This document shows positions 1 to 64,000 of a stretch of DNA of 64,000 bases, in pieces. The notes under the pieces are model-generated. The model did not search any database, had not been told where the DNA came from, and was given only the letters and a program-made list of their open reading frames with translations. Source of the DNA: Tychonema sp. LEGE 07203 (GTDB taxonomy: Bacteria; Cyanobacteriota; Cyanobacteriia; Cyanobacteriales; Microcoleaceae); the NCBI RefSeq assembly GCF_015207285.1, contig NZ_JADEXD010000003.1:1-64000 (forward strand). Direction: 5' to 3'. Numbering within the stretch: the stretch's first letter is position 1; the number at the start of each line of letters is the position of its first letter. Made by a program: the position numbers and the translations under genes.

Positions 1-540
1 GTTTTGCCCGATCGCCCCGGATGCGTCTGAGGTCGGTTTGGGAGAAACTTGGAGGTTTTGGGCGATCGTCCCCGCTCCGTCCTGTTTCCGAGGCTCTACT
101 GCGACCCAGGCGGGCGTTACTGCCACTTCTGAAGGGGGGAGCTGGCTGTCTGGTTGTACCTCTTGCAGCGCGTTTTGACTGCTAGGGGCGGGGGATGGGT
201 TGGATGCTAGCTCGGGTTTGAGTTGAAAACCTGCGGGCAAAACCGGGTCTGGCGGGTCTGTGACTCGGTTTGGCGGTTCGCGGTCGTCTTCTCCTCTGGC
301 AGGGGCCGCCACTATTTTTAGGGCTTCGGCTTTGCTGCTTTTAGCTGCAAAGCGGTTTTGAGGAGGATTTTGGGTTAATTCTGGAACCGCGCCGGGTAAT
401 TCGATCGACGGGGCCGGGGGAACCGCAGCCAAACTGTCCTCTGCTGATTCAGAGTAGGATGTTTGGCCGCTGGCCGAATTTGATAATCCGAATGTTGCTG
501 AGACAGTAAGAACTGCCACCAATACAGCAGATAAGCGCAT
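1..540 (-). CDS. Secreted outer-membrane protein N-terminus, probable BamA/Omp85 (partial)
   Basis: The reading frame starts at the ATG at 540 and stays open to the window edge (180 codons, no stop). The first ~25 residues form a signal peptide: basic start MRLS, a hydrophobic stretch (AVLVAVLTVSATFG) and an Ala/Ser-rich exit. A low-complexity region rich in Pro, Ala, Ser and Gln follows. In many cyanobacteria the gene after purC encodes the Omp85/BamA outer-membrane assembly factor, whose N-terminus is a signal peptide plus a Pro-rich stretch before the POTRA domains. Gene order and composition fit that, but no POTRA or barrel sequence lies inside the window, so the name is inference. An overlapping frame at 375-581 is a shadow. 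Confidence 0.6.
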   Translation of the reverse strand, partial: MRLSAVLVAVLTVSATFGLSNSASGQTSYSESAEDSLAAVPPAPSIELPGAVPELTQNPPQNRFAAKSSKAEALKIVAAPARGEDDREPPNRVTDPPDPVLPAGFQLKPELASNPSPAPSSQNALQEVQPDSQLPPSEVAVTPAWVAVEPRKQDGAGTIAQNLQVSPKPTSDASGAIGQN

Positions 541-573
541 TTTTGTTCACTTTTTTGGAATCCACACACCACA

Positions 574-664
574 TTAGTCATCAGTCATCAGTCATCAGTC
601 ATTAGTTATTGAGTCGGTTGAATTTGTCGCTGACTGCTAACTGCTGACTGCTGAGTGCTGAATG
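574..664. repeat. Short heptameric/imperfect direct repeats between purC and the next gene
   Basis: Repeated 7-mers of the type TCATCAG/TCATTAG, followed by GACTGCT-type units, fill the spacer between purC and the secreted-protein gene. They belong to the same heptanucleotide class seen at 42832-43137, 48561-48662 and 63596-63741. Confidence 0.75.
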
Positions 665-705
665 TCCGTGACAAACTGTGCAATTGTAGCGCATTGTTAA
701 GTGCT

Positions 706-1434
706 CTAGATTTTCTGAGCTAGAACCCGCTGCAGAACTTGCTGGTAAGCGGTTTCTACCGATCCCAAGTCGCGGCGGAATCGGTCTTTGTCCATAACGC
801 GCGCGTCGGGGTCAGTTTCTGTGTTGTCCCACAGGCGGCAAGTGTCAGGACTGATTTCGTCGGCGAGAATCAGATTTTGATGTTGGTCGATGCCGAATTC
901 TAGTTTGAAGTCTACCAGGGTGATGCCGCACTGGGTGAAAAAATCTTTAAGTATTTCGTTAATTTCGCGGGCGGCGATTTCTAGTTGGTCTACTTGTTCC
1001 GGGGTGGCTAGCTGCATTAACAGCAGTCGGTCGCGGGTCAGCAGCGGGTCTCCCAAATCATCGTTTTTGTAATAAAATTCAACTAGCGGCGGATTGACAA
1101 CTGTACCGATCGCAATTCCGGTTTGTTTGCACAAACTGCCCGCAGCGATGTTTCTGACTACAACTTCTAATGGCAAGATTCGGACGCGGCAGACGCGCAT
1201 TTGGTTGGGCGCTGGCGTGTCTATAAAGTGGGTTGGTATGCCTTTGGCTTCTAACATCCGAAACAGGTGGGCTGATACGGCATTGTTGATTTCGCCTTTG
1301 CCCGCAATGCTGCCGCGTTTCTGGGCGTTAAAGGCTGTGGCGTCGTCTTTGAAGTGGGTCAGCAAAATTTCGCCCTCTTCGGTGGAGTAGAGGATTTTGG
1401 CTTTGCCTTCGTAGAGTTTGCGTCCGGCTGACAT
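706..1434 (-). CDS. purC: Phosphoribosylaminoimidazole-succinocarboxamide synthase (SAICAR synthase)
   Basis: This is the cytoplasmic purine-biosynthesis ligase that joins CAIR and aspartate with ATP to make SAICAR. The 242-aa product has the family's usual bacterial length. It begins with the typical KLYEGKAKILY nucleotide-binding segment, contains the signature VEVVVRNIAAGSL in the middle (about residues 89-101), and has LVDFKLEFG followed by ADEISPDTCRLW, the characteristic substrate-binding region. The ATG at 1434 is the only start that keeps the full N-terminal segment. The gene is followed, after a repeat-filled spacer of 165 bp, by a probable bamA on the same strand, a cyanobacterial arrangement. 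Confidence 0.97.
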   Translation of the reverse strand: MSAGRKLYEGKAKILYSTEEGEILLTHFKDDATAFNAQKRGSIAGKGEINNAVSAHLFRMLEAKGIPTHFIDTPAPNQMRVCRVRILPLEVVVRNIAAGSLCKQTGIAIGTVVNPPLVEFYYKNDDLGDPLLTRDRLLLMQLATPEQVDQLEIAAREINEILKDFFTQCGITLVDFKLEFGIDQHQNLILADEISPDTCRLWDNTETDPDARVMDKDRFRRDLGSVETAYQQVLQRVLAQKI

Positions 1435-1752
1435 GGCGATTCATAATGTAGATAAGTTTCACATTTTACAGTAGCTGTCTGAGGGAATTATTGGCGAGTT
1501 TTTCGTTTTCGGCAACCCCGCTCGCGCCCCTGACCAAAGCACAATATAGATGAGACCTGCACTTGTTCGCTATCCCCCGCGCCCAAAAACCGGTAACGCG
1601 CTGCCTGCTCCAGTCTCGGATCTCCCCCAATTTTAGAATAAAGTCCAAGCTGCAAGTAAATCTCAAATCCAAAACCTTCAATGCCCCGATCGGCTGACTG
1701 AACCTCCGGACGGTCAGCGGCCATCAAAAAACATCTACAAAAAGGCTGATTT
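1435..1752. other. Intergenic region between divergent purC and response regulator
   Basis: No convincing gene is present; the short minus-strand frames here lack family features. It must hold the purC promoter near 1435-1490 and the leader of the response-regulator gene. The latter includes a 6-bp inverted repeat, GCTGAC at 1693-1698 and GTCAGC at 1713-1718, about 35 bases before the start codon. Whether that hairpin matters is unknown. Confidence 0.5.
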
Positions 1753-2181
1753 ATGGAAGACAAAAAAATTCATATCCTCTTGGTAGAAGATGACGAAGTA
1801 GATGTAATGAACGTCCGGCGAGCTTTCAAAAAAAGTAACATCCTCAATCCCCTATACATCGCTGCCAACGGATTAGAAGCTCTGGCAATATTGCGCCAAG
1901 AAAAAATAGAGCCTGCAATGCCTCAAGCGCGCCGGTTGATTTTGCTAGACTTGAATATGCCGAGAATGAACGGCATCGAGTTTTTGCGAGAATTGCGGCA
2001 AGATGAAAATTTGAGGTCGATTCCGGTGATTGTTCTCACAACTTCTAATGAAGATAGAGATAAAGTAGAAGCTTATAATTTGAATGTAGCTGGCTATATT
2101 CTGAAACCGGTCACTTTTTCTAATTTTGTGGAAGTTATGGCTACCCTCAACAAATACTGGATGCTGAGCGAAATTCCCTAA
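1753..2181 (+). CDS. Single-domain response regulator, Rcp1/phytochrome-regulator type
   Basis: This 142-aa protein is a lone receiver (CheY-like) domain that accepts phosphate from a histidine kinase. The acidic pocket is VEDDEVD (residues 11-17), the phospho-acceptor is Asp66 in LILLDLNMP, the switch Thr lies in VIVLTTSNEDRD and the conserved Lys in GYILKPV. The LNPLYIAANG and RRLILLDLNMPRMNG segments are typical of the Rcp1 subfamily, which partners cyanobacterial phytochrome kinases. There is no output domain. The hybrid kinase gene starts 119 bp downstream on the same strand, so the two may form one phosphorelay; direct pairing is inference. Confidence 0.92.
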   Translation: MEDKKIHILLVEDDEVDVMNVRRAFKKSNILNPLYIAANGLEALAILRQEKIEPAMPQARRLILLDLNMPRMNGIEFLRELRQDENLRSIPVIVLTTSNEDRDKVEAYNLNVAGYILKPVTFSNFVEVMATLNKYWMLSEIP

Positions 2182-2300
2182 ATTATGAAAAGATTAACAC
2201 CAAAATTCAAAAGAGGGTTTGATATTTTTTTAGAGGTGTATTTGTTCGATCGCTTTTTGTATGCCCTAGCTGTTTCGGATTAATTCCAAATTCGGTTATT

Positions 2301-5300
2301 ATGGACAAACTTATTAAAATTTTGATAGTCGATGACGATGAAGTCGATCGGATAGCGGTAAAACGCTCCCTCAAGTCCGCTGGCGTTTGGGCAGAAGTTA
2401 CCGAAGCAGAAGATTGTGCCGATGCCCTGGCCAAACTCTCGATCGGCAAAAAGTCTACCCGGGCGATCGATAAACTCTCCGCACCCGATAATTTTCAACC
2501 TTTAAGCGAGTTGGAAGAAACAAAAAATTTGCTGGTATCAAATCAGATATTTGACTGCAAATTTGACTGCGTGTTCCTCGACTACGGCTTGCCGGACGGA
2601 GACGGACTGAGTTTGGTGAAAGATGTACGAAAAACTGGGTTAAAAGTTCCCTTAATTGTGCTCACAGGTCAAGGCGACGAACAAATTGCGGTGGAATTGA
2701 TGAAGGCTGGAGCTTCTGATTATATCGCTAAAGGCAAGATGTCTCCAGAAAGTTTGTCGCGCAGTTTGTTCAACGCCATTCGCGTTTACCGCGCCGAATC
2801 TCAGGCCTTTCATACCAGTCAAAAATTCAAGGAAAGCGAGGAACGGTACAGGTTAGTTTTGGAGGGAGTGAATGACGGAATTTGGGATTGGGATTTAAGT
2901 AAAAATGAGGTTTATTGGAACGATCGCCTTTTGGAAATTATCGGTTTGTCGCGAGCTCGATTTGGCAGCACTATGGATGCTCTCTACAGCCGCCTGCACC
3001 CAGAGGACAAGGACGGCATCGTTAGGGCGATCGCTGCTCACTTAGAGCAAGAAATTGACTACAATGTAGAATTCCGGCTGCTGCACTCATCCGGTGCTTA
3101 CCGCTACTGCACTTCTCAAGGAAAAGCTCAGCGAAATTCCCAAGGAAAAGCGGTGCGGATGGCCGGGATGATTAGCGACATTACCGATCGCAAACAAGCC
3201 GAAGACGCTCTAGAAAGAGAACGGCAGCAACTCAAACAAATTATTACCTGCGTGCCCGTAGCAATGGCGATGTTCGATACCCAAATGCGCTATTTAGCTA
3301 ACTCTCACAAATGGCTGACTCAATTTAATTTAGAGTGGCAAACCCTGACAAATCTTAGTCATTACGAATTGTTTCCAGATACGCCGGATCGCTGGAAAGT
3401 ATTGTATCAAGAAGTGCTCAAAGGCGATATAGTTTCTGTCAGCGAAGATGCTTGGGAACGAGCAGACGGCTCTGTTTTGTATTTGCGCTGGGCCGCTCAC
3501 CCTTGGTACAATCCCGACGGGAAAGTAGGGGGAATTGTGATGGTAGCCGACAAAATCAATGAGTTGGTGGAAGCGCGAGAAACTGCCCTAGAAGCGAGCA
3601 GGGAAAAGTCGCAATTTTTGGCGAACATGAGTCACGAAATTCGCACTCCGATGAACGGGGTTTTGGGCATGGCTCAATTGCTGCTGCGCGCTCCTCTGGA
3701 ACCGAAACCGCGGGAGTGGGTTCAAACTATTTACCGCAGCGCCGAACATTTGCTGAGCGTGATTAATGATATCCTCGATTCCTCTAAGATAGAAGCCGGA
3801 GAAATGCGGCTGAAAAAGGCTGACTTTGATTTAGATAGCTGCCTGGAATCTGTGATAGAAATGGTAGCACCTTTGGCAGAGGAAAAAAATCTTGAATTGA
3901 ATATTTTAGTTGACAGTACAGTGCCGAGAAAGTTGGTGGGGGACTTAGGCAGGTTGAAGCAAATTTTGCTGAATTTGACGGGGAATGCCATAAAATTTAC
4001 CGATGGCGGTCAAGTTTTCGTTCACGTGAGTGTCAAGCGGGGCGATCTAGTTGCAGACGGCAGACAAGGGGCAAGTTTGCTATTTTCGGTGCGCGATACA
4101 GGCATTGGAATTTCGCCGGAAGGGCAGACAAAGCTCTTTCAATCTTTTTCTCAGGTAGACGCTTCTCTTACTAGGCTGCACGGCGGCACAGGTTTGGGTT
4201 TGGCGATTTGTAAGCAGTTAGTGGAGATGATGGGCGGCTCGATCGGGGTTCGCAGTTTTCTCGGCAAAGGTTCGACTTTTTGGTTTGCTGTACCTTTGGA
4301 AAAACAGTTGCAAGTTGAGCCTCAATTGCCCGAACTTGCGGGCAAGAAGCTGTTAGTAGTCTCTGCAAACGCTTTGAAGAGGGCGGCGGTGCGATCGATC
4401 GCTAAAAGTTGGGGTGTTCGCTGCGACGAGGCAGAAACTGCTGCTGCTGCTTTGACTTGGTTGCAAAATGTTCGGGGCGGGATTTCTGTGGATTCGACAT
4501 CAGGGGAAAAACCCTGCGATGCGCTGCTTGTGGATTTGCAAATGCCGGATTTGGATGCCGAGGAATTTGGTTCGCAAGTGCGATCGCTCTCAACAGTTTG
4601 CTCCTTAATCGCCATGACTGCTTTGCGGGAACAGCCGAAAGCTGAAGCGCTTTGCAGTACAGGTTTTAGTGGCTATTTGATCGATCCCGTGCTGCCTTCC
4701 CGCCTGCTTGAGGCTTTGCTGGCCCCGATTCAGGAAAGGGGAGAGTTTGACAGCTTGGAGACTGCTAATACTGGCAATTTCCCAGCAGTTAATACTAAAT
4801 ATGTTACTCCCAATTCGCCGTCACCGCTGAGAATTTTGCTGGCGGAAGACCACCCGATCAATCAACAAGTTATAGTCGAACAGTTGGCAGCTTTAGGCTA
4901 TCGTGCTGACTCTGCCGCCAACGGTCAAGAAGCGCTGGATTTGCTGGTCCAAAACAGCTACGATCTAGTGTTGATGGACTGTCAAATGCCTGTACTTGAC
5001 GGTTACGCAACGGCGAAAAAGTTGAGGGAACAAGAAAAGGGCGATCGGCATACCTTTGTGATTGCTTTAACAGCTCACGCTATGCCGGGAGAACGAGAAA
5101 AGTGTCTGGCGGCGGGGATGGACGATTATCTCAGCAAACCTGTAGATTTAGATGCTTTGGCAGCGGCGCTGAAAAAGTATGAAGCCCAAAACGCTCATTT
5201 TAAAAATAACTATGGAGTTCAAAGTATTAATTTGGCAGAACCGGAGATAGCGGTAACGTATTATACAGAAACCTCCCAAAAAGTAGAGGTGGCCGCTGTG

Positions 5301-5717
5301 CCGGCACCAAGGGCGATCGCGCTTCAAACTTGGGAACACGGAGACTGTGACGGACTGTTCGACAAAAGCAGATTAGAGCAACTAGGACGAGTTAATATTA
5401 AATTGCCCGATCGACTGTTGCAAGCATTTGTAGGAAACGCGCAAGCCGATGTGGCTGCTGCCAAAATAGCCGTAGAAGCTAAAGATTGGTCAACTGTAGA
5501 ATATCAAGCACACCGTCTCAAAGGAACTGCTGCAAACGTGGGAGTTGCTCTGATGTCAGATTTAGCCGCACAATTAGAGAATCATGCGCGAAGCTTTCAA
5601 TCTGAACCCGCAGCGGCTCAATTGTCAACTATTGAGGTAGTTCAAAAAATATTAGTGAGTTTGTCCAGTCATTTAGCCCGGGTTCAAGAATTTGTAGAAA
5701 CTCGAATGTTTAGTTAA
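2301..5717 (+). CDS. Hybrid sensor histidine kinase: REC-PAS-PAS-HisKA-HATPase-REC-REC-HPt
   Basis: A 1138-aa cytoplasmic phosphorelay protein without obvious membrane segments. Domains in order: a receiver (2-165) with a ~45-residue insert before its acceptor Asp94; a PAS/PAC domain (about 180-300); a second PAS-like domain (about 312-420); HisKA with the H-box NMSHEIRTPMNG (His445); HATPase_c with N-box LLNLTGNAIKF, DTGIGI and GGTGLGL; a degenerate receiver (681-812); a canonical receiver (843-960, acceptor Asp893 in LMDCQMPVLDG); and a C-terminal HPt domain with His1071 in AHRLKGTAANVG. The middle receiver keeps Asp745 but has SAN where the acidic pair belongs and Asp where the conserved Lys should be. 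It follows a response-regulator gene on the same strand. The signal sensed is not evident. Confidence 0.95.
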   Translation: MDKLIKILIVDDDEVDRIAVKRSLKSAGVWAEVTEAEDCADALAKLSIGKKSTRAIDKLSAPDNFQPLSELEETKNLLVSNQIFDCKFDCVFLDYGLPDGDGLSLVKDVRKTGLKVPLIVLTGQGDEQIAVELMKAGASDYIAKGKMSPESLSRSLFNAIRVYRAESQAFHTSQKFKESEERYRLVLEGVNDGIWDWDLSKNEVYWNDRLLEIIGLSRARFGSTMDALYSRLHPEDKDGIVRAIAAHLEQEIDYNVEFRLLHSSGAYRYCTSQGKAQRNSQGKAVRMAGMISDITDRKQAEDALERERQQLKQIITCVPVAMAMFDTQMRYLANSHKWLTQFNLEWQTLTNLSHYELFPDTPDRWKVLYQEVLKGDIVSVSEDAWERADGSVLYLRWAAHPWYNPDGKVGGIVMVADKINELVEARETALEASREKSQFLANMSHEIRTPMNGVLGMAQLLLRAPLEPKPREWVQTIYRSAEHLLSVINDILDSSKIEAGEMRLKKADFDLDSCLESVIEMVAPLAEEKNLELNILVDSTVPRKLVGDLGRLKQILLNLTGNAIKFTDGGQVFVHVSVKRGDLVADGRQGASLLFSVRDTGIGISPEGQTKLFQSFSQVDASLTRLHGGTGLGLAICKQLVEMMGGSIGVRSFLGKGSTFWFAVPLEKQLQVEPQLPELAGKKLLVVSANALKRAAVRSIAKSWGVRCDEAETAAAALTWLQNVRGGISVDSTSGEKPCDALLVDLQMPDLDAEEFGSQVRSLSTVCSLIAMTALREQPKAEALCSTGFSGYLIDPVLPSRLLEALLAPIQERGEFDSLETANTGNFPAVNTKYVTPNSPSPLRILLAEDHPINQQVIVEQLAALGYRADSAANGQEALDLLVQNSYDLVLMDCQMPVLDGYATAKKLREQEKGDRHTFVIALTAHAMPGEREKCLAAGMDDYLSKPVDLDALAAALKKYEAQNAHFKNNYGVQSINLAEPEIAVTYYTETSQKVEVAAVPAPRAIALQTWEHGDCDGLFDKSRLEQLGRVNIKLPDRLLQAFVGNAQADVAAAKIAVEAKDWSTVEYQAHRLKGTAANVGVALMSDLAAQLENHARSFQSEPAAAQLSTIEVVQKILVSLSSHLARVQEFVETRMFS

Positions 5718-5835
5718 TATGTTAGTAGTCGTCGGCGATTGAAATCGCGCCTACAAAAACGAAGTCCACTCCTAGCGGACTAATATCGTTGACCGTTGCA
5801 GCGGAATAATAAAATCGAGTCAACAATCAACAGTC

Positions 5836-5864
5836 AGTAGGGGCGGTGCCCCCGTGCCCGCCCT
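5836..5864. repeat. 29-bp GC-rich dispersed repeat unit
   Basis: The unit begins GTAGGGGCGGTGCCCCCG and ends GCCCGCCCTC. The same unit occurs inside hemD (47332-47393, with a tandem copy of its second half), and a variant lies within the heptamer array near 42893-42925. Confidence 0.8.
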
Positions 5865-5929
5865 CTTAACAGTCAACAATCACCTGACGGTACAACCGGA
5901 ATTGATATAACAAATAAATCCTTTCTTTC

Positions 5930-5964
5930 TTCACTCTGTGTCCTCTGCGTTCTCTGCGGTTAAT
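5930..5964. repeat. Dispersed 'CTCTGTG...CTGCGGTT' repeat
   Basis: The phrase CTCTGTGTCCTCTGCGTTCT followed by CTGCGGTT is a dispersed repeat. Reverse-orientation relatives (ACCGCAGAG...GCGCAGAGG) occur at 22861-22895 and inside the coding tail at 8251-8283; a weaker relative is at 21062-21092. Confidence 0.65.
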
Positions 5965-5987
5965 TAAAAAAATCAATTAATTTAGCT

Positions 5988-8330
5988 ATGACCTACGATA
6001 TCAGTAACAACCCTATTTTAGATACCAAACCATTAGAAAACGATCGAGAACTGCTAACACCTTTGATAGCTTTTGCTCGAGAAATTTTATTGCACGAACA
6101 AGAGGCAGAACCTCCGGAATTGCATTACCAATCTCTGCCAGATAACGGGAGAGTAGCCGTAAAATGTATTGTAGAAAAAATAGCTCGCTGCTGTCGGGAA
6201 AGCCAAATTGGCAAAAAATTACCGACAGCTTTTTACATTCACGTTTCTGCCTTGTCAGCGCTCAACCCTGTCCTCGCAATTTACGAAAATTGTGCCAGAC
6301 AAAATCTCGAAAACATTGATGAAGCAACTTTAGTTAAATTTTCGCTCCAGCAACCTAAAATATCTTATCTTTTTTACCCGGATTTCGACACAGACGCTCA
6401 CCCTGCTTTGCAAACCAGCATCCAAATTAATCTCGAAACAGGCGAAGTTAAATGTTTCGATTACAGCAACAGCGAAAATCCCCCGGTTTTGCACCGCAAG
6501 GAAACTTTTGTGACTGCGGATTATCCAAATTACCAGAAGTTTGCTCGACTGACTCGCTGCGAGGAAGGATGGGGATTGCTTGACAATACTAGCGCGATCG
6601 GAACTCGCGACGGTTGGCTGAAATATTTGGGATATTGCGGTGTAGAAATTCAAGATCATGCTGTTGTCGAACGTTCGCAACAGGAGAATAGCAAGCTTTC
6701 ACTTCCCAAAATTGAGCGGCACAAAGCTGCAATGGTACGCAATTCTTTATCTAAACCTTTGCGCCTGGTTTTGGAGTCTGATTTGTTTGTGGATGGGATG
6801 ACTTTTTTTGATTACGGTTGCGGCTACGGCGGGGATGTTAAACATATTGCCGGAGAGGGTTATGTTGCTGCGGGTTGGGATCCGTACTATCAGCCGGATA
6901 CTCCGCGAATTCAGGCAAATATTGTGAATATTGGTTATGTAATTAATGTGATTGAATCTTTGGGGGAAAGGCGAGAAGCTTTGTTGAATGCTTGGGAATT
7001 AACTAAGAATTTATTGGTTGTGGCGGCTCAGGTTTTGATTGATGATGGCGATAAAGGTCAAATTGCTTATGGGGATGGGGTGATTACTTCTCGGAATACT
7101 TTTCAGAAGTATTACTCTCAGGAAGAGTTGAAAATTTATATTGACCAAGTTTTGAATGTTGATGCGATTCCTGTGGCTTTGGGGATTTATTTTGTGTTTC
7201 GGGAGGCGGCGGAGGGTGAGGGTTTTCGGGCTTCTCGGTTTCGATCGCACTTATCGACTCCCAGAGTGCGATCGCAAGTCAAGCGTTTTGAGGATTATGC
7301 GGAAATGCTGGCTCCTTTGATGGCTTTTGTGAGCGATCGGGGCCGTCTGCCGGTGAAAGGCGAATTAGCTGAAGAATCGACAATTAAGCAGGAATTTCAC
7401 AGTTTTAACCGCGCTTGGAGGGTGATTTTGCAAGCGACGGATGCGGATGATTGGGAGAAAATCGCCGACAAGCGCCGCCAGGATTTGCTAGTATATCTCG
7501 CTCTCAACCGTTTGGGCGATTCCCTACAGGATAGCGACGCGGTGCGTCCTTCGATGCGCCGACTCCCGGCTCAAATCCGCAATGACATCAAAGGTTTGTT
7601 TGACAACTATCAAAAAGCTTGCACTTTGGCAGATTTAATGCTGTACAGTTTGGGCAAGGCTGATATTGTTGCTGACTGCTGCGAAGATAGCGCGATCGGC
7701 TACAAACAACCCGGTTCCCTTTCTGTTCACGTCTCATGTTTAGAAGAACTAGACCCTTTGCTGCGACTCTACGAAGGCTGCGCCAACCGCACAATTGGCA
7801 GGCTTGACGGCGCGACAATTATCAAATTTCACGCTCGCAAACCTCAAATTTCCTATTTATTTTATCCCGATTTTGACATTAACCCGCATCCAGCCCTCCA
7901 CACGGCTATGCACATACATTTGCGCGATCTTTCTGTCAGCTATCAAGACTATTCTAATTTCTCCAACCCACCAATTTTAGTTAAAAAAGAAGCTTTTGTC
8001 AATCCTAATTATCCCCATTACGAAAAGTTTGCGAAACTCAGCCGCCAAGAGGAAAAGTTGGGGATTTTTGATAAGTCGGGTGGATTCAAGCAGTGGGAAT
8101 GGGTGCAGTGTTTGGAGGAAAATTGTGTCAGGATTAAGGGGCATCGCTTGTTTTGGCGATCGGATGCTGACCCGGAAAAATTGAAAATGCTGAAAACAAA
8201 TGCGTCGGAACGCCAGCATAAAAAGATTGAGGTTAATGCGGGAAAGAGTGAAGGAACCGCAGAGGGCGCAGAGGGCACGGAGGATGGAAAAGAAGAGGGA
8301 TGGGAAGTTATATCTTTAAGAAGCGAATAG
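5988..8330 (+). CDS. DNA phosphorothioation-associated putative methyltransferase with duplicated flanking domain
   Basis: The 780-aa product matches my knowledge of the 'DNA phosphorothioation-associated putative methyltransferase' family, whose function is not established. The central part (about 240-430) is a SAM-dependent methyltransferase with motif I FFDYGCGYGGD (273-283). The regions before (about 60-230) and after it (about 540-740) are copies of one domain: SYLFYPDFDTDAHPALQT near 126 and SYLFYPDFDINPHPALHT near 622, with IHVSAL/VHVSCL, DYSN, NPPVL/NPPIL and YPNYQKFARL/YPHYEKFAKL in the same order. No dnd/dpt genes lie nearby. The tail around 754-770 (GTAEGAEGTED) is encoded by a dispersed non-coding repeat. 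A strong terminator follows at 8391-8427. Confidence 0.82.
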   Translation: MTYDISNNPILDTKPLENDRELLTPLIAFAREILLHEQEAEPPELHYQSLPDNGRVAVKCIVEKIARCCRESQIGKKLPTAFYIHVSALSALNPVLAIYENCARQNLENIDEATLVKFSLQQPKISYLFYPDFDTDAHPALQTSIQINLETGEVKCFDYSNSENPPVLHRKETFVTADYPNYQKFARLTRCEEGWGLLDNTSAIGTRDGWLKYLGYCGVEIQDHAVVERSQQENSKLSLPKIERHKAAMVRNSLSKPLRLVLESDLFVDGMTFFDYGCGYGGDVKHIAGEGYVAAGWDPYYQPDTPRIQANIVNIGYVINVIESLGERREALLNAWELTKNLLVVAAQVLIDDGDKGQIAYGDGVITSRNTFQKYYSQEELKIYIDQVLNVDAIPVALGIYFVFREAAEGEGFRASRFRSHLSTPRVRSQVKRFEDYAEMLAPLMAFVSDRGRLPVKGELAEESTIKQEFHSFNRAWRVILQATDADDWEKIADKRRQDLLVYLALNRLGDSLQDSDAVRPSMRRLPAQIRNDIKGLFDNYQKACTLADLMLYSLGKADIVADCCEDSAIGYKQPGSLSVHVSCLEELDPLLRLYEGCANRTIGRLDGATIIKFHARKPQISYLFYPDFDINPHPALHTAMHIHLRDLSVSYQDYSNFSNPPILVKKEAFVNPNYPHYEKFAKLSRQEEKLGIFDKSGGFKQWEWVQCLEENCVRIKGHRLFWRSDADPEKLKMLKTNASERQHKKIEVNAGKSEGTAEGAEGTEDGKEEGWEVISLRSE
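8251..8283 (+). repeat. Dispersed repeat forming the C-terminal coding tail
   Basis: ACCGCAGAGGGCGCAGAGGG is the coding-strand version of a repeat also found in intergenic DNA at 22861-22895 and, reversed, at 5930-5964. Here it is read in frame as GTAEGAEGTE. Confidence 0.75.
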
Positions 8331-8390
8331 AGAAATTGGCGATTGAAATCGCTTATACACAAAATGTGTGGCAAAGTAAAGTAAATTAGT

Positions 8391-8427
8391 AAAAGCGACT
8401 GAACTAAGCCATTAGGTCGCTTTTGTT
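8391..8427 (+). terminator. Rho-independent terminator
   Basis: A 9-bp perfect stem, AAAAGCGAC at 8391-8399 and GTCGCTTTT at 8416-8424, is followed by TGTTGTTT. It sits between convergent genes and could serve both. Confidence 0.75.
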
Positions 8428-8457
8428 GTTTCTTATAACAGAATTTCTACACTGTGT

Positions 8458-9420
8458 TCACCAAGAATCCAGAAGGGACAGGTTCATTACCTCCTGAATG
8501 ACCTTGAGAAATTGACGTAAAACAATGGACGAATCTTCTTGTCGCCAAACAACAGCAATCTGCCGGTTTAGGGCTGCATTTTGGAGCGATCGATAAACGA
8601 CTCCCTCACGGTGCAGCGTTTGAACATGGTTGGGCAAGATAGATACACCAACGCCTGCTGCAACTAAGCTAAGCAGTGTGACAACTCCAGTTACTGTGAC
8701 AGTTCGATTGATTTTCGGTTCAAAGCCAGCCTCCCGACAAAGAGTGACAACTTTTTCATAGAAGGGCAATACATCAAGGGAAGGTAAGACGATCTCATCG
8801 TCTGCTAGTGCTTGTAGAGAAATTTTACTTTGGTCAGCAAGGGCGTGGGTGGTTGGCAACGCGACAACGAAATACTCTTCAAGAATGGGTCGAAAACTCA
8901 AGGCTGGATCGTTCTGCTCAAAGCTGGGAGAGCGTTGAAATATCACGTCTAATTGATGGTTCTCGAGCATCTGAATCTCATCCTGAATCGTGACTTCATA
9001 CAGTTCTAGCTGCACCTTTGGAAACCGTTGCTGAAACTCTTGCACTACCTCAGGCAAAATAGTGTTTGCAATGGAATTGTTCATGCCGATGATTAAACGC
9101 CCTATTTCGCCCTGACTGGCCTGTCGTGCATAAGAAACCGCTCGATTGAGATGAATTAACGCTTGCTGCGCTTCTACCAGGAAAGCTTGACCCGCTTCAG
9201 TTAACTGAATCGGACGTTTGCTGCGATCGAACAGTTTTACTGCCAACGTTTTCTGATGGGTACTCAACAATTCTTCAAGCGCCTGAATTCTCTGACTGAG
9301 GGGAGGTTGCTTAATTCCTAAACGCTTTGCTGCCTCGCTGAAGTTGTTGTCAGCCTGCACCACTGCGATGAAGTAGCAAATCTGTCGAAGCTCAAACTGA
9401 CTCAGATGCTGGAACTCCAT
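8458..9420 (-). CDS. LysR-family transcriptional regulator
   Basis: A DNA-binding activator/repressor of about 320 aa, the usual LysR length. The N-terminal winged helix-turn-helix is clear: FELRQICYFIAVVQADNNFS, then EAAKRLGIKQPPLSQRIQAL. It is followed by a linker helix and a periplasmic-binding-protein-like effector domain (IGMNNSIANTILPEVVQEF...). An ATG further upstream at 9447 is possible, but the ATG at 9420 is preferred because AAGGA precedes it at good spacing and the homologous region begins there. The gene is divergent from the heme-oxygenase-like gene at 9581, so by the usual LysR arrangement it probably controls that gene in response to its substrate or product. Confidence 0.93.
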   Translation of the reverse strand: MEFQHLSQFELRQICYFIAVVQADNNFSEAAKRLGIKQPPLSQRIQALEELLSTHQKTLAVKLFDRSKRPIQLTEAGQAFLVEAQQALIHLNRAVSYARQASQGEIGRLIIGMNNSIANTILPEVVQEFQQRFPKVQLELYEVTIQDEIQMLENHQLDVIFQRSPSFEQNDPALSFRPILEEYFVVALPTTHALADQSKISLQALADDEIVLPSLDVLPFYEKVVTLCREAGFEPKINRTVTVTGVVTLLSLVAAGVGVSILPNHVQTLHREGVVYRSLQNAALNRQIAVVWRQEDSSIVLRQFLKVIQEVMNLSLLDSW

Positions 9421-9443
9421 ACCCATCCTTACTATATTTTCAA

Positions 9444-9479
9444 GCATATTTTGTTATGCACTTCTTATCTCATAGCATA
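9444..9479. promoter_or_regulatory. Candidate LysR operator region
   Basis: Three copies of one half-site alternate in orientation: GCATA at 9444-9448, TATGC at 9455-9459 and GCATA at 9475-9479. They make two overlapping inverted repeats in the LysR/target intergenic space. Assignment as the LysR binding site is inference from position. Confidence 0.4.
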
Positions 9480-9580
9480 TAAAGACTTGCTGGACTGGCC
9501 GATCGGGCACAGATACGCACCTCAAGTGCTGTACCTTTGACCTCTGGGCCAAGACAACGCCTACCCTAAAGGAGAATTTT

Positions 9581-10342
9581 ATGAAGGTAAATTCAACGAT
9601 CGCCACTACATCCAGTCGTCTCAATCGGGAAATTGAATTACCACCTGAAGTCGAAGTGCAAAAGCAGGCAATCAGTGAAAGAACGATCGCCTATTGTAAC
9701 AAATCGCTCGATCGCAGCCGATTTTTCAGCCTGCTTAAAGACGGAGAAATCACCCCGTCCATCATGCAGTATGCCTTCCTACAGTACCAATTTTGGCGGG
9801 ATCGTCTGCATCAGTGGTTTGGATTGTGCATCGTCAAAGCAGGAAGTTGCACTGACCCGGATCAGAAAGCAGCAATCATGTCCCTAGCCGATCACACATT
9901 CACAGATTTGCAGGATGGTCATAATGAGATGTATTTGGAATTTCTCCACAATCTTGGACTGAGTGATGCTGAAATCAAGGCATCTTGTCGGAGCGCGGCT
10001 ACAGTATCCTATGAGCGCTCATTCTTTGACGACTTCGGCTATGGAACGAATAACTTCTACGAAGCACTGGCAGCGCTCAGCGGGCGAGAGCTATGCGTGG
10101 CAGTACGCAATGTAAGAATTCTCCAGTATTATTTCGATGCCCGCAGCATGAAGCACCCAACCTGGCTAACATTGCACGCGGAATTGGAGGTCGATCATTT
10201 TCATGATGCCATTCGTCCGGTGCTGATCCGTTACGGTGAGGATTCAGCGAAGATTGCCGATCTTATGAAGGCAGTCGAGCAGGGGATCGATCGACATTTG
10301 CAATATTTCGAGGAGCTGCTGCATGAATACGAATCCCGGTAG
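9581..10342 (+). CDS. Heme-oxygenase-like fold iron-containing redox enzyme (HDO/TenA/PqqC-like)
   Basis: The 253-aa protein has the all-helical pattern and metal-ligand spacing of the heme-oxygenase-like diiron oxidase/oxygenase superfamily: QDGHNEMYLEFLHNLGL (around His114/Glu116), SGRELCVAVRN (Glu170) and TLHAELEVDHFHDAIRP (His199, Glu203, His206, His208). These enzymes oxidise amino-acid or fatty-acid-type substrates, or lyse thiamin-type ones; the substrate here is unknown. It lacks the active-site cysteine pattern of thiaminase II as far as I can see. A strong ribosome-binding site, AAAGGAG, lies 6 bases before the ATG. It is divergent from a LysR gene that probably regulates it. Confidence 0.75.
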   Translation: MKVNSTIATTSSRLNREIELPPEVEVQKQAISERTIAYCNKSLDRSRFFSLLKDGEITPSIMQYAFLQYQFWRDRLHQWFGLCIVKAGSCTDPDQKAAIMSLADHTFTDLQDGHNEMYLEFLHNLGLSDAEIKASCRSAATVSYERSFFDDFGYGTNNFYEALAALSGRELCVAVRNVRILQYYFDARSMKHPTWLTLHAELEVDHFHDAIRPVLIRYGEDSAKIADLMKAVEQGIDRHLQYFEELLHEYESR

Positions 10343-10458
10343 TTCTACGAAAATCATAAAAAAGTAATGATGAACTATAGGTGTGAACAAAATACCAGGT
10401 TGCACCAATGCGGCTCTCCAATGACTTCGAGAATGCCAAATTTTTTCACTAACCGAGT

Positions 10459-10893
10459 ATGAATAAACAACACATACAAAAACTCCTTGAGTCAACCCAA
10501 GAACTATTTCTGACGACTCATAAACACGTAGTTGACGAGATTGTGAAACGGAATGGTTACTTTTTCCCTTTCGGTATTGGAGTATCAACAGACGCAGAGT
10601 ATATTGTAGCTGGAATAGAAAATCCAGATCCAGTACAGGCATTGAGTTTTGCAATTCAAGCACTCAAGGATTTTGCACGGCGGGGAAAGCTTATTGCTGC
10701 TGCCACCTGTTTCGCTGGAAAGATTCAGATGCCACAGAATGATGACTTACTTGATGTGATAATTATCGTCCTTGAGAACTCGACAAAAACCGCTATTAAA
10801 TGTTGTAGAACTTATCGCAAGACAGCAAGTAATTGGGAATTTGGGGCCGTGACATACAAGGTTGGAGAACCAATAATTTTTGATTGCTTGTGA
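10459..10893 (+). CDS. Hypothetical protein, 144 aa
   Basis: I do not recognise this family. The product is soluble, with an amphipathic helical start (HIQKLLESTQELFLTTHKHVV) followed by alternating strands and helices: FPFGIGVSTDAEYIVAG, then LIAAATCFAGKIQM and LLDVIIIVLENS. The pattern hints at a small alpha/beta fold, like immunity- or stress-type orphan proteins. It stands alone after the HDO gene and before the decayed toxin-antitoxin region. The length and the ATG with full open frame make it a plausible gene. Confidence 0.6.
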   Translation: MNKQHIQKLLESTQELFLTTHKHVVDEIVKRNGYFFPFGIGVSTDAEYIVAGIENPDPVQALSFAIQALKDFARRGKLIAAATCFAGKIQMPQNDDLLDVIIIVLENSTKTAIKCCRTYRKTASNWEFGAVTYKVGEPIIFDCL

Positions 10894-11039
10894 AGTAGCT
10901 TAAATTTGATTGATGACAGTATCGTATATCTTACGTACAGCAAGCTAACAACGCAGTGGAGCGAACGGGGAAGATTCGTTTCATTTCTCTTAGCTACCGC
11001 TCACTTTTGCCGTTATACCAACAGTAAAAGTCCGTTAAA

Positions 11040-11228
11040 CTTATCTGTTTTCTGCCAGAATTTAGCAAGAAAAATCGATGTATCGGTATTGGTTTACTTG
11101 ATGGACGAGTTGTAGTTGTTGTCTGCGCGGAGCCTGATGAGGAAACAGTTCGCATTATCTGATTGCGAAAGTCACTGTCCCCTGAACGCAGACGCTATGA
11201 ACAATACCTCAAAAACCGATTGGGCTAG
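11040..11228 (+). pseudogene. Decayed BrnT-family toxin
   Basis: In the frame ending at TAG 11226-11228 the sequence reads NRCIGIGLLDGRVVVVVC, then ETVRII, stop (TGA 11160-11162), then LRKSLSPERRRYEQYL. This is the conserved C-terminal half of BrnT, in which the RIISxRKA...ER..YE block is diagnostic; the TGA replaces the expected Ser codon. The N-terminal half is not recoverable in this frame because a stop lies upstream at about 11025. The reading frame overlaps the start of the antitoxin gene at 11197, as in intact brnT-brnA pairs. Confidence 0.8.
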
Positions 11229-11475
11229 AATCGACGCAATGAGCGATGAAGATATCGATACCTCAGATATTCCACCGCTATCGGAGGAGTTCTTTACTAG
11301 AGCGCAATTGCGAATGCCTCAGTCGGCTATTACTATGCTAGTTCAAGTCGATCCTGAAACATTTGCTTGGTTTCAGACACAAGGAGAAAGTGCCCAACAG
11401 CAAATGTCTGTGGCACTTAGGATTTATGCAGATGCACACAAAACCTATCCTGCATTCGTAGCAAAGCCAGCATAG
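11197..11475 (+). CDS. brnA: BrnA-family antitoxin
   Basis: A 92-aa protein with the BrnA pattern: an acidic start (SKTDWARIDAMSDEDIDTSD, IPPLSEEFF), a central variable stretch and a C-terminal ribbon-helix-helix-like segment with a VQVDPETFAWFQ strand and QMSVALRIYADAHK. BrnA binds and neutralises BrnT ribonuclease and represses its own operon. The start ATG lies inside the end of the broken brnT frame (32-nt overlap), the normal brnTA organisation. The antitoxin frame is intact although its toxin is dead, which agrees with loss of the harmful partner first. Confidence 0.8.
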   Translation: MNNTSKTDWARIDAMSDEDIDTSDIPPLSEEFFTRAQLRMPQSAITMLVQVDPETFAWFQTQGESAQQQMSVALRIYADAHKTYPAFVAKPA

Positions 11476-11524
11476 CGACAGCTATAATTATAGTTAAGGC
11501 AAAGATCGAGGAAAAGTGGTAATC

Positions 11525-11797
11525 ATGGTAGTCCATCAACCCCTCTAAAGCAAAGAAGAATTTGCTCAACGTGGCGATCGCATTTACCAAACTCAAATAC
11601 GCTCACAAATCGAATCGGGCAATCAAGGCAAAATTGTAGCGATCGACCTTGAAACAGGAGATTTTGAACTTGATGCGAGTGAAATAGCTGCTTGCTATCG
11701 CCTTGAATCTCGTCACCCAAATGCTCAAATCTGGATTTTTCGGGTTGGCTATCGTCACGTTCGCCGATTCGGTGGACGAACCAAGAAATCTGTATGA
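11525..11797 (+). pseudogene. Decayed small protein usually paired with an aspartic-protease-like gene
   Basis: From the ATG at 11525 the frame is MVVHQPL, stop (TAA at 11546-11548), then SKEEFAQRGDRIY, GKIVAIDLETGDFELDA, RLESRHPNAQIWIFRVGYRH and a TGA at 11795-11797. The post-stop part matches what I know as a conserved small cyanobacterial protein encoded just upstream of clan AA aspartic proteases. Only one nonsense codon, seven codons from the start, breaks it, so a downstream restart is conceivable. The last codons overlap the next gene (ATGA). Confidence 0.7.
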
Positions 11798-12173
11798 TTC
11801 CAGGAATCGTCAATGCTGATTTTAACCGATAATCTCGCTTTCAATATGTGACTCTGATGGGAAAATTCACACAGGTGAGGCGATTTTAGACACGGGTTTT
11901 AATGGTTGGCTTTCATTACCTCCAGATTTGATTACTCAGTTGAATTTGAGATGGAAAAGGCGAGGACGCGCCATTTTCGGCGATGGTAGTGAATGCGTTT
12001 TTGATATATACTAAGCTATTGTAGTTTGGGATGGAGATTATCTGACAATCCCAATTGATGAAGCGGATTCAGAACCTCTTGTTGGAATGTCATTGATGGA
12101 AGGCTATCAACTCCTGGTTCAAGTCTTTGAAGGAGGGAACATAGAACTCCGCAAAGTAACTAGCCAAGAGTGA
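11794..12173 (+). pseudogene. Decayed retropepsin-like (clan AA) aspartic protease
   Basis: The start MIPGIVNADF is read from 11794, then a frameshift near 11820-11832 moves the homologous reading into the frame IHTGEAILDTGFNGWLSLPP. There the active-site DTGFNG and the following LSLPP are typical of cyanobacterial retropepsin-like proteases. A second lesion, TAA at 12012-12014, interrupts DIY-AIVVWDG. The frame then continues through DEADSEPLVGMSLMEGYQL to TGA 12171-12173. Two independent lesions make it a pseudogene. It overlapped its partner gene by 4 nt, implying an operon. Confidence 0.8.
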
Positions 12174-12196
12174 CAGCACTACGAGGAGGAACAGGC

Positions 12197-12313
12197 ATGG
12201 AAGCAGAGTATGATTTTAGTCAGGGTAAGCGAGGGGCGATCGATCTAAAATTACCTGCGAAAACTTTGTTGATAAGCGTTTACAATTCAGGCTGTAGCAT
12301 TCCTAGCGGTTGA
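12197..12313 (+). pseudogene. Truncated antitoxin-like fragment
   Basis: The frame starts MEAEYDFSQGKRGAID, which I recognise as the conserved beginning of a cyanobacterial BrnA-like/ribbon-helix-helix antitoxin that normally continues GKTRITIRLDD. Here the continuation (KLPAKTLLISVYN) loses that homology and stops after 38 codons. It ends one base before the next gene's ATG. AGGAGGA 8 bases upstream of the ATG suggests it was once well translated. Confidence 0.55.
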
Positions 12314-12314
12314 T

Positions 12315-12914
12315 ATGGAAGAATACTTAAAAGTGAGTGAAGTTATTGATTGGCAGCATCCCGAAATTAGGGAATGTGCTAAACAAATCGCATCGGGACA
12401 TCAGACACCAAGGGCGATCGCCAAAGCGTGTTTTGAGTGGGTTAGAGATGAAATTCGTCACAGTTATGACTATCAAATGAGTCCTGTTACCTGTCGAGCT
12501 TCAGATGTTCTTCAGCACAAAACAGGTTATTGCTATGCGAAAAGTCACTTGTTAGCAGCGTTACTAAGAGCAAATGATATTCCGGCAGGTCTTTGTTACC
12601 AGCGGTTGAGTATTGATGATAAAGGTGCGCCTTACTCATTGCACGGTTTCAATGCCATTTATTTACCTGAAGTTGGTTGGTATCGGGTTGATGCCAGAGG
12701 TAACAAAGAAGGAGTAAACGCTCAATTCAATCCACCTCAAGAACAGTTAGCGTTTAAGATTCAGTTTCCTGAAGAAGCAGATTTTCCAGCCATATTCTCA
12801 GAGCCGCTTCCAGTCGTTATAGAAGCATTGCAAGGACAGAATACATGGGACGATCTGCTTCGCAATCTCCCAGACATTTCGTTGGAGTCCGCGAAGAGTT
12901 ATGGTCTGCTATGA
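12315..12914 (+). CDS. Transglutaminase-like cysteine protease family protein
   Basis: The 199-aa protein has the bacterial transglutaminase-core pattern: a conserved lead-in (ARAIAKACFEWVRDEIRHSY-type), the nucleophile in KTGYCYAKSHLLAALLRA, the catalytic His in SLHGFNAIYL and the catalytic Asp in GWYRVDARGNK. This order (Cys, His, Asp) is that of papain-fold hydrolases; its substrate is unknown, and no signal peptide is present, so it acts in the cytoplasm. The ATG is one base after the truncated antitoxin's stop. Its own stop overlaps the start of a GNAT remnant, so the neighbourhood looks like a pile-up of insertions. Confidence 0.85.
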   Translation: MEEYLKVSEVIDWQHPEIRECAKQIASGHQTPRAIAKACFEWVRDEIRHSYDYQMSPVTCRASDVLQHKTGYCYAKSHLLAALLRANDIPAGLCYQRLSIDDKGAPYSLHGFNAIYLPEVGWYRVDARGNKEGVNAQFNPPQEQLAFKIQFPEEADFPAIFSEPLPVVIEALQGQNTWDDLLRNLPDISLESAKSYGLL

Positions 12915-13102
12915 TACACATCGAATCCTGCTTTGGGCAGGCGCAGCGTTTTGAATTGTTCGCGGGGCAAAAGAGCCGCAATATTCGTCTTTATGAGCGA
13001 CTCGGATACAAGCTATTCAAGAGTGAAAAAATTCATGGAAAAACACAAGTGATATCAAATCCTCTCTTCATCGGAATAGTAAGTTCAGGCGTTGACTGTT
13101 GA
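12911..13102 (+). pseudogene. GNAT acetyltransferase C-terminal fragment
   Basis: The frame contains AQRFELFAGQKSRNIRLYER followed by LGYKLFKSEK, the last strand-helix unit of GNAT N-acetyltransferases (the NIRLYERLGYK block). The acetyl-CoA-binding loop R/QxxGxG/A and everything N-terminal to it are absent. The tail after about 13055 is not homologous. It is a remnant of a deleted or recombined gene. Confidence 0.7.
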
Positions 13103-13128
13103 CTGTTAACCGTTAACAGTTAACATCA
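13088..13128. repeat. Short GTTGACTG / GTTAAC repeats
   Basis: Two GTTGACT units are followed by GTTAACCGTTAACAGTTAAC, a degenerate member of the heptamer-repeat class. Confidence 0.6.
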
Positions 13129-13223
13129 TGTATGAGTGCAACCGGAATTGATATGAAAGGCTCCAACAAGCAGCACAGGCTGTGGCAGTAGTTTGAAAAC
13201 GATCGTTTTTTGCAGACAACGTA

Positions 13224-13253
13224 TTGACATTGTAAATACATTTTACCTATACT
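13224..13253 (+). promoter_or_regulatory. Promoter with internal operator for the brnT operon; leaderless start likely
   Basis: TTGACA (13224-13229) and TATACT (13248-13253) are near-consensus -35 and -10 boxes with an 18-bp spacer. The spacer contains a perfect inverted repeat, GTAAA-TACAT-TTTAC (13232-13246), well placed for an autoregulating ribbon-helix-helix antitoxin. The brnT ATG at 13261 lies only 7 bases after the -10 box, so the transcript would start at or next to the start codon. Confidence 0.7.
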
Positions 13254-13260
13254 AGGGAGC

Positions 13261-13557
13261 ATGAATGTATACTTCGTGCTCAATGGCATTACCTTTGTAT
13301 GGGATGACTCAAAAGCGCGGATCAATCCCATAAATCATGATGGGGTTACTTTTCAACAAGCTGCTGAATCCTTCTTTGACCCATTTCTAGTTGTCGTTGA
13401 TGCCAGCCGCAATGAGGAAGCGCGTGATGCTGTGATTGGACTAGATAGTCGGTGGAATCTACTGTATGTGGTTCACATTGAGCGTGAAGAGAATGTCATT
13501 CGGATTATTTCAGCACGTAAAGCAACTCGTCAGGAGAGGGCAGAGTATGAAGGTTGA
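13261..13557 (+). CDS. BrnT-family ribonuclease toxin
   Basis: The 98-aa protein carries the BrnT hallmarks: FVWDDSKARINPINHDGVTF at residues ~12-31, a central FFDPFLVVVDASRN block and the C-terminal VIRIISARKATRQERAEYE. BrnT is a RelE-fold ribonuclease that inhibits translation until bound by its antitoxin. The frame is intact, unlike the related copy at 11040. It overlaps the downstream antitoxin gene by 11 nt. Its promoter contains a perfect inverted repeat, and its start codon is so close to the -10 box that the mRNA is probably leaderless. Confidence 0.87.
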   Translation: MNVYFVLNGITFVWDDSKARINPINHDGVTFQQAAESFFDPFLVVVDASRNEEARDAVIGLDSRWNLLYVVHIEREENVIRIISARKATRQERAEYEG

Positions 13558-13840
13558 AGCATTAAAGCAGCGATTAGATCGCAACCGTCCAATGACTAGC
13601 GTAACAATCCGTATGCCCGAAGATGTTGTGGAAGATTTAAAAAAAGTTGCACCATTGTTGGGTTTTTCGGGTTATCAGCCATTAATTCGTGCTTATATCG
13701 GTCAAGGTTTGCGCGTTGATTTAGAACGATTTGAGAGCGAGACAGTCACAGCCTTAGTAGCAAGTTTGAAGCGTCGAGGTGTCAGCGATGCAGTGATTGA
13801 TGAGGCGTTAAAGGAAGTCGTTGATGCTAAATCATGTTAA
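13547..13840 (+). CDS. Ribbon-helix-helix antitoxin partner of BrnT
   Basis: A 97-aa product starting at the ATG 13547 inside the end of brnT. A longer frame opening upstream overlaps brnT and is not needed. It contains a ribbon-helix-helix pattern: a basic strand MTSVTIRMPEDVVEDLKKVA followed by two helices around GFSGYQPLIRAYIGQGLR, then a C-terminal tail that probably wraps the toxin. It differs from canonical BrnA and resembles the RHH/CopG-type partners often encoded with cyanobacterial BrnT. It should repress the promoter at 13224-13253. Its stop overlaps the next small ORF. Confidence 0.78.
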   Translation: MKVEALKQRLDRNRPMTSVTIRMPEDVVEDLKKVAPLLGFSGYQPLIRAYIGQGLRVDLERFESETVTALVASLKRRGVSDAVIDEALKEVVDAKSC

Positions 13841-14013
13841 TTGTGTCTAGCCAGCAGTACAAAAAGGCGATCGATCCGACAGTACCTGGGAAAACTCCCA
13901 TCGCAATCTTGTTAGATGATGAGGTTTTAGCTAAGCGAAAGAGACTGACTGAGTTTGTGAGTTCGCAAGGGCGATCGCCGATCGCGAGAAAGAAGGATTT
14001 GGAAAATGGCTAA
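13834..14013 (+). CDS. Small 59-aa ORF linking antitoxin and kinase-like genes
   Basis: The ATG at 13834 overlaps the antitoxin stop by 7 nt, and its TAA at 14011-14013 overlaps the start of the kinase-like gene by 8 nt, so all four genes could be translationally coupled. The protein begins MLIVSSQQYKKAIDPTVPGK and continues TPIAILLDDEVLAKRKR. The AID..xPxGKT...I.LDDEVL pattern echoes the strand of cyanobacterial BrnA-like antitoxins and the fragment at 12197. It may therefore be a remnant antitoxin N-terminus or a real small protein. No independent evidence of expression. Confidence 0.45.
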   Translation: MLIVSSQQYKKAIDPTVPGKTPIAILLDDEVLAKRKRLTEFVSSQGRSPIARKKDLENG

Positions 14014-15133
14014 GAATCATATAGAACTTAGAAGGAAAAGATACTTCAAGCTCAGTTCACATATCGCTCAGTTGGATAATGCACAATTGCGCTCTCTGTT
14101 TGACAATAGTGAGTCGAATAAGTCGATCGCGGGTTGGGGAAGAAATCACACCATCGTCCTTGGGCAATCCAAGGTCTTTGTGAAACTTGTTCCAGTTACT
14201 AACATTGAATATGACAACCTGTTCTCCACCAGAAACCTCTATGACCTGCCGACTTACTGTAATTACGGCTTCGGTTCCACTGGTTTTGGGGTCTTCCGCG
14301 AACTCGTGACCCATATCAAGACAACCAACTGGGTATTGGAGGGGGCGATCGCCACTTTCCCACTGATGTACCATTATCGGATTATGCCGTTCTCCGGGCG
14401 GCGTGCGGATCTGGATAGGTCGCGTCTAAAAGGTTATGTGGAATACTGGGGCAATAGTGAGAACGCTGGGAATTATCTGGTAGATAGAGCGAACGCCAAC
14501 TATGAGTTGGTTCTGTTCCTAGAGTATATACCGCACGTTCTGGAAACATGGCTGCGGGAAAACCCCAACAAACTTCAGAAACCCCTGGATGACTTACGCA
14601 GGACGATCGACTTTTTGAGAACGCAGGGAATCATCCACTTCGACGCGCATTTTCACAACGTCCTTACCGACAGCGAGCAAACATATTTAACCGATTTTGG
14701 TTTGGTCCTTGACAAGAGTTTTGCACTAACAAAAGATGAAGAATCTTTCTTTAAGCAGAACAGATTTTACGACTACGGAGAAGTCCTGCGGAATCTTGGC
14801 CACATGATTGGATCGTCATACGATCTATGTTCGGAAAATGATCGACGCAGGATAATAGAAAAATATCGCATAAAAGCAGACTTGCAACCTTATGAATTGC
14901 GGTCTATATTACTAGATAACATCGAGCAAATAAATGCTGATGGGGACATAAAGTTAGATGATTTCTATGTTGTCAGCATCGTCAAATACCGCAGCATCAT
15001 TGCGCTGATGCAAGACTTCTTTTGTGATATGTGGGGAAATAAGAAGAAGGACACGAAACTCGATCGCGCAAAACTACGGCTGCTGCTCAAAGAGACGGGA
15101 TTTCTACCTAGTGTTGAATCCCACGGCGGATAA
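14006..15133 (+). CDS. Protein-kinase-like protein, 375 aa
   Basis: A cytoplasmic protein with an aminoglycoside-phosphotransferase/Ser-Thr-kinase-type fold. Visible elements: candidate ATP-anchoring Lys60 in KVFVKLVP, Glu99 in VFREL, the hinge ELVLFLEYIP (167-176), the catalytic loop HFDAHFHNVL (211-220: Asp213 base, Asn218 metal ligand) and the metal-binding DFG (230-232). The Gly-rich loop is poor, and HFDAH replaces the canonical HRD. The C-terminal ~130 residues (LRNLGHMIGSSYDLC onwards) are not assigned. The start ATG lies in the end of the 59-aa ORF, tying it to the brnT operon. Substrate unknown; a kinase tied to a toxin operon recalls HipA-like systems only by analogy. Confidence 0.72.
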   Translation: MAKNHIELRRKRYFKLSSHIAQLDNAQLRSLFDNSESNKSIAGWGRNHTIVLGQSKVFVKLVPVTNIEYDNLFSTRNLYDLPTYCNYGFGSTGFGVFRELVTHIKTTNWVLEGAIATFPLMYHYRIMPFSGRRADLDRSRLKGYVEYWGNSENAGNYLVDRANANYELVLFLEYIPHVLETWLRENPNKLQKPLDDLRRTIDFLRTQGIIHFDAHFHNVLTDSEQTYLTDFGLVLDKSFALTKDEESFFKQNRFYDYGEVLRNLGHMIGSSYDLCSENDRRRIIEKYRIKADLQPYELRSILLDNIEQINADGDIKLDDFYVVSIVKYRSIIALMQDFFCDMWGNKKKDTKLDRAKLRLLLKETGFLPSVESHGG

Positions 15134-15190
15134 ATAGAGCGTCCAATGTCGATAAAGGGTTCTATGGCATACTAGATTGAGTAGATAGGC

Positions 15191-15217
15191 TTGCGATCGC
15201 AAAGATATTGCTACAAT
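15191..15217 (+). promoter_or_regulatory. Candidate vapBC promoter with palindromic HIP1 site
   Basis: TTGCGATCGCAA (15191-15202) is a perfect 12-bp palindrome containing a HIP1 octamer. TACAAT (15212-15217) resembles a -10 box, with TTGCGA as -35 at a short 15-bp spacing. It lies 33 bases before the antitoxin ATG. Confidence 0.35.
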
Positions 15218-15249
15218 AGCCGTATAACTCTATCTTGGTAAAAAATTAT

Positions 15250-15462
15250 ATGATCTCCCAACAGATTGAAGACCCATCTCGACACCTCGAATCGCGAGTT
15301 GCAACTTTAGAAACAGAACTAGCACAGATGAAACAGATGCTATCTGTATTCGTTCAGAAAAAATCTCCTTGGTGGCTAAAAGTTGCTGGTAGCTTTGAAC
15401 AGGATCCTACCTTTGACGAAGCAGTTCGCCTCGGACAAGAATGGCGTAAGTCTGCTGAATAG
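15250..15462 (+). CDS. VapB-like antitoxin partner of the PIN toxin
   Basis: A 70-aa protein with an N-terminal coiled coil (SRHLESRVATLETELAQMKQ) followed by SPWWLKVAGSFEQDPTFDEA and VRLGQEWRKS. This small two-part protein is typically encoded immediately before PIN-domain VapC genes in cyanobacteria; the C-terminal amphipathic part presumably occupies the toxin's active site. The ATG at 15250 is chosen; a TTG at 15235 in frame would add five residues. The toxin gene starts 14 bp after its stop. Confidence 0.75.
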   Translation: MISQQIEDPSRHLESRVATLETELAQMKQMLSVFVQKKSPWWLKVAGSFEQDPTFDEAVRLGQEWRKSAE

Positions 15463-15476
15463 CTCAGTACCTCCTG

Positions 15477-16019
15477 ATGATGTATATTCTTGACACCGAC
15501 CATCTCAGCTTCATCCAGCGCAATGGGCAAGAGGGAAAGCAAATCTTAGCAAGACTGGCAGTTATAGAAGAACTGGAAGTTGCAGTGACTGTAATTACCT
15601 ACGAAGAACAAGTTAGAGGACGGCTCAATTTCCTGTCCAAAGCAAGAACATTAGATGAACAAATCTTGGCTTATACCAATTTTAAAAAAGAATGCAACAG
15701 TGTTCTTGTCCCCCCCCTTTACAAGGGGGGGCTAGGGGGGGTCGAAGAGTGTTGCACGATTTTAGAAAAATGGTATTATCAAGGACTACAGCAACTTGCA
15801 CTCGACTATCAATCTATCGTGATTATTCCTTTTGAACGTGCGGCGGCTTTGGAGCATCAACGCCTCCGAAAAATGTATCCGCGTCTCGGAAATATGGATT
15901 TGAAAATTGCCGCCATTACTCTAATTAACAACGCAACCTCGATCGCCCGTAATAAGTCAGATTTTGGACAAGTCTTAGAGTTACGAATAGAAGACTGGTC
16001 AGCCGCTTACAATCAATGA
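15477..16019 (+). CDS. PIN-domain VapC ribonuclease toxin with in-frame MITE insertion
   Basis: PIN-domain endoribonuclease: the first acidic residue is in YILDTDHLSF, Glu in TVITYEEQVRG, and the C-terminal acids in RLGNMDLKIAAI plus DFGQV. VapC of this group cleaves RNA with Mg2+ ligated by these acids. At 180 aa it is about 34 residues longer than usual. The excess (about residues 66-100, with CNSVLVPPLYKGGLGGVEEC) is exactly encoded by a 103-bp terminal-inverted-repeat element at 15673-15775 that happens to be open in this frame. The flanks on both sides are normal VapC sequence. Whether the expanded toxin still folds is open. Paired with the antitoxin at 15250. Confidence 0.88.
   Translation: MMYILDTDHLSFIQRNGQEGKQILARLAVIEELEVAVTVITYEEQVRGRLNFLSKARTLDEQILAYTNFKKECNSVLVPPLYKGGLGGVEECCTILEKWYYQGLQQLALDYQSIVIIPFERAAALEHQRLRKMYPRLGNMDLKIAAITLINNATSIARNKSDFGQVLELRIEDWSAAYNQ
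15673..15775. mobile_element. 103-bp MITE-like element inside vapC
   Basis: Ends are inverted: ATACCAATTTTAAAA...TGCAACA at the left and its near-complement TGTTGCA...TTTTAGAAAAATGGTAT at the right. The core is a C-run, TTTACAA, then a G-run. The same architecture (ATACCA ends, CCCCCC/GGGGGG core) occurs at 23526-23680 and 44556-44656. No coding capacity of its own. Confidence 0.8.
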
Positions 16020-16041
16020 GTTCGTCAGTTTGTCTGTATTA

Positions 16042-16124
16042 CAGGACTTATACACGCGGGCCAAAAACCCGGTTTATGCCTCAATATCTCAAGAGAGAAA
16101 CCGGGTTTTTTTGGGTAAGTCCTG
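16042..16124. terminator. Palindromic element with AACCCGGTTT core between convergent vapC and arsA
   Basis: Outer arms CAGGACTTA (16042-16050) and TAAGTCCTG (16116-16124) are perfect complements. Inside them lie AAAAACCCGGTTT and AAACCGGGTTTTTTT, again inverted. The element exactly fills the space up to the arsA stop codon at 16125 and probably works as a bidirectional terminator. Confidence 0.65.
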
Positions 16125-17297
16125 TTAAGCAAACTTAATTTTCAAATAATCATCCTCCATCTTCGCCCCCGAAGGTTGCAGCGCGGCTAAAGCTTGCGGC
16201 AAAACCATATTGCGGCGGTGATTCCCAATCCGAACATTCAACTCATCTCCGGTTTTGCTCAACTGAATTTGATCCTTAGCAATTCCCGGCAAATACAGTT
16301 CTAGAACATATTGATTGTTGTCCTGAACAATCTTAATCGTATTTTCTGTGTAATAAACTTTGCTGGGATCTTCATCGGCATAAAGCGTTTCTTTCAAGCG
16401 TTCCAAAGCCGGCAAACCGCACATTTCCTCGGAATAAAGCGGCACTTCTTTTACGGGCAGCGGCCGAAAATTTTCGTGAATTTCCTGCTTGTACTGCTGC
16501 TGGTTCTCTTTCCAACGCTTGAAAAATGGATCGGTTACTTCTTCGGGAATAATCCGGTTGGCGACAATTAAATCTGTGGCAACATTGTACAAACTCAAAT
16601 AGGCGTGAGCGCGCAAAGATTCTTTAATTACCATTTTTTCAGGATTAGTAATTAACCTTACCGAAGTTACGGTATTGTCAGTTAAAATCTTTTCCAAAGC
16701 TTCTATTTGTTCGTAAAATTCGTAAGGTGCGTCCATCACCTCTTTGTCCGGTAAAGAAAAACCGGCAATCGGTCGAAAAATCGGTTCTACCAAAGGTCTG
16801 AGGGCGGCTGATATGCCTTGCAAAGGCTTGTAAAATTTTCTCATGTACCAGCCGCCAACTTCCGGCAAACTTAGCAGTCGCAATGCTGTACCTGTCGGAG
16901 CAGAGTCGATAATTAAAACATCATATATTCCCTCGTCGTAATGCCGCTTCATCCGCACTAAACCGAAGATTTCGTCCATTCCTGGCAAGATGGCTAATTC
17001 TTCAGCTTGCACGCCTTCGAGTCCCTGCGCTCGCAAAACTTGAGTAATGTAGCGCTTAACGGCTCCCCAATTACCTTCTAATTCCCTGAGAGCGTCTAAT
17101 TCTGCTGCCCACAAATTCGGTTTTACCTGTCGCGAATCGTGCCCGAGTTCCATGTCGAAGCTGTCGGCTAAGGAGTGGGCGGGATCTGTGCTCAGCACTA
17201 GGGTTTTGTATCCCAATTCGGCACACCGCAGCCCAGTCGCAGCGGCTACGGAGGTTTTGCCAACGCCGCCTTTTCCGGTCATTAATATTAAGCGCAT
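16125..17297 (-). CDS. ArsA/Get3-type ATPase with C-terminal HSP20-like domain
   Basis: A 390-aa P-loop ATPase of the TRC40/GET3/ArsA family. The N-terminus has the deviant Walker A GKGGVGKT (8-15), followed by [13 protein letters not shown] (switch I) and [20 protein letters not shown] (Walker B/switch II). The last ~75 residues ([20 protein letters not shown]...[14 protein letters not shown]) form the alpha-crystallin/HSP20-like domain found at the C-terminus of a cyanobacterial/actinobacterial ArsA subgroup. There are no arsenic-resistance genes nearby and only a single ATPase half, so a Get3-like role with hydrophobic clients is more likely than arsenite export; that is inference. Confidence 0.9.
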
Positions 17298-17460
17298 TGA
17301 TTGTTTAGCTCGCCTGAAAGTTCCTTACTTATATATTGTAATGGAATGTAACAAAAATTAATTTGTTGGGTAATTAATTTGGTCGATCGCCCGCCGGACA
17401 CCGCAAATTGTCGGCGATGCACGAAATCGGTGCGATGTCAACATCAACAAGTGTGGCGAG

Positions 17461-17658
17461 TTTCTTTGATAGGATATCGCACTCGGAGAAACCGGAGAAA
17501 CCGGGTTTCTATCAATATCTAGTTGGAGACGAAAATCTCGAAGCAGAAACCCGGTTTCTTTGATAGGATATCGCACTCGGAGAAACCGGAGAAACCGGGT
17601 TTCTATCAATATCTAGTTGGAGACGAAAATCTCGAAGCAGAAACCCGGTTTCTTTGAT
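17461..17658. repeat. Two tandem 94-bp repeats plus a 10-bp start of a third
   Basis: The unit 17461-17554 is repeated at 17555-17648, and TTTCTTTGAT recurs once more at 17649-17658. Each unit contains AGAAACCGGGTTTCT and AGAAACCCGGTTTCT around a TATCAATATCTAGTTGGAG spacer, so it is a tandem copy of the palindromic-element family. The rest of the 555-bp gap (17298-17852) shows no gene. Confidence 0.9.
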
Positions 17659-17852
17659 TGTTGGCTCAAAAGGGATCTCGCACTTAACAGGTTCTAGCAA
17701 TCCTTGCAAGATTGACTAACAGCAATACGGTCGAATATAAAAATACCATAAACATCATAATGTAAGAGTTTAGATGGTTACAAAAATAGCGATTGTGCTG
17801 CCTCAATAAGATATGATAGTTTTTTGAGGCTGTTGTAGTTAACTGAAAATAT

Positions 17853-18863
17853 ATGAAAATTGTCTTTTTTGGCACTCCTGACTTTGCTGTTCCTACTTTA
17901 TCCAGTTTGCTGAGTCATCCAGAATTTGAGGTTGTGGGTGTGGTGACTCAGCCGGACAAGCGCCGGGGAAGAGGCAATAAATTGATGCCTTCACCTATAA
18001 AAGATGTGGCGGTAAATCACAGTCTCCCGGTTTGGCAGCCGCGCCGCATTAAGAAGGATGCGGAAACTATTGCTAAGCTGCGGGAAGCGGAGGCAGATGT
18101 TTTTGTTGTGGTAGCTTACGGCCAGATTCTTTCTCAAGAAATTCTGGATATTCCTAGTTTGGCTTGCGTTAATGTTCACGGTTCAATTTTGCCGAAGTAT
18201 CGCGGGGCGGCACCGATTCAGCGCTGTCTTTTTGATGGGGAAAAGACAACGGGTATTACTACTATGCTGATGGATGCTGGGATGGATACTGGGGCGATGT
18301 TGTTGAAGAGTTTTGCTGGGATTTCGCTGTTGGATAATGCTGATTCTTTGGGGGATAGGTTGGCGGAAATGGGGGCGGATTTGTTGGTGGAAACTTTGAT
18401 AAAATTGAGGGATGGGAAGGTTGATGCTGTGGTTCAAGATGATGCTGAGGCGACTTATGCGCCGATGATTAAAACGGCGGATTTTGTGCTGGATTGGTCG
18501 CAAAGTGCGAGATCCCTTCACAATCAAGTTAGGGGCTTTTTCCCGGATTGTACTACGACTTTTCGCGGTAATTCTTTGAAGGTGATTGCTACTGTGCCAC
18601 TCGGGCCGGAATATTGGCTGCAATTACCGCCGGAGTTGAGGGTTTTGGAACGCGATTGGCCGCTTTTAGCCCAGTTGTCGGGCGCAAATGGGGAGGTTGT
18701 CAGGGTTGTGAAGGGCTTTGGGGCGATCGTCCAAACTGGCGATGGTTTGCTATTATTGCGGGAGGTACAGTTGGCGGGGAAAAAGGTGCAGTCTGGGGTG
18801 GATTTTGCCAACGGGACTCGGTTGGCGGCGGGCGAGGTTTTTGGGGTGGTTGAAGTTAAATAA
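17853..18863 (+). CDS. fmt: Methionyl-tRNA formyltransferase
   Basis: This enzyme transfers a formyl group from 10-formyl-tetrahydrofolate to Met-tRNAfMet for translation initiation. The 336-aa length is normal. N-terminal Rossmann-type start [16 protein letters not shown], catalytic/signature region [16 protein letters not shown] (from ~108, containing the conserved Asn-His-Asp type catalytic environment with VNVHGS) and [16 protein letters not shown]. The C-terminal OB-like domain ends at VFGVVEVK. A palindromic element follows directly and separates it from the convergent sbcD gene. Confidence 0.96.
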
Positions 18864-18876
18864 ATGAGTGGTAGGG

Positions 18877-18941
18877 AGAAACCGGGTTTCTGCGAATCAT
18901 TTGGGTTGAGTACGAAAAATATAGGAAGAAACCCGGTTTCT
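18877..18941. repeat. Palindromic-repeat element copy between fmt and sbcD
   Basis: AGAAACCGGGTTTCT (18877-18891) and AGAAACCCGGTTTCT (18927-18941) are inverted around a 35-bp spacer. In the convergent gap it may act as a transcription terminator. Confidence 0.75.
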
Positions 18942-18981
18942 GAGATTGTGTGGTAAGGAGAATTTACCTGCCGAATATTAC

Positions 18982-20235
18982 CTAAAATTTGACCAAAACT
19001 TCCTCCAAAAGTTCCTCTTTGCCGCCCAACAAATCCTGTGCCGCTTCTAACATACTCTCAGAAAAATCTTTCAAATCTTCCCGACTTGCTAAATAAGTTT
19101 TTAAAGCTTCTAAGGGTTCTATGCTATTATTGGCGTTCAATTCGGGCAACCGCGGCCTCGCTAGCTGACTGACTAATTCCGGCTGGATTGTGTAGGTGTG
19201 GGCTTCGCCCAGAAGTGCGTGCAATTCAACGTTGTCAATTAAGTCTAATTGTTCCGATCGCAATTGGTAAACTAATCTCACGACAGCATCTTGGATTTGC
19301 TTCTTCCCAATGGCTTTAACCAAGTCAGCTTGCGGGTTTTCCGATTCAGACACCTTTACCTTAATCGTCAGAAACACTCGCACGGGTAACGCGCAAAACT
19401 CCCACTCAGCTTTCCCTCGTTCTAAGTTAACTAACACAAAACCTTTGTCTTCTTTCTCTTCGCTAAAATCAACTCGTTCGATGCTTCCCGGATAAATTAC
19501 GGGCGGATTGTTGGACAAATTCAAATTTTGGTGTTTGTGAACGTGGCCGAGGGCTACGTAGTCGAAACAGGGGCGAGTTAGCATGGAAACGGGTATGTTA
19601 AAACCTTTACCAACTGCTAAAAAACGTTCCGCGCCCAGACTTGCTTTATCTGCCATTAAATGCGCTAATAGTACGGTGGGGATTTCGGGGTTGAGACGGC
19701 GGATTTCGCCTTCTAGGGCGATCGTCAGTTTTTCGGTTAATAATTGGTTAACATCGCCCATAGACAGGCTTTCGGTTTCGGATCGCGTCATTAAGGTCGA
19801 TCGCGTCAACCAAGGCAGCGTAACCACCTGTACTGGGCCGTTGCGGGTGTGTATGAGGTGAGTTTCCAGGCGATCGCCCACAATAAACTTAGGTATGCCC
19901 AAAGTCCGGTAAATCCCCAAACTCGCGCCGCCCTGTCCCTGGGAATGTTGGTCGTGATTTCCTACTAGCAAAACCGTCGGAATTTGCGCGTCAACCAAGC
20001 GGCTGAACTGCCGCGCAAAAGCCTCTTTTACAAAGGGTGGCGGCGTTGAATCGGGGAAAGCATCGCCGCCGAATATAACTAAATCTACGGGTTCAGAAAT
20101 TGCCCTGTCCATACATTTACTCAAGGTAGCGGCGAAGTCTTCCAGCCGCGTATTTAAGCCTGTTTCTGGATTAACGCGGCCGTGGGAAAAGCCGCTTCCC
20201 ATGTGGATGTCTGAAAGGTGTAAGATTTTAATCAT
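18982..20235 (-). CDS. sbcD: SbcD/Mre11-type DNA repair exonuclease subunit
   Basis: A 417-aa metallophosphoesterase. Metal-binding motifs in order: ILHLSDIHMGSG (Asp9, His11), VIFGGDAFPDS, VLLVGNHDQHSQG, VLLAHLMAD and ALGHVHKHQ, the five-motif set of the SbcD/Mre11 family, which trims DNA ends together with the SbcC/Rad50 ATPase. Length matches family members with the capping domain. The partner sbcC is not in the window. The C-terminus is rich in acidic and Leu residues (LLGGKEELLEEVLVKF). It is convergent with fmt. Confidence 0.88.
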   Translation of the reverse strand: MIKILHLSDIHMGSGFSHGRVNPETGLNTRLEDFAATLSKCMDRAISEPVDLVIFGGDAFPDSTPPPFVKEAFARQFSRLVDAQIPTVLLVGNHDQHSQGQGGASLGIYRTLGIPKFIVGDRLETHLIHTRNGPVQVVTLPWLTRSTLMTRSETESLSMGDVNQLLTEKLTIALEGEIRRLNPEIPTVLLAHLMADKASLGAERFLAVGKGFNIPVSMLTRPCFDYVALGHVHKHQNLNLSNNPPVIYPGSIERVDFSEEKEDKGFVLVNLERGKAEWEFCALPVRVFLTIKVKVSESENPQADLVKAIGKKQIQDAVVRLVYQLRSEQLDLIDNVELHALLGEAHTYTIQPELVSQLARPRLPELNANNSIEPLEALKTYLASREDLKDFSESMLEAAQDLLGGKEELLEEVLVKF

Positions 20236-20289
20236 TGTTTTCTTTGTGACTTGTAATTGAGGTTCGTAGTGAGGAGTGAAGTCCTAAGT

Positions 20290-20946
20290 TTACCAAGTAT
20301 TGTATGTTTTTACAGGTGCTAATTCGACGCTGTGTCGATTGGGATTGATGCGTTTATCGATCGCAAAAATTGCCTTTTCTTCCTCCAACCCGATTTCGTG
20401 AAACTCTTTAAACAAACATTCTAACTCAATTTTTGCAATAACAGTTTCCAGCCACTTATCAAAGGAATCGCATTCAATGCTTCTCAAAGGTTCGTTTTTG
20501 CACTCAAAACTGATAATTTGTCCGGGAGTACCGTCAAAACAGCCTTTTGTATCCACAACCCGCAGCCACAAATCATCTACTTTCATAAACGGAATCCATG
20601 CTTTGTTCCAATATTCTCCGGGCTGCCATTCTTGAAAATTAACTTGACTCTGGGTGTCCCAAAATTTTTTCTCCTTCACAATAGATGCCAAAGATAAAAT
20701 ACTCCTGCCGTGTTCAAAAGGCAACAGCCACTTATTTTCTGAACTCTCATAAGCCGAACCGTTATACCAGCGATAAAAATCATAAAAAGTTTCGGGAAGC
20801 GATTGTTGGCAACGATTTTTAAATAAGTCGATTTCCGTTTCGATTGCACCGGAATTTAGCAAATTTTGCGCGTCGGGACAGTAGCGCTTTAAGGTTTGGG
20901 CGAAGGTACGAACCAGAGGATTGCGGGGCTGAAAAAGTTGTTTCAT
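20290..20946 (-). CDS. SMI1/KNR4 (SUKH) family protein
   Basis: The 218-aa product has the SUKH fold signature: an early LPETFYDFYRWYNGSA block (about residues 53-68), then WLLPFEHGRSILSLASI, EYWNKAWIPFMKVDDLWLR and the GTPGQIISFECK strand. SUKH proteins often act as immunity proteins against nuclease or deaminase toxins in polymorphic-toxin loci, but many stand alone. Here no toxin is adjacent (neighbours are sbcD and a ligase), so immunity function is not supported. No signal peptide. Confidence 0.8.
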   Translation of the reverse strand: MKQLFQPRNPLVRTFAQTLKRYCPDAQNLLNSGAIETEIDLFKNRCQQSLPETFYDFYRWYNGSAYESSENKWLLPFEHGRSILSLASIVKEKKFWDTQSQVNFQEWQPGEYWNKAWIPFMKVDDLWLRVVDTKGCFDGTPGQIISFECKNEPLRSIECDSFDKWLETVIAKIELECLFKEFHEIGLEEEKAIFAIDKRINPNRHSVELAPVKTYNTW

Positions 20947-21325
20947 ACATCATAATATCATGCCGGGGACTTTTTGATAAATTTGGGCGATCGGGCAACG
21001 AAAATCTATACTTGTCAACTCTAATATCAATTCCTCTCTTCATCGTCCTGTATTCATTTTTCTCCGATCTCTCTGTGTTCTCTGTGTTCTAGTAAGGTTA
21101 AATCATTCCGATGCAACGGTCAACGATATAACTCATCTCCTTGCCCGTAAGTTTGAGAAACCCAATTTTCCTCAGCATTGAGTCGAAAACATTCAATTTG
21201 AATTTCAGATTGATTGATAAGGATGTAGAAATTGTTTTTGCTGAAAAACATTGATTCGTCTTATTTTCTTCAGTCTGCGGAGGCAGACTTTGTTTATATA
21301 GACGCGGTTTCAACCGCCGTCCTAT
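20947..21325. other. Gene-poor spacer
   Basis: No supported gene. Contains a CTCTGTGTTCTCTGTG phrase (21067-21090) related to dispersed repeats and GACGCGGTTTCAACCGCCG near 21301, which matches the phrase within the 46657-46912 duplication and near 52448. Confidence 0.5.
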
Positions 21326-21460
21326 TTTAACTGATAGAAGAGCACCTGTGGCAAAAACCGGGTTTCTGACCGCAATATTTAGCATCACAACCTATATCTT
21401 TCGTTCAGAAACCCGGTTTTTAAGAGCTTCCACACGAAGGGTGCTCTTCTGTCAGTTTTA
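21326..21460. terminator. Nested palindromic element at the 3' end of the ligase gene
   Basis: Outer arms AACTGATAGAAGAGCACC (21329-21346) and GGTGCTCTTCTGTCAGTT (21440-21457) pair over 18 bp with one mismatch. Inner arms AAAAACCGGGTTTCTGA and TCAGAAACCCGGTTTTT are also inverted. The core is nearly the reverse complement of the element at 25238-25345, but the outer arms are different. It begins right after the ligase stop codon. Confidence 0.7.
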
Positions 21461-22732
21461 ACAAATTTCCAGAAATCGCGCGTGCCAAAGTTTGCCGCTT
21501 TCCGTCAATCCCTGCGATCGCACTTTAATTTTAACTCCGCGAGGGTTAGCCTCGTAGAGTCGGGCAATTTCCTGCATTTCCCCGCTGCTAAAGCCCGTTC
21601 CCACTGTTCCTATCCGCAGTAATTTGCCCGCAACTTCTTGCGCGACTTCGATCGCACTAAAGGGCCGCCCCGCAACTTTAGTCGGTGTCAACCCGACAAT
21701 CAACAACTCGTATTCCTGACAGTATTTAGTCCGCACCATCGGAAACTTCTTAACATCTTTCCCGCCGACATAACAGCAGTTGTGCAAAATCCAAACTTCG
21801 CCTTCTCTGTTTTCAGATTCCTGCTGATTTGCTAATAAAAGTTTTTCCGACTCCGTGCGATAAGTCGGTATAATTTCAAATTCTGAAGATAAACTTACCA
21901 GCAATTCACCAACAGCAACCCCGGCGGCAATTCGTTCGGATTCAGCCAGCCCAGTCAAGTCTTTGCCGCGGGAAAACAAACATTTGAAAATCGCATAAAC
22001 TGCGGTTGGCTGAACGGTTGGAAAACCGCTTTCAATATTAACTGTAGCAGCTTGTGCGCCCGTGCGGTGTTCGCTGCCGCTACAGCTTTTGTAATACAGT
22101 TCGCCGTCTAAAACAAAGATGCCAATTTTAGCTGCAGTGTCTGTTAATGCGCGATCGATCGCAATTGATGCTTGTTGTCGCAGGTTAGTCGATCGCGATT
22201 GATAGTATACTTTATCTGGTGTCGCCACAACCACAACTCGGTTGCCGTCCCGCTTTGGCTGTCCCCAATAATCGGGATTTTCGATGTAATAAGAACGTTC
22301 CACCGGCGCATCAACCGGCTGCATCGTCACAATCCTTCCCGGCTGCAAATTCGCAGGTAATTCAGAAACAATCGGATTGTTTGCAGTCTCTATTTTGGCA
22401 GCAGCCTTTGATTTTGCCGCCGGAGTACCATTAGTGGTAGACTTGCTTTGGGTGTTTTCAGTCGGCTTTTCTCCAGTTTCCAACTCAAACGCTCTTTTCC
22501 AAAATCCCACCGCCATTTCCGGGTATCCTTCCGACTCCGCACACAGCGCAAAACCAATAACTTTTGCCGTACCGATGCCGCGCCCGTAATCAGCTAAATA
22601 CTGCACCGCCCCCGCTTCACTCATCAAGTGCAATTCCCGCTGAACAATGCGATTGTTCCAGCGTTCTCGAATATCGGCGCTAATTTTTTTAGCTGCTTTT
22701 CGCTTTGCTTCGGCGTATTCGGTGCAGTCCAT
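21458..22732 (-). CDS. ATP-dependent DNA ligase-like protein
   Basis: A 424-aa nucleotidyltransferase. The adenylation Lys is in motif I GQPKRDGNRVVVV (K-x-D-G). Motif III-like FVLDGELYYKS, motif IV REGEVWILH, motif V-like RTKYCQEYELLIVG and a C-terminal OB-type segment ending WHARFLEI follow, the order of ATP-dependent ligases. Residues 1-90 are an unassigned helical domain rich in charged residues, joined by a Ser/Thr/Ala/Lys linker (NTQSKSTTNGTPAAKSKAAA). The start at 22732 is chosen because AAAAAGGAGG precedes it and a strong promoter lies just upstream; the upstream frame would start inside the -35 box. Role probably DNA repair. It has no Ku or polymerase partner here. Confidence 0.78.
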   Translation of the reverse strand: MDCTEYAEAKRKAAKKISADIRERWNNRIVQRELHLMSEAGAVQYLADYGRGIGTAKVIGFALCAESEGYPEMAVGFWKRAFELETGEKPTENTQSKSTTNGTPAAKSKAAAKIETANNPIVSELPANLQPGRIVTMQPVDAPVERSYYIENPDYWGQPKRDGNRVVVVATPDKVYYQSRSTNLRQQASIAIDRALTDTAAKIGIFVLDGELYYKSCSGSEHRTGAQAATVNIESGFPTVQPTAVYAIFKCLFSRGKDLTGLAESERIAAGVAVGELLVSLSSEFEIIPTYRTESEKLLLANQQESENREGEVWILHNCCYVGGKDVKKFPMVRTKYCQEYELLIVGLTPTKVAGRPFSAIEVAQEVAGKLLRIGTVGTGFSSGEMQEIARLYEANPRGVKIKVRSQGLTESGKLWHARFLEIC

Positions 22733-22763
22733 ACTGCCTCCTTTTTGTAGGGCTACTTCATAT

Positions 22764-22792
22764 ACTATACTAAAGCTTGATTTATTAGTCAA
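22764..22792 (-). promoter_or_regulatory. Sigma70-type promoter of the ligase gene
   Basis: On the minus strand TTGACT (22792-22787) and TATAGT (22769-22764) are separated by 17 bp. The Shine-Dalgarno AAAAAGGAGG and the ATG at 22732 follow at normal distances. Confidence 0.7.
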
Positions 22793-22860
22793 GGTTAAGT
22801 TTATAATTAGGAGGTGTGAATAAATTTAACTCTTTGATTTGTGAACTGGATTTATTTTTT

Positions 22861-22895
22861 TACCGCAGAGGCGCAGAGGGCACAGAGAAAGAGAA
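22861..22895. repeat. Dispersed ACCGCAGAGGCGCAGAGG repeat
   Basis: ACCGCAGAGGCGCAGAGGGC plus ACAGAG is a near copy of the sequence coding the C-terminal tail at 8251-8283. The remaining spacer 22793-23084 holds no gene that I can support. Confidence 0.7.
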
Positions 22896-23084
22896 GAAAG
22901 AAAATGATAGGCTTGTAGTGGTGTTTTGATTGTCAATGGCGGTAATCTGTTCGCCGCCAATGCTAAGATAACTTCGATCGCACATTGCGAACAATAATGT
23001 CGCGAGTTGTGTCTTGCTCGCCTTGGGTTCGCCAACTTGCGATCGCCCTTTCGATAATTTAAGATCGAATTTAATCTTACTCTA

Positions 23085-23393
23085 ATGATGCGATTGATTT
23101 TGTACAGCAAGCCCGGATGCCACTTGTGCGAAGGGTTGCAAGAAAAGCTCGAACAGATTGAAAACCTCAAATTTCAACTCGAAGTCCGAGATATTACCCA
23201 ACGCGACGATTGGTTTGCAGCTTATCAGTACGAAGTTCCAGTTTTGTTTAAAGTGCAGCCCCAGCCAATAAATTCTGCTGTCGAACCTACATTCTCCCAT
23301 GAAGAACTGTTACCCCGTCCTTCTCCCCGCTGCAGTGTCGCCCAATTGGAGCAAATGTTACAGAAACATTTGCAAATTGATGCGTCGCAATAA
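23085..23393 (+). CDS. Glutaredoxin-family (DUF836-like) thiol protein
   Basis: A 102-aa thioredoxin-fold protein with the redox motif CHLC (Cys12, Cys15) at the end of the first strand (LILYSKPGCHLCEG), and the cis-Pro loop YEVPVLFKV typical of glutaredoxin-like proteins. This group differs from classical CPYC glutaredoxins. Its partner or substrate is unknown. Two ATG codons start the frame (23085, 23088). The C-terminus has a basic/helical tail (QLEQMLQKHL). Confidence 0.85.
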   Translation: MMRLILYSKPGCHLCEGLQEKLEQIENLKFQLEVRDITQRDDWFAAYQYEVPVLFKVQPQPINSAVEPTFSHEELLPRPSPRCSVAQLEQMLQKHLQIDASQ

Positions 23394-23525
23394 TAATAGG
23401 ATTTACCCAAAAATTCAGGGTTTAATCCTAGTCTCGCGATGCACACCGCGCACAGAATAGCTGTGTGGGGCGTACACCGCCAAGCACTGCAAAGCCGCAC
23501 CCAGACTGGCTAAAATAATTGCGTA

Positions 23526-23680
23526 ATACCATTTTTTTATGAGGCTGCATAGAATCTGATCCCCCCTAACCCCCCTTAATAAGGGGGGGACAAGATTCTT
23601 CTCAAAGTCAACCCCTACTCCCCTTCTTAAGGGGGATTTAGGGGGATCGGGATATATGCAACTTCATATGAAATTGGTAT
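23526..23680. mobile_element. 155-bp MITE-like element with two C/G-run cores
   Basis: Terminal inverted repeats start ATACCATTTTTTTATGAGG at the left and, reversed, ATACCAATTTCATATGAAG at the right; similarity continues inward through TGCATA to GATCCCCC. Inside are CCCCCCTAACCCCCCTTAAT with its G-run complement and a second CCCTACTCCCC...GGGGGATTTAGG block. Same family as 15673-15775 and 44556-44656. Confidence 0.8.
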
Positions 23681-23718
23681 AAGTCATATTCAAGACATCC
23701 AAGTGAGGAGTTTTTCAG

Positions 23719-25236
23719 ATGAAATTGAGAGAATTATTAGCAGCACTTCCCGGCATTTCCTTTGACGCGCAACATCCTGCCCTCGATGCAGAAGTCAAGG
23801 GTTTATCGACTAATTCCCACGCTTGCGGGGCGGGAGATTTGTTTTTGGGAATGCCGGGAAGTCGTGTAGATGGCGGAGATTTTTGGCCGATGGCGATCGC
23901 CAGCGGTGCAATTGCCGCCATAATTTCCACTCAAGCAGCCGAGAAAACACCCCCCCAACCCCCCCTTAGCAAGGGGGGGCTAGAAGAGCTTCCCTGCGTC
24001 ATCGCAGCAGCCGATATGTCTCGAGTTTGCGGTCAAATAGCAACCGCATTTTACGGGAATCCAGCTAACAAATTAAAACTTGTCGGCGTTACCGGTACTA
24101 ACGGCAAAACTACCACAACTCATTTAATTGAATTTTTGCTCGATCAAATGCAGTTGTCTACCGCGATTTTCGGCACGCTTTACACTCGCTGGCCCGGTTT
24201 CCAACAAACTGCACTTTACACCACACCTTTTGCGGTTGACTTGCAAAAACAACTAGCAGAAGCTGCCGCCGCTGGATGCAAATACGGCGTGATGGAAGTC
24301 AGTTCCCACGCTTTAGCGCAGCAGCGGGTTTTGGGCTGTACTTTTGAAGTTGGTGTGTTTACAAACTTGACTCAAGACCATCTCGATTATCACCGGGATA
24401 TGGAGGATTATTTTGAGGCGAAATCTCTGTTGTTCGGTTCCGATTATCTCAAGAATCGCGCTGTAATTAATATTGACGATGCCTACGGACGGCGAATTGT
24501 TGAAAGTTTAAAATCGGAGAAAGTTTGGAGTTACAGCACTACCGACAAAACGGCTGATTTGTATGCTTCAGATTTACAATATCAGCCCGATGGAGTTAAG
24601 GGAATGCTGCACACTCCCAAGGGCGAAACTCCTTTTGTTTTGCCTTTAGTCGGTCAGTTCAATTTATCAAATATGTTGGCTGCTGTCGGCGCTGTTTTAG
24701 AATTGGGTTTAGATTTGTCCGCAATTGTGGAGAAATTATCTCAGTTTCCGGGAGTACCGGGACGGATGGAACGGGTGCAAATTAGTCCCGACCAAGATAT
24801 TAGCGTGATTGTCGATTACGCGCACACTCCCGACAGTTTGGAGAACTTGTTGAAGGCTTCGCGGCCGTTTATTCCGGGGCGGATGATTTGCGTGTTTGGT
24901 TGCGGTGGCGATCGCGATCGCACGAAACGCCCGATCATGGGTAAAATCGTGGCAGAATTGGCCGATGTTGCCGTTGTTACTTCGGACAATCCGCGCACTG
25001 AAAATCCCGATCGCATTTTGGAAGATGTTCTCGCAGGTATCCCCACCACCGTAAAGCCCGTCGTCATGGGCGATCGCGCGGCAGCAATTCGCGCTGCTAT
25101 TATGGACGCTAAACCCGGAGATGGCGTGCTAATTGCCGGAAAAGGACACGAAGATTATCAGATTTTGGGCACAGAAAAAGTCCATTTTGACGATCGAGAA
25201 CAAGCGCGAGATGCCTTGAAAGTAAGAATCAACTGA
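23719..25236 (+). CDS. murE: UDP-N-acetylmuramoyl-L-alanyl-D-glutamate--2,6-diaminopimelate ligase
   Basis: This cytoplasmic peptidoglycan enzyme adds meso-diaminopimelate to UDP-MurNAc-L-Ala-D-Glu using ATP. The 505-aa protein has the Mur ATP-binding loop TGTNGKTTTT (125-134), the carbamoylated-Lys region YFEAKSLLF, the VDYAHTPDSL block and DNPR (423-426), which specifies diaminopimelate rather than lysine. Residues about 76-91 (PPQPPLSKGGLEE) lie in the N-terminal UDP-binding domain and are encoded by a C-run/G-run repeat core inserted in frame. AGTGAGGAG lies upstream of the ATG. A palindromic element begins two bases after the stop. Confidence 0.96.
   Translation: MKLRELLAALPGISFDAQHPALDAEVKGLSTNSHACGAGDLFLGMPGSRVDGGDFWPMAIASGAIAAIISTQAAEKTPPQPPLSKGGLEELPCVIAAADMSRVCGQIATAFYGNPANKLKLVGVTGTNGKTTTTHLIEFLLDQMQLSTAIFGTLYTRWPGFQQTALYTTPFAVDLQKQLAEAAAAGCKYGVMEVSSHALAQQRVLGCTFEVGVFTNLTQDHLDYHRDMEDYFEAKSLLFGSDYLKNRAVINIDDAYGRRIVESLKSEKVWSYSTTDKTADLYASDLQYQPDGVKGMLHTPKGETPFVLPLVGQFNLSNMLAAVGAVLELGLDLSAIVEKLSQFPGVPGRMERVQISPDQDISVIVDYAHTPDSLENLLKASRPFIPGRMICVFGCGGDRDRTKRPIMGKIVAELADVAVVTSDNPRTENPDRILEDVLAGIPTTVKPVVMGDRAAAIRAAIMDAKPGDGVLIAGKGHEDYQILGTEKVHFDDREQARDALKVRIN
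23948..23986 (+). repeat. In-frame C-run/G-run repeat core inside murE
   Basis: A run of C, AA, a second C-run, TTAGCAA, a G-run and CTA form an imperfect palindrome like the cores of the MITE elements, here without ATACCA ends. Read as PPQPPLSKGGL. Confidence 0.75.
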
Positions 25237-25237
25237 C

Positions 25238-25345
25238 ATCTTGCACCCTGTGGAAACTCTTAAAAACCGGGTTTATGAACGAAAGATATAGGTTGCGATC
25301 CTAAATTTGCGGTCATAAACCCGGTTTTTGCCACCGGTGCAAGAT
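25238..25345. terminator. Nested palindromic element after murE
   Basis: Outer arms ATCTTGCACC (25238-25247) and GGTGCAAGAT (25336-25345) are perfect complements. The inner arms AAAAACCGGGTTTATGA and TCATAAACCCGGTTTTT are inverted. The core (GAACGAAAGATATAGGTTG) matches the reversed element at 21326-21460. It likely ends murE transcription. Confidence 0.7.
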
Positions 25346-25386
25346 ATCAGAATCAACAAAGTTAACAGTTAGTTCACCAAATATCC

Positions 25387-25419
25387 TGAACCCGGACTTC
25401 TTAAAAAAGTCCGGATTCA
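25387..25419. other. Hairpin downstream of murE
   Basis: CCGGACTT (25392-25399) and AAGTCCGG (25407-25414), extended by TGAAC/ATTCA with one mismatch, form a strong stem without a clear T-tract. Confidence 0.5.
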
Positions 25420-25498
25420 GCAATCAATCACTAGCAAATAATACTTAACAAAAACAATATAAAAGATCGGTAATTATACTCATATACAATTCGATTAG

Positions 25499-25514
25499 CA
25501 CAATTATAATTGTG
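25499..25514. promoter_or_regulatory. Perfect 16-bp palindrome upstream of the 333-aa protein
   Basis: CACAATTATAATTGTG is a perfect palindrome in an AT-rich region, 167 bases before the ATG at 25682. It is the best operator-like site in this 445-bp gap; no known regulator is assigned. Confidence 0.45.
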
Positions 25515-25681
25515 TAAAAGACCTTTGAAAAAATAGCAATTGTTATGATCTAAATCACTCAATATCCAATTCCAGATCACATTCAATCAGGTATTGGCAT
25601 TACTACCATCAGACATTATCAATTGCATCTGTAACAAACAAAAAAACATCATTAACCTATAGCGCTGCAAACACTGAACCC

Positions 25682-26683
25682 ATGACTAATTATCCGTATT
25701 TGGTTAGCTCCACATCATTCGATCCTCTGTCACCTTCGGTAGACTTATCTGTTTCCTTTGCTCAAAAATATATGCAGCAGATGAAAGGCAATTCTCCAGG
25801 AGCTGCTGGTGACGATCGCTTTGCAGAAAGACGGCGCACTGGCATGGCAAAAACTATGTTGGATTCGCTGCGTTCGGTGAGTGCAAAATCTTGGACTAAA
25901 ACCGACAACCTGCTAGCGAAAGAGTTAGTTATGCACGGAATTGATAGCGAACTTGTCGATCCCTGGCAGATTTCTGGTGGCATCCATAAAGTCTACAAAT
26001 CTGCGATCGAAGCCTACGCCGATCGACAGCCATCCTACAGTATTGTCAACAAAATCAGTCCGGTGCTCGGCGAAGTCCGCAAGCAAGTCACAGCAATTGA
26101 CCCCCGCGTCATTGGCTTTGTGGCCATGCAGTATCACTACACAGGAATGCAGTTGATGGATTTGCTTCCTGACAGCGAACAAGAAAACTTTGGTAACTAC
26201 GTCAAGATTCTCGACGATCACCTGTATATGCCACTACAACGAGCTTACAGTGCGGCGGGGAACCATCCAGCCGATTCGGTAGCGCTGCAATCTGTACGGG
26301 TGCTGATGCCGATGATGACCAAGATTGCGGAACGGGTGGTCGATCGGGTAAATCAACTGTACCCGCGCTATCGCTGTCATTCTGGCCCCCTCAACAGCCC
26401 GCACATCCGCACATCCAGCATCCGCGATGTCGAGATGTTTCAAGTTTATATGTGGGTGTGTTTGCTGGAAGGAAACCTGCACGCCCTAGAGACGGAACTG
26501 TTTCCACTGTGCGTGATGATTTACCCGAAACTCAATGTGAGCTGGGAACTTGTTAGCCAAATGACTCACTTACTACGCAAGGAAATTTGTGCTTGTCTAA
26601 CACCTGAACAAGCCAAGTATTGTGAACCTTTTTATGAGATTTTGCGTCGTATGTTTTCAGCCGAAGTTTTCCCGAATGCTTGA
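25682..26683 (+). CDS. Conserved-looking hypothetical protein, 333 aa
   Basis: I do not recognise this family. The protein is soluble and mostly helical, with aromatic and Met-rich helices (FVAMQYHYTGMQLMDLLPDS, then MFQVYMWVCLLEGNLHALE) and no signal peptide or transmembrane segment. The N-terminal ~50 residues are polar and probably flexible (FAQKYMQQMKGNSPGAAGDD). It is followed by the giant kinase gene on the same strand, 215 bp away, but a repeat core lies between them, so an operon is uncertain. A long AT-rich upstream region with a perfect palindrome suggests its own regulation. Confidence 0.75.
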   Translation: MTNYPYLVSSTSFDPLSPSVDLSVSFAQKYMQQMKGNSPGAAGDDRFAERRRTGMAKTMLDSLRSVSAKSWTKTDNLLAKELVMHGIDSELVDPWQISGGIHKVYKSAIEAYADRQPSYSIVNKISPVLGEVRKQVTAIDPRVIGFVAMQYHYTGMQLMDLLPDSEQENFGNYVKILDDHLYMPLQRAYSAAGNHPADSVALQSVRVLMPMMTKIAERVVDRVNQLYPRYRCHSGPLNSPHIRTSSIRDVEMFQVYMWVCLLEGNLHALETELFPLCVMIYPKLNVSWELVSQMTHLLRKEICACLTPEQAKYCEPFYEILRRMFSAEVFPNA

Positions 26684-26747
26684 GAATGAATGAGCTTGAT
26701 TGCGATGACACCGGAATGATATAAAGCAATACGGTTTACTTAAGACG

Positions 26748-26791
26748 ATCCCCCCTAACCCCCCTTCCCAAGGCAGGGTAGGGGTGGGACA
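26748..26791. repeat. Solo C-run/G-run repeat core
   Basis: GATCCCCCCTAACCCCCCTT and CAGGGTAGGGGTGGGAC resemble the core of the 155-bp element at 23526, but no ATACCA ends were found, so it is probably a degraded copy. Confidence 0.6.
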
Positions 26792-26898
26792 AGAATCGGA
26801 TCGAAAAACACGATCGAGCCACTGGGTGTATCTATTTGACCAGAAAATAACAGTTAAAAAAATCCTACAAAATACTTTAATAAAAAAGATCGATCGCT

Positions 26899-29800
26899 AT
26901 GATAGAACTAACGGGTTATCAAATTCTCGATCGCATTTATTCAGGTACTCGCACCCTTGTCTATCGCGGAACTCGCCTCTGGGACAAAAAACCGGTCATT
27001 ATCAAAATCTTGCGGAACGAGTATCCCAGCTTCAGCGAACTCGTGCAATTTCGCAATCAGTACGCGATCGCCAAAAACCTCAATTTACCCGGAATTATTC
27101 AAACCTACAGCCTGGAAGCGTACCAAAACAGCTATGCGCTGATAGTCGAAGACTTCGGGGGAATTTCCCTCAAGGAATGGACGAGGGAAGGGGAAACAGT
27201 GCCGTCTTTGGTTGAATTTTTATTGATTGCGATCGACCTTTGCAACATATTAGCTCGACTTTGCCGCGATCGCATTATTCACAAAGACATTAAACCAGAC
27301 AACATTCTCATCAATCCCGAAACAAAACAAGTCAAAATTATTGACTTTAGCATCGCATCATTGCTGCCCAGGGAAACTCAAACCCTGATGAATCCCAACG
27401 TACTGGAAGGAACACTCAGCTATATATCTCCCGAACAAACCGGCAGAATGAATCGCGGCATTGACTACCGCACTGACTTTTATTCACTAGGTGTCACCTT
27501 TTACGAATTGCTCACCGGAAAATTGCCATTTCAATCGACCGATCCGATGGAATTGATCCACTGTCATATTGCCAAGCAACCACTATCCGTAGGTGAAATT
27601 AATCCTGAAATTCCCCTTGTGCTTTCGTCCATTGTCAGCAAATTGATGGCTAAAAATGCTGAAAATCGGTATCAGAACGCATTAGGGCTGAAAGCCGATT
27701 TAGAAAAATGTTTGCAGCAACTCAATCAGACGGGCCAGATTGAGGATTTTGTGATTGGAAAGCGGGATTTGTGCGATCGGTTTATCATACCAGAAAAACT
27801 CTACGGCAGAGCCAGCGAAGTCGCTGCGTTGTTAGCAGCATTCGATCGCATAGCAGGAAAAGAACAAGCGAACAATGAAAAATCCCGCAGCGAAATAATG
27901 CTAGTTGCGGGATTTTCCGGCATTGGCAAAACCGTCGCAGTCAACGAAATACACAAACCCATAGTTCGACAACGCGGTTATTTCATCAAAGGCAAATACG
28001 ACCAATTTAACCGCAACATTCCCTTCAGCGCTTTCGTGCAAGCATTTCGCGATTTAATGGCACAATTGCTGAGTGAAAGCGATACCCAACTCACAGCTTG
28101 GAAAACACAAATTCTCGCAGCCTTGGGCGCAAATGGGCAAATCATTATTGAAGTAATTCCCGAACTCGAACAAATAATCGGCAAACAACCCGCAGCAGCC
28201 GAACTTTCGGGAACAGCGGCACAGAATCGCTTCAATTTATTATTTCAAAAATTCCTGCAAGTCTTCACTACCAAAGAACATCCGGTAGTGATTTTCTTGG
28301 ATGACTTGCAGTGGGTGGATTCGGCATCGCTGAATTTGATGCAGTTGTTGATGAGCGAGTCTGAAAGCGGTTATCTATTGTTAATTGGAGCCTATAGAGA
28401 TAATGAAGTTTCTGCGCTTCATCCTTTGATGTTGACCATAAAGGAGATTCGCAAATCCCAAGCCACGATTAACATCATGACATTAACGGCGCTGACGGAA
28501 ACCAGTTTAAATCAATTGGTTGCCGATACCCTCAGTTGTTCGTCAGAAATCGCACAGCCGCTGAGTCAATTGGTCTATCAAAAAACTAAAGGCAATCCTT
28601 TTTTTAGCACGCAATTTCTTAAAGCACTGCATGAGGATAAGCTGATCGAATTTAACTTGAATCAGGGATACTGGCAGTGCGATATCGCTGCGGTACAGGC
28701 ATTAGCCCTGACGGATGATGTTGTTGAGTTCCTAGCCCAGCAGTTGCAAAAATTGCCGGTAATGACACAAAATATGTTAAAATTTGCGGCGTGTATGGGC
28801 AATCAATTTGACTTGGAAACCTTGGCAACTGTTTCCGAACAATCGCAGGTGGAAGCTGCTACTAACTTATGGAAAGCCTTGCAGGAAGGATTGATTTTGC
28901 CAGCAAGTAAAGTGTATAAGTTTTTTCAGAATCCCGATGCAGACAGTACGGCGAAAATCAATTTTATGGTAGAGGTTATAGACGGACAAATTTGCGCCTA
29001 TCGATTCCTGCACGATCGGGTTCAACAAGCAGCTTATTCCCTGATTGGTGAAGACCAAAAGCAGGCAACTCATCTCAAAATCGGTCAATTAATGCTCAGT
29101 CATGCCTCAGCAGCAGAGCAACAGGAAAAAATCTTCGATATTGTCAATCAACTGAATATGGGTGCAGCATTAGTTGCGACACAGGATGAGCGAAACCATC
29201 TAGCACGCCTAAATCTGACAGCAGCCACAAAAGCCAAAGCTTCAACCGCCTATGAAGCTGCACTCAAATACTTGAATCAAGCGATGAGTTTGCTGGCTGA
29301 CACGAGTTGGATCTCGGAATATGAATTAACTCTGTTCATTTATACAGAAGCAGTAGAAGTTGAATACTTTAATACCAATTTTACCAATGTTGAAATTCTG
29401 TCAGATATCGTTTTTGAGCAAGCTAGAACATTGTTAGATAAAATCAAGATTTATGAATTAAAAGTTCTGCTTTACAATGCTCAAAACCAGATGGTTAAGG
29501 GTGTGGAACTCGGCTTAGAAATCGCTCGATTGCTTGGTATTTCATTGTGTTCGCTGCCAAAAACCACTGATGGATGGACGAAACTGCCCAGTCTAGAAGA
29601 AGTCGATGCTTTACCAGTGATGACAGATCCAAATCTGCTAGCAGCAATGCGACTATTTACTGTGGTGACACCGGCGGCATTTGTGACTTCGTTTACCACC
29701 TATGCTCAAACAATATTGACGATGGTGAATCTCTGTATCAATTCGGGTCATTCGGCGTTAGCTGCGATCGCATACAGTCACTATGGTTTGATTTTATGTG

Positions 29801-32295
29801 GCATGGGGGACATGGATGCGGGCTACCACTCCGGTGAGTTGGCATTGAAATTGCAGGATAAATTTGAGGCGAATGAGTTTAAATGCAAAGTTTATATGCT
29901 GTTTAACGGCTTTATTCGGCTGTGGAAAGACCATGCGAAGGTGTGTATAGTGCCCTTGTTGGAGTCCTTGCAAACTGGTTTAGATACGGGGGACATTGAG
30001 TTTGCAGGCTACAGCACTTTTCTGTACTGCGATAAGGCGTTCGGTACGGGTGTGTTTCTGGAAGATGTGGAGCAGAAACAACGATCGCACATTGAGTTGA
30101 TGACCAAATTCAAACAAGATTTTACCATCTATCACGACAAGGTATGGCATCAACTAATTTTGAACTTTCAAGGTTTAGCAGCAAAGTGCGATCGATTAAT
30201 TGGCGACAGCTTTGATGAAACCGAAATGTTGGCTTATCTGAAAGCAACAAATAATGGGATGTCGCTGTTTACGGCTTATGTTGCTAAAACAATGCTATCT
30301 TACCATTTTCACGAATCTGCCTGTGCGATCGAAAATGCTGTATTGGCGATCGAGTATGCAGGTGGCGGCACGGGAACCCTGGCTGCTGCGGTTCACAATT
30401 TTTACTATTCTCTGGCGCTGCTATCTGTTTATCCTGAAGCGCAGCCAAACGAGCGAGAACAGTATTTGGAGACAGTTGCAGCCAATCAACAGTTAATGCA
30501 GCATTGGGCCAACTATGCACCCTGCAATTACCTGCACAAATGGTATTTAGTTGAAGCAGAAAGGTATCGGGTATTGGGTAAAAAAGCAGATGCAATTGAA
30601 ATGTACGATCGCACAATTCAACTCGCTTTCACAAACGAATACATTCAAGAAGAAGCATTAGCCAACGAACTTGCGGCCAAATTCTATCTTGACTGGGGCA
30701 AAGAAAAAGTCGCTCAATCCTACATGATTGATGCCTACTACGCCTATTCTCGCTGGGGTGCTAAAGCCAAAGTTCAAGACTTAGAAACTCGCTACGGGCA
30801 ACTCCTCACACCCATCCTGCAACAACCAGCCACCCAACTGACTGCCAGCGAATCCATTAGTAGCTTTCTCAAAACCCTTATCTCGGTTCACCATACTGTC
30901 TCCACAAGTAGCTATAGCACCACCATTTCCCAGATGCTAGATATTGCAACTGTACTTAAAGCAGCTCAATCTCTTTACGGCGCAATTGAAATGGATGAAT
31001 TGCTATCTAGCTTGATGCAATTAGTCATGAAAAATGCGGGAGCTGACAAAGCTTTACTCATCTTAAACAAAGACGGCAACTTAGAAATTGCCGCTCAATG
31101 TTTCATCGATAGTGATTGTAACTTGCAGACATTTTCGCTAGATAATTGCCAAGAATTACCTGTCAACGTTATTTATTACGTCAAGGGCACCCAGGAAACT
31201 CTAATTTCGACAGCAGATAGCAGAATCTTTGCCTCTGATTCCTACCTAGTTAAACACCAGACTCAGAGCTTTTTGTGTACGCCAATTCTCAACCAAGGTA
31301 AGTTAATTGGTATTTTATACTTAGAAAACTCGGTGACTGCAGGCGCGTTTACAGCCGATCGCATCGAGTTACTAAAACTGCTGTGTTCTCAAGCTGCGAT
31401 CTCTTTAGAAAATGCCCGACTTTACCAAAAATCGCAACAAGCATTAGAAAATCTGCAACAAGCACAATTGCAACTAATCCAAAGCGAGAAAATGTCGGCA
31501 CTTGGTAATCTCGTCGCGGGTGTCGCCCACGAAATCAACAACCCCATTGGTTTTATTGCCGGCAACATTAATGAAGCCAATGCTGGAGTCCGAGACTTAA
31601 TCGATTATTTGCGCCTCTATCAAGAAAAGTTTCCTCAACCGGGAGCAGAATTGATTGAGAAAGCAGAGGAAATAGATTTAGATTATCTAGTAGAAGATTT
31701 GCCCAAGATGTTGACCTCCATGAAAATCGGGTGCGATCGCATCAAAAACATCAGCACATCCCTCCGCACGTTCTCTCGCGCCGATACCGCACATAAAGTT
31801 CAGGCTAATATCCATGAAGGACTCGATAGCACATTAATGATTTTACGCCACCGCCTGAAAGCCCATGAAAAGCATCCTGAAATTAAAATCATTAAACAGT
31901 ACGGCAATCTCCCCAAAGTACAATGTTATTTAGGAGAATTAAACCAGGTATTTATGAATCTGCTGGCGAATGCGATCGATGCCTTAGAAGAATCCAATCA
32001 AGGACGGGATTTTACAGATATTCAAGCCCATCCCAATCAAATCTCTATTCGGACAGAAGTAGAAGGTGAAGAGGTAAAAATTGCCATCGCAGACAACGGA
32101 AACGGAATATCTGAAGAGATAAAAAATAGTGTTTTCAATCATCTATTTACCACTAAAGAAGTAGGAAAAGGGACTGGGTTAGGATTGGCGATCGCCCGTC
32201 AAATTGTAGTAGAAAAACATGGAGGTTCAATTCATGTCAACTCTCAAGTGGGAGAAGGAACAGAATTTATTATCACCTTACCTATTAAAACCTAA
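26899..32295 (+). CDS. Ser/Thr kinase - AAA ATPase - GAF - histidine kinase multidomain sensor
   Basis: A 1798-aa signalling protein of the cyanobacterial/eukaryote-like trifunctional class. Residues ~5-275 are a Ser/Thr kinase (Lys36, HKDIKPDN at 128-135, DFS at 149-151 instead of DFG). Residues ~297-620 are an AAA/ORC-type ATPase with Walker A GFSGIGKT (338-345) and Walker B VVIFLDDLQWVDSAS. A long helical TPR-like region (about 700-1300) follows, then GAF (about 1344-1510), and HisKA with His1544 in GVAHEINNPIGF. HATPase_c has N-box MNLLANAIDAL, ADNGNGI and GKGTGLGLAI. Similar proteins are called HstK in Nostoc. There is no dedicated response regulator adjacent, so targets are unknown. Confidence 0.95.
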   Translation: MIELTGYQILDRIYSGTRTLVYRGTRLWDKKPVIIKILRNEYPSFSELVQFRNQYAIAKNLNLPGIIQTYSLEAYQNSYALIVEDFGGISLKEWTREGETVPSLVEFLLIAIDLCNILARLCRDRIIHKDIKPDNILINPETKQVKIIDFSIASLLPRETQTLMNPNVLEGTLSYISPEQTGRMNRGIDYRTDFYSLGVTFYELLTGKLPFQSTDPMELIHCHIAKQPLSVGEINPEIPLVLSSIVSKLMAKNAENRYQNALGLKADLEKCLQQLNQTGQIEDFVIGKRDLCDRFIIPEKLYGRASEVAALLAAFDRIAGKEQANNEKSRSEIMLVAGFSGIGKTVAVNEIHKPIVRQRGYFIKGKYDQFNRNIPFSAFVQAFRDLMAQLLSESDTQLTAWKTQILAALGANGQIIIEVIPELEQIIGKQPAAAELSGTAAQNRFNLLFQKFLQVFTTKEHPVVIFLDDLQWVDSASLNLMQLLMSESESGYLLLIGAYRDNEVSALHPLMLTIKEIRKSQATINIMTLTALTETSLNQLVADTLSCSSEIAQPLSQLVYQKTKGNPFFSTQFLKALHEDKLIEFNLNQGYWQCDIAAVQALALTDDVVEFLAQQLQKLPVMTQNMLKFAACMGNQFDLETLATVSEQSQVEAATNLWKALQEGLILPASKVYKFFQNPDADSTAKINFMVEVIDGQICAYRFLHDRVQQAAYSLIGEDQKQATHLKIGQLMLSHASAAEQQEKIFDIVNQLNMGAALVATQDERNHLARLNLTAATKAKASTAYEAALKYLNQAMSLLADTSWISEYELTLFIYTEAVEVEYFNTNFTNVEILSDIVFEQARTLLDKIKIYELKVLLYNAQNQMVKGVELGLEIARLLGISLCSLPKTTDGWTKLPSLEEVDALPVMTDPNLLAAMRLFTVVTPAAFVTSFTTYAQTILTMVNLCINSGHSALAAIAYSHYGLILCGMGDMDAGYHSGELALKLQDKFEANEFKCKVYMLFNGFIRLWKDHAKVCIVPLLESLQTGLDTGDIEFAGYSTFLYCDKAFGTGVFLEDVEQKQRSHIELMTKFKQDFTIYHDKVWHQLILNFQGLAAKCDRLIGDSFDETEMLAYLKATNNGMSLFTAYVAKTMLSYHFHESACAIENAVLAIEYAGGGTGTLAAAVHNFYYSLALLSVYPEAQPNEREQYLETVAANQQLMQHWANYAPCNYLHKWYLVEAERYRVLGKKADAIEMYDRTIQLAFTNEYIQEEALANELAAKFYLDWGKEKVAQSYMIDAYYAYSRWGAKAKVQDLETRYGQLLTPILQQPATQLTASESISSFLKTLISVHHTVSTSSYSTTISQMLDIATVLKAAQSLYGAIEMDELLSSLMQLVMKNAGADKALLILNKDGNLEIAAQCFIDSDCNLQTFSLDNCQELPVNVIYYVKGTQETLISTADSRIFASDSYLVKHQTQSFLCTPILNQGKLIGILYLENSVTAGAFTADRIELLKLLCSQAAISLENARLYQKSQQALENLQQAQLQLIQSEKMSALGNLVAGVAHEINNPIGFIAGNINEANAGVRDLIDYLRLYQEKFPQPGAELIEKAEEIDLDYLVEDLPKMLTSMKIGCDRIKNISTSLRTFSRADTAHKVQANIHEGLDSTLMILRHRLKAHEKHPEIKIIKQYGNLPKVQCYLGELNQVFMNLLANAIDALEESNQGRDFTDIQAHPNQISIRTEVEGEEVKIAIADNGNGISEEIKNSVFNHLFTTKEVGKGTGLGLAIARQIVVEKHGGSIHVNSQVGEGTEFIITLPIKT

Positions 32296-32735
32296 CCAAA
32301 AACTCAGTTTTTTGCTAAGCACTCTCACTCATTTACCAACCAATTCATCCTTCTTTTTTCCTCTTTCCTCCTGTCTACTCTACAATTTCAAGCTTGGCTG
32401 CTTTCCGACAGAGATGCTCCCTTTTTTATTTATAGCGGTTCGAGATCGCTGTGAGGTATGCCCGCTCCCGGCCGCGGAGGCCACGGAGGCCAGCGACACC
32501 TCCTATGAGAGCTCGAAATGCTATATCTTTGTTAACTGTTTAACATTTTTTTTGGTATGCTAACCTGTAACAATTCGGCTGCCATTTTTTTAGCACAAGT
32601 GGGTTAAATCTTTATTCAGTCTGGGTTTCAGGCGGGGTTGTTACCCCGGCGGGCGGCATAGACGGTTGGTGAAACCCGCCCTTACCGATTTTTCCAATCA
32701 CCAATAACCACCCACCAATAATTAATAACTAAGAA
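32296..32735. other. Spacer between giant kinase and convergent histidine kinase
   Basis: No supported gene. A repeat-like palindrome lies at 32623-32680: outer arms GGGTTTCA and TGAAACCC, inner GGGGT-TGTT-ACCCC. A GC-rich stretch near 32461-32505 repeats GGAGGCCACGGAGGCCAGC. Confidence 0.5.
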
Positions 32736-34301
32736 CTATTGCAGAGGCAAAAATACGGTCATTACGTCGCCTTTTTCCGGGCGCTGACGAATTACCAATC
32801 TCCCCCCTGCAGCCCGAAATAAATTCTTAGTCACGCTCAAATTTAAGCTCAAACTTCCTGTTTCCGGCTGCACCATCAACAAAGGCCCGATCGACCTTAG
32901 AGGAGTATTAGTATTAGCGGCAAAAGTCGATTCGCCCTCAGCGTCAGGTAAGTGTTCCGATTCCAACTGCAATTTTAACTGATCGCCCGCCAAAGTCACC
33001 TCCACCTGAATGCGACTCCCCGAAGGCAAAGTTCGAGTAAAATTCTCAATCAAATTAGTTAAAACCTGATCCAACATTGTCGGATCGCTGACCACCGCCG
33101 GCAACTTTTTCGGTACAATTACTTCCAAAGTGTGGTTGCGCTGGCGAGCGGCATTTTGCCAGCGGGGAATACTGTTTTGCAGAACTTCACCGAGGGACAT
33201 TGCTGTGAGGTGTACCGCTGAATTTTTGGCTTGGGACATTTCCATTTCTACGGCGCGGAAAATTAAACCGAAGCGGTCAATTTGAGCCGTACATTCAGCG
33301 TCGATCGTTTCCAAACGCTTCACCACCACCGGATCGAGTTTGGGGCGTTTCAGCAGCAGCCGAGTCAGGGTGCGAATGGTAGCCAAAGGAGTGCGGACTT
33401 CGTGGGCGATCGCCTGCAGCAATTCCACCTCTTTAGTAGCATGAGGCAGATGAGACTTGCAATTGATATTTTGTCGCTCTTTCAAATCATCAACTTTTTC
33501 AGTTTTTACCCTCGCTACTTCGTCTTTCCCAACGGGCAAATTATGCAGCAGCAAGCGGGCGAACTGCGCGACAGTTTGATAGTTGGGAGCCACAGGCAAA
33601 AACTGTTGAAATAGCGCGTCTAGCTTAGTAGAATTATTAGCGGTTAATTGGCTGGCCGGCAAATTGATGCCGCCGTCAGCACTGGCAAGCAAACTGTCGC
33701 TTTCAGTCACCCTGCGCCGCAAAACTTCCCAAGCTTGGGCGACGATTTGCGGATCGAAAGAAAATAGAAAAGCCGGAATTCCCGCAGAATTTTCACCTAA
33801 AGCCATCACCAGACTAAAAGTAGCAGTTAAAACCAAACAAAACTGCTCCTTGGCTAAAGGATCGCCACTCGCCAAAGCCAGAGCCGGGACCGCTGCAGGC
33901 ACAGATATTTGCCGATCGGCAGCCGGTAGCAAAGCCAAAGTTTGTCTGGCGCGAAAAGACCACAAAGCTGCATCGCTGTCAGGAATACTGGTAAAAATCC
34001 AATTAGCAAAGCCACCAGCCACAGCCTGCTCTGTCAAAACCGAAGACGGGCCGGACAAAACCAATCCCTGACAGGAATTGGGATTTGGGGAGAAACAGTG
34101 TTTTTCGAGAGCGAGGATTTGATTCAAAGCGGCGATCGCCCCGTACCATTCCTGTTGAGCCTTCAGCCTAGGGGCCGCACGCATCGAGGGACACTTCGGG
34201 CGGCCGTTTTCCCTTGCCAACGTCGGATCGGGACTGAGGTCATTTTCAGAGCCAGAGGAGGCTAAAATTTCGCTGATTGTCGGTAGAAAGTAAGTATTCA
34301 C
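32736..34301 (-). CDS. Sensor histidine kinase with degenerate ATP-binding domain
   Basis: A 521-aa protein without membrane segments. His300 in the H-box LLQAIAHEVRTPLATIRTL is clear. The C-terminal HATPase region keeps an N-box (LDQVLTNLIEN) and a final LSVTKNLFRAAGGRLVIRQR-type segment, but I cannot find the DxGxG (G1) box: the expected position reads LKLQLESEHLPDAEGE. The N-terminal half (~50-250) resembles a degenerate GAF/DICT-like sensor but is unassigned. The frame opens with GTG at 34301; an ATG at 34184 (residue 40) is an alternative. It is divergent from tldD. Confidence 0.82.
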   Translation of the reverse strand: MNTYFLPTISEILASSGSENDLSPDPTLARENGRPKCPSMRAAPRLKAQQEWYGAIAALNQILALEKHCFSPNPNSCQGLVLSGPSSVLTEQAVAGGFANWIFTSIPDSDAALWSFRARQTLALLPAADRQISVPAAVPALALASGDPLAKEQFCLVLTATFSLVMALGENSAGIPAFLFSFDPQIVAQAWEVLRRRVTESDSLLASADGGINLPASQLTANNSTKLDALFQQFLPVAPNYQTVAQFARLLLHNLPVGKDEVARVKTEKVDDLKERQNINCKSHLPHATKEVELLQAIAHEVRTPLATIRTLTRLLLKRPKLDPVVVKRLETIDAECTAQIDRFGLIFRAVEMEMSQAKNSAVHLTAMSLGEVLQNSIPRWQNAARQRNHTLEVIVPKKLPAVVSDPTMLDQVLTNLIENFTRTLPSGSRIQVEVTLAGDQLKLQLESEHLPDAEGESTFAANTNTPLRSIGPLLMVQPETGSLSLNLSVTKNLFRAAGGRLVIRQRPEKGDVMTVFLPLQ

Positions 34302-34316
34302 AGTAGTTATAAACCA

Positions 34317-34334
34317 CCTTCACAGACGTGAAGG
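34317..34334. promoter_or_regulatory. Perfect 7-bp-arm palindrome upstream of the histidine kinase
   Basis: CCTTCAC-AGAC-GTGAAGG lies 16 bases before the GTG start in the divergent kinase/tldD gap; it could be an operator or a leader hairpin. Confidence 0.4.
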
Positions 34335-34541
34335 ATGAAGTATTTATTTATAGGAATGTTTAGGAGCAAGAATTCAAGCACCAGGGCGATCGAAAAAACC
34401 CGCCTAATTTCTTGCGCCTTGCTCCTCACCCACAGGATATCTATATTTGTCAGTTAACGATATTGGCAGAACCGTACCAATAAGTCGCAATCTCCGCGCT
34501 TGGGCCGATATTTTGGACGATCGCCCTAACAAAAGTGCAAA

Positions 34542-35975
34542 ATGGATGCAGTCAAACACCCTGCTTTCCTTATGCCCACCTCGATCGCCGACTCAAAAAA
34601 TCTGCTGTCAGACTTAATGGCACGCTACCGCAACCAAGTAGATTATCTAGCAATTCGGCTCGAAGAAGCCGAAGGAACCGACATCCTGCTGCGGGGCGAA
34701 AAAATTGAAACCCTCAGCGAAGGAATCTCAATTGGAGGCCAAGTCAGAGCTTGTCACAAAGGCGGCTGGGGCTTTGCCAGTTTCAACCGACTTTCCACCC
34801 TCACCGAAAGAATCGAAGAAGCCATCACCGCGGCCAAACTGATCGGCGAAGAAGAAACAATTCTCGCGCCAGTAACGCCCGTACAGGACACTTGCTTCCT
34901 GCCGCTGACAGGAACAGACCCCCGTCTGGTGCCCTTAATTGACAAAAAGCAATTGTGCGATCGCTACGGAGCCATTTTACGCAGCATAGACCCCCGCATC
35001 GCCACCATCTCCGTGCGCTACGGCGACAGCACCCAGCGCATCATCCTCGCCACATCCGAAGGCACCATGCTCGAACAAGGTTGGGCAGACATGGAAATGC
35101 GCTTTGCCGCCACAGCCCGCAGCGGGGAAACCGTACAAACCGGCCGCGAAACCACAGGTTCCCGCAAAGCTTACGAAGATTTAATGGAACTGGAAACCCA
35201 AGTTCGCAGCGCCGCCGGGCGCGCCGTAGACTCCCTAGCCTTACCCCCCGTCCAAGGCAACACTTACACCGTCGTCATCGATCCAATACTCACCGGATTG
35301 TTCGTCCACGAAGCCTTCGGACACCTTTCCGAAGCCGACATGGCCTACGAAAACCCCGATATTTTGGAAGTGATGACCCTCGGCCGCCAGTTCGGCCCGA
35401 AAAACTTGCAAATTTTCGACGGTGCCGCGCCGGAGGGACACCGAGGCAGCTATTACTACGACGATGAAGGTACTCCGGCGACTACTACTCAGTTAATTAA
35501 AGACGGCGCATTAGTCGGGCGGCTGCACTCGCGGGAAACAGCGGGTAAGTTGGGAGAAACGCCTACGGGTAATGCTCGCTGTTTGAATTATCACTATCCG
35601 CCGATCGTCCGCATGACTAATACTTGGATCGAAAGAGGCGATACGCCGGTGCCGGACTTATTTTCTGGGATCGAAGAAGGAGTTTACGCGCGCAATTGGC
35701 AAGGCGGGATGACTAACGGCGAAATGTTTACTTTTGGCGCTGGGGAAGCTTGGATGATTCGCAATGGCGAATTGGCCGAACCTGTGCGGGATGTGACTCT
35801 TTCGGGTAATGTTTTCAGCACTTTAGCCGATATTGAGGCGATCGGCGACGATTTTTACTGGGATGAATCCGGCGGCTGCGGCAAAGGAGGACAAAGCGGT
35901 TTACCCGTAGGCTGCGGCGGCCCGAGTTTGCGGATTCGCGACGTGGTTGTGGGCGGCGAAGCTGCCCCAGAGTAA
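34542..35975 (+). CDS. tldD: TldD/PmbA-family metalloprotease subunit
   Basis: A 477-aa cytoplasmic zinc protease subunit. The metal-binding motif HEAFGHLSEAD (His256, His261) of TldD is present, with the flanking YTVVIDPILTGLFVHEAF and a Gly/Cys-rich C-terminal region (GGCGKGGQSGLPVGCGGPS). TldD works with TldE (PmbA) to process peptides, such as microcin precursors or CcdA in enterobacteria; in cyanobacteria its substrates are unknown. TldE is not in the window. The ATG at 34542 is used; the ATG at 34572 (MPTSIADSKN) gives a product closer to the family's usual N-terminus. A strong terminator follows. Confidence 0.93.
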   Translation: MDAVKHPAFLMPTSIADSKNLLSDLMARYRNQVDYLAIRLEEAEGTDILLRGEKIETLSEGISIGGQVRACHKGGWGFASFNRLSTLTERIEEAITAAKLIGEEETILAPVTPVQDTCFLPLTGTDPRLVPLIDKKQLCDRYGAILRSIDPRIATISVRYGDSTQRIILATSEGTMLEQGWADMEMRFAATARSGETVQTGRETTGSRKAYEDLMELETQVRSAAGRAVDSLALPPVQGNTYTVVIDPILTGLFVHEAFGHLSEADMAYENPDILEVMTLGRQFGPKNLQIFDGAAPEGHRGSYYYDDEGTPATTTQLIKDGALVGRLHSRETAGKLGETPTGNARCLNYHYPPIVRMTNTWIERGDTPVPDLFSGIEEGVYARNWQGGMTNGEMFTFGAGEAWMIRNGELAEPVRDVTLSGNVFSTLADIEAIGDDFYWDESGGCGKGGQSGLPVGCGGPSLRIRDVVVGGEAAPE

Positions 35976-35994
35976 AGCATCAAAATAAAAAATC

Positions 35995-36042
35995 AAGGTA
36001 AAGCCGAAGATTCCTACCCGCGCTTTACCTTAATTTTTTTTT
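35995..36042 (+). terminator. Rho-independent terminator of tldD
   Basis: AAGGTAAAGC (35995-36004) and GCTTTACCTT (36022-36031) form a perfect 10-bp stem, followed by AATTTTTTTTTT. Confidence 0.9.
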
Positions 36043-36070
36043 GGGGCAAAAACATTCTTTTTTTGACGGT

Positions 36071-36274
36071 TTATCTGCCGCTGCCCCGTTCGGGCAAGGT
36101 ATCTTTGTCGGTATCTGCATGAAAGCTTTGAGTGTCGAATCGAGGGGTGATAATTTCCGAAGCAGAGCTGTCTTGAGATAAAAAGGTCGATCGACTTTCT
36201 AAGCTTTGAGCGTTAACTGCGGTGGCGCTCAGTAACAGGCTTGACATCATAATGGAAGAGTAAACGCGCATCAT
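36071..36274 (-). CDS. Small secreted protein, 67 aa
   Basis: From the ATG at 36274 the product starts MMRVYSSIMMSSLLLSATAV, then NAQSLES: a signal peptide with likely cleavage after VNA. The mature part is about 44 residues, polar and acidic (LSQDSSASEIITPRFDTQSF...LPERGSGR), without cysteines or recognisable domain. The frame can be extended to a GTG at 36313, which would put charged residues before the signal, so the internal ATG pair is preferred. Function unknown. Confidence 0.55.
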   Translation of the reverse strand: MMRVYSSIMMSSLLLSATAVNAQSLESRSTFLSQDSSASEIITPRFDTQSFHADTDKDTLPERGSGR

Positions 36275-36736
36275 AAAATTGGGTGTTTGTATTTTCCACT
36301 TCTTGATACGCACCCTCTACTCTGATATCAGGGTAAAATTTGGAATTGCGGCGAAATCATCAGTTAGTAATTGACGGCATCTGCGATTGTTTTGAGTTTT
36401 CGTCAAAAGGGGGTAAAACCCCTCATTCAACTCGCTGATGCGCTCGTAAGTTCGAGTTTTCGTCCAATTGCTCGATCGCAAAATTATTCAACGTTTGGTT
36501 TTTTTTAAATCCTCTTGAAACAAGCAAACAAACACCGCAAATTGTAACTTTTTGCGAATCTTCAGATTAAGTTCATAATTTATTGATAAAGAATTTTTCG
36601 GCAACAATGGGTCACGATTAATAACCGGTAAAGCTGATTGCATAAATTTTTGATCGCGAAACCGCAGATATCAGGCAGATAAATACAGATAAACGCAGAT
36701 AAATTTATTTTGTAGCAGATGCCTAAATCTCAAATA
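36275..36736. other. AT-rich spacer with short repeats
   Basis: No supported gene. Includes AGGGGGTAAAACCCCT hairpin near 36404, two GAGTTTTCGTC copies, and a dispersed AACCGCAGATA...CAGATAAACGCAGATAA repeat at 36659-36704 that recurs at 42775-42818. Confidence 0.55.
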
Positions 36737-37366
36737 TCAAATCTTTAATCGACTCAGTTGTTTGTCTACCTGCACGAACAGCGAGTCGAGGGTTGAGGAG
36801 TTATCCAAAACAACATCGGCTTGTTGGCACTTTTGAGCTAGCGGCATCTGAGCGCGAATCCGGGCATTCGCCCGATCGCAATTCAAGCCATCTCGCTGCA
36901 TTAAACGTTCTAACTGCACTTCGGGCGAACAGTACACCACCCAAATTTCGGTACACAAATCAGTCATGTTAGCTTCAAACAACAGCGGCACTGCCAAAAC
37001 TACTGTCAATGTATTTGGTGATACCGGATTCTGTGCAGCAATGCAGTTTTGAGTTTCTTCAACTAAGCGGCGGCGCACATAAGGGTGAATCTGTTGTTCC
37101 AACCACTGCCGTTCGGCTGCGTTACAAAAAATAATATTTCCCAACTCCGGGCGATTTAAATTGCCGCCGGGGAGCAAAATTGTAGCGCCGTATCGTTCTA
37201 CAATAGAGTCGAGTATTGGCGAACCGGGTTGCACGGCTTCGCGGGCGTAAATATCGGCATCTAAAATCGGAAATCCACAGGCATCTGCCAGATAATTAGA
37301 TATAGCGGTTTTTCCGGTGGCGATGCCCCCTGTTAAACCGATCGCGCGGACAACTCGATCGCTCAT
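36737..37366 (-). CDS. coaE: Dephospho-CoA kinase
   Basis: The last enzyme of coenzyme A synthesis phosphorylates the 3'-OH of dephospho-CoA. The 209-aa length is normal. Walker A IGLTGGIATGKTAIS (residues 9-23), DADIYAREAVQPGSP for the substrate-binding DAD motif (35-49), and VLAVPLLFEANM with LMQRDGLNCDRANARIRAQ (the lid). The ATG at 37366 leaves the P-loop near the N-terminus as expected. It is divergent from the CHAT-domain gene. Confidence 0.95.
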   Translation of the reverse strand: MSDRVVRAIGLTGGIATGKTAISNYLADACGFPILDADIYAREAVQPGSPILDSIVERYGATILLPGGNLNRPELGNIIFCNAAERQWLEQQIHPYVRRRLVEETQNCIAAQNPVSPNTLTVVLAVPLLFEANMTDLCTEIWVVYCSPEVQLERLMQRDGLNCDRANARIRAQMPLAQKCQQADVVLDNSSTLDSLFVQVDKQLSRLKI

Positions 37367-37576
37367 AATTTTCTCTTTGTTTAAACAAAACTGTGTGTTT
37401 CGACACTTGGTCTATGTGTTTGCTATGTTGGTGACACAATCAAAATTAGACTTAAAATTGGAAATTTGCGATCGAGAGCTAGCGTTAGGAATTGTCAGCA
37501 TTGGGGTGCGATCGACTCTTTTTTAGCTAAAATCTCCATTTTTAACTCGAATTTAAGTCTAGATCGAGGCAAACCT

Positions 37577-40500
37577 ATGAATGCTCAACGTGCTGTGCGA
37601 TCGATTCTGACAGCAATTCCCCTGGCTGGATTTTTGATATTAGATTTTTTGCCCAACCTGGTTTTCCTCAAAGAAAACAGCAGGGGATGGGCGATTGTAG
37701 CAATTTATCCCCAATCTCAAATTGCTGCAGCACAGTCGATCGTTCCAGCAGCAGAGGGCACCGGCACCGCCATCGCCCCAAAACCGGGAGCTCGCTACGA
37801 CATTACAGGCGGCACAGCCTCGCGAGACGGAGCAAATCTGTTCCACAGTTTTACTCGATTCGGCTTGAATTCTGGCGAAACTGCCAATTTTCTCTCCAAC
37901 CCAGCCATTAAAAATATCCTCGGCCGCGTTGTCGGCGGCGACGCTTCGTTAATTAACGGTTTAATTCAAGTTAGCGGCGGCAATTCTAACTTGTACCTGA
38001 TGAACCCCGCAGGGATTATTTTCGGAACCAATGCCCGACTCGACGTGTCCGGGTCTTTTTTTGCTACCACCGCTAGCGGTATCGGTTTTGACAGCGGCTG
38101 GTTCAACGGTACGGGGGCGAACGACTACGCGGCCCTCGTCGGAGAGCCTAATACTTTTGCTTTTGGCGCGCAGTCGGGGAGTATTGTCAATGCCGGCGAT
38201 TTGGCTGTCGGAAGCAGGCAAAATTTGACTTTGCTGGGCGGTACTGTCATCAGTACCGGGAAACTTTCAGCCCCCGGCGGTCAAATTACTGTGGCGGCCG
38301 TCCCTGGCGAAAATCGCGTGCGGTTGAGTCAAAACGGACTTTTGCTGAGTTTAGAATTTACTCCGGGTGCGGGAGTGTCGGGTGCGAAAACTTTGCCTTT
38401 TTCTCCCCTGAGTTTGCCTCGACTGCTTTCGGGCCCCGGCGTTGCTGAGGCTACGGGTATAAGTACGAACGATCGCGGTGAAGTCGTGCTGACGGGCGGC
38501 CAAACAGTGCCTGCAATGGCTGGAACTGCGCTGGTATCGGGTGCTGCGGACGTGTCTGCTGGGGGGGGCGCGGGAGGCAGTATCAGCGTGTTGGGCGACA
38601 AGGTAGGGCTGTTGGGAGCGAAGATTGATGCTTCGGGGGCCGACGGCGGCGGAACGGTGCGGATCGGCGGAGATTACCGGGGCGAGGGAACTGTGCCGAA
38701 TGCGATGATGACTTATGTGGATGGCAAAAGTTCGATCGCCACCAACGCCACAGACTCCGGTAACGGCGGCAGAGTTTTTGTCTGGGCGGACAACACTGCA
38801 GCATTTTTGGGCAGCATCAGCGCGACGGGCGTTTCTCCAACTGGCGGCAGCGGCGGTACCGGCGGGTTTGTGGAAGTTTCGGGCAAGCAAAGATTGATTT
38901 TTGACGGTAAAGTCGATACTTCCGGCACAAATGGTTTGGGGACTTTGCTGCTAGATCCGGAGAATATTTTAATTACAGATTCCGAAGCAGCGGCGGGTGA
39001 TGCGGAAATTATTGCTAACAATAATATTTTGGCAGGAACTCCACCGGGACAGTTAAATAATTCCGATGCTTCGCTGACAATTTCTACCAGAGCTTTGGAA
39101 AGTCTGTCTGGGACGGCAAATGTGGTTCTGGAAGCGCTCAACGATATTAAAATTGCTGATTTGGACGGTAAGTTGAGCTTTGCGGCCACTACTGGTTCGG
39201 TGACTTTCACGGCAGATGCCGATCGCAGCGGTGCGGGTGCTTTTTCGATGAATCCTAGAGATACAATTAGCACGGCGGGCGGCGCGATCGCCATTTCCGG
39301 CAGTCAAATTACGGCGGGCAATTTGTCGAGCAACGGCGGAAATATTAGTTTGATAAGTCCGGGAACAACGGTTGCTAACAATATTTCGGCATCTGATTCT
39401 AGCAGCGGTACTAGCGGCAATATTGTGCTGGAAGGCCAAAACGTCACAGTCGAAAAAATTGATGCTAGCGGCTCTAAATCGGCGGCAAATGTAACTTTGA
39501 CGGCTAGGAACGTTCTGGGAGTGAGCTTCGTCGCAGGGGGTTCTGGAAACATTACTTTGACTGGTAATGAAATTAATTTGACTGGTGGCAATAATTCGAT
39601 CGGCGGTACTGGCTTTTTGGTAATGCAGCCTTGGAATCCCGGTCAAAATATTGCGATCGGCGGTTCTGGAGATGTCGGTACTAATATTTATTTGAATCTG
39701 ACAGCAAAGGACCTCGGAAGTTTGCAAAATGGGTTTGCTGGAATTACGATCGGCCGCAGCAACGGTAGCGGTGCGATTTTGATTGCTAACGATTTTACAT
39801 TTTATGACCCGCTAATTATTCAGTCGCCGGCGGGTTTGGGAACAATCACTACCACAAGTTCCCTGACAGGGGCAGACGATGCCTCAATTAATCTCAAAGC
39901 TGACGGCAATATCCGCATCGGAAATATCACTACTAACAATCAAGAAATTCGCATCGCCAGCACGACGGGGAATGTGACAACCGCTCAGCTACGCACGGGA
40001 AGTGGGCCCAGCATCAGCACTTCTGTCAATTCTTCCAAGCTGCCGCGCACGTCGGCTGGTGATGTGAGCGTTACGGCAGAGGGTACGGTGACTGCAGGCT
40101 CGATCGACACTAAGGGCGATATAGGGGGTAACGTGACGCTGACGGGCGCTGCGGGAGTGACAGCAGGGGCGATCGAAGCTGGCGGTTCCCATACAGGGGG
40201 AAATATTACTCTGACAGGTAATGAAATTGATTTGACGGGCGGTAAGAATTCGATCGCCAGCAACGGCAATTTGGTGCTGCAACCGTCCGATCCGGCTCAG
40301 AATATTACTATTGCCGGTGCTGCTGAGACTGAGGCTTTGGACTTGACTGCTGCAAAATTGAACTCGCTGCGGAACGGCTTTGCTTCCGTAGCGATCGGCC
40401 GTGCTGACGGTAGCGGCACGATCGCTATTGTTCCGCCCACAACAGCACCAAATTCAACAAATTCTACACCAGTCCCAGCGGTGACATTTCAAGACTCGAC

Positions 40501-42715
40501 GACGATCCGATCGCCTTTTGGCACCGGCGCGATCGCGGGAATGGGTGCGATCGCCGGTACTGATAACGCCACAATTTCTCTGATCGCAGGTACTGTCGCT
40601 GTCGGAGACGTTACCTCGAATGGGGGGATTAATATCACTAGCAGTCAGGGTAGCTTAACTGCTGGTGTTGTTTCATCTCGATCGGCGAACGGGGCGGGGG
40701 GCGATATCAACATCCGCAGCGCCGGTGGGGTAGCAGCGGGCAATGTCAATGCTTTCGGTGCCAAAAACGGCGGCAATATCTCGATCGCCGCGCCGGGCCA
40801 GATCGTGACGGGGGCACTCAATTCGAGTTCGGAGTCGGGAAGTGCCGGCTCGATCGAGATTAACGGGCAAAAAGATGTTGAAGTTGCTTCGATCAAAGCT
40901 CGCGGCAATACCGGCGGCGATGTCGCAATCGATGCGGGAGGAGTGTTTCGGGCGGCGGGAACTGGAACGGCTGCCGATCGCCCATCGAGCGTTAGCATTT
41001 CTACAGACGGGCAGGTGCGATCGGGTTCGCTGACTTTGCTGCAAAGCAGTTGCCGCTCGGGAAACTGCAAGGCGGCGACTGTGGCGGCGGGAAACTCGAA
41101 GCCGACGACTGTCGAATCGTCAACTGCGACACCGCTGGCGATCGAGCCTCCTCCGGCAGCAACTACCACTGTGGAACTGAAAACTACAGGCACTTCTCAA
41201 CAAATTGTCCTTCAGACACCCTCCGCGTCTGCGCCCAAGAGCAGTACCGCAAATGTCTCGCCAGAACCTGCTGCTGCGCCTGTGGAGGTGCTGCCGAACG
41301 AAACCGATTCCCCCTCCCCATCCTCCTCTGTACTGCTGTTGTCGCGGGTGTTAAATGCCGATGGGGCCGCGCCTGCGGCAACAGAAAACGGCAGCGCGGC
41401 GACAGCACAGAAGCCCGCGAGTGGTGGAAATATAGAAAGTATCGGAAATGTGAGGGTTCCTGAGATTTCTCGATCGAGTGCGATGCAAATAAGTCCGATC
41501 GACTCTGTGCAGCAAAGGGATAAAATTCAGGGCCAGGAATTTGAACGTTATTTTGGTGGCAATCTCGCTCAAAAGTCGGTCACGCCGCAAAGTATCCGAG
41601 ATACTCTCAGCAGTGTCGATCGCTTGACAGGGGTTAAGCCGGCGATTGTTTATGTGTGGGCGAAAGAGCAACATTTAGAACTTGTGTTATTCTTGCCCGA
41701 CGGCAAAAGTGTTTTTAAAACCGTGTCTGTAAGCCGCGAGACTGTGTTGGAAGTTGCCAAAGAATTCACTAATGCTGTGAGAGCTCCTAGGAGATTGAAT
41801 GCTGCTGATTATAAGGCACCAGCCCAGAAACTTTATCAGTGGTTAATTGCACCGCTGCAACCGGAATTGCAGGCGAACAAAATTAACACCTTGGTGTTTT
41901 CGATGGATGCCGGTTTGCGAACTTTGCCTTTGGCTGCTCTTTTTGACGGCAAACAGTTTTTGGTAGAAAAGTACAGTTTGGGGCTGATTCCGAGTTTGAG
42001 TTTGACTGATACTCGCTATGCCGATGTTAAAGGTTCGGAAGTTTTGGCGATGGGTGCGTCGAAATTTCCGGCAAAATACGATCAAAATCCTCTGCCTGCG
42101 GTGCCGCTGGAAATATCGACAATTGTGGGCAAGATTTGGCCCGGTTCGTCTTTTCTCAATGAAGCTTTTACTCTGGGAAATTTGAAGGATAAGCGCAATC
42201 AACCGCAATACAAAATTATTCATTTAGCTACTCACGGCGATTTTCAGCCTGGGGGTGCCGAAAATTCTTACATTCAGTTTTGGGATACTAAGTTGCGGTT
42301 GAATCAGTTGAATCAGTTGAAGTTATCTAACCCGCAGGTGGAGTTGTTGGTTTTGAGTGCGTGCACTACGGCGGTGGGTGACGAACAGGCTGAGTTGGGG
42401 TTTGCGGGGTTGGCGGTGCACGCTGGGGTAAAATCTGCTCTGGCGAGTTTGTGGTATGTGTCAGATGCGGGTACTTTGGGGCTGATGACTGAGTTTTACC
42501 AGCAGTTACGCACCGCGCCGATTAAGGCTGAGGCTTTGCGTCAAGCGCAGTTGGCGATGCTGCGGGGTGAAGTGCGGTTGCAAGACGGTTATTTGGTGCG
42601 ATCGGGCAACAATCAAGCTCTGCCTTTGCCGTCGGAGTTGGCCGCCAGGGGCGATCGAAATTTGTCGCATCCCTATTATTGGGCTGCTTTTACCATGATC
42701 GGTTCGCCTTGGTAG
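37577..42715 (+). CDS. TPS-domain (filamentous hemagglutinin-like) protein with C-terminal CHAT protease
   Basis: A 1712-aa exported protein. It starts with a hydrophobic signal (AVRSILTAIPLAGFLILDFL), then a two-partner-secretion carbohydrate-binding domain (about 71-300) with NLFHSF, SNPAIKNILGRVVGG, NPAGIIFG and VSGSF. A beta-helix-type Gly/Asn/Ser-rich body follows, containing two related ~170-residue repeats (starting near 655 and 870 with GNITLTGNEI(N/D)LTGG). After a Ser/Pro/Ala linker comes a CHAT caspase-like protease (about 1355-1712) with His1553 in IHLATHGDF and Cys1596 in LVLSACTTA. A TTG-initiated extension to 37466 is unlikely, since the signal would be displaced. No TpsB transporter lies nearby. 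Confidence 0.92.
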   Translation: MNAQRAVRSILTAIPLAGFLILDFLPNLVFLKENSRGWAIVAIYPQSQIAAAQSIVPAAEGTGTAIAPKPGARYDITGGTASRDGANLFHSFTRFGLNSGETANFLSNPAIKNILGRVVGGDASLINGLIQVSGGNSNLYLMNPAGIIFGTNARLDVSGSFFATTASGIGFDSGWFNGTGANDYAALVGEPNTFAFGAQSGSIVNAGDLAVGSRQNLTLLGGTVISTGKLSAPGGQITVAAVPGENRVRLSQNGLLLSLEFTPGAGVSGAKTLPFSPLSLPRLLSGPGVAEATGISTNDRGEVVLTGGQTVPAMAGTALVSGAADVSAGGGAGGSISVLGDKVGLLGAKIDASGADGGGTVRIGGDYRGEGTVPNAMMTYVDGKSSIATNATDSGNGGRVFVWADNTAAFLGSISATGVSPTGGSGGTGGFVEVSGKQRLIFDGKVDTSGTNGLGTLLLDPENILITDSEAAAGDAEIIANNNILAGTPPGQLNNSDASLTISTRALESLSGTANVVLEALNDIKIADLDGKLSFAATTGSVTFTADADRSGAGAFSMNPRDTISTAGGAIAISGSQITAGNLSSNGGNISLISPGTTVANNISASDSSSGTSGNIVLEGQNVTVEKIDASGSKSAANVTLTARNVLGVSFVAGGSGNITLTGNEINLTGGNNSIGGTGFLVMQPWNPGQNIAIGGSGDVGTNIYLNLTAKDLGSLQNGFAGITIGRSNGSGAILIANDFTFYDPLIIQSPAGLGTITTTSSLTGADDASINLKADGNIRIGNITTNNQEIRIASTTGNVTTAQLRTGSGPSISTSVNSSKLPRTSAGDVSVTAEGTVTAGSIDTKGDIGGNVTLTGAAGVTAGAIEAGGSHTGGNITLTGNEIDLTGGKNSIASNGNLVLQPSDPAQNITIAGAAETEALDLTAAKLNSLRNGFASVAIGRADGSGTIAIVPPTTAPNSTNSTPVPAVTFQDSTTIRSPFGTGAIAGMGAIAGTDNATISLIAGTVAVGDVTSNGGINITSSQGSLTAGVVSSRSANGAGGDINIRSAGGVAAGNVNAFGAKNGGNISIAAPGQIVTGALNSSSESGSAGSIEINGQKDVEVASIKARGNTGGDVAIDAGGVFRAAGTGTAADRPSSVSISTDGQVRSGSLTLLQSSCRSGNCKAATVAAGNSKPTTVESSTATPLAIEPPPAATTTVELKTTGTSQQIVLQTPSASAPKSSTANVSPEPAAAPVEVLPNETDSPSPSSSVLLLSRVLNADGAAPAATENGSAATAQKPASGGNIESIGNVRVPEISRSSAMQISPIDSVQQRDKIQGQEFERYFGGNLAQKSVTPQSIRDTLSSVDRLTGVKPAIVYVWAKEQHLELVLFLPDGKSVFKTVSVSRETVLEVAKEFTNAVRAPRRLNAADYKAPAQKLYQWLIAPLQPELQANKINTLVFSMDAGLRTLPLAALFDGKQFLVEKYSLGLIPSLSLTDTRYADVKGSEVLAMGASKFPAKYDQNPLPAVPLEISTIVGKIWPGSSFLNEAFTLGNLKDKRNQPQYKIIHLATHGDFQPGGAENSYIQFWDTKLRLNQLNQLKLSNPQVELLVLSACTTAVGDEQAELGFAGLAVHAGVKSALASLWYVSDAGTLGLMTEFYQQLRTAPIKAEALRQAQLAMLRGEVRLQDGYLVRSGNNQALPLPSELAARGDRNLSHPYYWAAFTMIGSPW

Positions 42716-42774
42716 TTCATATTTGATATGACTGTTGAGAGTTGAGAGTTGACTGCTATACACGATCTTTTTTT

Positions 42775-42818
42775 AACCGCAGATACAGGCAGATTAACAC
42801 AGATTAACGCAGATGAAT
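42775..42818. repeat. Dispersed AACCGCAGATACAGGCAGAT repeat
   Basis: AACCGCAGATACAGGCAGAT followed by ACACAGATTAACGCAGATGA matches the copy at 36659-36704 with few changes. Confidence 0.75.
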
Positions 42819-42831
42819 TAGAGCGATTTTT

Positions 42832-42976
42832 GTTGACTGCTGACTGTTGACTGTTGACTGTTGACTGTTGACTGTTGACTGTTGACTGTTAAGAGGGCCC
42901 GCCCGCACCATCCACCGCCCCTACTGACTGTTGACTGTTGACTGTTGACTGTTGACTGTTGACTGTTGACTGTTGT
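42832..42976. repeat. (TTGACTG)n heptanucleotide arrays
   Basis: About eight units at 42832-42890 and seven more at 42922-42976, separated by a GC-rich segment (GCCCGCACCATCCACCGCCC) related to the 29-bp unit at 5836. Typical cyanobacterial short tandemly repeated repetitive (STRR) sequence. Confidence 0.95.
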
Positions 42977-42993
42977 TATTTGTTAGCAGCAAC

Positions 42994-43137
42994 CAATAAC
43001 TAATAACTAATAACTAATAACTAATAACTAATAACTAATAACTAATAACTAACAACTAATAACTAATAACTAATAACTAATGACTAATGACTAATTGCTA
43101 ATGACTAATGACTAATGACTAATTGCTAATTACTAAT
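42994..43137. repeat. (CTAATAA)n / (CTAATGA)n heptanucleotide array
   Basis: About twenty consecutive heptamers, AT-rich, that run into the 3' end of the minus-strand gene at 43119, whose stop codon lies inside the array. Confidence 0.95.
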
Positions 43138-43751
43138 TGAGTCAGCCGTTTGAGGATTCGGAGTACATCATAAAGTTCGTTGCCGGGGTTGCGGGTGAGA
43201 TACCCCTTAGATGTGCCATATCGAGGTAATTCTCCGTTAACTAATTTAACAAAGATGAAACTACCGCCTGTAGCAATCATGCCGTAACTAGGTTTGTCGG
43301 GGTTGGGATTTGCCAGCATATAAGCTAAGATTTGCGCCAATCCCTCTTCGATCGAAAATGAAGCTCGTTTCGATTCTATTACCATCAGCCACAACTGCTC
43401 TTTTAAAACGAAAGTGTCGATGCTGCTTTTGATGATAGCGCCTTCATCTTCTTCGGAAAATTCCACGGATTTTTCCGGTTTAATGTAGAAAGGTTGCAGG
43501 TAAAACTCGCCGACAAATAACAGCGGAGAGACGATCGACAAACTGATGGTTTTTTCCAGCATCGGCGGATACTCCAACAAATTGAAGTAACCCGCTTCGA
43601 TCTGGTCTAGTTGTTGTTTCTGAAACTCCGTAATTTCTGGCAACTCGTCTTGCCATTCTCTAAAGAAATCGTCGTCTCGAACAATTTGCAGGTTGAAAAT
43701 AGTTTTTAATTCTTCTAATGTGACATTTTTAGCTTGAATAGTTTGAACCAT
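43119..43751 (-). CDS. PD-(D/E)XK nuclease-like protein (type I restriction R-subunit-like N-terminal domain)
   Basis: The 210-aa product resembles the stand-alone cyanobacterial proteins annotated as 'restriction endonuclease subunit R'. Its core is FSEEDEGAIIKSSIDTFVLK followed by WLMVIESKRASFSIEEGLAQ, giving a D...ExK nuclease pattern, and then QILAYMLANPNPDKPSYGMI. It lacks helicase and specificity domains, and no methylase is nearby, so it is not a complete restriction system. The final residues (LVISN) are encoded by the edge of the heptamer array, suggesting the repeat has eroded or replaced the original gene end. Confidence 0.75.
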   Translation of the reverse strand: MVQTIQAKNVTLEELKTIFNLQIVRDDDFFREWQDELPEITEFQKQQLDQIEAGYFNLLEYPPMLEKTISLSIVSPLLFVGEFYLQPFYIKPEKSVEFSEEDEGAIIKSSIDTFVLKEQLWLMVIESKRASFSIEEGLAQILAYMLANPNPDKPSYGMIATGGSFIFVKLVNGELPRYGTSKGYLTRNPGNELYDVLRILKRLTQLVISN

Positions 43752-43813
43752 AATTCAAAAATATTAACTTTATGGATATTTACAATTCGATAAAATTTAT
43801 AGAGAACTAAACT

Positions 43814-43873
43814 GGTTCGTAGTGAGGGCTTCAGCCCGCATAAATCAGAGGACTAAAGTCCTCACTACAAACC
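43814..43873. repeat. 60-bp palindromic element
   Basis: GGTTCGTAGTGAGG at the left and CCTCACTACAAACC at the right are inverted (one mismatch), with a second small palindrome inside (GGACTAAAGTCC). A partial relative (GGTTCGTAGTGAGGAGTGAAG) occurs at 20262. Confidence 0.75.
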
Positions 43874-43899
43874 GAAGATTATATAAATTATCAATTACA

Positions 43900-44478
43900 C
43901 TAATTCCAAATCTTTTGCAAGTTTAGAACAAATCCCGGCAAAACATTTTCTCCAGAAAGGGTGAGAGGAGATTGTAAAACTTCCACATCTTGACCGAGGC
44001 GGTAAATTTCAACTTCCCGTTTTTTGCGGTTAATCAACCAACCCAAACGGCAGCCGTTTTCTCTATATTCTTGCATTTTTTCTTGAGTCTTTTTCAAGCT
44101 GTCGCTGGGCGAGACTAATTCAATGACAAAATCGGGACAAAGCGGGATGAATTTTTCTCTTTGTTCGGGTGTTAAGGCTTGCCAGCGAGATTTTTCTACC
44201 CAAGAAGCATCAGGAGAGCGATCGGCTTTGTTGGGCAGGGTAAATCCTGTGGAGGAATCAAACACTTCGCCGAGTTCGGTTTGTTCGTTCCACAAATCTA
44301 ATTGTGTAGTCAATTTCACATTGCGTTTACCTGTTTCTCCTCCGGTTGGCGGTATGGCGATTAATTCTCCGTTGGCGCTGCGTTCTAATTTTAAGTCGGG
44401 GTTTGATTCGCACAGTTGGTAGAACTGTTCGGAAGTTAGTTTGATGATCGAGTTGAGGTTTAAGGTGATAGCAGTCAT
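43900..44478 (-). CDS. Uma2-family endonuclease (DUF820)
   Basis: A 192-aa protein of the large cyanobacterial Uma2/DUF820 family with a PD-(D/E)XK fold. Visible: the opening LTSEQFYQLCESNPDLKLER, the acid of PDASWVEKSRW, PDFVIELVSPSDSLKKTQEK with the E-x-V catalytic strand, then MQEYRENGCRLGWLINRKKR. These genes are highly multiplied in filamentous cyanobacteria and often lie near repeats; their biological role is unknown. It is separated from the PD-(D/E)XK gene at 43119 by a palindromic element. Confidence 0.93.
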   Translation of the reverse strand: MTAITLNLNSIIKLTSEQFYQLCESNPDLKLERSANGELIAIPPTGGETGKRNVKLTTQLDLWNEQTELGEVFDSSTGFTLPNKADRSPDASWVEKSRWQALTPEQREKFIPLCPDFVIELVSPSDSLKKTQEKMQEYRENGCRLGWLINRKKREVEIYRLGQDVEVLQSPLTLSGENVLPGFVLNLQKIWN

Positions 44479-44555
44479 TGTTATTTACCTGCTGTTGTGA
44501 TAAACTTGATTAAGAATTAAAAATGAAATATCCCATTTTTAATTCTTAATTATTA

Positions 44556-44656
44556 ATACCAATGGAATAAAGTAGCGCTAGATATTACCCCCCCAACCCC
44601 CCCTCCCGCGGGGGGGCTAAGATTTCATCCATAGCACATAGGTCAGAAAAATGGTA
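44556..44656. mobile_element. 101-bp MITE-like element
   Basis: ATACCAATGGAAT at the left and AGAAAAATGGTAT at the right; core CCCCCCCAACCCCCCCTCCC and its G-run. Same family as the elements at 15673 and 23526, with weaker internal arm similarity. It lies just beyond the 3' end of the protease gene. Confidence 0.7.
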
Positions 44657-44668
44657 TAACTTCTAATT

Positions 44669-45859
44669 TTACTGCAATTGTTTGATTCTGTTGAGCGCGT
44701 CTTGATAGGCGCTGGTTCTCCCGCCTTGTTTGTAAAGTTCTGCTGCTTTCTGAAAGTCGGCAATTGCTTTTGGTTTGTCTTCTGTTTCCAGGTAAGCTAA
44801 AGCTCGGTTGTAGTATGCGTCGGCAAAACCGGGGTTGGCTGCGATCGCCTGCGTGTATGCTTGAATAGCCGTGGAACCGCGAGTGGGTTCGGGTTGGGCC
44901 AAGCCGGCAGTGATGAAAGTGCGGGCGTTACCGATATTAAAATACAATTCTGGGGTATATTTGGGCTTGAAAGCCAGTGCTCTGTTGAAATCGGCGATCG
45001 CCTCCCAAGCATCTCCTTCATCTAAGCGCGAAAGTCCTCGAAAATAATAGGCTTGAGCATCTTGCGGATTGGCGGTGGATACCGGGCCGGTAGTTGGGGG
45101 AGTGTTGTCTACTTTCAACTCGGATTTGTTCATTCCCGCGGCCACTAACTTCGCGATAAATGTATTGATGGGAACTGCTGCATTAAATCCGGTTTTGATC
45201 GGGGCGACTTCACCGGAACTGGTTTGGGCAAAACCGAATTCGCCTTGTCCGTGCAAACCGATGACTCGGCCTTCGGAGTCGAAAACTGGCCCGCCGCTCA
45301 TACCGCTCCAAGTTACTGCCTGATAGCGCAAATTGTAACCTTCGGGGCGGTTGTGCGGGCGGCTGGTAACGAGTCCGGGAGAGAGTTCTGGTTCTCTTTC
45401 TGCGCCGAACAGTCCGCCCGTAGCGGGATAGCCGTAAACGTAGATTTGACTGCCGATGACGGCTAGATCGGAATCTGCGATCGTCGCGACTGGATATTCT
45501 TCGGGACTTTCAAATTTGACTACGGCTAAATCTGGATCTGTTGCTGCTGTTTGCAAGCGGGTGACTGCGGTTGCTTGATAGTTTTTGCCGATCGAGGTGC
45601 GAACGGTATATTTCACCTCTGCTTTTTCTACAACGTGGTTGACTGTTAAAACTGTGTAAGTTTTGCCTGTTTTGGCAATGATTACGCCTGAACCGTCTCC
45701 TAGGGAACTGTTAATTTGTACTGTCAGCGGCCCGGCAATGTTGGCGACTTCTTGGGGCGTTTTGGCGATCGCGGGCTGGCTGATGACTATGGTTAAGGCT
45801 GCGGTAGTTCCTGCTAGCACGCTGCTCAAGGTGTCGAAACGAGAAAAATTTTTATTCAT
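44669..45859 (-). CDS. Trypsin-like (S1) serine protease with C-terminal TPRs, exported
   Basis: A 396-aa protein with a signal peptide (LAGTTAALTIVISQPAIA, probable cleavage near residue 32). The chymotrypsin-fold domain (about 35-250) has His75 in LTVNHVVE, Asp108/110 in ATDPDLAVVKF and the nucleophile Ser188 in WSGMSGGPVF. Residues ~265-396 hold three to four TPR units (AQAYYFRGLSRLDEGDAWEA; FADAYYNRALAYLETEDKPK). There is no PDZ domain, so it differs from HtrA/Deg proteases; such S1-TPR proteins are common in cyanobacteria and act in the periplasm, presumably on proteins recruited through the TPRs. Confidence 0.92.
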   Translation of the reverse strand: MNKNFSRFDTLSSVLAGTTAALTIVISQPAIAKTPQEVANIAGPLTVQINSSLGDGSGVIIAKTGKTYTVLTVNHVVEKAEVKYTVRTSIGKNYQATAVTRLQTAATDPDLAVVKFESPEEYPVATIADSDLAVIGSQIYVYGYPATGGLFGAEREPELSPGLVTSRPHNRPEGYNLRYQAVTWSGMSGGPVFDSEGRVIGLHGQGEFGFAQTSSGEVAPIKTGFNAAVPINTFIAKLVAAGMNKSELKVDNTPPTTGPVSTANPQDAQAYYFRGLSRLDEGDAWEAIADFNRALAFKPKYTPELYFNIGNARTFITAGLAQPEPTRGSTAIQAYTQAIAANPGFADAYYNRALAYLETEDKPKAIADFQKAAELYKQGGRTSAYQDALNRIKQLQ

Positions 45860-46073
45860 GGTAGTGGGAATTGGTAGTTGGGTAGCGCGAGTTGGCGGCG
45901 GTTGGCGATTTTTGTTTTTTTGTTTTTAGTTGGATTAGTGGGTTGACCCAAACCTGGTCGGCTTTGTTATTTAGTGATAATTTTACTCGCTATTTTGTTC
46001 CGCGATTGTCTATTTCAATGTAGGGTGTGGCCGGGCGCACTTTACTCAATCTCAAGGCGACCCAACTTACTTA

Positions 46074-46466
46074 TTAGAACTTAACAATACATGACTCGAA
46101 CTCGGTGCTTAATTCTTCCTTCGTCACGGTTCCCCGTGCGACTCGCATGATTAAATCGTATGCTAGCTCGTCGGTCAAATTCAGAGTGCAACCATTCAAA
46201 CGCAAAAACGTATCCGCCACCGCAAAAGCCGATCGTTTATTGCCGTCAATGAACGGATGATTCATCGCTATGTGGTAAAGATAAGCAGCAGCTTGTTCGG
46301 CAATTGTCGGATGCAACAATTGACCGCCAAAAGTTGCTTGAGGTTGAGCCAAAGCCGACTCTAACAAACCTTCATCTCTGACACCTGGAGTTCCGCCAAA
46401 GCTATAAATTTGGTCGTCATGAAGTTCTAGCACTTCCTCTAAAGATAGAAATTTAGGAGTTTGCAA
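46074..46466 (-). CDS. doc: Death-on-curing (Doc/Fic) family toxin
   Basis: The 130-aa toxin has the Fic motif HPFIDGNKR (70-78) of the Doc subfamily. In P1 Doc this phosphorylates and inactivates EF-Tu, and family members are neutralised by a small antitoxin. N-terminal FLSLEEVLELHDDQI and GVRDEGLLESALAQP are typical. The start appears to be TTG at 46466, because it matches the family's N-terminus and no ATG precedes the first conserved residues. It overlaps its antitoxin gene by 14 nt. Confidence 0.93.
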   Translation of the reverse strand: MQTPKFLSLEEVLELHDDQIYSFGGTPGVRDEGLLESALAQPQATFGGQLLHPTIAEQAAAYLYHIAMNHPFIDGNKRSAFAVADTFLRLNGCTLNLTDELAYDLIMRVARGTVTKEELSTEFESCIVKF

Positions 46467-46644
46467 GGCGACGGTAAACCTCCTCTCGTTCTTTTTTAGA
46501 TGCTAAATAGGCTTTCCAAACATCGCTTTTTTCGGTGTGAGTGCTGTGCTTTGTCTGTAAAGTGAGGACAAACTCAAGCACTTCTTCCATTGCGGATTCT
46601 GGTACTCGATCTAGTTCTTGGAGAATCTGTTCTTTTGTAGTCAT
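46453..46644 (-). CDS. Antitoxin partner of Doc (DUF2281-like)
   Basis: A 63-aa acidic/helical protein: TTKEQILQELDRVPESAMEE followed by VLEFVLTLQTKHS and a Lys/Arg-rich tail (SKKEREEVYRRLANS). The first half resembles the small DUF2281/VapB-like antitoxins seen with cyanobacterial toxins; the second half would contact Doc. It is upstream of and overlaps the toxin, the normal order. AGGAGGAAAC-type sequence precedes the ATG. A 128-bp tandem duplication occupies the probable promoter region just upstream. Confidence 0.82.
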   Translation of the reverse strand: MTTKEQILQELDRVPESAMEEVLEFVLTLQTKHSTHTEKSDVWKAYLASKKEREEVYRRLANS

Positions 46645-46656
46645 GTTTCCTCCTAA

Positions 46657-46912
46657 TTACCTTACAACCAGTTTACAACTTATCTCGCCTTCTTAGTCCG
46701 CGCACCATCCGGACTTTGTGTGTGTAGCCGCGGTTTCAACCGCCGGGTGATTTTTGATATTCTGGTTTGTCGATGTAGTCGCGATTACCTTACAACCAGT
46801 TTACAACTTATATCGCCTTCTTAGTCCGCGCACCATCCGGACTTTGTGTGTGTAACCGCGGTTTCAACCGCCGGGTGATTTTTGATATTTTGGTTTGTCG
46901 ATGTAGTCGCGC
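46657..46912. repeat. 128-bp tandem duplication upstream of the doc operon
   Basis: 46657-46784 and 46785-46912 are identical apart from about three substitutions. Each contains GTGTAGCCGCGG/GTGTAACCGCGG plus TTTCAACCGCC, a motif also at 21301 and 52448. Confidence 0.92.
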
Positions 46913-46926
46913 TTGAAACCGCCGAG

Positions 46927-48534
46927 TTATCTTTGATGTGCTGCAGCCCATTGGACGATCGCCTCAGTCAGCCCGTCCAACGTATATTCCTGAGCTTCCA
47001 CATCTAACTTGCCCAATAAATTATAACAACTTTTAGAAGTTTCCGGCCCGATCGAGGCGACGCAAACATTTTCCAACCAATCCTCAGACAAAGACAATTC
47101 TGGGGTTTTTTCGATGAGATTGCAAAAGTTATGCACGGTTTTGGAACTGGCAAAGGTTATGATATTTACGGCTTGATTTTGAAGTGCGGCTAGGGCGATC
47201 GGATCGATAGTTTGGGGACAGCAAGATTGGTAAGCTGGTACTTCGATTACTTGCGCTCCTTTAGCGGTGAATTCTTTGACTAAAATTTCTCTCCCGCCGC
47301 TTTCTACTCTGGGAAATAGAATTTTGCAATTTGTAGGGGCGGTGCCCCCGTGCCCGCCCTCGGTGCCCCCGTGCCCGCCCTGCCAGGGAAAGTTTTCGAC
47401 TAGGGAGTCGGCGACAAAGTTGGGGGGAATAAAGTCTGGTTGTAGAGAGTGCGATCGCAAACTTTCTGCTGTTTTTTTCCCGACAACTGCGATTTTAATA
47501 CCAGACAAGCTGCGCGCGTCTTTGCCTTTTGCTTGCAATCTTTCAAAAAACCAGTCTACAGCGTTGTGGGATGTGAGAATTAACCAATGAAAGCTTGACA
47601 ATTGTGCGATCGCCCTGTCTAATGGTTCCCAAGTGGACGGTGGGCTAATTACCAAGGCGGGCATTTCGATCGCGCGGGCTCCTAGTTGCTGGAGTCGATC
47701 GCTAAATTGACCTGACTGGGAAGCTGCACGGGTGACTAAAATCGTTTTTCCGGCTAGCGGCTGGCTGTTGTTAGAAATGACTGGTGTAACGCTCATGTTT
47801 GTGTTTTTTTGTCCAATTAAATATTCGCGCAATCTGACTACTTCTCCAATGACGATCGCGCAAGGCGACAGAGATTGACCTGCTGTTTGCTGTACGATAT
47901 CGGAGAAAGTACCCAGCCAAATTTGCTGTTCGGGGCGGCTGCAATCTCGGATAATGGCGATCGGAGTTTCGGGCGATCGCCCGTGTTTTTGCAATTGCCA
48001 AATTATCTCGCTTAAATTGCGCCCTCCCATCAATATTACCAAAGTTTCAATCTTCACTAATGCTTCCCATTCTAAAGCATCCGGTTCGTGGCCGCTCATC
48101 ACTGCAAAACAGCGGCCCATCACCGGATCTGTGAGGGGAATGCCTGCTAGTAAAGGGGCGGCTAATACTGATGAAATTCCGGGTACTACTTCAAACTCGC
48201 AGCCTGCTGTTATCAATGCTTGAATTTCGGAACTGGAGCGGCCAAAAATAAACGGATCGCCGCTTTTGAGGCGCACGACTTGTTTGCCTAGCTTGCAATG
48301 TTCTACCAGCAAGCGGTTGATTTCTTGCTGCTGGGTGGAAGGTTTGCCGCCGCGTTTCCCGACTTCGATTTTCCGACAAGTTACTGGGATTAATTCGAGT
48401 TGCGGGATGTCGATGAGAGCGTCGTAAATTAACACTTCGGCTTGGGATAGCAGTTTGTGCGATCGCACTGTCATCAAGTCACAATCTCCGGGCCCCGCGC
48501 CGACTAGATAAACTTTTCCTTTTGGGTTTTTCAT
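46927..48534 (-). CDS. cobA-hemD: Uroporphyrinogen-III C-methyltransferase / uroporphyrinogen-III synthase fusion
   Basis: A 535-aa bifunctional tetrapyrrole enzyme. Residues 1-245 are SUMT (CobA): GxGxGD motif LVGAGPGDCDLMT, RLKSGDPFIFGRSSSE and PGISSVLAAPLLAGIPLTD, methylating uroporphyrinogen III to precorrin-2 for siroheme/B12. Residues ~260-530 are HemD: TILVTRAASQSGQFSDRLQQ, LILTSHNAVDWFF, VNIITFASSKTVHNF and VASIGPETSKSC, closing hydroxymethylbilane into uroporphyrinogen III. Residues ~380-398 (QGGHGGTEGGHGGTAPT) come from a tandem 21-bp repeat unit inserted in frame. Confidence 0.94.
   Translation of the reverse strand: MKNPKGKVYLVGAGPGDCDLMTVRSHKLLSQAEVLIYDALIDIPQLELIPVTCRKIEVGKRGGKPSTQQQEINRLLVEHCKLGKQVVRLKSGDPFIFGRSSSEIQALITAGCEFEVVPGISSVLAAPLLAGIPLTDPVMGRCFAVMSGHEPDALEWEALVKIETLVILMGGRNLSEIIWQLQKHGRSPETPIAIIRDCSRPEQQIWLGTFSDIVQQTAGQSLSPCAIVIGEVVRLREYLIGQKNTNMSVTPVISNNSQPLAGKTILVTRAASQSGQFSDRLQQLGARAIEMPALVISPPSTWEPLDRAIAQLSSFHWLILTSHNAVDWFFERLQAKGKDARSLSGIKIAVVGKKTAESLRSHSLQPDFIPPNFVADSLVENFPWQGGHGGTEGGHGGTAPTNCKILFPRVESGGREILVKEFTAKGAQVIEVPAYQSCCPQTIDPIALAALQNQAVNIITFASSKTVHNFCNLIEKTPELSLSEDWLENVCVASIGPETSKSCYNLLGKLDVEAQEYTLDGLTEAIVQWAAAHQR
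47332..47393. repeat. In-frame GC-rich repeat inside hemD
   Basis: The 29-bp unit known from 5836-5864 followed by a second 21-bp copy of its GGTGCCCCCGTGCCCGCCCT part; the 21-bp period keeps the frame and gives GGHGGTE repeats on the minus strand. Confidence 0.9.
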
Positions 48535-48560
48535 AAGTCATCCTCGATAGTATAATTTAA

Positions 48561-48662
48561 GTCATTAGTCATTAGTCATTAGTCATTAGTCATTAGTCAT
48601 TAGTCATTAGTCATTAGTCATCTTGCCCGCTCGCGAAGTCGAAGGGTAGTCATTAGTCATGT
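48561..48662. repeat. (GTCATTA)n heptanucleotide array
   Basis: Nine units at 48561-48623 and two more at 48649-48660 after a GC-rich interruption. Further 7-mers (CAAATAA)n follow at 48732-48763. The 300-bp gap 48535-48834 contains no gene. Confidence 0.93.
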
Positions 48663-48834
48663 TTTGCTGTCCTCCCCGAGCTTTCCGTCCAACGTTATCA
48701 GGAAAAAGGAAGAAGGAAGAAGGAGCAACCATCAAATAACAAATAACAAATAACAAATAACTAATGCCCAATGCCCTGTTTGACCAATGCCCAATTCCCT
48801 GTTTGGCTAATTCCTAACCAAAAATCCTATATTT

Positions 48835-51800
48835 ATGCAGATTATCATCATCACGGCCGCCGATGCAAATTACTTTGAACTGGTGCGAGGTACTATTTTA
48901 TCGGTGCGGGAAAAACCAGAGGGTGCAAATGTGGCGATCGGCTTTTTCGATCTCGGCTGCACTCCCCAACAGTTGCAGTGGCTGGAAACACAAGTTAATT
49001 TCATTCAAAAACCTGATTGGAACTTTGACTTTCCCGGTAAAAACGAAGCCCCTCACTATCTCAAAGGACTTTTAGCTCGTCCGTTTCTGCGCCGCTACTT
49101 CCCAAATTTTGACATCTACCTATGGATAGATGCCGATGCTTGGGTGCAAGATTGGCAAGCTGTTGAACTGTTAGTTAAAGGCGCGGCCAAACGCGGTTTA
49201 GCAGTTGTTCCCGAATTAGACAGAGGCTATTATTTAGCTTACGGCAAACTGCCTTGGTATTGGGAATTTGTTTCCCGCGATTATCAAGCAGTTTTTGGTG
49301 AAGAAGTGGCCCAACAGTTGCACAGCTATCCCACCATCAATGCAGGTGTTTTCGCGCTGCAAAAAGATGCGCCGCACTGGGAACTTTGGGCCGAATATCT
49401 GGAACAGGGATTGCAGCGGCACGTTTCTTTAATGACAGATCAAATAGCTTTAAATCGGTTGGTTTACGGCACTGAAATGTTCGACAAAACAGAGATGCTG
49501 CCCGCGAGGTGCAACTGGAGCTGCAACTTTGGTTTGCCCGTCTGGGACAAGCAGCGAGCCTGTTTTGTGGAGCCGTATTTACCGCACGGGGCGATCGGCA
49601 TTCTGCACATCACCGGTCACAAGCACGACTTGGTAAAATTAGCAACAACCGACGGCAGCCAAATAGAAATTAGTCTCCGCTACCAACCGATACAACAGCC
49701 AGTATCTCCACAGTTAAAACCAACACAAATTACATTGCCACCACAATCTGAAATGAACAACAATACTTTGTTACCCCCCGGAGATTACGTCTCGCACGGA
49801 TTAAAAATTGTTCTCCCAGATGCCTACTTTCCCAACATGATTGTCGGCGATACTCAAACTTGTTCGTGGCCCTACCTGCGCCGGGAAATTCAGCACAATT
49901 GGTATGTCGATCGCCGCGCTAATTCAGTCGGGTTTCTCAGCCGCGACGAAGCACACATTCTGTACAATACAGCCCTGCAATTTGCCGGGAAAAAAGCCTT
50001 AGAAATCGGCTGCTGGCTGGGATGGTCTGCCTGTCACTTAGCCCTCGCAGGAGTTGAATTAGATGTAATCGATCCGCTGTTAGAAAGAGAAGACATTCGA
50101 CAAAGCGTCATCGATTCAATTCAAGGCGCTCTCAATGCGTCTGGCGTGCAAACTTCCGTGAAGCTAGTACCCGGTTACAGCCCCCAAAGAGTTGAACAAT
50201 TAGCAAAGGATTTAAACCGCAAATGGTCGTTAATTTTTATTGACGGAGAACATGAAGGTGAGGGGCCGTTAAATGATGCGATCGCCTGCGAAAAGTTAGC
50301 AGAAAAAGATGCAATAATTTTGTTTCACGACTTAGCGGCTCCCGCTGTCGCGAAAGGCTTAGATTACTTGAAACAAAGGGGATGGCATACTGTAATTTAT
50401 CAAACAATGCAAATTATGGGGGCAGCTTGGCGGGGGAATGTCGCGCCGATCGAACATCAACCAGATCCGAATGTTTCCTGGAATTTGCCAGCACATTTGC
50501 AGGGTTATTCAATTAGCGGTATATCAAACAATCAATCTGTCGATCGAGAAATCACTGTCCGACAAGTACATGAAATGATGCAGCAAGCAGTTGCATTACT
50601 CCATAGCAATAATCCGGTAGAAGCTATGCGACTGGCTGAACAAGTCGCCTCACTAAATATTTATGTTCCCGGAATGCACTACCTGCGCTCTGTTTGTTTG
50701 AGCAATGCAGGACGGCATCAGGAAGCACTTATAATGGCTAAAGCGGAATTGGCGATCGATCCGGCGCACCGCCAAGCACAAGTACAAGTTGAAAACTTAA
50801 CTAAGGCTTTATTGCAAATAAAAATACCCGCACAGCAACGCTCGTGGAATACAACTCTTCCGCGCGAACATCTGCTGCTCATTCAAGACGCCACTCTGAA
50901 CTATTCATATCGAGGCGTACCGATGCTCAAAAATCCCTTCGATTTTACGCTGTACCCCCTGTTATTTTGGAACTTAAAACCGCTCACAATTATTGAAATT
51001 GGATCGAAACATGGTGGGAGTGCTTTGTGGTTTGGAGATATGCTAAATAATTTTGGCATTGACGGTCACATTTATTCTATTGATATTTTCAAAGTTACTT
51101 CAGTTCAACATCCTCGCGTCACTTACATGAAAGGAAACGGACGAGCTTTAGAAGACTTATTGACACCAGATTTTATCAACTCATTGCCGCGCCCCTTACT
51201 GGTAATAGAAGATGCAGACCATACCTACGAAACTAGCAGCCACGTCTTGGAGTTCTTCCATCCGTATCTTAAGCAGGAAGAATATATTGTAATTGAAGAC
51301 GGAATTATTTCAGATTTAGAGCAAGATGCTTCCTATAATAGCGGCCCTCACAAAGCATTGAAAAAGTTCCTTGCCGAACACAAAGATGAATATGAAATTG
51401 ATAGCAGTTATTGCGATTACTTTGGCTATAACATGACTTGGTGTACCAATGGTTTTTTAAAGAAAATAAAAGCACCGTCATCGATCGGCGAGCTGTTTTC
51501 AAATAACCAGCTTGATGACGAGTTTCAATCAATACTGTTAGTTATTAGACCTTACACATTATTGAGCGATTCGAGGCTGTTTTCTCTGTATTGTTTGACA
51601 AAGCAAATATGTGTGGAAGATTTGCCGGGAAATTTTGTAGAATGCGGAACTTATAAAGGCGGCTCAGCAGCATTGATGGCATTTGTAATTAAACATTACA
51701 GCCGCCGTCCGAGAGTGCTGTATGCTTTTGATACGTTTGAAGGAATGCCGGCACCTACCGAGATCGATCGACATCAGGGAATACCTGCAAATCTCACCGA

Positions 51801-52164
51801 TTTTGGCGAAGGAACTCTCAAAGCTGCAATTAGTGAAAATTTGGATAAAATCTGTGAATTACTGCAAGTTGGAAATGTTGTGGTACCGGTTAAGGGATTA
51901 TTCGCCCAGACTTTACCCAAATACAAGTCAGCAATAGGAAGTATTGCGTTTCTGCACGCTGATGGAGATTGGTACGAGTCAACAATGGATATATTTAATA
52001 CGCTTTATGACAGCGTGATTGCTAACGGTTTGATTCAAGTTGATGATTACGGGCACTGGGAGGGCTGCAAGCAAGCAATACATGATTTTGAGAGGATGAA
52101 AGGCGAGTCATTTTCTCTGCATACCATTGATGAAACAGGAGTATGGTTTCAAAAGTTGAAGTAA
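48835..52164 (+). CDS. Multidomain glycosyltransferase - methyltransferase - TPR - CmcI-like - TylF-like fusion
   Basis: A 1109-aa cytoplasmic protein. Residues ~1-285: glycosyltransferase-like domain with DxD at 99-101 (YLWIDADAWVQD). ~335-560: class I SAM methyltransferase (KKALEIGCWLGWSACHLA, motif I near 388; LIFIDGEHEGEG). ~575-665: TPR-like helices. ~700-850: cephalosporin-hydroxylase/CmcI-like methyltransferase (TIIEIGSKHGGSALWFGD, VIEDADHTYETS). ~865-1109: TylF/MycF macrocin-O-methyltransferase-like domain (FVECGTYKGGSAALMAFV, FDTFEGMP, HADGDWYESTMD, VDDYGHWEGCKQAI). One glycosyltransferase and three methyltransferase modules in a chain suggest making and O-methylating a glycan. Convergent to the giant TPR-glycosyltransferase gene. 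Confidence 0.9.
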   Translation: MQIIIITAADANYFELVRGTILSVREKPEGANVAIGFFDLGCTPQQLQWLETQVNFIQKPDWNFDFPGKNEAPHYLKGLLARPFLRRYFPNFDIYLWIDADAWVQDWQAVELLVKGAAKRGLAVVPELDRGYYLAYGKLPWYWEFVSRDYQAVFGEEVAQQLHSYPTINAGVFALQKDAPHWELWAEYLEQGLQRHVSLMTDQIALNRLVYGTEMFDKTEMLPARCNWSCNFGLPVWDKQRACFVEPYLPHGAIGILHITGHKHDLVKLATTDGSQIEISLRYQPIQQPVSPQLKPTQITLPPQSEMNNNTLLPPGDYVSHGLKIVLPDAYFPNMIVGDTQTCSWPYLRREIQHNWYVDRRANSVGFLSRDEAHILYNTALQFAGKKALEIGCWLGWSACHLALAGVELDVIDPLLEREDIRQSVIDSIQGALNASGVQTSVKLVPGYSPQRVEQLAKDLNRKWSLIFIDGEHEGEGPLNDAIACEKLAEKDAIILFHDLAAPAVAKGLDYLKQRGWHTVIYQTMQIMGAAWRGNVAPIEHQPDPNVSWNLPAHLQGYSISGISNNQSVDREITVRQVHEMMQQAVALLHSNNPVEAMRLAEQVASLNIYVPGMHYLRSVCLSNAGRHQEALIMAKAELAIDPAHRQAQVQVENLTKALLQIKIPAQQRSWNTTLPREHLLLIQDATLNYSYRGVPMLKNPFDFTLYPLLFWNLKPLTIIEIGSKHGGSALWFGDMLNNFGIDGHIYSIDIFKVTSVQHPRVTYMKGNGRALEDLLTPDFINSLPRPLLVIEDADHTYETSSHVLEFFHPYLKQEEYIVIEDGIISDLEQDASYNSGPHKALKKFLAEHKDEYEIDSSYCDYFGYNMTWCTNGFLKKIKAPSSIGELFSNNQLDDEFQSILLVIRPYTLLSDSRLFSLYCLTKQICVEDLPGNFVECGTYKGGSAALMAFVIKHYSRRPRVLYAFDTFEGMPAPTEIDRHQGIPANLTDFGEGTLKAAISENLDKICELLQVGNVVVPVKGLFAQTLPKYKSAIGSIAFLHADGDWYESTMDIFNTLYDSVIANGLIQVDDYGHWEGCKQAIHDFERMKGESFSLHTIDETGVWFQKLK

Positions 52165-52476
52165 GCTGTCGCGCAAATAAACATTGCATATTCAGGGCGG
52201 GTTCTCCTGCCCAACCCCTACTCCCCACAAGATTTTTCGGGTTTTTTGATATACAGTTTGAATGCCGCAACGGCTTATGTTGTTTCCGGTTGCATGGGAA
52301 TGATTTAACCTTATTAGTACACAGAGTACACAGAGAGATTAGAGAGAAATGAATACAGGACGATGAAGAGAGGAATTGATATTAATACCAAATCCGAGTT
52401 TGTTATCCCCTTTATGAACCAGTCGGCCTTGGGGCCGACATCGTTTGTGTAAACCTGGTTTCAACCGCCGAATCAT
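52165..52476. other. Convergent spacer between the two giant genes
   Basis: No gene. Holds a perfect hairpin GTCGGCC-TTGG-GGCCGAC at 52422-52439 followed by a T-rich stretch (possible terminator), and a dispersed CTGGTTTCAACCGCCG motif near 52455. Confidence 0.55.
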
Positions 52477-55400
52477 CTAAAGAGTTATCACATCTAGAAA
52501 GCGCTTAATTTGTTTTTCCCAAGTCCAATCTAGCATGAAATTGGCTGCAGCTAAACCGCGATTTTTTGCTTCTGTGCGATTAGTATAAACTTGCTCCAAA
52601 GCATCAATAACTTCTGCAACATCCGACTCTCCCCAACCTTCTACACCGGGAAAATGAGCTGTCGGTTTAACTCGTCCCTGATGCGATAAAGGATAGCAAA
52701 TATTGCTGTAAATCAAGTCTAAATGACCAGTATTTGCTGATAAAATAGTCGGAATTCCGCAGGCCATACTTTCCATTGCGACTAAATTAGTGCCGCCTTC
52801 GCAACGGTTGGTGAAAACAGCGCAGTCGGCTTCTCGCAAAATTTGTCCTGAGAGGTGATTGGGTATTAAGCCAATGTCGATAAAAGATTCAACTGGTAAA
52901 CCGTTGGCTGCTAACCATTGGGAAATTCCTAAACTTCCGTCGCGGTTGATATTAGGAAATCCCGCAACGTTTCCGGTTTGTTCCATTCCCAGCATATATT
53001 GAGGCCAAAAGTTGTGCCACGCTGTTAGTAACAGTGCTTCTGGATGTTTGGCGCGAAATTGTTTGAAAGCGGCAATTACAATGTCTTGGCCTTTGCGATA
53101 TTCTAGTTTGCCGCCGGAGAAAATGACGAAGCGATCGCCAAATAGATTAGATTTGGGTGCAGGATGGAAAATTGTCGGGTCAATTCCTTGATTTACCATC
53201 GCCACATTTGTTAAGCCGCAGCTTCGCAAAACATCGGCATTCCAGTTAGAACCGGCGACAATTACGCTATATTTTTTGGCTTTTTCTAGTGCTTCTGCTG
53301 TGATTCGCGTGTCTTCAAAAAAGATGACTCCTACTTGACAAGCGCTGGTAATTTGATTCTCAACTCCAGACGAAACTAAATTATTTCCTAAACCGTAAAG
53401 TACGGGAAAGTTGCAAGCAATTTGTTTGTCATAATTCGCGGTTACTAATTGTTGAAAATCTTTCTGCTTTTCTATTAGGGGTAATAACAGCGATTTGTGC
53501 AGCGGATTGAGCGATTCTGAGCTGATGGATGGCGGTGCTAAAAGTGCTACTTCCCAGGCGGGATTTCGCAGCAGTTGCAGTGTTAAATTGATGCCGTAAA
53601 TTCCCCAGCCGCTGGTGATGCTGAGCGGCCAACTGATGCCGATTCCTGTTGTTTTTGGCGGGGTTTCTGGTGGGAGATTTTGAGGAATTAGCAGGGGCGG
53701 TGTGTTGGTTTCCTGCCCTTGGGAAGTATAAATTAGCTGTTCTAGGGCTGCTTTTACTCGATCGCCCACGCCATCCCAATCACCCGGTTTTTCCTGGCGA
53801 AACAACCGCACAGTAGGATACCAAGGACTATCTTCGCGATCGAGCATCCACCGCCAGTCGGCCACAAAAGACAGCAAAATCCACACCGGTTTGCCCAACG
53901 CCCCGGCTAAATGCGCCACAGCAGTATCGACGCAAATTACTAAATCCAGTTGGGAAATAATCGCTGCCGTCTCAGCAAAATCAATGCAATGTTTGCTCAA
54001 ATCTTGAACTTGCTGTTGATTTAATAAAGCGTAATCCTTCGCTGGCAAATCTTTTTGCAGGCTGTAAAAACTCGCTCCCGGAACATCTAAAAACCTTGCA
54101 AAATTGCTCAACTTACACGAGCGATCGTTGTTTTTGCGGTGCAGCGGGCCGCCCGCCCACACAATACCTACTTTTAGTTTATTGTTCGGCTCTAAGAAAA
54201 ATTTACCATCCTCTGGCGGAGCTAAATAAGGAATATTTACAGGTATATTTTCCAAAGTTGTTCCCAGAATTCTGGGCAAACTCATTAGCGGCGCTTGTAC
54301 TTGAAAATCCACCATATCTTGCGGCTTTGTTACTACAAGATCGATGCCGGCAACTTTTTCAAACAAACGCTTCAGCGACTGATGACAAGCCACAATAACT
54401 TTGCCACCTTTTTGCTTAACTAAAGGTGCGTACCGGATAAAATGAATGGTGTCGCCCAAACCTTGTTCGGGGTGCAACAATATTGTTTTTTCCTGCAAAT
54501 CGGAACCGTCCCAAAGCGGTTGCTCAAAATATCTGGGTTCCAATTCTTTCGTTTGCCAGCGCGATTCGTACTCGGCAAAACCGCGCTCAAAATTTCCCGT
54601 TAAGAGCAAAGCTAAGGCTAGTCTCAAACGCCAATTTGGTGATTCGGGACATAGTTGAATTGCTTTATTGTAGAATTCGATCGCCTCTGCGACTTTTCCC
54701 TGTTCTTCGAGGGCACAACCCAAGTATAAGTTCGTTTCGCTGAGATTGGGATTAATTTTTAGGGCTTGCTTGTAGTGGAAAATAGCCTCGGCTATTTGCC
54801 CGTTTTCCTGTTTGAAATAACCTAAATAACTGTGGGCTCCTGCGTGGTTTGGCGAGGCGACAATTACCTGTTCGTAGCGATCGGCTGCTTCTGCTTGTTT
54901 CCCTTGTTTTCGCAAGGCATTTGCTATGTGAAAATCGACATCAATTGCTGTCAGTTTTTGGGCAGATCCGAGACTGGGCGATGGCGATGTTTCCCTCACA
55001 CTCAAGGATTTTGTTAACTCTTGCAAAGCTATTTTTACCCGATCGCACACTTCCTCCCAATCGCCCGGTTTTTGCTGCCGAAACAACCGCGCCGTCGGAT
55101 ACCAAGGGCTGTCTTCGCGCTGCAACATCCACCGCCAATCCGGCGCAAAACACAGCAAAATCCATACCGGTTTGCCCAAAGCACCGGCTAAGTGAGCGAC
55201 AGCAGTATCGACGCAAATTACTAAATCCAGTTGCGATACCACCGCCGCAGTATCGGCAAAATCGTTCAAATTGTCGCTCAAATCGATCGCGGAAGTTTGA
55301 CTTAACAAAGTAAGATCGCCCGCCGATAATTTTTTCTGAAGACTGTAAAAAGTTACGCCCGGAATATCTAACAATTTCAGAAAATAGCTTAAATCACTCG

Positions 55401-58400
55401 ATCGCACAAAATCCTTCAAATGTTCCGAACTTCCCGCCCACACAATCCCCACTTTCAAATTGCGATTCCCTACGGGATAGCTGCGCTTCACGGAGTTTAG
55501 GGAAAATTGCCAATTCGGCGGCGCTGCTAAATAAGGAACATTTGCCGGTATATTTTCTAAATTTGTTCCCAGAATGTGCGGCAAACTCATCAGCGGTGCT
55601 TGCACTTGAAAATCGGACAATTCGTCCATCCGCACCGCCACTTGTTCGATGCCAGGAATCTGCTTGAATAAACGCTGGAGTTCTTGATAGCAAGAAAGGA
55701 TTACTTTGCCGCCTTTTTGCTGCACAATTGTTGCGTAGCGCACAAACTGAATTGCGTCGCCCAAACCTTGTTCGCAGCGAATCAAAATAGTTTTGCCGTG
55801 CAAATCTGAACCGTCCCAAATCGGCCGATCGAAATTCAACCACTGCGTTTTTTTTGCCCCATCGGTTTGCCAGCGCCATTCGTACTCGGCAAAACCGCGA
55901 AGCAAGTCACCTGTTAACAGCAGCGCTAAGGATAAATTGAAGTGAGCTTTAGCACAATTTTCATCTAAATTAATAGCTCGATTGTAACATGAAATTGCCC
56001 GCTCAACCTCGTTCTTGGCTTCTAAAACCGTGCCTAAATTGTTGAGCGCTTCTACGTGATTTGGCTGCAAAGATATTGCAGTTTCTAAACTCACCAAAGC
56101 TAGTTCGTATTGGCGTGTTTCTAAGAATAAATTTCCCAAGTGATAATGCCCTGTCGCGCTGTCAGGTTCTATCTCAATTGACAGACAATAAAGACGTTTA
56201 GCTTCTTCTAGCTGATTTGTTGCTTGCATGGCCGCGCCCAAATTTACGATGGCCGGCACGTAATTGGCATTGATGGAAAGTGCTTGATTAAAACAGGCGA
56301 TCGCACTTGACAACTCGCCCTGCTGCTGGAGTATCGCGCCGAGATTGTTGAGGGCTTTGACGTAAAGGGGATTTAGGGCGATCGCCTTTTGGAAACAAGA
56401 TATAGCATCGTCTATACGGCCCTGAGTTTGCAGAAAAATACCAAAGTTATTTTGGGATAGAGCGCAGTTTGGGTCGATTTCGATCGCGCGCTGATAATAT
56501 GTTGCAGCCCCTGTTAAATCGCCTGTTTGGTGCAGCGTCACCGCTAAATTTGTGGCTACTTCGATCGAATTCGGGCAGCTAACTAAAGCATTTTCAAAAC
56601 ACGTAATCGCCTCAATAAATTTTCCTTGCGACTTCAGCAGATTTCCCAGATCGAACTGTTGCTTAGCCAAGTCAATATTTAGCTGAATTTCTATTACTCC
56701 TCGTTCTTCCTGATGGTGAGCAATTCTTTCTCGGAGCGCCAAACCAACCGCTTCTAAAACTCCTTCCCAATCTTGTGCTGTTGACTGCCGAAACAAGCGC
56801 GCCGTCGGATACCAAGGGCTATCTTCCCGTTCCAACATCCACCGCCAATCCGGCACAAAACACAGCAAAATCCACAGGGGTTTGCCCAAAGCACCGGCCA
56901 AGTGCGCCACAGAAGTATCCACCGAAATTACTAAATCAAGAGCAGATATTGCGGCTGCTGTATCGGCAAAGTCGTGCAAATAAGAGCTTAAATCTGTCAC
57001 AGGCATTTGCTCTAACAAAGCGCGTTCTTCTGCTGTCATTTCCTTTTGCAAACTGTAAAAATCTGCTCCGGGAATATCTAATATTTTGGCTAACAAATTG
57101 AGCGAAAACGATCGCACTTTATTTTGTGAATTGTTAGTATTGCCGCACCAGACAATCCCTACTTTCAAATTAGCAGTTTGTCTCAAAGTAAATTCCCCGC
57201 CGGGAGGCGGAGCTAAATAAGGAACCTGGGCGGGTATAGTTTCTAAGGTTGTTCCCAGGAGGTGCGGCAAACTCATGAGGTGCGCGCGAACTTGAAAATC
57301 CGGCGCTGCTTCTGGACTAATTATTAACTGATCGATTCCCGCAACTCGTGCAAACAACCGCTGCAAGTGCGGCAAACACCAAACAATTACCCGACCGCCT
57401 TTTTGCTTGACTAATTCTGCGTAGCGGATAAATTGAATTGCATCGCCCAAACCCTGTTCCGGGCAAAGCAAAATTGTTTTTCCCTCCAAATCTTTGCCGT
57501 CCCAAATCGGTTGGAGAAAGTTGTATTGCGGGAACTGTTTTTTTTCAACTACCAGCCGCGATTCGTACTCTGCAAAACCGCGCTGAAAATCTCCCGCCAG
57601 CAGCAATGCTAAAGCTAAATTTAGGTGAGATTCGGGGTTGGCAATATTGAATTCAACTGCTCGATCGTAATAGGTGACAGCATCGGCAAATTGTCCGCCT
57701 TGGTGCAGAATGTTTCCCAAACCGTTGAGAGAATTGACGTAACCGGGTTTGAGTTCGATCGCCCGATTGTAACAATCCATCGCCTCCGTCATTTTTCCCG
57801 CTTCCTCAAAAGCTTTAGCGAGATTGTTCAAAGCTTCGGGAAAGTCGGGTTTCAGGCTCAAAGCTTGCTGATAGCAGGCGATCGCATCTTGAATTTTACC
57901 TTGTTTGTGCAGGACAATTGCCAGATTGCAGCGAGCGCCCGCACTGGCTGGATATTTTTGAATCGCTTGCTGGCAAAAGGCTAGAGCCTCATCTAACCGA
58001 TCTTGGTTTGACAGCCAATTCCCAAAAGCCAGATCGGTTGCTGCCAAATCGGGTTCCAGCGCCAGAGCTCGTTCGTAATAGGCGATCGCATCTGCAACTC
58101 GGCCCTGCCGGATCGAGGCGTATGCTAAGTTGTGCAAAGCGTCGAAATAATTGGGATCGAGCTCGATCGCCCTTTCGTAATTCGCGATCGCGCGATCGTA
58201 ATCCGCGCCCGCTTCCTCCCCTTGTTTCTCCAAAGCAATGCCCAAATTCAAATAAGCCGCCGCGCAATCAGGATTGACTTGAATCGCTTGCTGGTAAAGC
58301 TTTACAGCCTCATTCACATTCCCTTCTTCTTCCCGCAGCAGCCCCAAATTAATCATCGCTTCGGCGCAATTCGGGTTCAAAGACAGCGCCCGCTGGTATT

Positions 58401-61400
58401 GTGCGATCGCCTCTGCTGTCTCCCCTGCTTCCGCCAGGGCGCTGCCCAAATTGCTCGCAGTTTCCGCCAAATTCCCATCGATTTCTAGCGCTTTTTTGTA
58501 GTGCGCGATCGCCTCCGTCAAGCGCCCGCTTTGCTGTTTGACAACGCCTAAATTGTTGTGCGCCGCCGCGTAATCGGGATCGATCCGTAGCGCCCGCTCG
58601 TAACATTCGATCGCACCGCCAAAATTGCGCTGCACCTGCAAATCTCTGCCAGAGCGAAACTCTGCATCCGCCGCCGGCGCAGGTGCAGCCTCAACCAGAC
58701 GGCACAGAGATTGCACCACCCGATCGAAAACGCCCTCCCAGTCGCCCCTGCTGGGCTGGCGAAACAGCCGCGCCGTCGGATACCAAGGACTGTCTTCGCG
58801 CTCCAGCAGCCACCGCCAATCCGGCGAAAATGCCAGCAAAATCCACACCGGTTTGCCCAAAGCGCCCGCCAAATGGGCGACAGCGGTATCGACGCAAATT
58901 ACTAAATCCAATTCGGCGATCGCAGCAGCAGTATCGGCCAAATCCCCCAAATGCCGGCTCAAATCGACGATTGGAGTTCGATCCAACAGCGCGCGATCGG
59001 CCTGGGAAACCTCTTTCTGCAAGCTGTAAAAACTTACCCCCGAAACGTCCAAAAGCGGCAGAAACTGACTTAAACTGCAAGAACGCTGCATATTTTTGCG
59101 GTGTTTGGGATTCCCCGCCCAAACAATCCCAACTTTCAAATTGCGATCGGGCAAAAGCCCAAATTCAGCACCCGCAATCCCAGATAAATAAGCAGTATTT
59201 GCCGGAATTGTTTCCAGCGTTGTACCCAGAACATAGGGCAAACTCAACATCGGCACTTGCACGTCAAATTCCGGCAGCGGCTCGCCTCTAACTATTAGCA
59301 AATCAATCCCGTCAACCGTTGCAAACAAACGTTGCAATTGCGGGTAACAGCCAACAATTACCCTACCGCCTTTATTTTTGACAATCGCAGCGTAGCGCAC
59401 AAACTGAATCGAATCGCCCAAACCTTGTTCGGCGTGAAGCAAAATAGTCTTTCCATGCAAATTGGAACCATCCCACAGCGGCCGGTATTCTCTCGCAGCC
59501 ACTGTATTTTCCGGCCCAGTCATAAAACAGGAATGACCGATTTTAAATTCATTAATTTTCCAGCGCCACTCGTATTCGGCGAGACCATTTTCCAAATCTC
59601 CCGCCAACAGCAAAGCCAAGGACAAATTGAGGTGAGCGCTAGCATGATCTGGACTCAAAACAATCGCCCGTTTGTAGCAGGCGATCGCCTCTTCTACCGC
59701 GCCTTTTTCCAGAAAAGTCCTGCCTAAATTGTTAATAGCTTCCACAAAATCCGGCAGCAATTCTAGAGCTTTGTGATAATATTCTAGGGCATCTTCTAAA
59801 TTGCCTTGTTCTTGCAAAACTGTTGCCAGATTGTTGTAAGCTTCCCAACTGTGCGGGTTAATTTCCAGCGCCCGCCGGTAGAGGTTAACAGCCTCTAAAA
59901 GTTTGCCTTTTTCTTGCAGCGCCACCGCTAAATTTATCAGTGCGGGTACGAAATTCGGTTCGGCGGCAAGAGCTTGTTCGTAATGTGCGATCGCCTCTGC
60001 GACTTGACCTTTTTCCTCAAAAATTTTTGCCAAATTGTAAGCTGTTTGAGGAATATCTGGAGCCAGGGCTAAAGCTTCTCGGTAATGCGGAATAGCTGCA
60101 TCTAACTCGCCATTTTCTTGTTTGAGAAAACCATAATTAATCCGGGCTTGCACGCAATTTGGATCGAGAAATATGATTTGTTCGTAAAGGGCGATCGCCT
60201 CTTGCTTGTCGCCTGTTTCCATCAACTTTTCGGCTTGCTGCAACATATCCTCTAAAACAACCGAATTTTCCCCATTAGCCGCCCTAGTAATAGATGTTTC
60301 AATTGGCGGCATTTGCTCGATTGCTACGCGGTTGGCCAGCGCTTCGCCCGCTGTCAAAAATATTTTTTGGCTATCCTCAACCAAGCTAGCATTTGTCATT
60401 TCCAGCGCTGCAGCACCGACTGTCTTTGCGATGGACAAATTTTTAGTATTATCCTCGGAATAAGTAGCAGAATTGGCGATCGCCAACAAACTCAAAGCCG
60501 CCCGCACATCCTGAAACAATTCTTGCCAACTTTCCGGCTGACTTTGGCGGAAAAGCCTAGCAGTTGGATACCAAGGATTGTCTTCGCGATCCAGCAGCCA
60601 GCGCCAGTCAGGAGCAAAAGAAAGCAGCACCCAAACCGGTTTTCCCAAAGCACCCGCCAAGTGCGCCACAGAAGTATCGACACTAATCACCAAATCCAGT
60701 TGAGATATAGCAGAAGCCGTATCAGCAAAGTCGTTCAGGTGCGGGCTCAAATCCGGCACCAAGTGGTGGTTGAGCAAAGTGCGATCGCTCTCGGACAAGT
60801 TTTTTTGTAAACTATAAAAAGCAATTCCCGCCACATCAAAAAACGGAATAAAATCGCTCAAACTGCAAGAGCGCTGATTGTCTTTCCGCCTGGTTGGATT
60901 CCCCGCCCACACAATCCCCACCTTAAATTTTGCATCAGAAGCCAGCGCAAATTTGCACTCAGCAGGCGGAGCTAAATAAGGAACATTTGCCGGGATTGTT
61001 TCCAGAGTTGTCCCCAAAATTCTGGGCAAACTCATCAGCGGTGCGTGAAAGTCAAATACTGGTAAACCCTCAAAACTAACTGATAAATATTCAATGCCGG
61101 CAACAGTCGCAAACAACCGCATCAGTTCCCGATAGCAAGCCACCATAACTTTAGCACCTCGGCTGCGAAGAATCGGCGCGTAGCGAATAAACTGAATCGA
61201 ATCGCCCAAGCCTTGTTCGACGTGCAGTAAAATAGTTTTAGAATCCAAATCCGAACCATCCCAAAGCGGCTGTTGAAATTGCCTCGGTTGTAGTTGCGGA
61301 GTGCGCCACCGCCACTCGTATTCAGCAAAACCGCGCTGATAATCTCCGAACAACAGCAAAGTTAAACTAAATTCGAGGTGTGCGGTGGCGTTGTCGGGCT

Positions 61401-62250
61401 GCAATTCCAAGGCTCGACGGTGACAATAAAAAGCCTCTTGAAAATTTCCTAAATCCACCAATGCGTGTCCGAGGTTGTTAATAGCATCCACGAAGTCGGG
61501 CTTGAAGCTTAATGCTTGTCGGTAGTGGTCTATGGCTGCTTGAGGATTGCCTTGTTCGTGGTAAAATGCTCCGATATTGTTTTGCGCGTCGGGATTTTTG
61601 GGTTCTATTTCTACAGCTTGCTGGTAGCAGTTGAAAGCTGCGGCTAATTTACCTTGCTGCTGCAAAACTCGGCCCAATCCTAGCAGAGAATATGTCAATT
61701 TAGGATTTATTTGTAAAGCGTGCAAATAACAGGCTGCTGCTGCGTTTAGTTCATTTTTTTCTGTAAAAATTTTTCCTAAATTGTGGGCGGCTTCAACCAG
61801 GTTTGGGTCGAGTTTGAGCGCTGCTTGGTAATATACAATTGCCGCGTCTGTTTCTCCTAATTGCTGTTTGAGCCAGCCCAATTTATTGCAGGCGAGTGCG
61901 GAATTTGGCTGTATTTTGATAACTTGTTCGTAACTAACGATCGCCCTTTGATATTCGCCGACATCCAGCAAAACATGGGCCTTGTTTAAATGTGCTTCTA
62001 CAAAATCTGGGTTTTGGGCGATCGCGCGATCGTAAAAATCGATCGCCTCAGCAACTTTTCCCTGCTGTCTCAGCGCTATTCCCAACAAACAAAGCACGTT
62101 TGCTGAATCCGGCTCGACTTCTACGATTTGCCGGTACAAATTTTCAGCTTCTAACAAACGCCCAGCTTGGTGATTTTCCCAAGCTCTTTTCAAACAGTCT
62201 TCAGCACTCTGTTTAACGGCCAATTTTTGCGATTTTTTTTGAGAAGCCAT
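52477..62250 (-). CDS. Giant TPR protein with five GT9-like modules and C-terminal GT4 glycosyltransferase
   Basis: A 3257-aa protein in one frame (9.8 kb). It repeats a module of several TPR units followed by a GT-B/GT9-like (heptosyltransferase-like) domain: approximate GT positions 335-580, 930-1175, 1585-1830, 2145-2395 and 2580-2830. Each begins FAEYEWRW...PLWDGSDL, contains LHxEQGLGDSIQFIRYA, then VGIVWAGNPxxxK and (S/A)VAHLAGALGKPVWILL with DWRWxLxREDSPWYPT. TPRs lie at ~15-320, 665-910, 1205-1565, 1860-2125 and 2440-2560. Residues ~2860-3257 form a GT4-type glycosyltransferase (GGKLEYRKGQDIVIAAFKQF, NRCEGGTNLVAMESMACGIP with E-x7-E). No signal peptide. Modules are diverged, not recent copies. 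Confidence 0.92.
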   Translation of the reverse strand: MASQKKSQKLAVKQSAEDCLKRAWENHQAGRLLEAENLYRQIVEVEPDSANVLCLLGIALRQQGKVAEAIDFYDRAIAQNPDFVEAHLNKAHVLLDVGEYQRAIVSYEQVIKIQPNSALACNKLGWLKQQLGETDAAIVYYQAALKLDPNLVEAAHNLGKIFTEKNELNAAAACYLHALQINPKLTYSLLGLGRVLQQQGKLAAAFNCYQQAVEIEPKNPDAQNNIGAFYHEQGNPQAAIDHYRQALSFKPDFVDAINNLGHALVDLGNFQEAFYCHRRALELQPDNATAHLEFSLTLLLFGDYQRGFAEYEWRWRTPQLQPRQFQQPLWDGSDLDSKTILLHVEQGLGDSIQFIRYAPILRSRGAKVMVACYRELMRLFATVAGIEYLSVSFEGLPVFDFHAPLMSLPRILGTTLETIPANVPYLAPPAECKFALASDAKFKVGIVWAGNPTRRKDNQRSCSLSDFIPFFDVAGIAFYSLQKNLSESDRTLLNHHLVPDLSPHLNDFADTASAISQLDLVISVDTSVAHLAGALGKPVWVLLSFAPDWRWLLDREDNPWYPTARLFRQSQPESWQELFQDVRAALSLLAIANSATYSEDNTKNLSIAKTVGAAALEMTNASLVEDSQKIFLTAGEALANRVAIEQMPPIETSITRAANGENSVVLEDMLQQAEKLMETGDKQEAIALYEQIIFLDPNCVQARINYGFLKQENGELDAAIPHYREALALAPDIPQTAYNLAKIFEEKGQVAEAIAHYEQALAAEPNFVPALINLAVALQEKGKLLEAVNLYRRALEINPHSWEAYNNLATVLQEQGNLEDALEYYHKALELLPDFVEAINNLGRTFLEKGAVEEAIACYKRAIVLSPDHASAHLNLSLALLLAGDLENGLAEYEWRWKINEFKIGHSCFMTGPENTVAAREYRPLWDGSNLHGKTILLHAEQGLGDSIQFVRYAAIVKNKGGRVIVGCYPQLQRLFATVDGIDLLIVRGEPLPEFDVQVPMLSLPYVLGTTLETIPANTAYLSGIAGAEFGLLPDRNLKVGIVWAGNPKHRKNMQRSCSLSQFLPLLDVSGVSFYSLQKEVSQADRALLDRTPIVDLSRHLGDLADTAAAIAELDLVICVDTAVAHLAGALGKPVWILLAFSPDWRWLLEREDSPWYPTARLFRQPSRGDWEGVFDRVVQSLCRLVEAAPAPAADAEFRSGRDLQVQRNFGGAIECYERALRIDPDYAAAHNNLGVVKQQSGRLTEAIAHYKKALEIDGNLAETASNLGSALAEAGETAEAIAQYQRALSLNPNCAEAMINLGLLREEEGNVNEAVKLYQQAIQVNPDCAAAYLNLGIALEKQGEEAGADYDRAIANYERAIELDPNYFDALHNLAYASIRQGRVADAIAYYERALALEPDLAATDLAFGNWLSNQDRLDEALAFCQQAIQKYPASAGARCNLAIVLHKQGKIQDAIACYQQALSLKPDFPEALNNLAKAFEEAGKMTEAMDCYNRAIELKPGYVNSLNGLGNILHQGGQFADAVTYYDRAVEFNIANPESHLNLALALLLAGDFQRGFAEYESRLVVEKKQFPQYNFLQPIWDGKDLEGKTILLCPEQGLGDAIQFIRYAELVKQKGGRVIVWCLPHLQRLFARVAGIDQLIISPEAAPDFQVRAHLMSLPHLLGTTLETIPAQVPYLAPPPGGEFTLRQTANLKVGIVWCGNTNNSQNKVRSFSLNLLAKILDIPGADFYSLQKEMTAEERALLEQMPVTDLSSYLHDFADTAAAISALDLVISVDTSVAHLAGALGKPLWILLCFVPDWRWMLEREDSPWYPTARLFRQSTAQDWEGVLEAVGLALRERIAHHQEERGVIEIQLNIDLAKQQFDLGNLLKSQGKFIEAITCFENALVSCPNSIEVATNLAVTLHQTGDLTGAATYYQRAIEIDPNCALSQNNFGIFLQTQGRIDDAISCFQKAIALNPLYVKALNNLGAILQQQGELSSAIACFNQALSINANYVPAIVNLGAAMQATNQLEEAKRLYCLSIEIEPDSATGHYHLGNLFLETRQYELALVSLETAISLQPNHVEALNNLGTVLEAKNEVERAISCYNRAINLDENCAKAHFNLSLALLLTGDLLRGFAEYEWRWQTDGAKKTQWLNFDRPIWDGSDLHGKTILIRCEQGLGDAIQFVRYATIVQQKGGKVILSCYQELQRLFKQIPGIEQVAVRMDELSDFQVQAPLMSLPHILGTNLENIPANVPYLAAPPNWQFSLNSVKRSYPVGNRNLKVGIVWAGSSEHLKDFVRSSDLSYFLKLLDIPGVTFYSLQKKLSAGDLTLLSQTSAIDLSDNLNDFADTAAVVSQLDLVICVDTAVAHLAGALGKPVWILLCFAPDWRWMLQREDSPWYPTARLFRQQKPGDWEEVCDRVKIALQELTKSLSVRETSPSPSLGSAQKLTAIDVDFHIANALRKQGKQAEAADRYEQVIVASPNHAGAHSYLGYFKQENGQIAEAIFHYKQALKINPNLSETNLYLGCALEEQGKVAEAIEFYNKAIQLCPESPNWRLRLALALLLTGNFERGFAEYESRWQTKELEPRYFEQPLWDGSDLQEKTILLHPEQGLGDTIHFIRYAPLVKQKGGKVIVACHQSLKRLFEKVAGIDLVVTKPQDMVDFQVQAPLMSLPRILGTTLENIPVNIPYLAPPEDGKFFLEPNNKLKVGIVWAGGPLHRKNNDRSCKLSNFARFLDVPGASFYSLQKDLPAKDYALLNQQQVQDLSKHCIDFAETAAIISQLDLVICVDTAVAHLAGALGKPVWILLSFVADWRWMLDREDSPWYPTVRLFRQEKPGDWDGVGDRVKAALEQLIYTSQGQETNTPPLLIPQNLPPETPPKTTGIGISWPLSITSGWGIYGINLTLQLLRNPAWEVALLAPPSISSESLNPLHKSLLLPLIEKQKDFQQLVTANYDKQIACNFPVLYGLGNNLVSSGVENQITSACQVGVIFFEDTRITAEALEKAKKYSVIVAGSNWNADVLRSCGLTNVAMVNQGIDPTIFHPAPKSNLFGDRFVIFSGGKLEYRKGQDIVIAAFKQFRAKHPEALLLTAWHNFWPQYMLGMEQTGNVAGFPNINRDGSLGISQWLAANGLPVESFIDIGLIPNHLSGQILREADCAVFTNRCEGGTNLVAMESMACGIPTILSANTGHLDLIYSNICYPLSHQGRVKPTAHFPGVEGWGESDVAEVIDALEQVYTNRTEAKNRGLAAANFMLDWTWEKQIKRFLDVITL

Positions 62251-62404
62251 AGTTATCTTTGTTGTTTGGGAGTTCGCTAACTTGTAATTACCAACTGATT
62301 CTAATTTGTTAACTATTCCTTCCTTTCTTCTTCCCTCAACATTGTTAAATCCTTTAAATTTATTAAAGTGATTACAAAATCGGTTCTGAAATGACCTCCC
62401 TTAA

Positions 62405-62431
62405 ATCCGTTACATCCGTTACATCCGCTAC
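62405..62431. repeat. Three tandem 9-bp repeats
   Basis: ATCCGTTAC, ATCCGTTAC, ATCCGCTAC in a row, between the phytyltransferase and giant TPR genes. Confidence 0.85.
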
Positions 62432-62457
62432 AAAAGAAGCGGACGTACTTCCTTCAT

Positions 62458-63459
62458 TTACCCTAACAAACAAGCTGCTGGAAAAATCAAATATTCTAAG
62501 AAAAACAACTTCCAGATAAACTGATAAAAATCCGCAATTTCTTTTTGCTCCTCCAAATCAACTTTTGCGCTCCAAAACCACATCAAACCCAAAGCCGCCA
62601 AATGAGAAACTGCCAGAAATACTAAATTAACATGAGACAAAACAATGACTCCCGCCACAGTCGCGCCCACATAGCAAACTGTCAACACCCAGCGAGACAA
62701 ATTAAAGACGGCCGGCTTGCCCAGCTCAATCGTAAACGTAGTAATATTGTATTGCTTGTCGCCTTCCATGTCAGGGATATCTTTGAAAATGGCGATCGCA
62801 AAAGTAAACACCACCACAAACACCGTCAGCACCCAAACTTCCGCAGGAATTGCAAAAGACACACTATCCAAACTCCAGCCCGAAAAAGCGCTTTTCGCCC
62901 TTCCCAAACCCAACACCCAATTAAAGTGTAAAAATAACCCTAGATTTACGATCGCCCCCCGCACCGTAAAAATGCACAGCGCCGCCCAAAAAGGAAACCG
63001 CTTCAGCCGAATTGGCGGCAGAGAATAAGCAGTCCCGATCGCCAAACTAACACCAACTGTAGCCAGCAAAAACGGCCCTTGCAAAACAGCAATCAAAATT
63101 GCTAGAATTCCCGTTACAGCTACAATTAATTTCCCAGTTTTTCGGGAAAATTCCCCAGAGGCGATCGGCAAATACGGCTTATTTATTTTATCAATTTCAA
63201 CATCTTCTAACTGGTTCAATCCCACAATATAAATATTGCCGCAAATGCAAGCCAACCAAGCACAAGCTAGGGGTAAAAGTACAGGATTCACAAACAGTTG
63301 TGCGCTTTGGGCGATCGCGTACAAAGCCAGCACGCTCAACGTAGTCCCCACAATCGTATGCGGCCGAGAAAACTCCCAAAATGCCCTCACCCAGCTTTGC
63401 GGAGCCGAGCCATCTTTATCTTGATCGATCCAAGACTTATCAATCGAATCGTTGCCCAT
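62458..63459 (-). CDS. hpt: Homogentisate phytyltransferase (UbiA family)
   Basis: A 333-aa membrane prenyltransferase that joins homogentisate and phytyl diphosphate, the committed step of tocopherol synthesis in thylakoid/plasma membranes. The two Asp-rich diphosphate-binding motifs are visible: NQLEDVEIDKINKPYLPIAS (from residue 82) and FKDIPDMEGDKQYN (near 226), among about eight hydrophobic helices. Between them FTVRGAIVNLGLFLHFNWVL is characteristic of HPT rather than UbiA/ChlG. The ATG at 63459 is preferred; the frame extends to a TTG at 63495. A tocopherol-methyltransferase-like gene lies upstream on the same strand. Confidence 0.92.
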   Translation of the reverse strand: MGNDSIDKSWIDQDKDGSAPQSWVRAFWEFSRPHTIVGTTLSVLALYAIAQSAQLFVNPVLLPLACAWLACICGNIYIVGLNQLEDVEIDKINKPYLPIASGEFSRKTGKLIVAVTGILAILIAVLQGPFLLATVGVSLAIGTAYSLPPIRLKRFPFWAALCIFTVRGAIVNLGLFLHFNWVLGLGRAKSAFSGWSLDSVSFAIPAEVWVLTVFVVVFTFAIAIFKDIPDMEGDKQYNITTFTIELGKPAVFNLSRWVLTVCYVGATVAGVIVLSHVNLVFLAVSHLAALGLMWFWSAKVDLEEQKEIADFYQFIWKLFFLEYLIFPAACLLG

Positions 63460-63595
63460 AAATCCCACACCCGCACCAGAAATAATATTAAGCAAAGTGG
63501 AAATTATCCACCTTAATTGAACTTGCCGCCAGAAATATCATCGACCCAACCCTCTTCCGACTTCCATTGGACTGATGACTTTAGACGGAAAGCAG

Positions 63596-63741
63596 TTGCC
63601 AGTTCTCAGTTGTCAGTTGTTACTAACAACAAATAACAAATAACAAATAACAAGTAACTACTGACTGAGGACTAATGACTAATGACTACTGACTGAGGAC
63701 TAATGACTAATGACTAATGACTAATGACTAATGACTAATGA
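63596..63741. repeat. Mixed heptanucleotide arrays
   Basis: CAGTTGTCAGTTGT, (AACAAAT)n and (TAATGAC)n units, the last being the reverse complement of the array at 48561. They occupy the space between the two tocopherol-pathway genes. Confidence 0.93.
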
Positions 63742-63742
63742 T

Positions 63743-64000
63743 TTATTTTACAGCACAAATCAGTCCGAAACGAATCAATCCGCTCTGATATCCCCGGCTC
63801 ATCAATCCGAGAGCAAGTGCAGCTTGAATCGTCGTCCAACCGCTCGTCAGCAAACCCCAAATCGCGCTCGGAGTCAAAGCAGAATCGATCACCACATCCC
63901 AAAAAGGAGCAACTGCTTTTGACCAATCAGCGCTGCGAATACTTGTAAAAGGCAAACTGCGGACAATTTCCTCATATTCCGGTAAAGAAATCACGTAAGG
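63743..64000 (-). CDS. Methyltransferase C-terminus, probable gamma-tocopherol methyltransferase (partial)
   Basis: The frame is open from the window edge to TAA at 63743-63745 (85 residues). The segment IRSADWSKAVAPFWDVVIDS followed by ALGLMSRGYQSGLIRFGLIC resembles the C-terminal end of cyanobacterial tocopherol O-methyltransferases (Slr0089-type), which end GWKTI...GLIKFA-type. The SAM-binding domain is outside the window. Position directly upstream of homogentisate phytyltransferase on the same strand supports a tocopherol-pathway role. An apparent GTG at 63994 is internal. Family assignment from memory of the C-terminus only. Confidence 0.65.
   Translation of the reverse strand, partial: PYVISLPEYEEIVRSLPFTSIRSADWSKAVAPFWDVVIDSALTPSAIWGLLTSGWTTIQAALALGLMSRGYQSGLIRFGLICAVK

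Follow-up and report, generated by a model that had tools for sequence, protein, structure and literature searches.

A conserved polymodular TPR-glycosyltransferase of GT9-like fold and its probable role as a cytosolic array for protein O-glycosylation

Introduction

Why would one cyanobacterial gene join five glycosyltransferase units and a sixth, different one in a single chain? The window analysed here, a stretch of 64,000 nucleotides from Tychonema sp. LEGE 07203, contains such a gene. An initial annotation, made from the letters and their translations alone, described its product as five blocks of tetratricopeptide repeats (TPRs), each leading into half of a GT-B fold, with a GT4 domain at the C-terminus. 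It proposed either an assembly line that adds several sugars or a scaffold acting on one polymeric or glycoprotein substrate. Single-module enzymes of this kind are known, and the polymodular form is widespread in sequence data; we found no description of polymodular TPR-glycosyltransferases in the open-licence PMC literature, which is weak evidence of absence. Here we examine whether the chain is genuine, what its modules are and which mode of action best fits them.

Results

Five TPR-glycosyltransferase units and a GT4 domain share one frame

The gene is one unbroken frame with an ATG start in the open reading frame list of the window, and its product consists of five repetitions of a TPR block and a GT-B module followed by an 11-aa linker and the GT4 domain (Table 1). 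Motif searches located EQGLGD at aa 345, 941, 1598, 2160 and 2595 and VAHLAGALGKP at aa 528, 1124, 1781, 2351 and 2778. Successive EQGLGD sites are 1788, 1971, 1686 and 1305 bp apart, which agrees with the 1.8, 2.0, 1.7 and 1.3 kb first estimated. TPR families reach very high Pfam scores over the protein. All five modules just pass Pfam GT9 (PF01075), with 22.8-30.1 bits against a cut-off of 22 and over only about 33 aa, and at E <= 1e-3 GT9 alone was reported for them. Together with the structural model described below, the motifs and Pfam matches confirm the order of five TPR and GT-B blocks and a distinct GT4 domain.

Table 1. Features of the polymodular gene and its convergent neighbour (positions in the window)
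Feature	Position	Strand	Remarks
Convergent downstream neighbour, 1109 aa	48835..52164	+	Pfam: Methyltransf_24, TPR-like stretch, CmcI-type and TylF-type methyltransferases
Whole gene	52477..62250	-	3257 aa; same architecture in 22/22 same-genus orthologues
TPR block 1 (aa 1-287)	61390..62250	-	Pfam TPR; boundary from our own HMM of the five modules
GT module 1 (aa 288-598)	60457..61389	-	Putative catalytic Asp350, Asp525, His530
TPR block 2 (aa 599-869)	59644..60456	-	Pfam TPR; module HMM
GT module 2 (aa 870-1194)	58669..59643	-	Putative catalytic Asp946
TPR block 3 (aa 1195-1538)	57637..58668	-	Pfam TPR; module HMM
GT module 3 (aa 1539-1851)	56698..57636	-	Putative catalytic Asp1603; residues at 198, 226 and 338 of the model differ in a fixed way
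TPR block 4 (aa 1852-2099)	55954..56697	-	Pfam TPR; module HMM
GT module 4 (aa 2100-2421)	54988..55953	-	Putative catalytic Asp2165; residues at 226 and 338 of the model differ in a fixed way
TPR block 5 (aa 2422-2537), shortest of the five	54640..54987	-	Pfam TPR; module HMM
GT module 5 (aa 2538-2848)	53707..54639	-	Putative catalytic Asp2600
Linker (aa 2849-2859)	53674..53706	-	8-92 aa across species
C-terminal GT4 (aa 2860-3257)	52480..53673	-	PF00534 44.3 bits (cut-off 26.4); fold nearest HepE; E-x8-E at aa 3151-3160

The GT4 domain had been credited with an E-x7-E motif. The actual motif is EGGTNLVAME, an E-x8-E in which both Glu residues are conserved in an alignment covering 23 of 27 loci, and the sole literal E-x7-E after aa 2950, at aa 3219, lies in another part of the domain. 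We count the E-x8-E as a variant of the E-x7-E motif.

The chain is conserved in the genus

A search with module 5 and the GT4 domain found a match in 41 of 59 relatives, including 27 of the 28 from the same genus; the sole same-genus relative without a match in this search was G009. Orthologues were retrieved from 22 of the 27 matching relatives, the other five (G002, G003, G006, G015 and G024) having shorter frames only. Five modules and the GT4 domain were present in all 22, two of which come from single-contig genomes (G019 and G021). The 21 orthologues not clipped by a contig end are 3109-3356 aa in length; in L052 the contig ends inside module 1. Interrupted orthologue frames, attributable to decay or sequencing error, were seen in draft or metagenome assemblies at L079, L086, L087 and L089. 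Within the window's own genome, a module search found no GT module on any other contig, and no second GT4 copy was found at E <= 1e-8.

An assembly or repeat error that expanded or collapsed a shorter gene was a concern of the initial annotation. The direct repeats within the gene, up to 300 bp long with 69-77% identity, and the broken frames of some drafts would be in keeping with such an error. However, the copies are too divergent to collapse, modules 2-5 being only 56-60% identical to module 1 at the amino acid level, and the same architecture recurs in every retrieved orthologue, single-contig genomes included. We therefore rejected an artefact, for which the remaining chance is negligible.

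The modules resemble GT9 heptosyltransferases in fold

The model of the first TPR block and module 1 (pLDDT 96.6, pTM 0.93) shows a small but complete GT-B domain, with both lobes, on a TPR superhelix, and the earlier description of a GT-B half is corrected accordingly. The nearest structures to the GT part were 3tov (Z 19.2 over 244 aa, 2.6 A), 1psw (heptosyltransferase II, Z 18.0) and WaaC 2h1f (Z 17.2). Foldseek searches with the whole model returned SPINDLY and OGT as top matches, and also 8qoy, presumably a multi-domain bacterial glycosyltransferase. When modules 1 and 5 were scanned with TIGR02193 (LPS heptosyltransferase I), they scored 25.9 and 23.2 bits, far short of the equivalog cut-off of 185.3. 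A sequence search of solved structures gave no match for the five modules or for GT4; with a 79-row alignment, the 60 matches listed align by the TPR part and are uninformative about the GT part. The Pfam GT9 matches in all five modules and the GT9 identity of the nearest structures support predicted glycosyltransferase folds of the GT9 kind, against the initial caution that the blocks might not be glycosyltransferases at all.

The best structural match of the GT4 domain was HepE (Z 30.7 over 332 aa, 3.2 A, 14% identity), with BshA and PimA also among the top matches. The model joining GT module 5 to GT4 had a pTM of 0.50, and its domain orientation was left uninterpreted.

In the alignment to WaaC 2h1f, model residues 221..473 lie on WaaC 1..320, and D233, the Asp of EQGLGD, falls on Asp13 if the alignment is ungapped there. 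Asp13 of HepI is the proposed catalytic base, and the D13A and D261A substitutions cut activity 4688- and 2027-fold (PMC5713226). By motif register and structure ranges, the putative equivalents of Asp13 and Asp261 are D233 and D408 in 114/114 genus modules. D408, which belongs to the DT..H motif, is our proposed counterpart of Asp261; that R343 corresponds to HepI Lys192 is a guess from motif order. None of the 114 genus modules departs from D233, D408, R343, H413 or W432-R433-W434, and in the wider family these are kept in 79, 77, 78, 79 and 79, respectively, of 79 modules. The family alignment comprises 78 of 88 non-redundant modules, prefiltered as near-complete strong matches, and this invariance therefore covers intact modules. 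The initial annotation proposed a check of donor-binding residues in each module; the putative catalytic residues are conserved in all five modules of the window's gene.

The modules are old and separately maintained

The relationships among modules and their homologues were examined in trees drawn with midpoint roots. In a 134-module tree, obtained by a quick search, the modules group by position into five separate clades, each spanning 22 or 23 same-genus sequences (SH-aLRT 99 or 100). In a 99-module tree, the 15 modules from three genus representatives form one clade (100/99). The five copies therefore date, by origin or by their last homogenisation, from the ancestor of the genus, and they have stayed distinct since.

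Selection was estimated for 12 of the 23 sequences (12 species, 66 pairs) by the simple Nei-Gojobori method. The dN/dS values for modules 1-5 were 0.155, 0.183, 0.248, 0.195 and 0.210, and every module is under purifying selection. The strongest constraint was on GT4 (0.152), and the linker evolves nearly freely (0.918). Values for the TPR blocks ranged from 0.205 to 0.335, with each GT module tighter than the TPR block preceding it.

Among the 114 genus modules, only nine aligned columns show one residue throughout a given position in the chain and another elsewhere; module 2 has, besides, a fixed insertion of four residues. The residues in modules 1-5 are W/W/L/W/W at model position 198, H/H/C/R/H at position 226, shortly before EQGLGD, and R/R/S/L/R at position 338, in the loop ahead of R343; positions 226 and 338 vary across the wider family. 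Since residues 226 and 338 are fixed next to putative active-site motifs, the specificity of modules 3 and 4 may not be that of modules 1, 2 and 5. As far as sequence comparison can indicate, the fixed differences do not amount to evidence for five different sugars. The divergence between modules had been taken as a sign of specialised, maintained functions. The positional clades and dN/dS values bear out the maintenance, but with so few position-specific changes the case for specialisation is weaker.

Module number varies among relatives

Of 291 genomes sampled from the class, 102 carry TPR-GT modules, with at most seven candidates scored per genome; the contig scan of relatives covered the best 80 matches. 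Chains that end in GT4 have one module in FACHB-471, two in FACHB-1515, three in Pantanalinema, Leptolyngbya ULC077 and M33_DOE_052, four in Laspinema D2a, five in Microcoleus, Trichodesmium and G142 (a genome of another family), six in G063 and seven in G076. Chains without GT4 contain up to six modules (Hormoscilla). Multi-module forms are thus common in cyanobacteria and in some other bacteria, and five modules are not exceptional, contrary to the initial view that TPR-GT proteins normally have one catalytic domain. The seven-module gene of G076 (L150/L151) is a 4169-aa frame, bigger than the window's gene, and adjoins a second gene with four modules. A different order is seen in G039 (L073), where a reversed gene at 8569-12096 encodes GT4 first and then TPR-GT and is convergent with an RTX gene at 12218-19900.

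In two Laspinema genomes the gene lies between UbiA and HemD homologues as it does in Microcoleus, with four modules in one and three in the other. The trees place modules 1, 2, 4 and 5 of Trichodesmium as near-copies of one another, unlike those of Microcoleus, and its five-module chain may represent either a separate lengthening or homogenisation. The first two modules of Pantanalinema, Leptolyngbya and two relatives fall in one clade, and their module 3 falls in another, with the last modules of other genera. On these trees, the cyanobacterial chains of 1 to 7 modules plus GT4 lengthened more than once or were homogenised.

Neighbouring genes

A UbiA prenyltransferase gene lies upstream on the same strand; 21 of 22 same-genus loci have it, and the remaining locus is clipped by its contig end. 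Upstream of the UbiA gene is a run of 7-bp repeats (ACTAATG and variants) at 63622-63753. Eighteen same-genus loci include DNA on the side of the convergent neighbour (Table 1), whose N-terminal region looks by eye like a GT-A glycosyltransferase, and 15 of them carry this gene. Its later domains vary, a CmcI-like domain being recognisable in 2 of the 15 and a TylF-like domain in 5. Intact Microcoleus copies range from 561 to 1118 aa and one copy is split, as if domains had been exchanged. In G142, homologues of its Methyltransf_24 (66% identity) and GT-A-like (55%) parts directly follow the five-module gene. Outside the genus, a GT2, GT-A or methyltransferase partner accompanies 15 of 47 multi-module ORFs at a distance of at most 5 kb, a count that becomes 14 of 41 by hand because five genes were counted twice and one was split over two loci; we treat this as a lead only. 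A role of the neighbour in glycan extension or methylation is plausible from these domains.

Three other ORFs of the window were noted for their domain content. A 1749-aa ORF at 37466-42715 (+) has a two-partner-secretion (TPS) domain and, at its C-terminus, a CHAT protease domain, and a 1798-aa ORF at 26899-32295 (+) unites a Ser/Thr kinase, an AAA ATPase, a GAF and a histidine-kinase ATPase domain. The third, 444 aa with a TTG start at 21458-22792 (-), has a weak ATP-dependent DNA ligase domain (33.7 bits vs 26).

Leads to the acceptor and the donor

Proximity to flagellin genes was examined at 21 of 24 non-cyanobacterial loci (L119, L137 and L143 were left out), and 19 of these 21 genomes have flagellin. 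A TPR-GT gene lies within 10 kb of a flagellin gene in nine of the 19, compared with 0.92 expected at random, an expectation that rests on hand-made locus counts. Three multi-module TPR-GT genes, each encoding about 2200 aa, are directly beside flagellin: in Geobacter at a distance of about 60 bp (L139:7193-13822), in a deltaproteobacterium at about 100 bp (L148:13397-20101) and in a member of the Geobacteraceae at about 220 bp (L125:9887-16504). FlmG of Caulobacter glycosylates flagellins in the cytosol and binds them via its TPR part (PMC7591256). From the flagellin neighbours and the parallel with FlmG, we infer that the acceptors of the TPR-GT family are surface or filament proteins. No surface-protein gene adjoins the window's gene. 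Flagellin itself provides no direct lead to the cyanobacterial acceptor and is not likely to be the acceptor here.

RTX proteins were considered as acceptors and dropped, as RTX domains occurred in 20/20 genomes tested and proximity was uninformative. The RTX gene beside the GT4-first gene of G039 encodes a calcium-binding protein of at least 2561 aa; close to the G063 chain (L153) there is a shorter RTX gene, of 550 aa.

No NeuB was found at E <= 1e-10 in the window's genome or in five other genomes of the genus, and we rejected a nonulosonic acid as the donor on that basis. Pseudaminic acid, the donor of FlmG, is likewise unlikely here because NeuB was not found in the genome. Among 15 cyanobacterial genomes, one had a weak partial NeuB match. 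Of the nine genomes with flagellin near a TPR-GT gene, four had strong matches (G343, G344, G346 and G348), three had weak partial ones and two had none.

Discussion

The gene encodes a real, conserved polymodular TPR-glycosyltransferase whose fold is GT9-like. It most likely acts in the cytosol as an array for protein O-glycosylation and probably attaches sugars at several sites along one long surface protein. We propose that each TPR superhelix would grip one stretch of a long, still unfolded surface protein and feed it to its own inverting GT9-type GT-B site, where the equivalent of HepI Asp13 would act as the base. Several Ser/Thr sites on one acceptor could thereby receive a first sugar. 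The C-terminal retaining GT4 would then add a different sugar, and the convergent glycosyltransferase/methyltransferase neighbour may add further residues and O-methylate them. The protein acceptor, O-linkage, sugar nature, inverting and retaining chemistry, parallel action and the neighbour's role are what we infer in this scheme. We give the whole scheme, a soluble array guided by TPRs with GT4 extending the glycan, about an even chance. The presence of the same residues in all five modules, together with a module number that varies at one locus, favors parallel action on many sites.

Two other modes of action have to be weighed against this array. The five modules and GT4 could work in order as an assembly line, building one oligosaccharide of up to six sugars with a donor and acceptor specificity for each step. 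This would suit modules that are positionally orthologous and old in the genus and that have fixed residues at positions 198, 226 and 338, of which the last two adjoin putative active-site motifs and differ in modules 3 and 4. It would also suit the chains of Pantanalinema, Leptolyngbya and two relatives, which mix two module types and have a distinct last module. Yet all five modules share one and the same family signature, chain length differs between close relatives at the same locus, and the modules at positions 1, 2, 4 and 5 in Trichodesmium are near-copies, so that we regard ordered action as rather unlikely. Of the alternatives raised initially, the glycoprotein half gains from the flagellin neighbours, while the assembly line loses ground to parallel action for the reasons just given. 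Alternatively, the chain could serve polysaccharide rather than protein, as a scaffolded complex of glycosyltransferases that makes an exopolysaccharide, a sheath or a lipopolysaccharide repeat and in which the TPRs bind partner enzymes. Folds of the GT9 and GT4 types are characteristic of enzymes that make envelope polysaccharides, HepE, the best structural match of GT4, is one of these enzymes, and the GT2, GT-A and methyltransferase genes near multi-module ORFs outside the genus point the same way. However, family members lie near flagellin in flagellated bacteria, the TPRs run straight into GT-B as in the protein glycosyltransferases OGT and SPINDLY, and the UbiA and HemD genes that flank the locus in the genus are no polysaccharide cluster. 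We consider a polysaccharide role unlikely.

It could also be that one or a few modules are catalytic and the rest mainly bind the acceptor or are structural copies. Multi-domain proteins with inactive domain copies have precedent, and module 3 evolves fastest of the five. With the putative catalytic residues kept in every genus module and purifying selection on each, this explanation is highly improbable.

If the array acts in parallel, the number of catalytic units of a glycosylation enzyme is written in one gene and varies among relatives, and counting modules becomes a way to test how bacteria control the number and positions of the glycans on their surface proteins. The flagellin-adjacent genes at L139, L148 and L125 are a promising place to relate module number to glycosites. 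Parallel action would also give glycoengineering a soluble system that needs no lipid and has one to seven linked sites, and it would open a way to the poorly characterised surface glycoproteins of gliding cyanobacteria. If the chain is an assembly line instead, it is unusually long for glycosyltransferases. A broader proposal, which we hold only tentatively, is that polymodular TPR-GT chains in cyanobacteria and some flagellated bacteria are multi-site protein glycosylation arrays in which several units, each gripping and glycosylating, work in register on one unfolded surface protein and the number of units sets the number or spacing of glycans, with chain length evolving repeatedly.

A close parallel in layout is FlmG of Caulobacter crescentus, which has the same N-terminal TPRs and C-terminal GT-B domain, a unit repeated five times here. 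FlmG is cytoplasmic, works without a lipid carrier, has one GT domain in 596 aa and uses pseudaminic acid (PMC7591256); the window's protein has five modules and a GT4, in a genome where NeuB was not found. The GT9 heptosyltransferases (WaaC/HepI, WaaF and 3tov) share the GT-B fold and have the GD and DT..H motifs at the same places, but the modules are fused to TPRs, score far below equivalog cut-offs and probably have a protein acceptor. OGT (GT41) and SPINDLY resemble the modules, by model and Foldseek, in a TPR superhelix that runs into a GT-B domain; they have one GT per chain, whereas the catalytic domain of the modules is smaller and repeated. The autotransporter heptosyltransferases TibC and BAHT are likewise GT-B enzymes and glycosylate proteins. 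Their catalytic base, an Asp, superposes on that of WaaC, and they form a dodecamer of single-GT subunits (PMC4358343); the available part of that source does not mention TPRs, which the modules have. HepE (Alr3699) of Anabaena, for all its structural likeness to the GT4 domain, is a stand-alone protein of low sequence identity to it. Capsule and O-antigen synthases carry several catalytic domains per chain, typically two or three different GT domains, and differ from the five repeated TPR-GT units of the protein described here.
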